Origin: Cyanobacteria bacterium GSL.Bin1
Lineage (GTDB): Bacteria > Cyanobacteriota > Cyanobacteriia > Cyanobacteriales > Rubidibacteraceae
Assembly: GCA_009909085.1 (NCBI GenBank)
Contig: JAAANX010000060.1
Coordinates: 1 to 38,179 of the forward strand
Direction of reading: 5' to 3'
DNA length: 38,179 nucleotides
This document shows, one piece after another, positions 1 to 38,179 of this stretch. Each line of letters starts with the position of its first letter. Position 1 is the stretch's first letter. The notes beneath the pieces are model-generated. The model saw nothing but the letters and a program-made list of their open reading frames with translations, made no database searches and was not told the DNA's origin. The translations under genes were made by a program, and so were the position numbers.

Positions 1-75
1 GACTCCACCAATAACTAAAGAATGATCTTGACCCAGTTGATGAATGTCATAACCATTGCCAACTCGAATGTTCAT
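1..75 (-). CDS. ispF: 2-C-methyl-D-erythritol 2,4-cyclodiphosphate synthase, N-terminal 25 residues (partial)
   Basis: Only the first 25 codons are in the window; the gene runs off the left edge. The start reads MNIRVGNGYDIHQLG, the IspF N-terminus, in which the Asp and His of the GYDIH motif (D10, H12) bind the catalytic metal. IspF makes the cyclic diphosphate intermediate of the MEP isoprenoid pathway in the cytosol. An AAGGA ribosome-binding site lies just upstream of the ATG at 75-73. It is divergent from the tRNA-Asp gene. The call rests on a short but characteristic stretch. Confidence 0.85.
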   Translation of the reverse strand, partial: MNIRVGNGYDIHQLGQDHSLVIGGV

Positions 76-141
76 TTCTGTTTTTCCTTTCACTGCTTCT
101 TCCTCATTATCGAGTGATTAGAAAAAATTTTGCCACAACGT

Positions 142-170
142 TTGACAAACCCAAAAATAATCGCTACCAT
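142..170 (+). promoter_or_regulatory. sigma-70-type promoter of tRNA-Asp
   Basis: A perfect -35 TTGACA (142-147), a 17-nt spacer and a -10-like TACCAT (165-170) end 16 nt before the mature tRNA 5' end. This predicts a start near 177 and a very short leader. It is the only good promoter match between the divergent ispF and the tRNA. Confidence 0.7.
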
Positions 171-186
171 AGTATTCGCGCTACAG

Positions 187-260
187 GGGACTGTAGTTCA
201 ACCGGTTAGAGCACTGCCCTGTCACGGCAGAAGTTGCGGGTTCGAATCCCGTCAGTCCCG
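187..260 (+). tRNA. tRNA-Asp (GTC anticodon)
   Basis: A full cloverleaf can be drawn. The acceptor GGGACTG (187-193) pairs with CAGTCCC (253-259), with discriminator G260. The anticodon stem CTGCC/GGCAG encloses loop CTGTCAC with anticodon GTC at 221-223. The T-loop is GTTCGAATC. No CCA is encoded. It decodes Asp GAC/GAU. Confidence 0.97.
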
Positions 261-287
261 TTGGTTATTGCCTTCTTTATTCTGATT

Positions 288-311
288 GAACTCCCTGTAT
301 TGATGGAGTTC
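288..311. terminator. Short hairpin between tRNA-Asp and the ubiB-like gene
   Basis: A 7-bp perfect stem GAACTCC/GGAGTTC (288-294 with 305-311) with a 10-nt loop sits 28 nt past the tRNA and about 90 nt past the stop of the convergent kinase gene. There is no clear T-run on either side, so its role as a terminator is only a guess from position. Confidence 0.3.
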
Positions 312-400
312 AAAAATGAGTGCTACTTATCTAATGAATCCCAACGCGGGAGGGAGTAGGCAACTTTCCCTAGTGTTTTTCTCATCTCCCTCATCCTCAT

Positions 401-2038
401 CTATTTCAAGCGACCGGAGCGCCAAATACTCAACAATAACCAAAACCCAATAAAACTGGCTGCAGCAAATAAGATGTTACTAATGAGCGAGAGCTGAGGC
501 GTTTGCGCATTGGAAGAAATAATGGCTGCGCCCATAATTAGAGAACCAACAATAATGCTAAAAGAAAGCCGATTCGCGGAATCATCCAAACTTCTTCGTA
601 GGGGTTCGAGTTCTCGGACATTGAAGTTCCAACTTAAAGTTTCTGAGGTAACGCGATCTAGGAATAATTCTAGCTGACGAGGACCTTGTAGAGATAAACT
701 TTTGAGATCGAGAGTGGTTCTTAAGAGTGTGGGAATGGGATTATTTCCTAAGATTTGGTTGCGAAATAAATCGGTCATTAAAGGTCGTACTTCGTAGAGT
801 AAATTAACCTCAGGATTAAACCCTCTTGCCACTCCTTCTAAATTGGCTAAACTTTTTGCATACAGTCCCATGTTACTGGGAAGCTTAACGTTGTTATTTC
901 GTGAAACTTCTAAAATTTCATAGAAAACTTCACTAAAATTAATTTGCGAAATACTAAGATTGTAATACTTGCGCAACATCCGATCATAGTCATTTTCTAA
1001 ATTAATTAAATTAACTGAATTAGCACTTTCTGATAACTCTAGAGTTAATTGGCTACAGCGCTGGGCATCAATATCAACAATTGCCAACAACATTTCAGTT
1101 AAAATTTGTTGGGTCCGCGGATCCAAGCGTCCAATCATCCCACAATCAATTAACGCCAGTCGTCCATCATCCAGATAAAAAATGTTTCCTGGATGGGGAT
1201 CAGCGTGAAAGAACCCATCAATATAAATTTGTTGAAAAAAGACACGAAAGAGAAGCGTTGTTAATTCCTGACGGCGTTTTTCTTCTTGAACTTTTGGTAA
1301 TTCAGCTTTTAATATCGGAGCACCATCAAGCCACTCCATAACGAGTAATTTTTCTGTAGTGATATCCCAATGAATCGCAGGAACAACGACTTCTTTCGGA
1401 TCAAACCAATTGCTATTTTCAAGATTGCGACGCAGTTGATCGGTATAGGTTGCTTCTTTGGTAAAATCAAGTTCAGCCCGCAGGGCATTGGTGAATTCTT
1501 CGGCTAAGGCTACCACATCGTAATCTTCCCCAAAGTCGGTACGAGCGACTAATTCCGCAATTCCTTTGATCAAAGAAATATCTTGGTCAACAACCTTATC
1601 AATTCCCGGACGTTGCACTTTGACTGCGACTTCCTGACCATTAGCGAGAGTTCCACGATGGGTTTGCGCGATCGAGCCGGCAGCAACGGGTTCTTGATTA
1701 AACTCGGAAAACACCTGATCTACCGGTGCTTTGAGTTGTTCCCGCAGCAGGGCTTCAATATTGGTCCAGGCTACTGGCGGAACATTCGCTTGGAGAGCAG
1801 TGAGAGCTTCGATATAATCAGGAGGAATGATGTCAGGACGAGTACTGAGCAGTTGCCCAAATTTAACGTAAACCGGTCCTAAATCGACTAAGATATTCCG
1901 CAGCACCGTTGGTGTCGGCAGTTCAGGGGCTTCAGCTTTCCCAACTGTGAGGAGGCGACGCATATAGTCCCAACCATTGCGGAAAACGACTTCTAAAATT
2001 TCTCGTTGACGACTGGTGTTTTGGGTAAGGAAGACCAC
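401..2038 (-). CDS. UbiB/ABC1 (ADCK) family protein kinase-like protein
   Basis: A 545-residue atypical kinase of the UbiB/ABC1 family; relatives support quinone (plastoquinone, ubiquinone) metabolism at membranes. Visible motifs are the KxGQ signature at 59-62, the Ala-rich nucleotide loop AAGSIAQ at 119-125, the ATP-binding Lys at about 140 (VAVK), the catalytic-loop-like HADPHPGN at 278-285 and DCG at 298-300 in the DFG position. Two hydrophobic segments close the C-terminus (about 490-510 and 518-540), which suggests membrane anchoring. The start is GTG (2038-2036); an in-frame TAA lies just two codons upstream, so no earlier start is possible. Length is normal for the cyanobacterial family. 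Substrate and true kinase activity are unknown. Confidence 0.9.
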   Translation of the reverse strand: MVFLTQNTSRQREILEVVFRNGWDYMRRLLTVGKAEAPELPTPTVLRNILVDLGPVYVKFGQLLSTRPDIIPPDYIEALTALQANVPPVAWTNIEALLREQLKAPVDQVFSEFNQEPVAAGSIAQTHRGTLANGQEVAVKVQRPGIDKVVDQDISLIKGIAELVARTDFGEDYDVVALAEEFTNALRAELDFTKEATYTDQLRRNLENSNWFDPKEVVVPAIHWDITTEKLLVMEWLDGAPILKAELPKVQEEKRRQELTTLLFRVFFQQIYIDGFFHADPHPGNIFYLDDGRLALIDCGMIGRLDPRTQQILTEMLLAIVDIDAQRCSQLTLELSESANSVNLINLENDYDRMLRKYYNLSISQINFSEVFYEILEVSRNNNVKLPSNMGLYAKSLANLEGVARGFNPEVNLLYEVRPLMTDLFRNQILGNNPIPTLLRTTLDLKSLSLQGPRQLELFLDRVTSETLSWNFNVRELEPLRRSLDDSANRLSFSIIVGSLIMGAAIISSNAQTPQLSLISNILFAAASFIGFWLLLSIWRSGRLK

Positions 2039-2093
2039 AGGTTATCTCTCGTGCGATATTCAACAATGTTACTCCCCCACTTATAACAGTTTG

Positions 2094-2210
2094 TCAAAGC
2101 GATTGTCCGCTTGTAGCTGTTGGAGGAGTTAGTGGGCTGCAATTGGCATTTTCCGCCTGCAAGTAATTAGCAAGTTTAATATCCTGAAGAAATTGCCAAT
2201 AATTTTCCAT
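2094..2210 (-). CDS. Small 38-residue ORF coupled to mscS
   Basis: The stop of the upstream mscS-like gene and the ATG of this ORF share one base in a TAATG overlap, the usual sign of translational coupling. The product starts MENYWQFLQDIKLANYLQAE and ends in a Ser/Thr/Pro-rich tail. There is no membrane segment and no motif I recognise. A chance ORF is possible because it is short and lacks independent support. Confidence 0.35.
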   Translation of the reverse strand: MENYWQFLQDIKLANYLQAENANCSPLTPPTATSGQSL

Positions 2211-3286
2211 TAGTCACTTTTTAAATAATGAACTTGTGTAGGATAAGCGATTTCAATACCTTGAGCTTCAAAACATTCTTTGATGGCAAAATTAATTTTT
2301 TGCTGCGCATCCATATAAGCAGTGTAATCTGGGGTTTCCATATAATACACCGTTTCAAAATTCAGACTAAAATCTCCATAAGAGCTAAAATGGCACCGAT
2401 CAAAGCGCGTGTTTTCTATATTATTAATCATCTCGTGAATCAATTCAGGAATGATTTGTAATTGTTCTAATCCAGTTTCATAAGTGACGCCGAGGGTAAA
2501 AACAATGCGACGCTCTTCCATTCGCTTATAATTGTGAATCCGAGAACTAGTTAAGTCACTATTGGATAAAATTAACTCTTCGCCGCTCAGACTGCGAAGG
2601 CGAGTCGTTTTAATCCCAATGTGTTCTACTGTACCAATTAGATCGCCAACGATAATAAAATCGCCAATTTTAACTGGGCGATCGAGCAAGATGGAAAAAT
2701 AACTAAAGAGTTCTTGGAAAACCCCTTGCGCTGCTAAAGCAATGGCAATACCGCCGATACCTAAGCTAGCGATTAATGCAGAAATATTAAAGCCAAGATT
2801 GCCTAATAAGAAAATGATGCCGATTGTCCAAGTAACAATTCTCAGTGCTGGCGAAAGAATGGCAATACTTTGTTCACGGGCTTCATCGTCTTCTCCTTTT
2901 AACCAGTAGGTCGCTAAGAAATACTCAATAACATTGCCAATAAAACGAATGCCAATAAAAGTAGCAAGAATTAAACCAATGACATCAATCGATTGATTTA
3001 GAATTGGATGTAATTCTAAATTACGAATACTAATATAAAGTACCCCCAGATAGAGTAAAGGGGTAAGAGAATTCTGAAATATTTTGAGTAAACGGCTATT
3101 TAAACCAATATGAGAATGATTGATCCATTTTCTGAGTCGCTTCAGAATAAATCCTTTCAAAATAAAATTAATAATCAGAATACCAATCAGAAACATGAAT
3201 AAAGCCAAGAGGTATTCCGAAACAAAGTTATTTAAAATTTCGTAGCCTAAAAATCTTTGTATTGTTTGTTGTACTTGTCGATTCAT
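2210..3286 (-). CDS. MscS-family mechanosensitive channel
   Basis: A small-conductance mechanosensitive channel-type protein of the inner membrane that would release solutes on hypo-osmotic shock. Four hydrophobic segments fill the first ~190 residues. They are followed by the family's pore-lining and hinge region (GIGGIAIALAAQ) and the beta domain (PVKIGDFIIVGDLIGTVEHIG). The C-terminal alpha/beta domain follows. I place the start at the ATG at 3286-3284, giving 358 residues, because a GGAG site lies 8 nt upstream; an in-frame ATG seven codons earlier (3307) lacks such a site. A 38-codon ORF overlaps its stop. Ion selectivity cannot be read from the sequence. Confidence 0.88.
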   Translation of the reverse strand: MNRQVQQTIQRFLGYEILNNFVSEYLLALFMFLIGILIINFILKGFILKRLRKWINHSHIGLNSRLLKIFQNSLTPLLYLGVLYISIRNLELHPILNQSIDVIGLILATFIGIRFIGNVIEYFLATYWLKGEDDEAREQSIAILSPALRIVTWTIGIIFLLGNLGFNISALIASLGIGGIAIALAAQGVFQELFSYFSILLDRPVKIGDFIIVGDLIGTVEHIGIKTTRLRSLSGEELILSNSDLTSSRIHNYKRMEERRIVFTLGVTYETGLEQLQIIPELIHEMINNIENTRFDRCHFSSYGDFSLNFETVYYMETPDYTAYMDAQQKINFAIKECFEAQGIEIAYPTQVHYLKSD

Positions 3287-3307
3287 AAAAAGCACTCCAT
3301 GTACCAC

Positions 3308-3759
3308 TAATTAACTCTCAGCCGTGTGGTAGCTAACTAAGATAACAGCGATCTCACTTAATATTCCCTTCAGCAGTTTATCAATTTTGTCCGTCATTTG
3401 CATAACCTGATAGCGTCACCTCAGCAATTATGCTTTATTACTATAAGTGCTGATGAAAAATCCTAAAATTGTATAACACTTTTTCCAAGTAATTGATTAA
3501 CTTAATCTAACCTTCATATAACTCAGAAAATTTTAACAACTTTATCAAGTTCGGGAGTCGCTATCATCTCCAGTTACTTCTTTCAAGATTACCTACAGTT
3601 TCATTGGATTTTAAAAAGTTTTTTAAATCACACCTTGAACATAAATATAATTTGCAAAATGAATATAACTGGCAGTTACTTTGGATAATTACACTGAAGT
3701 ACCGGACGAGAATCTGTGTTATATTTCTATTTGTATTTGCTTTAGATCACTAAAATTAC
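3308..3759. other. Gene-free AT-rich stretch
   Basis: About 450 bases between the divergent mscS-like gene and the PATAN fragment. It is AT-rich with no coding signal on either strand. It must hold the mscS promoter and the old promoter of the motility locus, but I cannot assign -35/-10 elements with confidence. Confidence 0.4.
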
Positions 3760-4162
3760 ATGACTGAAAGCTTACATTTTACCTCATCTGAGTTTCTAGC
3801 TACCCAACAAGCAAGTGGAGAAATTCATAACTCGTTTCAACTTTTCAAGGAATTATCAAATCGGAGTGGCGTTCTAGAAATTTCTAGAGAAAACATTAAC
3901 TGGATCGTTTATCTCGAAAAAGGTCAACTCCAATATGCCTCGATGTCCGTTCAATCTGTAGAAGAGTTAACCTACCATCTTCAGTGTTTGGGCTGCAAAG
4001 CAGCAGTGGAAGCATTGAAGACAGCAAAATCTTTGGAAAATACCCGAAATTCTCTAGAAGGAATGTCTCTTGACAGTATTTTGCACTGGTTAAGCAGACA
4101 AGAATTTCTGAATGCAGAAGAAGTTTCAAAGGTGACCGAACAAGTGAGCAGAGAAGCATTAG
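3760..4162 (+). pseudogene. PATAN (DUF4388) half of a PatA/PilG-type response regulator, truncated
   Basis: The first ~134 residues resemble the PATAN domain that begins cyanobacterial PatA, PixG and PilG-type response regulators. These act with CheY, CheW, MCP and CheA homologues in phototaxis and type IV pilus control. The frame is open from the ATG at 3760 and similarity stops near residue 134 (EVSREAL), where IS200/IS605-type sequence begins. The frame then runs out at 4236 through GC-rich transposon-end sequence with no receiver domain. Family members carry a receiver domain after PATAN, so the gene is broken. A stable isolated PATAN domain could still be made. Confidence 0.72.
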
Positions 4163-4636
4163 CTTGTCGCGGGGAAGCCCCGTCCTCACGCTTTGCTCCG
4201 GTCTGCCGTAGGCGAGTGACGGGACGGGACGTATAAACGTCTGGGGAGACCCCAGACGACAGCCCCTCATGAGGAGCGGTGAGTCGAGGGTTTCGACAGC
4301 CTGAAAACGAACACTCTCCCTCTGTGTTATGGTATTTATATTAATTTCTTTTTACCCTAATGCTTCAAGTCGTCAAAGTCAGATTATACCCCGACCACGA
4401 ACAGCGACAGTCGCTAGAACAAAGTTTTGGCAACTGTCGCTTCGTTTGGAATTGGGGTCTTAACCAGATCAACACGACCTACAAGGAGACGGGTAAAGGG
4501 ATTTCTAGCTACGACATCAAGAAACAATTACCCGAATAAAAAAAAGAATTTGACTGGTTAAAGCTGACCTACTCTCAGTGTCTCCAGCAAGTTTGCATTA
4601 ATCTGGGAACTACCTTTAAGAACTTCTTTGAGTACT
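4163..4636 (+). mobile_element. Truncated IS200/IS605-family element with tnpB 5' fragment
   Basis: A GC-rich left end with strong hairpins (CGTCTGGGG-AGA-CCCCAGACG at 4238-4258; CGGGG-AAG-CCCCG at 4170-4182; an imperfect pair around 4181-4227) is followed by the first ~92 codons of a TnpB-like protein starting at 4360 (MLQVVKVRLYPDHEQ). This is the RNA-guided-nuclease family of such elements. Codon 60 (4537-4539) is TAA where related proteins usually have Leu (PELKKEF), a one-base nonsense change. Similarity ends near 4636, so about three quarters of tnpB and the right end are missing. The element is dead and flanked by two halves of a motility locus. Confidence 0.75.
4360..4636 (+). pseudogene. 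tnpB: tnpB fragment (nonsense at codon 60, 3' end deleted)
   Basis: Reads as the TnpB N-terminus (RLYPDHEQRQSLEQSFGNCR, then FVWNWGLNQ), in-frame TAA at 4537, then KKEFDWLKLTYSQCLQQV and TTFKNFFE. After that the same frame passes directly into the Hpt domain of cheA. The catalytic RuvC-like and zinc-ribbon parts are absent. No companion tnpA is present. Confidence 0.75.
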
Positions 4637-7402
4637 GCGATCAGCTAGAGTCTGCTCTCTTAGGCATTGCTGAGCAAGGGGTTGATTTAAAAGAGTTTGA
4701 TGCTGCAGCACGAGCCGCTCACTCCATTAAAGGGGGGTCTGCGATGATGGGCTTTGATGCCTTCAGTCGCACTGCTCATTCGTTAGAAGATTACCTGAAA
4801 ATCCTCCAAGCCCGATTTCAGACAATCGAAATTAATACCCAATTGGAAACGCTATTACTGCAAGGGGTGGACTGCTTGCGGGCAATTGGCGAACAATATC
4901 GTCAGGGAAATTCCCCCCCCGCAAGACTGGCTCGATCAGCAAGCGACACAGACCTTTGCTCCTTTGCGAGAGCACTTGGGAGAGTTAACCGAAGCGGATG
5001 AAACGGCACTCTTGTCCAAGGAAGAAGACGCCAATGTGGCCGATCTCCTCTTTGGCAGCGGGGTGGAAGATGCTTTAGAACAGTTAAGAAAACAGTCGAC
5101 GCTTTTGTCTTCAACCGAATTGGCGACTGTTGTTAAAACAACCGCCGAGGAATTAGCAGACTTTGGGCGGATGATTGAATGTGAGCCCTTTGTCAGCTTA
5201 TGTGAGTCGGTACAGCAGCATCTCAATGAAGTTTCCTTGGCGCAATTGCGATCATTAACCCGCAGCGCGATCGCGCAATGGGAGCGCTCGCAAGCCTTGA
5301 TTCAACTGGGACGTTACGATCATCTCCCGACTGAACTCGATACCAGCGAAGTCATTGCTGAAGAAACCCAAGAATGGGAGATTCCCGATCTCGATGACTT
5401 AGATCCCAGCGCGATCGAGGAGTTACAGGCAGCGACGGCAGAAGAAGAATGGGAAATTCCCGATTTTGATGATTTAGATCTACCCGTATTCGTAGAACAG
5501 GAAGAAAATGTGGCAGTGCCATCAGCCGAGTCAACTGTTGTCGCTACCAAAGAAAACCAAGAACTGCCGGTTCCTGCACAACGAGAAGATACAACAGTGC
5601 GGGTGTCTGTGCAACAACTGGCTCGAATTAATACCCTGTTTGGCCGTTTAATTCTAGAGCGGGAATTGGTCAATTCCCGGATGTCAGAGTTAGAGGAGTT
5701 TGTCAATCTCAGTAAATCGAGAACCCAGCAACTGGAACAAGCGAATGTCCAACTGCGCAAATGGTATGACAAACTCAACTATGAAAGTGTTACGGTGTCG
5801 AACTTTCCTCGCGCAGAAACCGAAGGCTTTGACACCTTAGAGATGGATCGCTACAGTGACTTACACCTGCTGTTCCAAGAGCAAATGGAAACCATTGTCC
5901 AGCTACAAGAGGTTACCAGTGACCTGGAAGTGAGTTCCCGAGAAGTCACACAAGCAATGGGAGAACTGAACTTTACCACGAGTGATTTGCAGCGGGGCAT
6001 TACCCGCGTACAAACTCGTTCCTTTTCCGAAGCGGTGAAGGGATTTCGGCGGGTCATCCGAGACTTATCTGTCCAGTATGACAAACCGGTTACTATTGAG
6101 ATTCAAGGCGAAAATACCCTCATTGATCGCGCAGCCTTTGAAGCCCTTTCTGCCCCGCTCAATCACCTGCTGCGCAATGCCTTTGACCACGGGATTGAAG
6201 ACCCCCAAACCCGCGTTGCCCAAGGAAAACCCGAGCAAGGAAAAATTACCCTCAATGCCGTGAATCAGGGGAACAAAACCATGATTTCCATTACCGATGA
6301 TGGGGGTGGCATTGATCGGGAAAAAATTAAGGCTCGCCTGAAAACGATGGGCATTTCCCAAGAAGAGTTAGCCCAACTCAGCGATCAAGATCTTCTGGAT
6401 TCGATTTTTGCCCCTGGCTTTTCCACCGCTGAGCGCGTCACCGAATTATCGGGGCGCGGTGTGGGCATGGATGTTGTTCGCACCAACTTAGAAAAAATTC
6501 GCGGTGAAGTCCATGTGGACACAAAATTAGGTGTCGGAACCACATTTAGAATCAGTTTTCCTCTCTCTGTCTCCATTGCGCGGGTGGCAATTGTCGAAAG
6601 TGCCGGCTTAGTCTTTGCCCTTCCTGTGGAGATGGTGAAAGCTTTTGCCCCCTCAGAGGCATCAGGAGAAATGGTTTGGAATGGTGAGAACGTTCCCGTA
6701 ACCAGTCTAGAGAGTTGGTCCCGCTTTAATCGAACCGTCAAATCCTTTGTCATGGCAGGAACGGCAACGCTCGATCGCGCCACCGTTTTAATTGTTAATT
6801 ATCGGGGAAGTTGGCGCGGTATTCGGGTGGATCGCTTCTGGCGAGAACAAGAAGTGGCGTTACGGAGTGTCGATAGCCCCTTACCGTTACCCCCTGGAAT
6901 TACTGGTTCTACTGTTTTAGGGGATGGTCGTCCCATTCCCCTGGTCGATCCGGTGCAACTCTTAAATTGGTTCCAACAACCCCAAGCGGAAAGTAAAGCC
7001 ACTGTTGATGTTCCGGTTCACGATGATTCCTTAAAGGCTGACACCATTTTAATTATTGACGACTCGATTCATGTCCGTCGTTACCTCGCGATCGCGCTGG
7101 AAAAAGCCGGCTATCAAGTGGAACAAGCCAAAGATGGACAAGAAGCGGTTGAGAAAGTCTTTAGTGGTTTACCAATCAAAGCAGCGATTTGCGATATCGA
7201 AATGCCTCGCTTAGATGGTTATGGCGTTTTAGGTGAAATTAAAAATCACCCTGAATTTAAACAGTTACCCATTGCCATGCTGACTTCTCGGGGCAATGAA
7301 AAACACCGTAAACTCGCGATGAAACTAGGAGCATCGGCTTATTTTTCTAAACCCTATAATGAACAAGACTTACTGAGTACCCTAGCGACCATGATTGGCT
7401 AA
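4637..7402 (+). pseudogene. CheA-type hybrid histidine kinase (PilL/PixL-like), 5'-truncated and frameshifted
   Basis: Domain order is Hpt, acidic linker, dimerisation helices, HATPase, CheW-like, receiver. The Hpt phosphoryl His is codon 4720-4722 (AAHSIKGG). In the long second frame the ATP site shows NAFDHG (~426-432), DDGGG (~472) and GRGVGMDVV (~523), and the receiver shows Asp pairs near 721 and phospho-Asp near 770 (CDIEMP) with the KPY Lys. Two defects are visible. The N-terminus is fused to a tnpB remnant with no start codon or ribosome site. A C8 run (4913-4920) shifts the frame; seven C would join Hpt and kinase as GNSPPQDW. The linker holds two copies of an acidic EWEIPDxDDLD motif 25 residues apart. 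Such kinases phosphorylate CheY/PatA-type regulators for motility; the partner genes are missing here. Confidence 0.85.
5372..5479 (+). repeat. Duplicated acidic motif in the CheA linker
   Basis: The 11-residue motif EWEIPDLDDLD (codons from 5372) recurs as EWEIPDFDDLD (from 5447), exactly 75 nt later. Both lie in the low-complexity acidic linker between Hpt and the dimerisation region. Codon differences at most third positions indicate an old duplication kept at protein level. A docking role is conceivable but not shown. Confidence 0.7.
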
Positions 7403-7411
7403 AACACAGGC

Positions 7412-7472
7412 AGAGGGGAGGCCAGAGTGACGAGTTCATTACCATTGAACTCAACTCCCCAACTTCCCCTCT
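7412..7472. terminator. Nested hairpin between convergent cheA remnant and small basic-protein gene
   Basis: Outer arms AGAGGGGA (7412-7419) and TCCCCTCT (7465-7472) enclose an inner perfect hairpin GAGTTCA-TTACCAT-TGAACTC (7432-7452). It sits between two convergent genes, so a bidirectional terminator is likely, though T-runs are weak. Confidence 0.45.
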
Positions 7473-7511
7473 TCAAATTAGGCTTTTGTCAGCATAGGCA
7501 ACGGAGTGGGC

Positions 7512-7694
7512 TTATTCGGCTGCCCCACTATTATCGCTTTCATTATTACTGTTGCTGTTGCTGGTATTGTTGTTATTTCCACCGGAGAACCGACGACCTC
7601 TTTGGAAATTTCCGGTTGATTTTTTCCGGAACTGTCTTGCATAAGCAAGATTACGAGCTGCTTTTTCTTTTTTCTGATTCCGACGTTTAGCCAT
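7512..7694 (-). CDS. Small very basic protein with Asn/Ser-rich tail
   Basis: Sixty residues. The first half is highly basic (MAKRRNQKKEKAARNLAYAR, then QFRKK), as in ribosome- or RNA-associated proteins. The second half is rich in Gly, Asn and Ser and ends acidic. The start is the ATG at 7694-7692, 8 nt after AAGGAG; a TTG two codons upstream is less likely. It lies downstream of the rbp gene on the same strand, separated from it by a strong terminator, so it probably has its own promoter or is read by leak-through. An RNA-binding role is inferred only from charge and context. It does not resemble ribosomal protein S21, which often follows rbp in cyanobacteria. Confidence 0.7.
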   Translation of the reverse strand: MAKRRNQKKEKAARNLAYARQFRKKSTGNFQRGRRFSGGNNNNTSNSNSNNESDNSGAAE

Positions 7695-7716
7695 TCTCAA
7701 TTCTCCTTATTCAAAT

Positions 7717-7769
7717 TAAAAAACGCTTTCAGAAAGCCTGATTACATCTTATGGGCTCTCTAAAAGCGT
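7717..7769 (-). terminator. Rho-independent terminator of the rbp gene
   Basis: On the minus strand a 16-bp stem (7769-7754 with 7738-7723, two G-U wobbles) is followed by a T6 run (7722-7717). It lies 21 nt past the rbp stop and before the next small gene. Confidence 0.85.
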
Positions 7770-7789
7770 CGTTTGCTCAATTCAATACT

Positions 7790-8077
7790 TTAGAAACGTC
7801 TGTTTCTGCGACCGCCGCCAAATGAGCCTTTATTTTCGCGGGGACGAGCGGGGTTTACTTTGAGTTCACGACCCATCCATTCTGCACCATCTAGTTCAGA
7901 AATCGCATTCGATTCTTCAGTTTCCGATGACATTTCAACAAAACCAAATCCTCTCATCCGACCTGTCTCACGGTCAGTAGGGAGATGGACGCGCTTAACT
8001 GTGCCGTATTCTGCAAAAACTTCGCTTAAGTCGTCTTGAGTTACGGAGTAGTCGAGATTACCGACATAAATTGACAT
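7790..8077 (-). CDS. RRM-type RNA-binding protein (cyanobacterial Rbp family)
   Basis: A 95-residue protein made of one RNA-recognition motif and a short Gly/Arg-rich tail. RNP2 is IYVGNL (3-8) and RNP1 is RGFGFVEM (42-49), with the aromatic residues needed for RNA stacking present. Proteins of this family are often cold-induced and act in mRNA handling or mRNA localisation in cyanobacteria. The ~300-nt stretch upstream without genes may hold a long 5' leader, which is common for cold-responsive rbp genes, but no element can be assigned. A strong terminator follows the gene, so it is probably monocistronic. Confidence 0.93.
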   Translation of the reverse strand: MSIYVGNLDYSVTQDDLSEVFAEYGTVKRVHLPTDRETGRMRGFGFVEMSSETEESNAISELDGAEWMGRELKVNPARPRENKGSFGGGRRNRRF

Positions 8078-8396
8078 TGATGAAGATTCTCCTCAATCAG
8101 ATATTGTGTAGTGAGGCAAGATCTTGGAGAGAGTCTGTCAATACGAAGCTGGAAAAAACTATCAATACTGAAACCAAACGTAGTCACCGATCTTTGTTCT
8201 CAAGATTAATTTTAGCAGCCTCTTTTGAAATCGGCAACTCTATTTTGATTTTTTTAAGAAAGGTTACTTTTTCATTCTTCTTGAGAAGTGCAATCTCAGA
8301 AGTATAAAGCTAACCTTTATTTTTTGAGGACGGTTTCCGTCGGAATTGTTAATAAATTGTTACCTTAATTAGAGATGATCACTTAGTTTAGTACAG
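8078..8396. other. Divergent intergenic region between rbp and a membrane-protein gene
   Basis: About 320 bases without a convincing gene; a 78-codon plus-strand frame here looks like chance. It contains a perfect GACGG-TTT-CCGTC hairpin (8329-8341) near the plus-strand gene. It must carry both promoters and possibly a leader of rbp. Confidence 0.4.
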
Positions 8397-8960
8397 ATGA
8401 CGGTTGCCAATACTCAATCTCTAACTTTTCAAATTTCTCCACTGATTCGGATGACTCTGTTGAGTCTCTACATTGCTTTGACGCTTCCTCTGCCTTTTTT
8501 AGCTAAGATTTCTCCCGTTTCAATTCCTGTTGCTTGGTTTGTCGTTGGTTTAGCCATCGGTTGGATTTTATTATACGGTGCGTTGAGTCAGCAGGTTGTT
8601 CTCGATGACAAACAGATTGCAGTGACCTATCCCCGTTGGTTTCCCTCGATTTTGCAAAAAGGATGGTCACTCCCTTGGGCTGAAATTGAACAACTGAAAC
8701 TGCGAACGACCGGACAAGGAGGATTAGTGTATTATTTTGTTACTTCAGGGCGCGATCAAGCCTATCTTCTCCCGATGCGAGTCGCAGGATTTGCACGCTT
8801 AGTCGAGAAAGTTGAAGAAGAAACAGGCATTGATACCAGTGATGTTCGTCCTTTGGCACAACCGTGGATGTATTTCATTTTATTAGGATTTACCCTGCTT
8901 TTGCTCTTAGTCGATGCTTGGACAATTTGGACAGCCACCCACCAAGGATTAATGATCTAA
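8397..8960 (+). CDS. Conserved-type membrane protein with PH-like cytoplasmic part (hypothetical)
   Basis: 187 residues. Two membrane segments near the N-terminus (about 17-37 and 44-65), a ~90-residue soluble middle part with alternating strands (VVLDDKQIAVTYPRWFP, LPWAEIEQLKLRT) that resembles bacterial PH-like domains, and one C-terminal membrane segment (about 157-180). I do not recognise a specific family or function. The next gene, menE, starts 28 nt downstream on the same strand, so the two may be co-transcribed. Confidence 0.75.
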   Translation: MTVANTQSLTFQISPLIRMTLLSLYIALTLPLPFLAKISPVSIPVAWFVVGLAIGWILLYGALSQQVVLDDKQIAVTYPRWFPSILQKGWSLPWAEIEQLKLRTTGQGGLVYYFVTSGRDQAYLLPMRVAGFARLVEKVEEETGIDTSDVRPLAQPWMYFILLGFTLLLLLVDAWTIWTATHQGLMI

Positions 8961-8988
8961 GTTGTCAAAATTGGGTTAAGAAATAGCA

Positions 8989-10389
8989 ATGAATGAAATC
9001 AAACCGTCCTTTCCATGGTTAATGCAGCAACTCAAGGCTTGTCGAATTCAAGAAGGATTTTCTCTGACTGATTCGGAAGCATTAGTGCAACAGAGCCAAC
9101 AAATTTATTCACAAATTCCACAAGGAGCAAAGATTCTTATAAAGGGAAGGAATGATCATCAATTTTTATCTAGTTTTTTAGCCAGTATCGGGAAAAGTTG
9201 TCCAATTTTTTTAGGGAATCAGCAATGGCAATTTCAAGAATGGCAGCAAGTTTTTGCTATCGTCAACCCGAATGTAATTATTGAAGAAAATCGTTTAGAA
9301 CAAATCTCTTCCTCCCCTTTGGAGATCAAGTCTAAGGGAAACATGATGATTCCTACTGGTGGCTCATCAGGAACGATCCGTTTTGTCAAACATAATTGGG
9401 AAACCTTAAGCGCATCAGTTACAGGATTTTGTCGTTATTTTGAACAAGAAACAGTGAATTGTTTTTGTGTTCTTCCTCTGTACCATGTTAGTGGATTAAT
9501 GCAATTTATGCGAACCTTTCTTACAGGAGGAAATTTAATTTTATATTCCTATCAGAGGCTAGAAAAAGCTTGGCAAAATCAAGACTTAGTAACTCTACGC
9601 CAACTACAAAATATCGCGCGAAATAACTATTTTCTCTCATTAGTTCCTACGCAACTGCAACGGCTACTCAATTATGGGGCAGGCAACTGGTTATCTCAAT
9701 TTAAAGCGGTTCTTCTTGGTGGTGCGCCCCCTTGGACAAGTCTTTTAGCAAAGGCGAGACACTATCAAGTTCCCCTTGCTTTAACCTATGGCATGACGGA
9801 AACAGCATCACAAGTTGTCACTTTACAGCCCAATGATTTTTTAGCAGGAAATAACAGTGTGGGTCAAGTCTTACCCCATGCAAAAATTATAATTCAAGGA
9901 GAATTAGGAGAAGAACTAGCTCCAGAAAAATTAGGAACAATTACGATTAAAACGAACGCTTTAGGATTAGGATATTATCCTGATTGCGATTGGAAACGAG
10001 AGCAATGGATTACTGATGATCTGGGTTATTTTGATCGAGCCGGCTATCTTCATATTATCGGTCGTAAAAGCCGAAAAATTATCACTGGTGGAGAGAATGT
10101 CTTTCCTGATGAAGTGGAAGCAGCGATTTTATCGACCGGTTTAGTTACAGATGTTTATGTGATGGGTTTAGAAGATCAAATTTGGGGAGAAGTTGTAAGT
10201 GCAATTTATGTTTCGCAAAAAGAAACAGCAACTAGCAGCGAAATTAAAGCACAATTAAAACAAGCACTCAGCTCTTACAAAATTCCTAAAAAATGGTTTA
10301 GAGTGACTAAAATTCAGCGTAATGATCAAGGAAAAATCAATAAAGAAATCATAAAAAAACTATTGATTGATCATAAAAATAGTAATTAA
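8989..10389 (+). CDS. menE: 2-succinylbenzoate--CoA ligase
   Basis: An acyl-adenylate-forming enzyme (466 residues) that activates o-succinylbenzoate to its CoA ester in the phylloquinone (vitamin K1) pathway, the photosystem I quinone in cyanobacteria. The ATP loop is the variant GGSSGT (~123-128), the A5 motif YGMTETAS is near 267, and TDDLGYF (~342) with GRKSRKIITGGENV follows, then the C-terminal Lys motif (QGKINK, ~447). The length and short N-terminal half fit MenE rather than long-chain acyl-CoA ligases. Other men genes are not in the window, so assignment rests on family features. Confidence 0.82.
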   Translation: MNEIKPSFPWLMQQLKACRIQEGFSLTDSEALVQQSQQIYSQIPQGAKILIKGRNDHQFLSSFLASIGKSCPIFLGNQQWQFQEWQQVFAIVNPNVIIEENRLEQISSSPLEIKSKGNMMIPTGGSSGTIRFVKHNWETLSASVTGFCRYFEQETVNCFCVLPLYHVSGLMQFMRTFLTGGNLILYSYQRLEKAWQNQDLVTLRQLQNIARNNYFLSLVPTQLQRLLNYGAGNWLSQFKAVLLGGAPPWTSLLAKARHYQVPLALTYGMTETASQVVTLQPNDFLAGNNSVGQVLPHAKIIIQGELGEELAPEKLGTITIKTNALGLGYYPDCDWKREQWITDDLGYFDRAGYLHIIGRKSRKIITGGENVFPDEVEAAILSTGLVTDVYVMGLEDQIWGEVVSAIYVSQKETATSSEIKAQLKQALSSYKIPKKWFRVTKIQRNDQGKINKEIIKKLLIDHKNSN

Positions 10390-10516
10390 TTAGAGAAAAT
10401 GCAGTAAAACCTAATCAAATTTCCTACGCAACCTAAGGTAAAAATGATGATGAATCGGTGTCGCGCTGGCAATGATAGGATGAGGGGTAGCTTGCAGTTG
10501 AGGAGCAGAGGAAGGA

Positions 10517-11749
10517 ATGCCAACCGAGCAAGCATTATTGCTACTCATTTTGCTAGTTGGTCTGATTCTAGTGGTTGCTATCCTACTGAAATCAGGGTTG
10601 CAACGTCTTGGATTGCCTGCTCTGATGGGCTATATTGGCTTAGGATTACTCCTCCACAGTGCTGATAAAACTTGGCAACTCTTTTCAGCCGGCGATCGCG
10701 AAGTATTAGCTTTTCTTGCTGACTTGGGAATTATCTGCTTGTTATTTCGCGTTGGGCTTGAAAGTGACCTTTCTAAACTGATTAGTCAACTGCGTCGTGC
10801 CAGTATTATCTGGATTGGCAATGTTTTCGTGAGCGGTCTGCTTGGATTGGTCACTGCTCAAGTGTTACTGCAACTGGACCTGATTCCCAGCTTATTCGTA
10901 GCGACAGCGATGACCGCAACGAGCGTCAGCGTTTCAGTTGCCGTGTGGCGAGAAGCCAATGCTCTGAACTCAAGTAACGGTCAACTGATGCTCGATGTGG
11001 CGGAAATGGATGATCTTTCCGCGATCGCGCTTATGGCATTACTCTTTGCCCTCGTCCCGGTTTTACACAATAATCCCGACGCGAATTGGCTGCCTATCTT
11101 AGGAAATGCAGCCGCTATTTTTACGATCAAGACCCTCTTTTTCGCTGCCTTCTGCTTCTTTTTTTCCCGCTATCTTGAACAGCCCCTGACTGGGTTTTTT
11201 CAGAAATTAGAACCTGCTCCCGATCCCACCTTGATGGTTGCGGGAGTAGGGTTTATCATTGCTGCTTTAGCTGGATTATTGGGATTTTCGGTTGCCATTG
11301 GCGCGTTCTTTGCCGGATTGGCGTATAGTTACGATCCTCGCGCCGTCAAAATTGACGCTTCCTTTGCCACCCTTTACGAGTTATTTGTCCCCTTCTTTTT
11401 TATTGGCATTGGTTTAAGCATCGATCTCACCACTGTCCCCATCGCTCTCGGCTGGGGAGCTATTTTGCTCACCGCTGCGGTCTTAGGTAAACTGATTGGC
11501 GTAGCAATTCCGGTTATTATAACTGACACTTGGAATAGTGCGGCGCTACTCGGACTCAGTATGGTGCCTCGTGCCGAAATTATGATGATTATTATGCAAC
11601 GTGGCTTACATTTGGGAGCCTGGGCAGTCTCATCTCACCTCTTTTCGGCCATGGTTGTGGTCTCTGCGGCAACGACAATTTTAATCCCTCTTCTGCTGCG
11701 CTGTTTGCTTCAACGTTGGCCACAGACTGAAATGGGTTCCTCCTTGTAG
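10517..11749 (+). CDS. CPA2-family cation:proton antiporter (KefB/NapA type)
   Basis: 410 residues with about 12 hydrophobic segments and no C-terminal nucleotide-binding (TrkA-N) domain. The acidic pair of the ion-binding helix is visible as MDD near 164-166, the motif expected in electrogenic CPA2 exchangers. It would exchange Na+ or K+ for H+ across the cytoplasmic or thylakoid membrane. A GGAAGG-type ribosome site precedes the ATG at 10517. It converges on the hypothetical gene ending at 11777. Ion specificity is not deducible. Confidence 0.85.
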   Translation: MPTEQALLLLILLVGLILVVAILLKSGLQRLGLPALMGYIGLGLLLHSADKTWQLFSAGDREVLAFLADLGIICLLFRVGLESDLSKLISQLRRASIIWIGNVFVSGLLGLVTAQVLLQLDLIPSLFVATAMTATSVSVSVAVWREANALNSSNGQLMLDVAEMDDLSAIALMALLFALVPVLHNNPDANWLPILGNAAAIFTIKTLFFAAFCFFFSRYLEQPLTGFFQKLEPAPDPTLMVAGVGFIIAALAGLLGFSVAIGAFFAGLAYSYDPRAVKIDASFATLYELFVPFFFIGIGLSIDLTTVPIALGWGAILLTAAVLGKLIGVAIPVIITDTWNSAALLGLSMVPRAEIMMIIMQRGLHLGAWAVSSHLFSAMVVVSAATTILIPLLLRCLLQRWPQTEMGSSL

Positions 11750-11776
11750 TTCGTTCGACGCTTGTGCCGGGGATAG

Positions 11777-12148
11777 CTAAGCCATAAGCTGCTCTTCCGG
11801 TAAATTCCACCATAACAATGCTAGGGCATCTCTTACCTGCTGCCACATATTTTTCGCTTGGTTAACGTTCAGTTTCAACTCTTCTTCCAATAACATTTGG
11901 ACGGTCATTGTTACAGGTTCACTTGTAGGTGCTGAGAGTTGCAACAGATTCGGATCGCTTGCCGGACTCAAGATGCCATCTGCTGCTGGCGCTGCTTGAA
12001 TTTCATGTTTGGGGTCTAAAGGAAACTGCCAGGATGGATGAGTGATTGTCGCTGGCGTTGCTGGTTCTTCTAACCAAGGATCCGATCCGAGATCGTCTGA
12101 CAGCTTGATCGTTTTCGTCCCATTTTTATCAATATAATCCACCATCAT
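11777..12148 (-). CDS. Hypothetical protein, 123 residues
   Basis: Not recognised. The protein starts MMVDYIDKNGTKTIKLSDD, has a Pro/Ala-rich middle with no predicted fold, and a C-terminal helical segment rich in Leu and Trp (LLEEELKLNVNQAKNMWQQV, then RDALALLWW). A strong GGAGGT site lies just upstream of the start, supporting translation. It is the only minus-strand gene between plus-strand neighbours and converges with the antiporter gene. Confidence 0.6.
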   Translation of the reverse strand: MMVDYIDKNGTKTIKLSDDLGSDPWLEEPATPATITHPSWQFPLDPKHEIQAAPAADGILSPASDPNLLQLSAPTSEPVTMTVQMLLEEELKLNVNQAKNMWQQVRDALALLWWNLPEEQLMA

Positions 12149-12448
12149 TTTTACCTCCGATTACTCTACTACCTCCCCACTTCGATCATATCAATTTTAT
12201 TAATTCACTAAAGTAAATTATTCCCAAGCAAATCCAAAATTGATCGTAAAATAATTGAGGCGTTGGCATAAATACTTGTCTGGATCAACTGATCGTATTG
12301 AAAATTAAAATTGTTAAAAAATATTGTTAATATCCCTCAAAGATTAATGGGACAGATGCTTGAAAAGAGCGATAATAAAGGTGGAGAACTATTTAATCTT
12401 TATTCCTCCCCCAGAGGCATCATTGGCGTACTAGGAGGTGCTTAAGAG
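12149..12448. other. Divergent AT-rich promoter region
   Basis: Three hundred bases between two small genes. Very AT-rich with no coding signal. It ends in a good AGGAGG ribosome site for the plus-strand gene. No operator or riboswitch is evident. Confidence 0.4.
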
Positions 12449-12637
12449 ATGAAAGGTTTTCAATTTTGTGAATTATTACTGACGCTAGCGCTGTTATTTA
12501 TTGGTCTTTCTGGATTAACTTATTTTCTAGGGACATTAAACCTTCGTTTGGCATTAATTGTTGAATTTACCCTCCTGGCGAGTATGATTACCATTGGTTT
12601 TATTCTTTTTGATCGCGCGCTGAATCATACCGGATGA
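12449..12637 (+). CDS. Small two-helix membrane protein
   Basis: 62 residues that are almost entirely two hydrophobic helices (about 7-29 and 32-56), with a short charged turn between them. A strong AGGAGG site is placed 11 nt before the ATG, which supports real expression. No family recognised. Confidence 0.6.
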   Translation: MKGFQFCELLLTLALLFIGLSGLTYFLGTLNLRLALIVEFTLLASMITIGFILFDRALNHTG

Positions 12638-12741
12638 AAGGGAGCGATTATTGTGGCATTTACTGCCTAATCTCTAGCTGTGTCGTTGCAGTAGAGAAGA
12701 AATAATTCATCTTGAACTTAACTAGAATTGGAGCGAAAACA

Positions 12742-13110
12742 ATGACAACTCAATTAGTCACTTGTCCGCTAAAAACTCACCCTTTAACCGCTATGAGTAA
12801 TGTTACGAGTATTACCGTGACGGGTCATCAAGTGTCGATTTTAGAAATGCAACCAGAACCGGGAGATGAGGATACTTCTGCTGTCCACTTAACCTTTGAT
12901 GTTGAACATCCTCACCAACTACCGAGTTTATTATCAACAGCAGAGGAACTCGGTTTAATTATGGATCGCGATGATGCGGTGGAAATTAGTTTGTCAGTAC
13001 TGGCGATGGCAATGGCAAGCAAAAGCAGTACCGAAATCGCAGCCATGCAAAAAAGACTAGCGAACCGAATTGCAGAACTACAGTCTTCTGTGATACCCGA
13101 AGAAAGCTAA
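12742..13110 (+). CDS. Hypothetical soluble protein, 122 residues
   Basis: Not recognised. I take the ATG at 12742 (GGAG upstream) rather than the TTG at 12712. The protein has a beta-rich first half (SITVTGHQVSILEMQPEPGD) and an acidic, helical second half ending in AAMQKRLANRIAELQSS. It follows the small membrane protein gene by about 100 nt on the same strand. Confidence 0.6.
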   Translation: MTTQLVTCPLKTHPLTAMSNVTSITVTGHQVSILEMQPEPGDEDTSAVHLTFDVEHPHQLPSLLSTAEELGLIMDRDDAVEISLSVLAMAMASKSSTEIAAMQKRLANRIAELQSSVIPEES

Positions 13111-13140
13111 TTGGAATTATGTACTGTGGCTGATATCTTG

Positions 13141-13572
13141 TTAGGATTTGCAATATAAGCCCATGAGTTCTGCTTGCGCAAGGATATGGTTTGCCATTGC
13201 TGCTTCTAAGTCTGATTTGTTTGCACCTTCTGATAAAGCAAGTTCGCAATCGAGGGCGTAGAGTTTGAAAAAGTAGCGATGGGTGCCACTGGGTGGGCAA
13301 GGACCGCCATAGCAACTCTTTCCCCAACTATTTTTACCTTGTGTCCCAGGAACAGAGTTTTCTTTGATTTCTGCTACCGGCTTAATATTCCAAATCAGCC
13401 AGTGATCCCAAGTTCCCATCGGTGCATCCGGATCATCATGGATTAAGGTTAAGGAGACCGTTCCTTGCGGGATGTCGCTAAGGGTTAAAGGGGGGTTGAT
13501 ATCTTCGCCTTGACAGGTGTATTTTTTGGGAATGCTCTCATTGTGTGCAAAAGCGGGACTTGTTATTTTCAT
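13141..13572 (-). CDS. PEBP family protein (YbhB/YbcL type)
   Basis: A phosphatidylethanolamine-binding-protein-like protein of 143 residues. The anion-binding pocket motifs are visible: DPDAPMGTWDHWLIWNI and GPCPPSGTHRYFFKLYAL. Bacterial members are cytosolic and their ligand is unknown. I choose the second of two adjacent ATG codons (13572), which is 5 nt from GGAGG, over the first (13575) or the upstream TTG (13590). It stands alone between convergent and divergent neighbours. Confidence 0.93.
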   Translation of the reverse strand: MKITSPAFAHNESIPKKYTCQGEDINPPLTLSDIPQGTVSLTLIHDDPDAPMGTWDHWLIWNIKPVAEIKENSVPGTQGKNSWGKSCYGGPCPPSGTHRYFFKLYALDCELALSEGANKSDLEAAMANHILAQAELMGLYCKS

Positions 13573-13706
13573 CATTACCTCCCATTGCAACCTTTGAGAT
13601 CGGTTACCCTTTCTAGTTTATCTGTGAGCTTTACTCCTACTCCCAACCCTTCACTAGAATTAATCTAATGTGTCGCAAACCTTAACTCCTGGGCAATGAA
13701 TGAGCT

Positions 13707-15329
13707 TTACCATTTTTCTAAATTAGGTTGTGGGGGGTCAGACCAGTCATCATCATAAGAATAACGAGATCTTTTATCATTGCTTTCCTCTTCACTCTCG
13801 TCTTCTTCCTCTTCTGCCATTAAGGGTTGCACGACTTTTTCAAAGGCTTCTCCTAGAAAGGATTTTACAAATTCGTCGCGACGGTTCAGCTGAAATTGAC
13901 GCTTCACCACTTCGGTCATCCCACCGTCTCCCCAATCTTGATCTTGACGGAAATATTCAATGAAACTCTTGCCGGCAATCCGGGTTAAATAAGCAGCACT
14001 CACCCCTTGAATCGCTTTCCCAACCACATAAGCCGCAACACTCATTTGCAGGGCAGTAGAAACCATTTGCACCACTCCTTTGACCACGCCTAAACTAACC
14101 AGCGTTCTGCCCAGAGAGAGGGCGAGTTCGCGACCGCGATCATAGTTAATGTCACAACCATAAATCTTGCCAATTTCAACCACCATTTGCGCATTCACTG
14201 CTGCTGTGCCTAACATATCCACCACGGGTAAAGGGGTAACGGCAATGACCCCTGCGCCCACCCATTGGTACCGTTCAATCACTTTGTCGGCTTGACGACG
14301 GCGTTGTTGGTCAATGAGGCGACGGGCTTCTTCCCCAAGGCGTTGCGATTGCAGGAGGATATTATCGGCAATTAAGTCTGCCCCTTCTGCCCGAAGAACC
14401 GCGGCAAGGCGTTTGATTAAGGGCATAATGTCCGGTTCCGGTTGGACAGTATCCCCATTATCCGTATGAAAGGGCGTCGGGTTAGCGGCGATACAGATGA
14501 CATCATGGGGAAAAATATAGTCTTGCGTGCGCGATCGCAGCTTTTCTAGAATGACTTCTTGATCCTCATCCGTATAGAGATCGGTCTTATTAAAAATCAG
14601 CAGCGATCGTTTCCCAATTTCGGCTAGCACCGATAGCGGATCGTATTCAGACTGACGCAAATCATTATCGACCACAAATAGAAGTAAATCGGCTGCGGTG
14701 GCTAATTCACGGGCTAATTGTTCTCGTTCCGTTCCCATCACCCCTGCTTCCAAAATACCGGGTGTATCGGTGACTAAAATCTGCTGTTCAATTCCTGATA
14801 ACTGCAAGCTATAAGTTTCCCCCGCTTGCGTGGTTCCCATGGGCGCACTCACTTCTCCGACTACACGACCCATAAGGGCATTGACAAGGGAGGTTTTTCC
14901 CGCAGATACCGTTCCAAAAATGACGACCTGAAAGGCTTGACGGTCAAAGTTCGCGGCGAGGGCTTCTGATTTTTCTAAAAGGGCTTGCTGTGCAACCTCA
15001 TCTTGAATTTGTTGGACTTGTTGACGCACTGCTTGTAAGTTAGCTTGTGCGGCTTCATTTTTTTCCGCTGGGGCTTTGACCTGAGGACGCGGTTTTTTCT
15101 TCTTTTTTTTCCCTTTGAAATTAAACCCACCCTGAATGTAGTAGATAACGGCACCAATTAAAACGGTAATCACTGCCATGAGCAATAGCAGTAATAAATT
15201 GGCGAGAATCGGGGCAGTAAAGGCAATCTGGATATAAAGTTGGTAAATTGCACTCACCAACCAAATCATCAGTGCCAAAACAACACTAATACTTAAAATT
15301 AAGAGGAGCAGACGGGGTGAGGGCATCAT
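13707..15329 (-). CDS. Membrane-anchored GTPase with DUF697 domain
   Basis: A 540-residue dynamin/Era-like GTPase. Two N-terminal membrane helices (about 7-33 and 38-66) are followed by a polybasic patch (FKGKKKKKKPRP), a coiled-coil-like stretch (90-125), then the G domain: P-loop GTVSAGKTS (139-147), DTPG (188-191), NKTD (247-250). The C-terminal ~200 residues match the hydrophobic DUF697 region with GRELALSLGRTLVSLG, and the tail is acidic. Related cyanobacterial proteins are uncharacterised; a role in membrane or envelope upkeep is inference. It is followed at the 5' side by the last gene of the guanidine operon, 113 nt away, on the same strand. Confidence 0.85.
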   Translation of the reverse strand: MMPSPRLLLLILSISVVLALMIWLVSAIYQLYIQIAFTAPILANLLLLLLMAVITVLIGAVIYYIQGGFNFKGKKKKKKPRPQVKAPAEKNEAAQANLQAVRQQVQQIQDEVAQQALLEKSEALAANFDRQAFQVVIFGTVSAGKTSLVNALMGRVVGEVSAPMGTTQAGETYSLQLSGIEQQILVTDTPGILEAGVMGTEREQLARELATAADLLLFVVDNDLRQSEYDPLSVLAEIGKRSLLIFNKTDLYTDEDQEVILEKLRSRTQDYIFPHDVICIAANPTPFHTDNGDTVQPEPDIMPLIKRLAAVLRAEGADLIADNILLQSQRLGEEARRLIDQQRRRQADKVIERYQWVGAGVIAVTPLPVVDMLGTAAVNAQMVVEIGKIYGCDINYDRGRELALSLGRTLVSLGVVKGVVQMVSTALQMSVAAYVVGKAIQGVSAAYLTRIAGKSFIEYFRQDQDWGDGGMTEVVKRQFQLNRRDEFVKSFLGEAFEKVVQPLMAEEEEDESEEESNDKRSRYSYDDDWSDPPQPNLEKW

Positions 15330-15442
15330 TCAAAATAGGGTTAACCGTTATACTTTCAATTCTCCACATTGGAGAGGGTTTTAGCAGATCAACCCCGCCA
15401 ACGGCGATTAACGTTCCTATTTTATCAATTGCAACTCTTGCA

Positions 15443-16528
15443 TTAATCGCCAAACAAAAATCTTTGGATTAAGGCTTGTTGATGCAAAATTCGGTCTTCG
15501 AGTTGATTGGCAATTCCCGGTTCATAACCGCCACTAGCGTACCCTTTTTGCACCATTTCAGTGACTGCCATATCCTCTTTCATAAAGGTGGTGAAAGCTT
15601 GCGATAGCTGTTCTGCTGGAGGACTAACGTTGGGAATTCCATAAATTTCTAAGTGTACTTGACAGGTATTAACCCTCAAGGGATCAATCCGGATCCAAGC
15701 CAAAACTCCATCAGGCAAGGCTAAGAAATGTAGGTTAGGAAAAATACCATAAGTGAAGAAGCCATCACGGGCTTTCTGGGAGGGAATTGTGTCTAGAATG
15801 GGATGCTCACTGCGCCATTGTTCAGTTGTTGGCGTGTAGAGTAAATTGACATACTCGTTGAAATAATGTTCATAGTAACGGACAGATCCTTGGATTTGGT
15901 TTAAGGTCTCGCGATGGACAATGGGAACATGGTAATCACACAGGGTATTGTCGTGATAAACTTTCCAGTTGCAAGCGACTTTATAAGTGTGCTGAACCAG
16001 TTGTTTGGTTCCGGGTTGTCGATACCCTTGAATTGTGTTTGGAATCTCCCCTAAAAATTCTGACAATGGGGGTACTGCTTCATCGAAGCAAATGAAAATA
16101 AATCCTTCCCATTGCTCGCAACGAATTGACTTTAAGGGATAATCGGCGAAAGAGAAGTCTTCCGGAAACCGATCTTTTGCTGGAGTTCCCCTTAAATGAC
16201 CGTCTAAATCATACACCCAAGCATGATAAGGACAAATGAGCTTTTCTTTAGATTGCTTTCCGGGTTTGGGGCATAAAAGAGCAGCCCGATGGGGACAAAC
16301 ATTGTAGTAAGCTTGAACGGTTGTCGGAGTTTTTTTAATCAGTAAAATACTCGCATCAGCAATTTCAGTGACAAAGAGATTATTCTCATTAAATAACTGC
16401 TCAATATCGCCAAGATAAAGCCAGTTTTTACGGAAAATATTTCTTGTTTCTAAGGGGATTAACTCTGGATCTGTGTATAAATTTGCTGGAAAAAATGTTT
16501 GCGAATTCGATTCTAAACCGTGCTTCAT
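15443..16528 (-). CDS. Rieske non-heme iron oxygenase, last gene of the guanidine operon
   Basis: A 361-residue Rieske-type oxygenase alpha subunit resembling the choline, glycine-betaine and carnitine monooxygenase group. The [2Fe-2S] ligands are C78/H80 and C99/H102. The mononuclear iron histidines are H200 and H205 (DYHVPIVH) with a likely acid near 320. In relatives an Asp or Glu three residues before the first His links the two metal sites; here that place is C197 and the nearest acid is D198. Its ATG overlaps the stop of the ATPase gene by 4 nt (ATGA), so it is translationally coupled to the guanidine importer. No reductase gene is nearby. Oxidative N-dealkylation of a methyl- or alkylguanidine to give guanidine is a hypothesis from context. 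Confidence 0.88.
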   Translation of the reverse strand: MKHGLESNSQTFFPANLYTDPELIPLETRNIFRKNWLYLGDIEQLFNENNLFVTEIADASILLIKKTPTTVQAYYNVCPHRAALLCPKPGKQSKEKLICPYHAWVYDLDGHLRGTPAKDRFPEDFSFADYPLKSIRCEQWEGFIFICFDEAVPPLSEFLGEIPNTIQGYRQPGTKQLVQHTYKVACNWKVYHDNTLCDYHVPIVHRETLNQIQGSVRYYEHYFNEYVNLLYTPTTEQWRSEHPILDTIPSQKARDGFFTYGIFPNLHFLALPDGVLAWIRIDPLRVNTCQVHLEIYGIPNVSPPAEQLSQAFTTFMKEDMAVTEMVQKGYASGGYEPGIANQLEDRILHQQALIQRFLFGD

Positions 16529-17316
16529 CCGACCATCACTTCTTGTTCAACACTATGATTTCTCAGAAGTTGTGTGATTTTTTCGCGATAGTTTTGAAAC
16601 TCAGATAATGCTTTGACATGATAAGAGCGCGATCCATATTCATTACGCGGTAAGTTAATCTGAATTTCTTTTTGAATTGTACCGGGACGCGCCGTTAAAA
16701 CATAGATTCTTTGCCCTAGAAAAACCGCTTCTTCCACATCATGGGTAATCATTAAAATGGTGGTGCCGGTGCGTTGCCAGAGATCGAGTAAAAACTGTTG
16801 CATGGTTTCTTTGGTTTGCACATCTAATGCCCCAAACGGTTCATCCATTAGCAGAATTTTCGGTTCACAGGCTAAGGCGCGCGCGATCGCGACTCGTTGT
16901 TTCATGCCGCCAGATAGGGCTTTGGGCAGGGCATTTTTAAACTGAGTTAAGCCCACCACATTGAGATAGTAAGCAGTCCGTTCTTGACGTTCCGAACGGG
17001 GAATGCCTTGCAGCTTCAGTCCAAACTCAACATTTTTGGCGACATTGAGCCAAGGATAAAGGGTATAGCGTTGAAATATCATACCGCGATCGCGCCCCGG
17101 ACCAATAATCGGGACGTGATCCACCGTAATTTCTCCGGAAGTGGGATAATCTAGCCCGGCAATTAACCTTAATAGCGTTGATTTGCCAGAACCGGAAGCG
17201 CCAACGGCACAAACAAATTCTCCCGTTTCAACGTGCAAATTAATATCTTCAAGCGCTAGAAAATTACCTTTTTTGGCGGGAAACTCTTTATAGAGATGTG
17301 TTACTTCTAAGTGCAT
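16525..17316 (-). CDS. ABC transporter ATPase (NrtD/SsuB/TauB family), probable guanidine importer
   Basis: 263 residues. Walker A GASGSGKST (39-47), signature LSGGMKQR (134-141), Walker B ILLMDEP (154-160) and the switch His (ITHD) are intact. It would energise the permease encoded just upstream at the cytoplasmic face. By family it belongs with nitrate, sulfonate and taurine importers. Its position inside a guanidine-riboswitch operon argues for guanidine or a derivative as substrate. Its stop overlaps the start of the Rieske gene. Confidence 0.9.
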   Translation of the reverse strand: MHLEVTHLYKEFPAKKGNFLALEDINLHVETGEFVCAVGASGSGKSTLLRLIAGLDYPTSGEITVDHVPIIGPGRDRGMIFQRYTLYPWLNVAKNVEFGLKLQGIPRSERQERTAYYLNVVGLTQFKNALPKALSGGMKQRVAIARALACEPKILLMDEPFGALDVQTKETMQQFLLDLWQRTGTTILMITHDVEEAVFLGQRIYVLTARPGTIQKEIQINLPRNEYGSRSYHVKALSEFQNYREKITQLLRNHSVEQEVMVG

Positions 17317-17349
17317 TATTCAGCCTCAACTTATCATAATAAAAAATAA

Positions 17350-18177
17350 TTAGAGTGCCCATTTACAGGACACTCGCAACAACCCCCGAAATGATAAATC
17401 AATCAGAAAGCCAATTAACCCCAGAACAATTAAACAGGCAAAAATCTCATCCGTATTCAGAAATTTTTGGGCTAATAAGATGCGTTTTCCTAGCCCTTGT
17501 TCAGCGGCAACTAACTCCGCAACAATCACTAAATTCCAAGAGGTGGCAATATTAATCCGAAACGCATCAATAATGTTCGGAATGACATAGGGCGTAATCA
17601 CTTGTAACAAAACTTGCCAGCGTAACCCCCCTAAGGTATAGGTCGTTTCAATTAACTCCTTGGGGACAAACTTCACAGCATCCATAATCATCAGTACATT
17701 AAAGAAAATAGTGCCGATAAAAATGAGTAAGATTTTAGGTTCTTCCCCAATACCGAGATACAGAATCAGTAAAGGGATAAATGCGGGCGCTGGCATATAG
17801 CGTAAAATGCCAATAATCGGTTCAAATAATGACCGAATGCTGGCAAACGCCCCCATCCCAATGCCAATGGGAATGGCAATGACACCGGCTAAGACAAAAC
17901 CGCCAACCACTCGCAAGAAACTGGCAATCGTATCTTTAACCAAATAACCTTTTTCCCACAAGCGACCGAATGCTTCTCCGACTTGCACAGGGCTAGGCAG
18001 AAAAACATCTTCCACTCCGCCAAACGTGGCGAGTAACCACCAGAAAGACAGCGGAATCACCACGGAAACCACCATCAAGCCCCACTGTAACGGTTGGGGA
18101 ATATCTTCTGCGATGCGCCAAAATGTGGTTGGCGGTAGTCCTTGGGCTTGATTCTTTTTTCCTAGTGAATTAGACAT
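17350..18177 (-). CDS. ABC transporter permease (SsuC/TauC family), probable guanidine importer
   Basis: 275 residues with about six membrane helices and a cytoplasmic EAA-like loop (ELIETTYTLGGLRWQVLLQV) that contacts the ATPase. Family BPD_transp_1 of the nitrate/taurine type. It starts 8 nt past the binding-protein gene and precedes the ATPase gene, giving a complete importer of lipoprotein, permease homodimer and ATPase. Confidence 0.9.
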   Translation of the reverse strand: MSNSLGKKNQAQGLPPTTFWRIAEDIPQPLQWGLMVVSVVIPLSFWWLLATFGGVEDVFLPSPVQVGEAFGRLWEKGYLVKDTIASFLRVVGGFVLAGVIAIPIGIGMGAFASIRSLFEPIIGILRYMPAPAFIPLLILYLGIGEEPKILLIFIGTIFFNVLMIMDAVKFVPKELIETTYTLGGLRWQVLLQVITPYVIPNIIDAFRINIATSWNLVIVAELVAAEQGLGKRILLAQKFLNTDEIFACLIVLGLIGFLIDLSFRGLLRVSCKWAL

Positions 18178-18185
18178 GATGATCC

Positions 18186-19202
18186 TTACTGTTGTTCAGC
18201 ATAGGTTTTGACAAAGCTGTCATCAAAAAGAGTACTTAAATCCGGTTTTTCGGGAATAAAATCAACACTGACCATAAAGTCTGCCATTTCTTGGGCAGCA
18301 TAGGGCATATGGGTCATATTATCCCCATCACTAAAGGCTTCTAAGTTGTCTTCTAAAGTGAACATTTGGGTTCCTTCTTTGAACAGTTGTAAGTCTTCGG
18401 TGGTGACATCAGCGCGTTGCGCCATAATTTCATCGGACCGTTCGGGATTGTCTGCCATAAATGCCAGCACATCAAACCAAGTATTTACTAGGGCTTGCAC
18501 TTGATCCGGGCGTTCATCAATCAGCTTTTGACTGGTGACGAGTAAGTCAGGAATGGCACCGGGAAACGCAGCCGAACTAATTAACTCATGACTCCCTTCT
18601 CGCTTTAGCGCCGTCAACCAAAACGGGGGAAAGGCACCGACCGCATCCACTTTTCCCGCAGCAAACGCTGCCGCCGCAGCACCCGTTTCTAAGTCAACAA
18701 TATCAACATCACTACGGGACATCCCCTCTTCTTCTAACGCCAAGGTGAGGAGAAAATCATCAACGACACCGGCTTCAACCGCAACCTCTTTTCCTTCTAA
18801 CTCAGGAATCGATTGAATTTCTTCGGCAGCAATAATTTTGTCATTCCCAGCGGAATTATCATTCACGAGGACGACCACTTCACCGTTGACTGCATCGCCA
18901 ACAAAAGAAACCGTATCGTTTAAGGTTTGACAGTTGGCATCGAGTTGTCCCGCTGCTAGGGCTTCCATGGAAGCCAGGTAGCCATCAAACCATTGCAAGC
19001 GAACATTTGCTCCATTTTTTTCAAATAACCCTTCTTCTTGCGCGATCGCCCAGGGCCACCAACCCGCCCAATTACTATAACCCAGCACAACCGGTTCCCT
19101 CCCCTCTGTACTCGGCGAATTATTGCCTGTATTGCAACTAACAACTAAAACTAAACTTAAACAAAATAAACCGAACTGTATTAGTAATTTTGGTAACTTC
19201 AT
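18186..19202 (-). CDS. Substrate-binding lipoprotein (NMT1/SsuA-like), probable guanidine importer
   Basis: 338 residues. The signal peptide ends in a lipobox (LVVSC, lipidated Cys23), so the protein would be anchored on the periplasmic face of the inner membrane. The mature part follows the NMT1/THI5-like fold, with an aromatic-rich start (SNWAGWWPWAIAQEEGLF) and a GGTL-less binding cleft typical of the taurine/nitrate class. The aromatic pair could stack against a planar guanidinium cation, which is inference. A GGAAG ribosome site precedes the ATG. It lies 12 nt after hypB in the same operon. Confidence 0.88.
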   Translation of the reverse strand: MKLPKLLIQFGLFCLSLVLVVSCNTGNNSPSTEGREPVVLGYSNWAGWWPWAIAQEEGLFEKNGANVRLQWFDGYLASMEALAAGQLDANCQTLNDTVSFVGDAVNGEVVVLVNDNSAGNDKIIAAEEIQSIPELEGKEVAVEAGVVDDFLLTLALEEEGMSRSDVDIVDLETGAAAAAFAAGKVDAVGAFPPFWLTALKREGSHELISSAAFPGAIPDLLVTSQKLIDERPDQVQALVNTWFDVLAFMADNPERSDEIMAQRADVTTEDLQLFKEGTQMFTLEDNLEAFSDGDNMTHMPYAAQEMADFMVSVDFIPEKPDLSTLFDDSFVKTYAEQQ

Positions 19203-19214
19203 TCCGCTTCCTTT

Positions 19215-19904
19215 TTAATGACTAACAATAAGTTGTTCTGCCACTTGTTTTTGTACCCAATCCAACCAAAGATTCAGTCCTTCGCCAGTCTTTGCTGAAA
19301 CGGGAATTATCGTGACATTGGGGTTCATTTGTCGGACATTGGCTTCAATTCGTTTCAGGTCAATTTCTAAATGAGGGGCTAAGTCCATTTTGGTAACTAA
19401 AAGACAGTCTGCTTCTTGAAACATCACTGGATATTTCAGCGGTTTATCTTCTCCTTCTGTCACACTAAGTAAGGCGACTTTCCTGTGTTCTCCCACTTCA
19501 AATTCCGCGGGACAAACCAAATTGCCCACATTTTCCACAAAAATTAGATCAAATTCTGGGGGATGATAATTTTCTTGGAGTTGATGCAAGCCACCGGCCA
19601 CCATTTTTGCATCGAGATGACAAGACCGTCCGGTATTAATAGCAATAATCGGAACCCCGTATTGGCGGAGTCGTTCGGCATCTAATTCGGTTGTCATATC
19701 CCCTTCAATCACCGCAAGCTTAAGTTGGGAGGACAAAATAGAAAGGGTTTTTTCTAACAAAACGGTTTTTCCAGCGCCGGGACTACTCATAACATTGAGA
19801 CAAGTGATACCCCACGCATCAAAATGTTCTCGGTTATGGTCAGCTTCAGTTTGGTTGGCGTGAAGGAGATTGACTCCTAAGGCGGCGTCAAAGGTTTGGT
19901 GCAT
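19215..19904 (-). CDS. hypB: HypB-type nickel GTPase chaperone
   Basis: 229 residues. GTP P-loop SPGAGKT (41-47), GDMTTELD (68-75), the metal-site pair C95-H96 (GRSCHLD) and the TKMDL G4 motif. In hydrogenase systems HypB loads Ni into HypA and the enzyme. Here it lacks the N-terminal CxxCGC motif and the His-rich nickel-storage stretch. Its place between hypA and the importer, next to a Ni-dependent guanidine hydrolase and with no hydrogenase genes, argues that its client is GdmH. Confidence 0.93.
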
Positions 19905-19925
19905 AGCTTTCTCACTGGCAAGACA

Positions 19926-20297
19926 TTATTGAATAGCAACAGATTCTTCTGTGGTGTACTCGATATGATCAATTTTCAGTTCTCTACCGGAACGAATGTC
20001 TTCCATTGGCGAATGACAACTCGGACAAGCATATTCTTGACCCAATTTCGGAAAATATTCTTGTTGACAAGGATGGCAATAGGCAATCAATGGACTCTGT
20101 TTAATAACAAGTTCCACTCCGGCTAAAAAAGTATTTTGAGTTTGTACCTCAAAGGCAAATTGCAGACTGACAGGTTCGACACAAGTAAACTCCCCAACCA
20201 GGAGATGAACTTTCTGAATCTTTGGGGGAACGGGTTGGTTTTGCCACCACTCATGAACCGTTTGCATGAGTGCTTTTGTCATATCTGTTTCGTGCAT
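19926..20297 (-). CDS. hypA: HypA-type nickel chaperone
   Basis: 123 residues. It begins MHE, the N-terminal Ni-binding motif, and holds a structural zinc site C74/C77 and C91/C94 (YCHPC, ACPSC). HypA hands nickel from HypB to the target enzyme. A clear AGGAG site precedes the ATG. It sits 17 nt after gdmH, so it is read as part of the same transcript. Length is slightly above the usual ~115 because of the C-terminal tail. Confidence 0.94.
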   Translation of the reverse strand: MHETDMTKALMQTVHEWWQNQPVPPKIQKVHLLVGEFTCVEPVSLQFAFEVQTQNTFLAGVELVIKQSPLIAYCHPCQQEYFPKLGQEYACPSCHSPMEDIRSGRELKIDHIEYTTEESVAIQ

Positions 20298-20314
20298 TCA
20301 CAAGTCTCCTTTAT

Positions 20315-21475
20315 TTACTGCCAATAATCGGCAGTGGTTTGGGCTTCTTCATGGATATAACTGGGCTTTGCTTGACGCGGCAGTTGTTCCGAAAGTACAA
20401 GATGGGCCATCGTATCGCAGATGACTCGGGTTGCCATTAAAGCGGTCATATCGCTGACATCATAAGGGGGTGAAACTTCGACGACTTCTAGTCCACAAAC
20501 GGGGGCTTGCTGCACAATTTTTCCTAATAAATAAAGGGCTTCTCGGGGTAAGAGTCCACCCGGTTCGGGCCAACCGGTTCCCGGAACAAAACCGGCATCA
20601 ATGCAATCAATATCAAAGCTGATATAAACACAATCAGTGCCATCGAGGGCGCGTTCCAGGGCAAACTCTACCGCGGCATCTAAACCCATTTCTGTAATAT
20701 CAGTAACGGTGAGAATATTGGTTTCTCGTTCTCGACAAACCTTGACTCCTTGACGCGGCACTTGCCAACCGCCAATTCCCAGTTGAACCAGGTTTTTAGC
20801 AGGAGCATTTTTAATATTTGTCGCGTGGAACCAAGGGCAAGTATGCATCCGTTCATCCAGGTCACTTTCTTGAGTATCCACATGGCGATCAAAGTGAATA
20901 ATTCCGACTTTTTGATCTCCTAAATGACGACAAACGCCACGCACCGTAGGAAAACCAATAGAATGATCGCCTCCGAGAATGATTGGTAAGGCACCGGATT
21001 GGAAAATGTGGGCAATCCCTTTAGAAATCTGATCAAAGGACTTTTCGTTATTCCCGGGAATGGTGAAGATATCGCCAACATCACAGAGGGTAATTTGTTC
21101 TCTTAAATCAACCCCTAGTTCAAAGTTGTAGGGGGTATAAAGAGCCGAAATTTTGCGGATGCCTTGGGGGCCAAACCGCGTCCCCGGCCGGTAAGTGGTA
21201 CCAGAATCATGGGGAACGCCAACAATGGCAACATCATAATTCCCGACTTGTTTGACATCTTCCACATAGGGGGCTTTGAGGAAGGTATTAATGCCAGCAT
21301 AGTGAGGGAGTTCACCGCGCGAAAAGGTAGAAATGCTGCGATCGCGAATACTGTCTGCTGCTTCTAATCCATAATCTAAGCCTTGCGACACTTCTTGCTG
21401 CCATCCAGTTAACGGTAACTGACTTTCTTTATCTAACGCCTGATTGGCTTCGCTAGATTGATTTTGCTCACTCAT
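20315..21475 (-). CDS. gdmH: Nickel-dependent guanidine hydrolase (ureohydrolase family)
   Basis: A 386-residue ureohydrolase. The binuclear metal ligands are all present: H171 (GGDHS), D196, H198 and D200 (HFDRHVD), D288 and D290 (SFDIDCID). The motif has Arg197 where agmatinases carry Ala, and an extended N-terminus (FSRGELPHYAGINTFLKAP at 51-69) is typical of the Synechocystis Sll1077-type guanidine hydrolase rather than agmatinase. It would split guanidine into urea and ammonia in the cytosol. Support comes from the guanidine-I riboswitch just upstream, the Ni chaperone genes hypA and hypB just downstream and the importer that follows. The start has an AGGAG site 13 nt upstream. Automated labels often call such genes speB/agmatinase. 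Confidence 0.93.
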   Translation of the reverse strand: MSEQNQSSEANQALDKESQLPLTGWQQEVSQGLDYGLEAADSIRDRSISTFSRGELPHYAGINTFLKAPYVEDVKQVGNYDVAIVGVPHDSGTTYRPGTRFGPQGIRKISALYTPYNFELGVDLREQITLCDVGDIFTIPGNNEKSFDQISKGIAHIFQSGALPIILGGDHSIGFPTVRGVCRHLGDQKVGIIHFDRHVDTQESDLDERMHTCPWFHATNIKNAPAKNLVQLGIGGWQVPRQGVKVCRERETNILTVTDITEMGLDAAVEFALERALDGTDCVYISFDIDCIDAGFVPGTGWPEPGGLLPREALYLLGKIVQQAPVCGLEVVEVSPPYDVSDMTALMATRVICDTMAHLVLSEQLPRQAKPSYIHEEAQTTADYWQ

Positions 21476-21502
21476 TGATCAATTTTCTCTCCTAAAAAAT
21501 AC

Positions 21503-21549
21503 AAAAAAAAGGAGACCTCTTAACAGTAACCACTGTTGTTGAGACCTCC
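21503..21549 (-). terminator. Riboswitch expression-platform terminator
   Basis: On the minus strand GGAGGUCUC (21549-21541) pairs with GAGGUCUCC (21519-21511) over 9 bp with two G-U pairs. An inner AACAGU-GGUU-ACUGUU hairpin fills the loop, and a U8 run follows (21510-21503). The 5' arm overlaps the conserved CCGGGAGG end of the aptamer, so ligand-bound aptamer and terminator exclude each other: an ON switch at transcription level. Confidence 0.9.
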
Positions 21550-21650
21550 CGGGCTTTTGTCCCGCCGTGTCGCTATCTCTTTCTTGAGAGTGCGTGCTTC
21601 TCTTGGACCAGTCACTGCGGTAGGAGCGCAATCGGAACCCTAGAAGCAAT
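21540..21650 (-). promoter_or_regulatory. Guanidine-I riboswitch (ykkC class) upstream of gdmH
   Basis: The minus strand carries the class signatures in order: CUAGGGUUCCG (21643-21633), UGGUCCAAGAGAAGC (~21609-21595), ACACGGCGGGACAAAAGCCCGGGAG (~21571-21547). These nearly universal blocks identify the guanidine aptamer. It lies 65 nt before the gdmH ATG. Binding of guanidine should release the downstream terminator and switch on hydrolase, chaperones and importer. Confidence 0.95.
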
Positions 21651-21680
21651 GTTCGATTTGGATGAATTTTAATAGGTTGT

Positions 21681-21722
21681 ATTGTGCAGAACTATGGGAA
21701 TAACTACAGTAAAATTGACTAC
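21681..21722 (-). promoter_or_regulatory. NtcA-like promoter of the guanidine operon
   Basis: On the minus strand GTA-GTCAATTT-TAC (21722-21709) fits the NtcA consensus GTAN8TAC. A -10-like CACAAT (21686-21681) follows after exactly 22 nt, the spacing of NtcA-activated class II promoters. It lies between the end of the MFS gene and the riboswitch. A single GTAN8TAC can arise by chance; spacing and context make it likely. Confidence 0.6.
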
Positions 21723-21732
21723 AAAAATCAAA

Positions 21733-23145
21733 TTAACTGACACTCTCCGAACCTTTTGTTGCTAATTCGGGCTTGGGAGTTTTGCCAGACGTTTGTTGTT
21801 CTTTCGCAACATCTTTTACCCACTGCACCAGTAATGCAGCAAGGGCCATTGAAATACCACCGACGACTAGGGCGAAAATTCGATTATTTCCTAAAAGGTT
21901 TTCCATGACCCACCCAAGGCCAAGGGCAGCTATGATTTGAGGAATGACAATAAAGGCATTAAAAATCCCCATGTAAATTCCGGTATCTTTCATGGGTAAA
22001 ACGTCAGACAGCATCGAATAAGGCATGGTTAAAGCACTCGCCCACGCTAAACCAAAACACGCCATCGGGAGTAAGAGCAAATATTGATTACTGACGAAGA
22101 GTAGAGAAATCAAGCCGACCCCGCCACACAATAAGCTAAAAGAATGGGTGGCTTTGCGACTGGTTGCCGCAGCGATCCGAGCCAGAAATATCGAATAGAC
22201 AAAGCAGACAACATTATAGAGAGCAATACAAATTCCAGCCCATTCTACCCCTTCTTGATAAAGAGGTGAGCTTTCTTTGGTTGCGCCAAAAATTTCGTGT
22301 CCCACTGCCGGCGGGAAGTAAAGGAAAACACAGAAAATACCGAGCCAGGTAAAAAACTGCACCCAAGCCAGTTGTTTCATGAGATCGGGCATAGTACGTA
22401 CTTTCTGCGCAATCCCTTTCACCATCCCGATCGCGCCACCGGTATCATTTTGGCGTTGCTTGAGCTTTTCTAAGTCTTGCGGTGGGTATTCTTTGGTGGT
22501 GAGAACGGTCCACAACACAGTCCCTAAAAAGACGGCAGCGCCGACATAGTAAGACACTTTAACAGTCAGAGGAATTTCACCGGCCGGAGTAGTGATTTGA
22601 TTAAAGTTAAACCAATGATTAAGAATCCACGGACAAAGCGATGCCACTACAGCCCCCAAGCCAATAAAAAAGGCTTGCATGCCAAAACCAAGGGTCCGCT
22701 GATTTTCGGGGACTAAATCCGAAACAAAGGCGCGAAACGGTTCCATACTGATATTAACCGAGGTATCGAGCATCCATAGTGCCCCGGCTGCCATCCATAG
22801 ACTAGAGGAGTTGGGCATGAGAATCAGCGCGATCGAGCTGAGAATAGCACCGAATAAAAAATACGGTCGCCTGCGCCCCAGCCGAGTCCAGGTGCGGTCA
22901 CTCATGTAACCAATAATGGGTTGGGCAATTAACCCACTCATGGGAGCAGCCAGCCACAAAATCGGGATTTGTTCAGGATTAGCGCCTAAGTATTCATAAA
23001 TGGCACTGGTATTTGCCATTTGCAATGTCCAACCAAATTGAATGCCGAAGAAGCCGAAACTCATATTCCAAAGTTGGACAAATCCTAAGGGTACTTTTTT
23101 AAATCGTTTTTGCAAGTTCCTAATTCTTTGAGCGTTTTGTCTCAT
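21733..23145 (-). CDS. MFS transporter, SLC45/GPH-like
   Basis: 470 residues with about 12 membrane helices. The start (FVQLWNMSFGFFGIQFGWTL) and the loop DRTWTRLGRRRPYF after helix 2 match the SLC45/GPH sugar:proton symporter type of the major facilitator family. A cytosolic loop lies near residues 230-260. The C-terminus is polar. It lies upstream of the guanidine operon on the same strand; its stop is only 11 nt from the NtcA-like box, so read-through into the operon is possible but the riboswitch would still control it. Sugar specificity is unknown. Confidence 0.87.
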   Translation of the reverse strand: MRQNAQRIRNLQKRFKKVPLGFVQLWNMSFGFFGIQFGWTLQMANTSAIYEYLGANPEQIPILWLAAPMSGLIAQPIIGYMSDRTWTRLGRRRPYFLFGAILSSIALILMPNSSSLWMAAGALWMLDTSVNISMEPFRAFVSDLVPENQRTLGFGMQAFFIGLGAVVASLCPWILNHWFNFNQITTPAGEIPLTVKVSYYVGAAVFLGTVLWTVLTTKEYPPQDLEKLKQRQNDTGGAIGMVKGIAQKVRTMPDLMKQLAWVQFFTWLGIFCVFLYFPPAVGHEIFGATKESSPLYQEGVEWAGICIALYNVVCFVYSIFLARIAAATSRKATHSFSLLCGGVGLISLLFVSNQYLLLLPMACFGLAWASALTMPYSMLSDVLPMKDTGIYMGIFNAFIVIPQIIAALGLGWVMENLLGNNRIFALVVGGISMALAALLVQWVKDVAKEQQTSGKTPKPELATKGSESVS

Positions 23146-23651
23146 AGACGATAATTGATACCTACGTGTTTAGAAAAGAACGTTATGGCGGAAAGAAAGT
23201 AGCTTTACCATCTCAAATACACGATTGTTCAACGGTCAGAGTAAGCCTATCTTCCCAAAGAAAGTTGGCTCTCTGATTTAAACCAAATCAGTTTAGTCAT
23301 TATTACAATACAAATTCAGTAACATCAGTTTCCTCCCTCCCTAACCGTAAAATTCTCCTCAAGTGGCAAATTTCTACCGCAAGACGTAACTCATTCACCT
23401 TTAAACACGCTAGCTAATCACTTAATGTTAAAGGAGAATTTGTCAATCGAAGAGAAAACTAAGCTTATCTTTAGTTCCACTGACACTCTTGATTCAGTCT
23501 CTAGATGTAAATTATCTCAACAAGTCTAGGTTACAGTTAACGTTATATCGGTTCCTTGGGAATGTTAATCGGGAGTATTGGTCGCGCGATCGTTAAACTC
23601 GAACAATAGGCTTTGTTTCCCTTGCGAAAAGCTTAAGTCAGCAAGATTAAA
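23146..23651. other. Divergent intergenic region (MFS / DUF389)
   Basis: Five hundred bases without coding signal. It contains a perfect 7-bp palindrome CTGATTT-AAACC-AAATCAG (23273-23291), about 130 nt upstream of the MFS start, a candidate operator. Apart from AT-richness and one HIP1-like GCGCGATCG near 23585 I see nothing else. Confidence 0.4.
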
Positions 23652-24725
23652 ATGAAATTCTTATTTCGTAAGCGAGATCGTCAAGGCCAAAAGAGAGCTG
23701 CTTCTGTAAAACTTTATGGCAGTAAATATTGGTCTTGGCTGAAAGAGGATCCAACTTCGATCGCGCTTCTCAATCGCATCCTTTGGCGAGGAGCAATTCT
23801 CAGTAGCAGTTTTTGTCTGATGGTTGTAGTCTCTAGCGCGATCGGAACATTGGGATTGCTGGCGAACAGCATTGCTGCTGTGATTGGCGCAATGATTATT
23901 TCTCCCTTAATGCAGCCGACGGTTGGGATTGCCTATGCCATGGTGATGGCCAATCGGCGACTGCTTAAACAAGCAACCTTAACGGCTATTATTGGCATCC
24001 TAATTACAGTAGTGACGGCAATTTTAGTTGCTCATTTAATCGGATTGAGAACCCTGAATTCAGAAATCCTTTCACGAACCAACCCCAATTTAATTAATTT
24101 GGGGATTGCTATCGGAGCCGGGATTGCAGGAGCATTTGCTTATACTCGGCAAAGTGTTGCCGATGCCTTACCGGGAACAGCAGTGGCAGTAGCATTAGTT
24201 CCTCCTCTGTGTGTGGTTGGAATTGGGGTAGTCAGTGGGGAAATGCCTCTCATTCAAGGGGCTTCTGTCTTGTTTTTCACCAATTTTATTGGTATTATTT
24301 TTAGTGGTGGTCTTGTTTTTGTGTTTCAGGGATATGGAACCATTGCTAAAGCACGGCAAGGATTAATGGTGACAATTTTGGCTTTGCTTTTACTCGGACT
24401 CCCGCTGAGCTATCAAATGAGACATCTCTTAGCCAGTTCCAACCTCCGCAGTGATGTGGAACAATTGGTCCGCAACCAGGAGACAATTTTTGCCGGTAAA
24501 GAAATTCGCAGTCTCAAAGTCGCTTCTCGGAGTGATTCACTATTAATTGAGTTAGCCATTGAAGCACAAGTCAACTCGATTTCCAAAAAACAGCTTCAAT
24601 CCGCCCAAGCATTTTTGAGCAATCGTTTGGAAACGCCGGTAACGTTGCGAGTTAAATTAGTTCCGATTGAATCTTTTGAAATCCCAGCATCTGCAAATGT
24701 TCAGGAAGACTCTCAAGGTGACTAA
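23652..24725 (+). CDS. DUF389 family membrane protein
   Basis: 357 residues. Family features are the glycine-rich helices ANSIAAVIGAMIISPLMQP and the ALPGTAVAVALVPPLCVVG stretch; about six membrane segments, then a ~90-residue soluble C-terminal domain. The function of DUF389 proteins is not established. The gene is monocistronic and ends 45 nt before an IS630-type element. Confidence 0.88.
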   Translation: MKFLFRKRDRQGQKRAASVKLYGSKYWSWLKEDPTSIALLNRILWRGAILSSSFCLMVVVSSAIGTLGLLANSIAAVIGAMIISPLMQPTVGIAYAMVMANRRLLKQATLTAIIGILITVVTAILVAHLIGLRTLNSEILSRTNPNLINLGIAIGAGIAGAFAYTRQSVADALPGTAVAVALVPPLCVVGIGVVSGEMPLIQGASVLFFTNFIGIIFSGGLVFVFQGYGTIAKARQGLMVTILALLLLGLPLSYQMRHLLASSNLRSDVEQLVRNQETIFAGKEIRSLKVASRSDSLLIELAIEAQVNSISKKQLQSAQAFLSNRLETPVTLRVKLVPIESFEIPASANVQEDSQGD

Positions 24726-24784
24726 ACCAAAGAGAGGTTGCAGTCAACTTGTTTCCAGTTTGAAAAAGGTTATAGTCATTCCAA

Positions 24785-25267
24785 TTAAGTTCCGTACACT
24801 CGAATCAGGTCGTCGAGAGTTGTCCCTAGTGGAGCATAAATCCGTTGCTTTTTGAGAATGGCAAAATCCTGTTCAATTTTGTTAAAGTCAGGGGAGTAGG
24901 GGGGTAGAAAAAGAACTTCATGTCCAGCGCTCTGGGCAATCTCTTTAATTTCTTCCTTTCTATGAAAAGGAGCATTATCGAGAATTAGAAGAGATTGAGG
25001 ATTGAGAAGTGGGAGTAAATGATGCTCCAGCCAGTGATTGAACCAAGTTGAATGGGTTGTTCCCGCAAACAAAACTGGTGCCAGTAATTCCTTTCCTCTC
25101 TTAGCTGCAATTAAACTAGTGCGGGGGCGAGTTTTTCCACTACGCTCACCATGAATTTTTTTCCCTTTCTTCGACCAAGCATGGGGTCGAAACGTGCTGG
25201 CTTCAAAACCAGATTCATCAATATAGATCACATTCTCTGACCCTTGCTCAATGATAAATTTTCGCAA
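24785..25267 (-). CDS. IS630 transposase, DDE catalytic part
   Basis: About 160 residues visible from an internal ATG; the frame really extends upstream to the A8 run near 25321. The catalytic acids are in IYIDESGF (first D), LILDNAPFH (second D) and NKIEQD (E), the DDE triad of the IS630/Tc1 group. It joins in frame to the first ORF if one A is removed from the A8 run (reading CKKTLLYEQRKPGERIEYLQ). Confidence 0.9.
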   Translation of the reverse strand: MRKFIIEQGSENVIYIDESGFEASTFRPHAWSKKGKKIHGERSGKTRPRTSLIAAKRGKELLAPVLFAGTTHSTWFNHWLEHHLLPLLNPQSLLILDNAPFHRKEEIKEIAQSAGHEVLFLPPYSPDFNKIEQDFAILKKQRIYAPLGTTLDDLIRVYGT

Positions 25268-25289
25268 AGTTTGTAGGTACTCAATGCGC

Positions 25290-25622
25290 TCACCGGGTTT
25301 CCTCTGTTCGTAGAGCAGAGTTTTTTTTACAGGTCTGTTTCATTTTTTGCAGAGCGTACCAAATGGCGTTGATCTCTACCCCGAAACGCTCTGCTCTTTC
25401 TCGAAGCAAAGCATCAGGATTTTCTTGGACATCTGTTCTCAAGGCTTCCCAATTTAGTTTGCGCGATCGCCGCTCAACTTTCTTCGGAGCCAAATCATCT
25501 CTTTGACACCAATCATAAACACACCAGCGACTCACTTCATATCGTCGTGAGGCTTCGGATTTGCTACCCCCTTTCTTGACAAAGTTAACCACTCGCTGAC
25601 GTAAATCTAGGCTATAGGTCAT
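25290..25622 (-). CDS. IS630 transposase, helix-turn-helix part
   Basis: 110 residues starting MTYSLDLRQRVVNFVKKGGS, the usual IS630 N-terminus, with an HTH (SKSEASRRYEVSRWCVYDWC) for end binding. Past the A8 run (25328-25321) its own frame ends after ~13 residues. The catalytic part lies in another frame, so expression of a whole transposase would need slippage at the A-run, or the copy is inactive. Confidence 0.88.
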   Translation of the reverse strand: MTYSLDLRQRVVNFVKKGGSKSEASRRYEVSRWCVYDWCQRDDLAPKKVERRSRKLNWEALRTDVQENPDALLRERAERFGVEINAIWYALQKMKQTCKKNSALRTEETR

Positions 25623-25690
25623 TGTTCCTCATCTCTTTCTCCTGGTTCCAACATTCTACCTCCTGTTGGTTTTTATTTGGAATGACTATA

Positions 25691-25912
25691 ATTCTGGCGG
25701 ACAAAATAAGCGGATTGGGGCGATACTCATACCCAGACCCGGATTCACTTTTGTATGATTTTCCTTTGCTCTCATTATCAACGCGATTATCATCTTTATT
25801 GTCATCAGATTTGCGCCATTGATCTCCCCGTCTTAGAGTTAGAAATTAAGAACTCGCCCGCGCAAAAAATGAGGCTCAACCCGAAATAGTGACGGTAATT
25901 GTACGCAAAAAG
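25691..25912. other. Non-coding stretch between IS630 and urate promoter
   Basis: About 220 bases with no supported gene on either strand. It may include remains of the sequence the IS entered, but no reading frame resembles a known protein. Confidence 0.35.
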
Positions 25913-25959
25913 GTAGTCTGTAATACAGTAAAATTGAATTTTTATGTATACAGTATACA
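25913..25959 (+). promoter_or_regulatory. NtcA-like box plus 15-bp palindrome, promoter of the urate operon
   Basis: GTAGTCTGTAATAC (25913-25926) fits GTAN8TAC. After 18 nt comes the perfect odd palindrome TGTATACAGTATACA (25945-25959). A -10 element TACAGT (25949-25954, TAN3T) lies 22 nt from the NtcA box and inside the palindrome, so a protein on the palindrome would block RNA polymerase. The ATG is 40 nt downstream. The same architecture recurs at 32820-32866. Confidence 0.75.
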
Positions 25960-25999
25960 GCTAGTGTCAAAATTAGTGAGTTCCTTCCTCAAAAACATT

Positions 26000-26500
26000 A
26001 TGTTAGTCACCCAACAACCTGTCTTACGGCGATTTTGGTATCCAGTCGTGCCGTTGGATCAGATACAGGCGGAACCAAAACGGTTTCAGCTTTTGGGAGA
26101 ACCTTTGCTTTTGTGGATTGATTGGTTTTTCCCCTTTAGCGACAAACTTCGCATCAACTATCCCAACAGGTTGGTTCATATTATTGTCAATACTACAACG
26201 CTGATTAATGATCAAACCTCGCAAATTCTGCAACGTTGTTTGCGTAACGATACAGAAGCGGAAACCATAGCCGCCGAAGCAAAAGCCTTTGACCGCGCCG
26301 ACACTCTAGAAGATAAAGCCATTTTAGAAACCACTGTTTTTGATGTTCCTTTAGAACTGAAATGGGAACAACACATGGCAACGGATCAGCCTGGGATTTT
26401 GATGCGGCATCCTTTCTCTCCTTTATTCAAAGCTCATGGGGAAACAGAAGCAACTCATAAAAAAGCAATCGATTATCAAAAAACAAAAATGCTGGTTTAA
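26000..26500 (+). pseudogene. Rieske oxygenase remnant lacking the Rieske domain and catalytic core
   Basis: 166 residues. The first ~36 (LRRFWYPVVPLDQIQAEPKR, then FQLLGEPLLLW) are the N-terminus of a cyanobacterial aromatic-ring-hydroxylase-like Rieske protein. From about residue 45 on (KLRINYPNRLVHIIVN, RNDTEAE, TTVFDVPLELKWEQHM, GILMRH) the sequence is its C-terminus. The middle (~180-200 residues with the CxH/CxxH cluster ligands and iron site) is missing, yet the frame is kept. The in-frame loss leaves a product without any metal ligand. It keeps the operon's promoter and lies 17 nt before the permease gene. It is unrelated in detail to the intact Rieske protein of the guanidine operon. 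Confidence 0.75.
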
Positions 26501-26517
26501 TTTTTAATTATCTTGCC

Positions 26518-27918
26518 ATGTCATATAACGAAGAAATTGCACTAGAAACAGAAACTACAGAAACGGCTCAAACCCAACCCTTATCCGGTGATTTAATTTA
26601 TGGCTTGGAAGATCGTCCACCCATTGGAAAAGCCATTTTTGCTGCTATTCAGCACGTCTTAGCCTGTGTCGTTGGCATTGTCACCCCCTCTTTAATTATT
26701 TCTGATGCCTTGGGATTAAGCACAGCCAATGCCAGTTATTTAATTAGTATGTCGCTGTTTGTCTCAGGAATTGCGACCTTTATTCAAGTGAAACGTTTTG
26801 GTCCGGTGGGATCAGGGTTATTAAGCATTCAAGGCACGAGTTTTACCTTTATTGGACCCATTTTGGGGGCAGGAGGCGCAGTTATTGCTGCGGATAATTC
26901 GCCAACAGATGCGTTAGCCCTGATTTTTGGCTTGTGTCTGGTGGGATCATTGGTTCAGATTGTTCTCAGTCGCTTTCTAAAGTTTACCCAAAAAATCGTC
27001 ACTCCCCTGGTTACAGGAACAGTGGTGACACTGATTGGTTTAACTCTAGTTCGGGTTGCCATTACTGATATGGGGGGTGGTTTTGCTGCCAAATCTGCAG
27101 GGACATTTGGTAGTATGCAGAATCTGGGCGTTGCCAGTTTAGTCTTGTTAACAGTTCTCATCCTCAATAGCTTGAGTAGTCCGTTATTGAGAATGGGTTC
27201 GATTGTGATTGGCATTGTCGTCGGTTATTTGGTTGCTACTCCCTTGGGAATGGTCAGTTTTCAAAGTTTAGGTAATCTTCCTCCGTTTACCGTACCCCTT
27301 CCTTTTCGCTATGGCATCAATTTCAATTTTGCGGCATTTGTGCCGTTTATTTTTCTCTATATCATCACCACCATTGAGTCGATTGGGGATTTAACAGCAA
27401 CCTCAGTCATTTCTGGGGAACCCATTCGCGGCGATCGTTATTTCCAACGGTTACAAGGCGGAGTTCTTGGGGATGGACTGAATTCCATGCTTGCAGCTTG
27501 CTTTAATACCTTTCCCAATACAACCTTTAGCCAAAATAATGGGGTCATTCAACTAACTGGGATTGGCAGTCGATATGTGGGTTATTTTATTTCTGGCATT
27601 TTTGTTGTGTTGGGGCTGGTACCAATTTTTGCGGGGGTTATCCAAGCCGTGCCTAAACCAGTCTTAGGCGGTGCAACTATTTTAATGTTTGGTACGGTTG
27701 CCACTGCTGGCATTAAATTACTCTCTTGTGTCAATCTCAGTCGTCGCAATTCCTTAATTATTGCAATTTCTCTGGGATTAGGTCTAGGGGTAACGTTTGC
27801 CCCGGAGATTTTGGAGAAGTTACCGACACTACTTAACAATATTTTTTCCTCTGGTATTGCTACCGGTGGTATCACTGCTTTAATTTTGAACCTTTTAATT
27901 CCAGGAGAACGTGAATAA
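26518..27918 (+). CDS. NCS2-family urate/xanthine permease
   Basis: 466 residues with about 14 hydrophobic segments. The nucleobase-ascorbate transporter signature NTTFSQNNGVIQLTGIGSR is present near 340, in the form typical of urate/xanthine carriers. It would import urate or xanthine with protons through the inner membrane. Its stop is 2 nt from the start of the urate hydroxylase gene, so both are in one operon. Confidence 0.92.
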   Translation: MSYNEEIALETETTETAQTQPLSGDLIYGLEDRPPIGKAIFAAIQHVLACVVGIVTPSLIISDALGLSTANASYLISMSLFVSGIATFIQVKRFGPVGSGLLSIQGTSFTFIGPILGAGGAVIAADNSPTDALALIFGLCLVGSLVQIVLSRFLKFTQKIVTPLVTGTVVTLIGLTLVRVAITDMGGGFAAKSAGTFGSMQNLGVASLVLLTVLILNSLSSPLLRMGSIVIGIVVGYLVATPLGMVSFQSLGNLPPFTVPLPFRYGINFNFAAFVPFIFLYIITTIESIGDLTATSVISGEPIRGDRYFQRLQGGVLGDGLNSMLAACFNTFPNTTFSQNNGVIQLTGIGSRYVGYFISGIFVVLGLVPIFAGVIQAVPKPVLGGATILMFGTVATAGIKLLSCVNLSRRNSLIIAISLGLGLGVTFAPEILEKLPTLLNNIFSSGIATGGITALILNLLIPGERE

Positions 27919-27920
27919 CC

Positions 27921-29084
27921 ATGTATAACTTGAAAGTAACCATTATTGGCGCAGGAATTGGCGGACTCACCACAGGAATTGCACTCAAAAATATTGGCTA
28001 CGATGTGGACATTTACGACCGAACCCGTGAGTTACGCCCTGCCGGGGCAGGGATTTCTTTATGGTCCAATGGCATTAAAGTCCTCAATCGCTTGGGATTA
28101 GGCGAGAAGGTGGCAAACATTGGCGGGCAGATGAATCGGATGGAATATCGCAGCCATAAAGATGAACGACTCTCGGCAGTGGATTTACGTCCTTTAGTGG
28201 AGCGTGTCGGAGAACGTCCTTATCCGGTGGCGCGTACTGATGTCCAACAAATGTTACTGGAGGCGTTTGGGTCAGAGAAGGTGCATTTAGGCTGGAAGTG
28301 TGTGGCGGTTGAGCAAGATGAAACCATTGCCACTGCTATTTTCGAGAGCGGCGATCGCGTCACCAGTGATTTAATTATTGGCGCTGATGGTATCCACTCC
28401 ACAGTCCGCGAATATGTCACCGGTCAACCCATCACTCCCCGCTATGCGGATTATGTCAACTGGAATGGCTTAGTTCCTGCGAGTGACGATCTCTGCGAAG
28501 CGGATAACTGGGTGATTTATGTGGGAGAAGGGAAACGGGCGTCGATGATGCCAGTGGGCGATAATCGCTTTTACTTCTTCTTTGGTTGTCCGATGGCAAA
28601 AGGAACGACAGTGGAACCGAAAGACCGCCAAGCAGAGTTAAAAGAAATTTTTGCGGGTTGGCCGAAAGCTGTACAAAATTTAATTGAACGCCTGAACCCT
28701 CTCGAAACCAATCGTCTAGAAATTTCGGATTTGGATCCCCTAGAAACCCTCGCCAAAGGTCGCATTGCCCTCTTAGGAGATGCGGGACACGCCACCACCC
28801 CAACCTTAGGACAAGGGGGTTGTCAGGCGATTGAGGATGCGGAAATGCTCAGTCGTTTCTTGGTCAGTACGAATATCAGCGTTGCCGATGCCCTGAAGCG
28901 GTATGAAGCAGCGCGAAAAGACCGGGTGAGTCAACTGGTATTGAAAGCCCGCCAACGAACCGCCACTATCTACGGCAAGGATGAAAGTACCACTGCCGCT
29001 TGGTATCAACAACTCTCCCAAGAACCGGAAAGCAACGTGATTGATTCCCTCGCCAAAGTCATTGTGGGGGGTCCGTTGCAATGA
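27921..29084 (+). CDS. hpxO: FAD-dependent urate hydroxylase (HpxO type)
   Basis: 387 residues. Rossmann GAGIGG at 10-15, the second FAD motif GADG (~153) and GDAGHATTPTLGQGG (~285) define a flavin monooxygenase. Close motif-level likeness to Klebsiella HpxO along the length, including YVNWNGLV, YVGEGKRASMMPVG, NRFYFFF and the C-terminal KARQRTATIYGKD. It oxidises urate with NADH and O2 to 5-hydroxyisourate. It ends in an ATGA overlap with the EamA gene. The next two enzymes of the pathway follow, which supports the call strongly. It replaces the cofactor-free uricase (PucL/UaZ) used elsewhere. Confidence 0.93.
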   Translation: MYNLKVTIIGAGIGGLTTGIALKNIGYDVDIYDRTRELRPAGAGISLWSNGIKVLNRLGLGEKVANIGGQMNRMEYRSHKDERLSAVDLRPLVERVGERPYPVARTDVQQMLLEAFGSEKVHLGWKCVAVEQDETIATAIFESGDRVTSDLIIGADGIHSTVREYVTGQPITPRYADYVNWNGLVPASDDLCEADNWVIYVGEGKRASMMPVGDNRFYFFFGCPMAKGTTVEPKDRQAELKEIFAGWPKAVQNLIERLNPLETNRLEISDLDPLETLAKGRIALLGDAGHATTPTLGQGGCQAIEDAEMLSRFLVSTNISVADALKRYEAARKDRVSQLVLKARQRTATIYGKDESTTAAWYQQLSQEPESNVIDSLAKVIVGGPLQ

Positions 29085-30064
29085 ATCCTGATACCTATAC
29101 CGATGCTGCCCTCTCGGAAACGACCCCAACTGAAAATCCCCTGACTGTAAAATTGCTGGGGATGCTAGCCCTCGTTTCTGCTTTAATTGCCATTGGCTTT
29201 GCCTCGATTTGGTTAGTGGTAGCAGAAAAAGAACTGACTCCCCTGACCACAATTTTTTACCGGTTATCTGGGGCAGCGGTTACACTGGCACTTTGGCAAG
29301 GCGTACAACGCTTATGGCAAAAAAGAGAGCAACCGCAATACGATCGCGCAACGATTTTCTTGCTAGTCTTTGCTGCCGCTAGTTTTTCCACGTCTCTCGT
29401 CTTGCTGGGATGGTCACTCACTCAAACCAGCGTCGCCAACGGAACATTGCTTTATAACAATATGCCAGTGTTTACGGCGCTATTTGCTTGGGTGTTTCTC
29501 GGGCAACGGTTTTCCCTCAAGTTTCTGTTGGGATTGGTGATTGCCTTAGCTGGAGTGATCGCCATTGGACTCAGCGATTTTCAACTGGCCGATGTGGATG
29601 TAAAAGGCGATTTAGCGGCGATTCTTGCCTCGATGCTAGCGGCGACGAGTTTACTCTGTTTTGAAAAACTCCGGCAAACGCTTACTTCTGGGATGATTAT
29701 GCTTTGGGTGAGCGTGGTTGGTGGCATTCTCTTATTACCGTTGGTGATCTGGCAAGGAGGGCAATTCTTTCCCACTTCTTTACAGACGTGGTTGGCAGTG
29801 TTGAGTTTAGCGGTAATTTCTCAAGGCATTGGTCAGGGCTTACTCACCTATTGTGTGGGCTTATTTTCCGCCGGATTAATTGCGGTTTGTATGCTCTCCA
29901 TTCCAGTGATTGCTGCCCTCGCCAGTGCGATCTTATTTGGCGAACACCTTCCTTTAGGCAACTGGATTGCCTTTGCTGTGGTGTTATTGGGCATTTACTT
30001 TGCGCTCACTGCCAAACAAGAAGTAGCTGCTAGTTCTCCCTTACAGAACTCTGCTGGCAATTGA
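29081..30064 (+). CDS. EamA/DMT-family transporter in the urate operon
   Basis: 327 residues, ten membrane helices in two EamA repeats. The start overlaps the hpxO stop (ATGA). Drug/metabolite transporters are mostly exporters of small metabolites. In this operon the substrate could be a pathway intermediate or end product such as allantoin, or an alternative purine; the sequence does not decide. Confidence 0.88.
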   Translation: MNPDTYTDAALSETTPTENPLTVKLLGMLALVSALIAIGFASIWLVVAEKELTPLTTIFYRLSGAAVTLALWQGVQRLWQKREQPQYDRATIFLLVFAAASFSTSLVLLGWSLTQTSVANGTLLYNNMPVFTALFAWVFLGQRFSLKFLLGLVIALAGVIAIGLSDFQLADVDVKGDLAAILASMLAATSLLCFEKLRQTLTSGMIMLWVSVVGGILLLPLVIWQGGQFFPTSLQTWLAVLSLAVISQGIGQGLLTYCVGLFSAGLIAVCMLSIPVIAALASAILFGEHLPLGNWIAFAVVLLGIYFALTAKQEVAASSPLQNSAGN

Positions 30065-30102
30065 TTTGCCCCAACGGTCTGATCACATCTATCAACATCA
30101 TA

Positions 30103-30459
30103 ATGACTGGAAAATTAACCACACACGTTCTCGATACGGCCCACGGTTGTCCGGCTGCAGGGCTCAGTTTAACCTTTTGGCTAATTGAAAACAGCGAGTA
30201 CACCTTGCTAAAAACCACTAAAACCAATGCCGATGGACGCACCGATGAACCCCTTTTAGGTGCAGAGTCATTGCAAGTGGGTGTGTACGAAATCATTTTT
30301 GAGGTAGCCTCTTATTTCCAACGCTATGATCAATCTCTTCCTAATCCGGCTTTTCTGGATGTGATACCGATTCGCTTTGGAATTGCCGATACCAACAGCC
30401 ACTATCATGTCCCGCTTTTAGTCTCACCTTGGTCTTATAGTACCTATCGCGGAAGTTAA
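30103..30459 (+). CDS. 5-hydroxyisourate hydrolase (transthyretin-like)
   Basis: 118 residues from the ATG at 30103; the TTG at 30061 would add 14 untypical residues. Family motifs: LTTHVLDTAHGCPA at the start, the catalytic His and Arg (NADGRTDEPLL), NSHYHVPLLVSPWSYSTYRGS at the end with the diagnostic YRGS. It hydrolyses 5-hydroxyisourate to OHCU. No good ribosome site is visible, so translation may depend on coupling with the preceding gene. Confidence 0.95.
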   Translation: MTGKLTTHVLDTAHGCPAAGLSLTFWLIENSEYTLLKTTKTNADGRTDEPLLGAESLQVGVYEIIFEVASYFQRYDQSLPNPAFLDVIPIRFGIADTNSHYHVPLLVSPWSYSTYRGS

Positions 30460-30465
30460 ATTTTG

Positions 30466-30489
30466 TCATTCGTCATTGGTCATTCATCA
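30466..30489 (+). repeat. Tandem heptamer repeat
   Basis: TCATTCG-TCATTGG-TCATTCA-TCA, three and a half copies of a 7-mer in the 42-nt gap between the two urate enzymes. Short tandem heptamers of this TCATTNG kind are common between genes of cyanobacteria. The OHCU gene's ATG at 30502 lies 13 nt after it. Confidence 0.7.
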
Positions 30490-30501
30490 CTAGCTGTCAA
30501 T

Positions 30502-30999
30502 ATGAAATATTCGCTAGCAACACTGAACCAGATGGAACAAGAAGCCTTTAGCAAGGCACTGGGTCATATTTTTGAGCATAGTCCGCACATTGCCGCTGCA
30601 ACGTCGGAAAAACGACCGTTTAATAGCTTAAATGACCTCCATTATCAACTGATGGCAACGGTACGATCGCTGCCTTTAGAAGAACAAGACACCCTAATCA
30701 AAAAACATCCCGATCTGGCAACCAAAACCCAAATGGCAGATGCCTCTGTCCAAGAACAGACGGATGCGGGATTGAATACCTTAACCCCAGACGAATACAA
30801 CCGCTTTCAAGAATTAAACCAAGCCTATCGTGCTCAATTTGGCTTTCCCTTTATTATTGCCGTGCGCAACCATAACAAAGCCAGTATTCTAGATGCCTTT
30901 GTCCATCGCCTCGAAAATTCTCTGGAGAGAGAAAGAGCCAGCGCGATCGACGAAATTTCTAAAATTGCTTACTTCCGCTTGTTGGATGTTGTGGAGTAA
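30502..30999 (+). CDS. OHCU decarboxylase
   Basis: 165 residues from the ATG at 30502 (the in-frame TTG at 30463 is inside a heptamer repeat). Motifs: FEHSPHIAAATSEKRPF with the catalytic His, HPDLA, SVQEQTDAGL and YRAQFGFPFIIAVR. It decarboxylates OHCU to (S)-allantoin. With HpxO and the HIU hydrolase this completes urate to allantoin. No allantoinase or xanthine dehydrogenase gene is in the window. Confidence 0.93.
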   Translation: MKYSLATLNQMEQEAFSKALGHIFEHSPHIAAATSEKRPFNSLNDLHYQLMATVRSLPLEEQDTLIKKHPDLATKTQMADASVQEQTDAGLNTLTPDEYNRFQELNQAYRAQFGFPFIIAVRNHNKASILDAFVHRLENSLERERASAIDEISKIAYFRLLDVVE

Positions 31000-31034
31000 G
31001 CCAACAAAGTTATTGTGTGAGGAGTGTTGAAATT

Positions 31035-32750
31035 ATGAATAATCAAGTTTCTCGAAGCTTTATTGCGAGTTTCGCTGTTTTTGTGACGGGTATGCTCACT
31101 TTCGGAACTACCCTTCCGGCAAAAGCACAAATGAATTCAGTTTACCAAATGTCGGATGTCGAACCCACAGATTGGGCATTTGAAGCGCTGCGATCGCTGA
31201 TTGAACGTTACGGTTGCATTGCCGGCTATCCTGATGGTACGTTTCGCGGCAATCGCGCTATGTCTCGCTACGAATTTGCTGCCGGTCTCAATCGTTGTCT
31301 GGAAAATATTAGTCGCTTGATTCTTGATGAGGGTCAAACTGTTTCTCAGGCTGACTTAGAAGTGCTCAAACGTTTACAATCAGACTTTGACCAAGAATTA
31401 AGTCGGCTTGCTACTCGCGTCGATAATTTAGAAGGTCGGGTAGCAGTTTTAGAAGATACCCAATTTTCTACAACCACCAAACTTACGGGTAACGTTTACA
31501 TGAACCTAACCGGTGCAACGGCAAGTGATGACATCTTGGTGGAAACGAATAATTTAGATACGCCTTTAAATTTGCGTCGTGCTGGACGAGACGAAGATGG
31601 CGATCCCCTAGTGAGAACGGAAACCGATGATCCGGAAGTAACATTTAGTTACTACACTCTAATCAATTTCAACACCAGTTTTACCGGACGTGATCAATTG
31701 GTGACTCAATTTGCCGTGGGCAATGGCAATTCTCCTGCCAATAGCTTTGTCTCAGCAGGATTATTTAACACCTTCGGAACTCCTTTTACTGACCAAACCG
31801 GAGCGCCTAATGCAGGAGAATTCACGATCCGTGAATTATTTTATGCGTTCCCAGTTAGTGAAAACTTTCAAGCAGTGGTCGGACCCAGAATCAACTGGTA
31901 TCGCTACTTTGACGGAAACAGTTATACTTTCTTTTTACGAGGGGCAAGCAGCTATAATGCCAGTGGTGGAACGCTAGCTAACCCTGTAGATCGCGGTGCC
32001 GGAGCTGTACTTTTATGGGATATTAATGACCAGTTCGGATTTAACATTGGTTACTTGGGAGAAAATACAGAATTTTTACCCTCGGAATTTTTCAACACAG
32101 TTTCTGATGCGGATGAAGGTCTATTTGGGGGAACCTGGTCGGCAACGGCGCAACTGACTTATGAACCCAGTGCTAACGCTACAATTCGCCTGTTCTACAC
32201 GCGTTCTCAATCCGATAATAATGTTCCCTTATTTGATGAAGAGGGTAATCTCACTGGTTTTGGTGTCGGTGGTGCTGTGGGGGAACCGATTTATGGCGTC
32301 GCCGATGATGGCTTCGGCGGGACAATTGATCCAACCAATGCCAATACAATTGGACTGAATTTTGAGTGGGAATTTGCCCGTAACCTTGGGCTGTTTGGAC
32401 GCTATACCTATGCCAATGCGGATATTGAACCCGACAATCCTGATATTTCCGGTGGAGACATCAATATGCAAGCGTTTCAACTGGGACTTGCCTTTCCTAA
32501 TTTGGGGAAAGAAGGGGCGCTAGGAACGTTCTCCTTTGTTGTTCCCTTTGATGTGTTAGATGGAGAAGAGTTTCTGGTCTCTGGTGCTGGCGATGGCGGA
32601 ACGCAATTGGATTTTGAAGCGACCTATTTCTATCCCATCAATGATAATTTATCTCTGGTTCCTGCGGTTTATGTGATTGCCAATCCCAATAATTTTGACG
32701 AGAATGGCACGATTGTTGTGGGAAATCTGAGGATGCAGTTTAGTTTCTAA
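31035..32750 (+). CDS. Cyanobacterial outer-membrane porin (SLH plus OprB type)
   Basis: 571 residues from the ATG at 31035, with GGAG 10 nt upstream (an earlier in-frame GTG at 31017 lacks one). Signal peptide to about residue 32 (TLPAKAQ), an SLH domain (~38-90: DWAFEALRSLIERYG, GYPDGTFRGNRAMSRYEFAA) that anchors to peptidoglycan, a coiled-coil (~105-145) and a long beta-barrel ending in Phe (RMQFSF). Its place 35 nt past the OHCU gene suggests it belongs to the urate operon and may let purines or related N compounds through the outer membrane. A terminator follows. Confidence 0.92.
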   Translation: MNNQVSRSFIASFAVFVTGMLTFGTTLPAKAQMNSVYQMSDVEPTDWAFEALRSLIERYGCIAGYPDGTFRGNRAMSRYEFAAGLNRCLENISRLILDEGQTVSQADLEVLKRLQSDFDQELSRLATRVDNLEGRVAVLEDTQFSTTTKLTGNVYMNLTGATASDDILVETNNLDTPLNLRRAGRDEDGDPLVRTETDDPEVTFSYYTLINFNTSFTGRDQLVTQFAVGNGNSPANSFVSAGLFNTFGTPFTDQTGAPNAGEFTIRELFYAFPVSENFQAVVGPRINWYRYFDGNSYTFFLRGASSYNASGGTLANPVDRGAGAVLLWDINDQFGFNIGYLGENTEFLPSEFFNTVSDADEGLFGGTWSATAQLTYEPSANATIRLFYTRSQSDNNVPLFDEEGNLTGFGVGGAVGEPIYGVADDGFGGTIDPTNANTIGLNFEWEFARNLGLFGRYTYANADIEPDNPDISGGDINMQAFQLGLAFPNLGKEGALGTFSFVVPFDVLDGEEFLVSGAGDGGTQLDFEATYFYPINDNLSLVPAVYVIANPNNFDENGTIVVGNLRMQFSF

Positions 32751-32771
32751 TTCGTTTTTAACACCTAGTAT

Positions 32772-32800
32772 AAAGAGCGAACCGGTGTTCGCTCTTTATT
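32772..32800 (+). terminator. Rho-independent terminator of the porin gene
   Basis: AAAGAGCGAAC-CGGT-GTTCGCTCTTT (32772-32797), an 11-bp perfect stem with a T-rich end (CTTTATT). It ends the urate-porin transcript just before the next NtcA-like promoter. Confidence 0.9.
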
Positions 32801-32819
32801 ACTGGAAATTACTCAAATC

Positions 32820-32866
32820 GTATCGGAGATAACATCAATTAACTGACGTAGTGTATACAGTATACA
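32820..32866 (+). promoter_or_regulatory. NtcA-like box plus same 15-bp palindrome, promoter of the amino-acid ABC importer
   Basis: GTATCGGAGATAAC (32820-32833, one mismatch to GTAN8TAC), exactly 18 nt, then TGTATACAGTATACA (32852-32866). The -10 TACAGT (32856-32861) is 22 nt from the box. Box, gap and palindrome match the urate promoter at 25913-25959 in spacing, while the 18-nt spacers are unlike, so this is not a copied block. The ATG is 28 nt downstream. Confidence 0.7.
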
Positions 32867-32894
32867 AAATGCAAACGAGACATTTCAAGCGATT

Positions 32895-33569
32895 ATGGAA
32901 TACACCTTCCAATTTTCAGTGGTGTGGAATAACCTTGGCTTATTTGTGCAGGGGGTTTTACTCACATTGCAGATTGTTAGTGTCGCGATCGCGCTGGGCT
33001 TAATCCTCGGCATGATTGGCGCGTTAGGCAGAACGTCCGATAACCGGATTCTCAACTCGATCGCGTTGGCTTATGTTGAGTTTTTCCGCAATACCCCGTT
33101 TTTAATTCAACTCTTTTTCTTCTACTTTGCCCTACCGAATCTGGGGGTGAAAATGTCCCCTTGGCAAGCGGCTGTCTTAGCCCTGGCGATTAATTTTGGT
33201 GCCTATGCTACAGAGATTATCCGCTCGGGAATTGAAGGAATTAGCGCTGGACAAGTGGAAGCCGGAAAAGCCCTGGGGTTAAAGCCCTTACAGATTTTTC
33301 GCCACATCATTCTCATTCCAGCCCTGGCAAATATTTATCCCGCTTTGATGAGTCAAGTAGTCATTGCAGTTTTGTTTAGTTGTGTCGTTTCCCAAATTTC
33401 TGCTGAAGAACTCACCTTTGTCGGGAATTATCTTCAATCCCGCACTTTTCGCAGTTTTGAGATTTATTTAACCATTTCTTTAATTTATGTGGCGCTGGTT
33501 TGGTCGATCAAACTCATTGCCTTTTTGATTCAGAGAAAGTTTTTTGCCTTTACTCAATACACCCGTTAA
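32895..33569 (+). CDS. Polar amino-acid-type ABC permease, first subunit
   Basis: 224 residues, about five membrane helices. The EAA-type loop (RSGIEGISAGQVEAGKALGL) contacts the ATPase. Family HisM/GlnP of the amino-acid importers. First gene of a four-gene operon (permease, permease, binding protein, ATPase), immediately after the palindromic promoter. Substrate unknown. Confidence 0.92.
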   Translation: MEYTFQFSVVWNNLGLFVQGVLLTLQIVSVAIALGLILGMIGALGRTSDNRILNSIALAYVEFFRNTPFLIQLFFFYFALPNLGVKMSPWQAAVLALAINFGAYATEIIRSGIEGISAGQVEAGKALGLKPLQIFRHIILIPALANIYPALMSQVVIAVLFSCVVSQISAEELTFVGNYLQSRTFRSFEIYLTISLIYVALVWSIKLIAFLIQRKFFAFTQYTR

Positions 33570-33573
33570 CCCA

Positions 33574-34230
33574 ATGGAAGAGTTTACCTTTTCACAAATT
33601 CTGACGAATCTCCTCTTAGCAACACGCTGGACGATTGTTCTTTCCGCGATCGCGTTTTTTGGCGGTGGCGTCGTCGGGTTTCTCGTCATGCTGATGCGGA
33701 TTTCTCCTAATCCGGTGATCAGAGGTGTCAGCACCCTTTATATCGAATTTTTTGAAGCAACACCGCTATTAATGCAACTATTCCTCGTCTTTTTCGGGAT
33801 TTCCGTTGTGATCGGTTTAAATGTGTCGGCTTGGGTTGCCGCGACCATTGCGCTGACAACTTATAGTAGCGCCTTTTTAGCGGATATTTGGCGAGGGTCT
33901 GTAGAAGCCATTCCGCGCGGTCAGTGGGAGGCGTCGCGAGCTTTAGGACTGAGCTATTTCAAGCAACTGAGCAACATTATTCTCCCGCAAGCGGTTCGGA
34001 TGTCAATTCCGCCCACGGTGGGCTTTGCCGTGCAAGTGATCAAAGGAACCTCCCTCGCCTCCATTATTGGTTTTATTGAACTCACGCGATCGGCATCTTC
34101 CATCAGTAATGTCACCTTTGAACCCCTACTGGTTTATTCCTTAGCTGCAATCATCTACTTCTGTCTGTGTTTTCCCCTTTCTCTGTGGAGTAGACGCTTA
34201 GAAAATCGCTTCTCCTATGTCAACGTTTGA
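33574..34230 (+). CDS. Polar amino-acid-type ABC permease, second subunit
   Basis: 218 residues from the ATG at 33574, 4 nt past the stop of the first permease (an in-frame TTG at 33544 would overlap it). Five membrane helices and the EAA loop (RGSVEAIPRGQWEASRALGLS). It would pair with the first permease as a heterodimer. Confidence 0.92.
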   Translation: MEEFTFSQILTNLLLATRWTIVLSAIAFFGGGVVGFLVMLMRISPNPVIRGVSTLYIEFFEATPLLMQLFLVFFGISVVIGLNVSAWVAATIALTTYSSAFLADIWRGSVEAIPRGQWEASRALGLSYFKQLSNIILPQAVRMSIPPTVGFAVQVIKGTSLASIIGFIELTRSASSISNVTFEPLLVYSLAAIIYFCLCFPLSLWSRRLENRFSYVNV

Positions 34231-34252
34231 AATTGAATCGTGAGTGATCATA

Positions 34253-35179
34253 ATGCTTCAACCACTACTTCGTTCTCTCTCCCGTCAACTGGGCTTATCT
34301 GCGCTTAGCCTCAAAGTTGTCTTTGCCCTTGCAATTAGTCTGATCTTTAGTGTCAGTATTATTTCTTGCTCGAATCAATCCATTACTTCGCAAGAGGTGG
34401 TGACAGATAATGCTAACGCTCAAAGCGAAACTACCGCTCAAGGGAATCCCTCAACTGGTGGAACCCTCGATAATATCCTCAGCGCCGGTGTTGTAAAAAT
34501 CGCTGTTCCCCAAGATTCTCCCCCCTTTGGTTCGGTGGGTACTGATGGCAAACCTCAAGGCTACGACGTGGAGGTTGGGAAGCTCATTAGTGAGGCGTTA
34601 GAGGTAAATTTAGACCTGATTCCGGTTACCAGTACGAACCGCATCCCTTATTTAGAAACAGGGCGAGCAGATATCGTCATTTCTAGTTTAGGGGCAACCC
34701 CAGAACGAGCACGATCCATTTACTTTTCTTCCATGCCCTATGCCCCTTTCTTTTCTGGGATTTATGGTTCAGCAAGTGTTGATGTATCGAGTTACAAAGA
34801 CTTGGCTGGATATACCGTTGGCGTTACCCAAGGTTCTTTAGAAGACTTAGAAGTAGCGGAAAAAGCACCAGAAAGTGTAACAATCAAACGCTTTGAAGAT
34901 AATAGCTTGACCATTTCTGCTTTACTCTCAAAACAAGTTGATCTCATTGCAACCGGAAACACTATTGCCGGAAAAGTGATGAAAAGCAATCCCAAAGAAG
35001 GAATTGAAAATAAATTTGTGATGAAGAACTCGCCTTGTTACATTGGCGTGCGTCGTGGCGATTTGGATATGTTGCAGTGGATTAATGTTTTCATTCGCCA
35101 CAAGCGTTTCTCCGGTGAATTTGATGCCTTATCCCAAGAGTGGTTTGGTGAATCCCTCGAAAGCTTACCTGCTTTCTAG
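34253..35179 (+). CDS. Extracytoplasmic solute-binding lipoprotein (family 3)
   Basis: 308 residues from the ATG at 34253 (GTG at 34244 is an alternative). Signal sequence with lipobox VSIISC and lipidated Cys39; a Ser/Gln/Asn-rich linker follows. The family 3 pocket motifs PPFG (near 90), [14 protein letters not shown] and [19 protein letters not shown] are present, with the Arg that usually binds the alpha-carboxylate of amino acids. It should therefore bind an amino acid or another small carboxylate. Confidence 0.92.
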
Positions 35180-35223
35180 TCCTCTCAAACCGTAGCCGTT
35201 TATTGATATTAGGAGTAAGAATC

Positions 35224-36006
35224 ATGGAAGAAAAGCAAGCCCAAACCACTAACATCGCTGTCGAGAGTAACGAACCGGTGATTACAGTGAAAGAGGTTGA
35301 AAAGTGGTATAGTAACGGCTTTCATGCGCTACGAGGCGTGAGTCTCAATGTTGATCGGGGTGAAGTGGTCGTGGTCATGGGACCTTCTGGTTCCGGGAAA
35401 TCCACGTTTATTCGCACCTTTAATGCCCTAGAACCCTATCAAAAAGGGCGGATTATTATTGATGGCATTGAACTGACCCCCAAGATGAAAAATGTCGATG
35501 CCGTTCGTCGGGAAGTGGGCATGGTCTTCCAGCAATTTAATCTCTTTCCCCACCTGAGTGTACTTGATAATGTGATGCTTGCGCCGAGAAAAGTCCGTGG
35601 CTGGCAGAAAGGGAAAGCCCAAGATGTAGCGTTTGAATTGCTCGATCGCGTTGGGATTCTCAATCAAGCCAATAAATATCCCGGACAACTTTCCGGGGGT
35701 CAACAACAACGGGTCGCGATCGCGCGCGCACTGGCGATGCAACCGAAAGTGATGCTCTTTGATGAACCCACCTCTGCCCTTGACCCAGAAATGGTGCGAG
35801 AAGTGCTCGATGTCATGCGGTCTTTAGCGAATTCTGGAATGACAATGGTGTGTGTCACCCATGAAGTCGGTTTTGCCCGAGAAGTTGCCGATCGGGTGGT
35901 GCTTATGGCAGATGGTCAGATCATGGAAACAGCAACGCCAGCCGTCTTTTTCCAAAATCCGAAGCATGAACGCAGTCGCCAATTTCTCTCCCAAATTCTG
36001 CACTAA
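35224..36006 (+). CDS. Polar amino-acid-type ABC transporter ATPase
   Basis: 260 residues from the ATG at 35224, which has GGAG 11 nt upstream. Walker [10 protein letters not shown] (53-61), Q-loop [11 protein letters not shown], signature [16 protein letters not shown], Walker [15 protein letters not shown], switch THEVG. Closest in type to GlnQ/HisP. Last gene of the importer operon; no terminator is evident in the following 180 nt. Confidence 0.94.
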
Positions 36007-36188
36007 GGCATGACTTCTATTCCTCACAAAGTATGGGCAAGCCTAAATCTCAAATCGTTATAGAGATCGGGAATATCCTAATGATTCAGTCTCATCGCCA
36101 GTCAACGACTAGTAGTGACTCTCCCTTAACATTGCCTGCCAAATATCTGTTGGTCACAGCAAGCCCTAATTAGTTCCTCACGACTTAA

Positions 36189-36668
36189 TTAGATAGTTAA
36201 ACCGAGTTGAACTCCCAACACTGCATGAATGACCATAATGACTAACGCTAAGCTTCCAATGTAAGCATGAGCAGTTCGCAGTTGTTGTTTTCCGCCGCCA
36301 AATCCAGTTAGAGAAATCAAACCATTGGCTGCCAGTAAGCCTAAAACAATTGAACCTGTCCAGAAGTGAGGACTTTCTAAAATCGGTTGTTCTTGCATCA
36401 CCAGAGATAAGACTCCTCCTACATAGCCCAATGCCATAAAAGTAAACATCCAAGGGGCAAGTTTACGATGATTCGTTCTATTTTCCACGGCCATTGTTTG
36501 ATTACCAAGCATCCGACCTTTCCAACCGGTGATCCCAACAAAAGTTCCCATCACAAAAATGACAATTCCCATCATCGCAGGATGTCCCCAGTGCGTAATG
36601 GGTTCAGGAAGGTTGAGGGAGCGAAAAAAAGCAGCGATTGGTTCTAAGTATATTTTTATAGTATGCAT
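36189..36668 (-). CDS. DUF4079 family membrane protein
   Basis: 159 residues with four membrane helices and several conserved-looking His residues (HWGHPAMMG near 27-35, AHAYIG, IHAVLG) that recall a b-type haem or quinone site as in cytochrome b561-like folds. DUF4079 is common in cyanobacteria and plant plastids; function unknown. It lies 34 nt after glyQ on the same strand, so may be co-transcribed. Confidence 0.82.
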   Translation of the reverse strand: MHTIKIYLEPIAAFFRSLNLPEPITHWGHPAMMGIVIFVMGTFVGITGWKGRMLGNQTMAVENRTNHRKLAPWMFTFMALGYVGGVLSLVMQEQPILESPHFWTGSIVLGLLAANGLISLTGFGGGKQQLRTAHAYIGSLALVIMVIHAVLGVQLGLTI

Positions 36669-36702
36669 TATGCTTACTTTAAAGATAAATAAATTTTCAA
36701 CT

Positions 36703-37728
36703 TTAAAAAAGTGATGAAATTAACCAAGCTACATAAATAATTATGCTAGCCCAAATAGTGATATCAATTATTAGAGGACGCTTTGGGATTGGTTTTGGTT
36801 GATTTGTATCCATAGATTTAAAATCCGTAATTTGATATGGTTTCATATCTCTGACATGGCTTAATGGAAATCCTAACTGTTTTCGCTGTTCATAATACCG
36901 TTGAGCCGTTTTTCGGGCTAAAGCTCGAATTCGTCCAATGTATCGTGTTCGCTCAGTCACTGAAATAACGCCTCTCGCTTCTAATAAATTAAAGGTGTGA
37001 GAACATTTCAGAACATAATCTAAACTTGGCAAAACTAAACCTTTCTCGGTTAACTGCATTGCTTCTTGTTCGTAGAGAGTAAACAATTGGAACAGTAACT
37101 CAGGATTTGAAGCTTCAAAGTTATAGATACATTGTTCTATTTCGCCTTGGAGATGGACATCTCCATAATTCAGGTCATCATTCCATTGAATTTTAGGCAG
37201 CGCATCAACGTCTTGTAAATACATTGCAATCCGCTCTAAACCATAGGTAATTTCTATAGAAACCGGATGACAATCAAGTCCGCCACATTGTTGGAAGTAG
37301 GTGAATTGGGTAATTTCCATTCCATCTAGCCAAACTTCCCAACCGACTCCCCAGGCGCCTAAAGTGGGAGATTCCCAATTATCCTCCACAAATCGCACAT
37401 CATGATCTTCCGGTTGAATTCCTAGTGCACGCAAAGAGTCAAGAAAGATATTTTGAATGTTGGGTGGAGAAGGCTTAATTAAGACTTGGTACTGGTAATA
37501 ATGTTGGAAGCGATTCGGGTTCTCACCGTAACGTCCATCTGTCGGGCGACGACAAGGTTCAATATAAGCAACAGACCAAGGCTCAGGACCAATCGCGCGG
37601 AGAAATGTATGAGGACTCATCGTCCCTGCTCCTTTTTCCGTATCGTAGGGCTGAGCAATTAAACAGGCGCGAGCGCGCCAGAATTGATTGAGACTCGCAA
37701 TGACGGATTGGAAATCTTTTGAAGACAT
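36703..37728 (-). CDS. glyQ: Glycyl-tRNA synthetase alpha chain with C-terminal membrane segment
   Basis: 341 residues. The catalytic part (1-~298) is a standard bacterial GlyQ, with the class II motifs ([53 protein letters not shown]). It charges tRNA-Gly with the beta subunit (glyS, not in the window). Usual length is near 295-305. Here a ~40-residue tail follows, with a Pro/Lys linker (PKPIPKRP) and a hydrophobic stretch at about 319-339 ([20 protein letters not shown]), ending SLF. This would tail-anchor the enzyme in a membrane. The frame is unbroken to the TAA at 36705-36703. Confidence 0.95.
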
Positions 37729-38066
37729 GGTCTAGGTTTTCTAAAATTTTCGCTCCATTAGCCCTTATATTGTGCCACAACCCCCATGAAATAAGAGGAA
37801 AGAAAAAAAGTCAAAAAAAAAAGGTTTCAGGGGTTGACAGTGAAGAGAATAAGCCCTATATTGGTTAATGCGCTCGAAACGGAGGCAACGCAAACGCCGC
37901 CGCAACGAAGCACCGAACCTAGACAAACTTAATAGTTGGAAAAGCCTTAAAGTTAACTATATAAAGTTAACGCTTCCACGTCAAACATATTTCTAAGGAA
38001 ACGCAATTTCGAGACGAAAGCAAGGCTGAAAACGCCAAGCAATTGTCAACCGAGCCAACGGCTCTC
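37729..38066 (+). other. rRNA leader and glyQ upstream region
   Basis: About 340 bases with no protein gene. It holds the rRNA promoter and leader, and must also hold the divergent glyQ promoter near 37740-37800. An A-rich stretch (37813-37822) precedes the -35 box and may act as an UP element. Confidence 0.6.
37834..37862 (+). promoter_or_regulatory. Strong sigma-70 promoter of the rRNA operon
   Basis: Perfect TTGACA (37834-37839), 17-nt spacer and TATATT (37857-37862). A start near 37869 would give a leader of about 200 nt to the 16S 5' end. The leader has a direct pair AAAGTTAAC...AAAGTTAAC around 37948-37971 and a small GAGCC-AAC-GGCTC hairpin at 38052-38064, possibly for processing. Confidence 0.88.

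Positions 38067-38179
<113 letters not shown>

Follow-up and report, generated by a model that had tools for sequence, protein, structure and literature searches.

Why should an operon for the use of guanidine end in the gene of a Rieske oxygenase, and what might that enzyme do there? The question is raised by contig JAAANX010000060.1 (38,179 nt, the whole of which is called the window here), in which positions 15443-21722 carry seven open reading frames, all on the minus strand, in the order gdmH-hypA-hypB-SBP-permease-ATPase-Rieske, headed by a guanidine-I riboswitch. The first-pass annotation had described this operon and listed its parts, and both descriptions are borne out by Rfam, Pfam and NCBIfam. 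It had also called the Rieske gene unexpected, and on that point it had been overtaken, since the gene was already noted in picocyanobacteria in 2023 (PMC10119275).

The operon and its known relatives

The aptamer (21544-21654, minus strand) scores 86.0 bits (cut-off 63, E 3.4e-14) with the Rfam model RF00442. The match, read at 21654-21544, spans positions 1-107 of 107 and is the single guanidine-I match in the genome (4.82 Mb). The operon region ends at 21722, about 70 bases past the aptamer. Folding of the leader with RNAfold, together with its sequence, gives a terminator-like hairpin (21503-21549, minus strand) with a 9-bp outer stem and an inner 6-bp stem followed by eight T, which overlaps the 3' end of the aptamer and is likely to be the expression platform; it is absent from the output of a separate terminator pattern scan. 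Another hairpin, between the permease and ATPase genes (17375-17353), was discounted, the scan returning 5 sites compared with 7.1 in shuffled sequence.

The first gene (20315-21475, 386 aa) encodes an arginase-family protein (E 3.6e-78) with the motifs GGDHS (168), FDRHVD (195) and SFDIDCID (286), which we take, by the motifs of the arginase family, to be the sites of the six metal ligands that had been read there at first pass. Within a sample of 386 cyanobacterial genomes GdmH is encoded in 60 (57 full, 3 partial), with full-length homologues of 82-97% identity in 56 genomes other than this one, most of them accompanied by the riboswitch. On its motifs and its identity to this riboswitch-linked hypAB-operon group, the protein is predicted to be the guanidine hydrolase GdmH, a name taken from the Sll1077 operon as described in PMC8390497, to which the likeness is one of operon description only.

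Downstream lie a HypA-type nickel chaperone (19926-20297, 123 aa; TIGR00100, 115.4 bits, cut-off 88.1), with an MHE N-terminus and two CxxC motifs, and a HypB-type nickel GTPase (19215-19904, 229 aa; TIGR00073, 311.3 bits, cut-off 121.2), which reads SSPGAGKT where the strict P-loop pattern finds no match. These are followed by the ABC substrate-binding lipoprotein, SBP (18186-19202, 338 aa; TIGR01728 SsuA_fam, 277.4 bits against 163.5, and NMT1_2), the permease (17350-18177, 275 aa; BPD_transp_1), the ATPase (16525-17316, 263 aa; ABC_tran) and the Rieske non-haem iron oxygenase (15443-16528, 361 aa; PF00355 and PF00848, with the motifs given below). The genes are separated by 17, 21, 12, 8, 33 and -4 bases, the last being the ATGA start/stop overlap between ATPase and Rieske genes that the first reading had pointed out.

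The sll1077-sll1082 cluster of Synechocystis PCC 6803 shares gdmH, hypA, hypB, SBP, permease, ATPase and a guanidine riboswitch (PMC8390497), the Rieske gene being the difference according to PMC10119275. The full gene set, with the same riboswitch class, is that of the marine Synechococcus/Cyanobium cluster gdmH (speB2)-hypAB-ABC-CK_00002251, and most genomes of that group having the cluster carry the Rieske gene after it (PMC10119275). The linkage as such is thus already known. In that account CK_00002251 is a putative Rieske Fe-S protein with no function assigned, iron being suggested merely as a cofactor, and its main text uses neither the word oxygenase nor glutamine synthetase. Judged partly by gene order, CK_00002251 is likely to be a clade B Rieske protein as defined below. 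What is new here is that the Rieske proteins form a single-clade family tied to GdmH, that this family departs from the other Rieske enzymes examined at the bridging glutamate, at the next residue and at the aromatic residue holding the quaternary ammonium in CntA, and that ligase genes accompany it in Nodosilinea-type loci.

Distribution and descent of the Rieske family

In the 386-genome sample 30 of 48 listed Rieske matches were fetched, of which 19 belong to the family and 11 do not; the 18 weaker matches (E 2.5e-24 or worse) were left out of the motif reading. The family occurs in 19 genomes, and all 19 encode full GdmH, compared with 60/386 as background (hypergeometric 2.8e-17, with the relatedness of the genomes ignored). 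The Rieske gene lies within 10 kb of gdmH in 15 of the 19, and in all 15 a guanidine-I riboswitch stands beside gdmH by coordinates. In three others (G062, G172 and G324) it is unlinked and yet GdmH is encoded, as would be expected if guanidine were the product. The remaining genome, G342, was counted as unlinked, its gdmH and Rieske genes being on different short contigs that both end in overlapping SBP matches.

Rarity of the linkage elsewhere, which the first-pass annotation would have counted towards an accidental link, is not what the sample shows. In a separate search gdmH is a neighbour at just 2 of the 13 named cyanobacterial loci among the best 80 matches listed, but GdmH is found somewhere in 12 of the 13 genomes of these listed loci, the exception being G386, with no close GdmH. 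That search used clade A patterns only, genomes near the window may be missing from it, and its 13 loci do not constitute a sample, with one (L094) being G062 again. A guanidine riboswitch heads the Rieske operon even in some loci with gdmH elsewhere. At the unlinked locus of Kastovskya (G062), where no riboswitch was detected, the Rieske gene has as neighbours a different ABC transporter and an isochorismatase-family hydrolase, whose best NCBIfam match, biuret amidohydrolase, is far under its cut-off (91 against 370 bits). In G324 an SBP-permease-ATPase-Rieske set is separate from gdmH, and a riboswitch was detected at neither.

The Rieske proteins fall into an own-genus type (clade A), to which the operon protein belongs, and a picocyanobacteria-like type (family f25, clade B), to which it is 30-33% identical. 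Together they form one clade with SH-aLRT 100 (28 rows), in a tree made by a quick method from groups about 32% identical, where clade B has a long branch and the program warns of long branches meeting; L093, at under 300 aa, was left out of it. The two clades also share 19 alignment columns that are rare in other Rieske sequences by the script's cut-offs. With this single clade and these columns, two independent recruitments were dropped as an explanation. A phage-borne origin was likewise set aside: a single scan of viral sequences turned up distant relatives only, the best at 26% (long) or 37% (46 residues).

An oxygenase site with an altered bridge

The operon protein has the CxH...CxxH cluster ligands (C78, H80, C99 and H102) and the 2-His-1-Asp facial triad (H200, H205 and D319) of a Rieske oxygenase, and these are conserved in all aligned family members covering the positions. 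C197-D198 takes the place of the usual bridging carboxylate, which precedes the first iron histidine by three residues. Position 197 is Cys in 18/18 clade A proteins, the operon protein included, and Asp in 11/11 of clade B (11 of 13 members; G257/L011 and G342/L009 were left out because the alignment ran past the stop). Among 85 other Rieske sequences, drawn mostly from the best 80 matches listed by the separate search, it is Glu in 83 and Glu or Asp in all 85.

The best solved relative by both sequence and fold is CntA (E 2.6e-27, 25% identity, Z 34.5), with stachydrine demethylase among the next best, and both oxidise quaternary-ammonium substrates. The fold margin is thin, however, as the ring hydroxylase TPADO scores 33.3, so that N-dealkylating enzymes are barely ahead. 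These group V enzymes (PMC7948474, PMC10952381) share with the operon protein the iron ligands and two aromatic residues: CntA Tyr225 is kept as Y219 (29/29) and Phe258 as F257 (27/28), and the pocket is thus only partly remade. The replacements are Glu205 by Cys197, Tyr203 by Thr195, Cys206 by Asp198, and the polar Asn270 and Tyr295 by hydrophobic Leu. Both T195 and D198 are invariant in the 29 family members aligned. At CntA position 203, group V enzymes are described as having Tyr or Phe in subgroup Va and Asn in Vb (PMC7948474). In CntA, C206 and the bound substrate are about 4.4 Å apart, the ammonium facing C206 (PMC10952381).

The analogy with choline-like amines drawn in the first-pass annotation is consequently weak in detail. 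A choline/carnitine/betaine-type monooxygenase was set aside, both on these signature residues and on the glycine betaine monooxygenase model (GbcA, NF058607), which gives 138.6 bits against a cut-off of 670. Nor is the protein a 2-oxoglutarate/Fe(II) dioxygenase of the MgdH type, since only Rieske and Ring_hydroxyl_A domains were found in it.

Possible functions of the operon

The best-supported reading of the sequence is the one first put forward for this DNA, that the cell may also generate guanidine itself through oxidative dealkylation. In the form we propose, an imported N-alkylguanidine, most likely methylguanidine, would be dealkylated by the Rieske enzyme to supply GdmH, and we put the chances for and against this as about even. 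What is observed directly is the order of the genes, the riboswitch, the domains, the iron ligands, the Rieske-GdmH co-occurrence and a urease gene; the substrate, the electron donor and the direction of the pathway are inferred. The operon would serve to import and break down guanidine-type compounds as a nitrogen source, with the ABC transporter bringing in guanidine and the small N-alkylguanidine. The oxygenase would be fed probably by photosynthetic ferredoxin, because the operon has no reductase gene, and would hydroxylate the N-alkyl carbon, the product then splitting to release guanidine together with an aldehyde, which for methylguanidine would be formaldehyde. HypA and HypB would load GdmH with nickel, GdmH would hydrolyse guanidine, giving urea and ammonia, with urease acting last; guanidine from the Rieske step would hold the riboswitch on.

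A precedent exists in Vreelandella boliviensis, whose oxygenase MgdH frees guanidine from methylguanidine and is encoded, together with an ABC importer, in an operon under a guanidine riboswitch (PMC12508155). That system differs in using a 2-oxoglutarate enzyme of another family together with a lyase, MgdL, and in feeding the guanidine carboxylase pathway. By analogy the Rieske protein is best read as an enzyme that may work like MgdH without being related to it by descent; in the open-licence papers no link between methylguanidine and a Rieske enzyme was found. A comammox guanidinase forms no urea from methylguanidine, matching the cyanobacterial enzyme according to its authors (PMC11410670), so that demethylation would be needed. 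Dealkylation is also favoured by the constant company and frequent linkage of GdmH, by the single clade, by the relatedness to CntA, by the invariant D198 and by the hydrophobic residues in place of Asn270 and Tyr295. Against it, the family Rieske gene is missing from 38 of 57 full-GdmH genomes and from G326, one of five same-genus genomes, whose operon is otherwise complete; gdmH is uncommon at the listed named loci, and G386 has no close GdmH; the Kastovskya context, the Cys at the bridge, the kept Tyr225 and Phe258 and the narrow fold margin also count. So does the operon's having no extra lyase-like gene, given that breakdown of N-(hydroxymethyl)guanidine is slow when MgdL is absent (PMC12508155). 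Finally, the V. boliviensis Gd-I riboswitch discriminates against methylguanidine (PMC12508155), which a review nevertheless counts among likely inducers (PMC12186494).

Other explanations have to be set beside dealkylation. The enzyme might act on another nitrogen compound from the same transporter, such as a urea, amide, amine or sulfonate, with guanidine merely a signal. The SsuA/taurine-like family of the SBP, the Kastovskya hydrolase and the separate G324 set all point that way, as does the ATPase gene, which adjoins the Rieske gene in 18/19 sample genomes and 11/13 named loci among the matches listed, more often than gdmH does; the presence of GdmH in every family genome and the riboswitch ahead of the 15 linked operons argue otherwise, and we hold this explanation to be unlikely. 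A protein inactive as an oxygenase, a relic for electron transfer or sensing left after loss of the bridging Glu, would account for Cys197, and E205 mutants of CntA are inactive (PMC7948474); yet the cluster ligands and triad are intact, position 197 is Asp in clade B, and the adjacent invariant Asp could take over the bridge, all of which makes a relic improbable. That the gene is a chance neighbour with no guanidine role is more improbable still: the many GdmH genomes lacking it, G326 and the listed named loci would fit, but the own genus and f25 both show the linkage with members of the same clade, the ATGA overlap couples it to the operon, and a guanidine riboswitch heads it even where gdmH is elsewhere.

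A further explanation comes from relatives, in which six Nodosilinea-type loci have a guanidine-I riboswitch followed by ligase-SBP-permease-ATPase-Rieske, the ligase being a homologue of glutamate-methylamine ligase. In the aniline pathway an amine is joined to glutamate before oxidation. A guanidino compound or amine might similarly be joined to glutamate here and the adduct oxidised by the Rieske enzyme, with ligase-less genomes using the free substrate or another ligase. Six close ligase homologues (67-83%) occur in the 386 genomes, all six beside gdmH and five in genomes with the Rieske gene, and the ligase pocket is unlike that of methylamine ligases in 15/15 sequences. Opposed to this, the operon's own genome gives no close ligase match at E 1e-90, 14 of the 19 sample genomes with the Rieske gene likewise have none, and G170 has the ligase and no family Rieske gene; we rate the idea as rather unlikely for the operon.

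The ligase itself is 44% identical to 9qur, 43% to RhGmaS and 36% to a glutamine synthetase, and scores 591 bits over 469.6 for TIGR03105. It lacks Asp50' of glutamine synthetase and keeps Trp300, Asp177 and Glu186. Thr48, Ser175 and Asp188 are found in 15/15 sequences, whereas 33/33 other homologues (40-45%; two more distant rows set aside) keep Ala/Cys48, Gln175 and Asn188. Relative to the RhGmaS methylamine pocket the changes are Q175S and N188D (15/15), with Y147, D177, E179, E186 and K30 kept. Beside RhGmaS (7cql) and 9qur (PMC7948447) it is thus gamma-glutamylmethylamide synthetase-like with an altered amine pocket. An operon joining such a ligase to a guanidine riboswitch was not found in open-licence papers on guanidine riboswitches and glutamine synthetase.

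More tentatively, and with the odds against the whole of it, a Rieske-fold demethylase of methylguanidine type, unrelated to MgdH, may have evolved in cyanobacteria, with the bridging carboxylate lost or shifted by one residue and the invariant Asp gripping the guanidinium. In some lineages it would stand beside a glutamate ligase reshaped from a methylamine ligase for a guanidino substrate, the two forming an extended guanidine regulon that frees nitrogen from substituted guanidines. Riboswitches for free guanidine are widespread, and its natural origin has been called an open question (PMC12186494). Because a conserved oxygenase accompanies GdmH in two lineages of cyanobacteria, substituted guanidines suggest themselves as one such origin. 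The family also offers a natural test of electron transfer without the usual bridging glutamate.

It is worth adding that at the second riboswitch loci (L244, L246, L248 and L250) there is an open reading frame of 1201-1221 aa, which resembles the guanidine carboxylase pathway by size only.

The operon and the occurrence of its Rieske gene

The guanidine-I riboswitch of the window (21654-21544, minus strand, 86.0 bits) is followed on the same strand by seven tightly packed genes, in the order gdmH (nickel-dependent guanidine hydrolase), hypA, hypB, substrate-binding lipoprotein (SBP), permease, ATPase and Rieske oxygenase, which bears out the parts list of the first-pass annotation (riboswitch, gdmH, hypA, hypB, transporter, Rieske). 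RNAfold places a terminator in the leader, its 5' arm overlapping the conserved 3' end of the aptamer, an arrangement typical of transcriptional ON switches; this terminator is not among the sites listed by a separate pattern scan. The riboswitch is the single match in the whole genome, and a urease alpha gene is present elsewhere, outside the operon.

The Rieske protein and GdmH each served as query against a sample of 386 cyanobacterial genomes. At E 1e-10, 43 genomes gave a Rieske match of some kind; 19 have a family member (six at 60% identity or above, and 13 of the picocyanobacteria-like group f25 near 33%), as judged by motif in the 30 strongest of 48 listed matches. The family is marked by the motif HDNTL[C/D]DYH, based on 14 aligned proteins, the extracted set and locus L011. 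GdmH is full-length in 57 genomes, with partial copies in 3. All 19 genomes with a family Rieske gene have the full enzyme; the probability of this by chance alone is 2.8e-17, a figure that overstates independence because these genomes fall in 7 genera. The two genes are within 10 kb of each other in 15 of the 19, and by coordinates a guanidine-I riboswitch adjoins gdmH in all 15 linked loci. They are on different contigs in G062 and G172, on short contigs counted as not linked in G342, and 164 kb apart in G324.

A profile of clade A, the Rieske group of the window protein, was searched over 84,980 species, and the best 80 matches were listed. Among these are 13 cyanobacterial loci, 12 of them further ones at 45-55% identity and one from Kastovskya adunca (62%); beyond them, the relatives listed have 33% identity or less and belong to other phyla. 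Of the 13 named genomes, 12 have GdmH at 84-90% identity, in one case as a fragment at a contig end; in G386 the best match is only 38%. The first-pass annotation had proposed looking for linkage of Rieske genes to gdmH elsewhere; this holds in the sample, but only two of the 13 named loci (L083 and L093), among the matches listed, have gdmH alongside. An ABC ATPase gene adjoins the Rieske gene in 11 of the 13, again among the matches listed, and in 18 of the 19 sample genomes, against 15 with gdmH within 10 kb. This points to an imported compound as the substrate of the Rieske enzyme.

A tree was built from 113 Rieske proteins (by a quick method, with long branches present and two members of clade B, the f25 group, absent). 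In it, 28 family rows form one clade with SH-aLRT 100, within which the f25 rows are a separate clade and the own-genus rows are nested in the remainder.

Structure and active site of the Rieske protein

The structure was modelled by AlphaFold2 from 19 aligned sequences (mean pLDDT 89.3). The closest solved structure is carnitine monooxygenase, CntA (Z 34.5, 25% identity, 335 aligned residues), with stachydrine demethylase at about 33; ring hydroxylases score equally, for example TPADO at 33.3. The iron ligands are intact.

Residues were compared between 29 family members (18 clade A, 11 clade B) and 85 other Rieske sequences. The bridging position 197 is Cys throughout clade A (18/18) and Asp throughout clade B (11/11), while the others have 83 Glu and 2 Asp. 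Position 198 is Asp in all 29 and in only 2 of the 85, and position 195 is Thr in all 29, where 80 of the 85 have Tyr or Phe. In terms of CntA, Tyr203, which stacks on the quaternary ammonium (PMC7948474), is Thr in the family; Glu205, whose mutants are inactive (PMC7948474), is Cys or Asp; and Cys206, about 4.4 Å from the substrate (PMC10952381), is Asp. Asn270 and Tyr295 are both Leu in the window protein, whereas Tyr225 and Phe258 are retained (in 29 of 29 and 27 of 28 family members). From these replacements we infer that the pocket may hold a small cation through a carboxylate, not an aromatic face, and that Asp198 might either bind the cation or take over as the bridge.

Locus variants and the ligase of relatives

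At six loci (L085, L086, L087, L088, L090 and L092) a guanidine-I riboswitch stands in front of ligase, SBP, permease, ATPase and Rieske genes; gdmH is absent from them and lies elsewhere in these genomes, with its own riboswitch and hypAB in the two examined (L232, L234). At L232:11822-11878 and L234:10629-10685 there are matches to the nitrogen-stress RNA NsiR1, some 1 kb away from the riboswitch of gdmH. In Leptolyngbya sp. DLM2.Bin15 (L083) a single operon runs from gdmH to the Rieske gene, with the ligase between hypA and hypB and no riboswitch above cut-off at the locus. Kastovskya adunca (G062) has a complete gdmH operon at one site and, at another (L065:7363-11906), SBP, permease, an isochorismatase-family hydrolase, ATPase and Rieske genes in that order, no riboswitch being detected at this Rieske locus; its Rieske-linked ABC transporter is a second one. 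A similar transporter is seen in G027 (L242, about 6379-8878), where a second guanidine-I riboswitch precedes genes for an ATPase and an SBP together with a match to the permease (68% over 165 residues), with no Rieske gene among the matches at the locus. In G324 the SBP-permease-ATPase-Rieske genes are a stand-alone set, and in G172, L082 and L084 neither gdmH nor a transporter is beside the Rieske gene.

The ligase shares 44% identity with 9qur, a glutamate-methylamine ligase (E 1.4e-128), and the Asp by which glutamine synthetase binds ammonium is missing from it. Close homologues (67-83%) occur in 6 genomes of the sample, beside gdmH in all 6 and with the Rieske gene also in 5. The amine pocket has Thr48, Ser175 and Asp188 in 15/15, unlike the Ala/Cys, Gln and Asn found there in 33/33 homologues at 40-45% and in both solved enzymes (9qur and RhGmaS, 7cql). 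Thirteen of the 15 changed-pocket ligases sit in a gdmH or guanidine-I riboswitch operon (L086:5456-6817; L083, L085, L087, L088, L090, L092; G170, G175, G270, G304, G314, G342); for L231_8685 and L239_43 (contig start) neither operon was seen at the loci. Within about 11 kb (L231:6061-17411), Nodosilinea nodulosa (G392) has three ligase-family genes: two adjacent ones (42% and 78% to P0001) and a more divergent one (31%).

A possible demethylation route, and neighbouring genes

Our main reading is that the Rieske enzyme may be an N-dealkylase, releasing guanidine for GdmH from an N-alkylguanidine, probably methylguanidine. In assays cited for the comammox guanidinase methylguanidine yields no urea, in agreement, according to its authors, with the cyanobacterial enzyme (PMC11410670), and therefore a cell importing methylguanidine must demethylate it first. 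V. boliviensis does so by MgdH and the lyase MgdL, encoded in a guanidine-riboswitch operon (PMC12508155), and by analogy the Rieske enzyme could perform the same reaction as MgdH, with oxygen activated differently. Because the operon has no reductase gene, the electron donor would likely be photosynthetic ferredoxin.

Against N-dealkylation count the 38 of 57 full-GdmH genomes that have no family Rieske gene, among them G326, of the same genus as the window, whose otherwise complete operon is missing it. The proposal is also weakened by the lack of a lyase-like gene in the operon, by the reported discrimination of the V. boliviensis Gd-I switch against methylguanidine (PMC12508155), and by the altered bridge at position 197. 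Rieske linkage to the cluster in Synechococcus and Cyanobium was noted in 2023, as a putative Rieske Fe-S protein (PMC10119275). In the open-licence literature searched, nothing was found on what the enzyme does, on the change of bridge in the family, or on the ligase as part of guanidine regulons.

Elsewhere in the window, two adjacent minus-strand ORFs (24785-25622) resemble an IS630-type transposase. The stretch 25889-30064 is possibly a purine-nitrogen locus, in which a xanthine/uracil-type permease (26518-27918) comes first, then an FAD-binding protein (27921-29084), then an EamA transporter.
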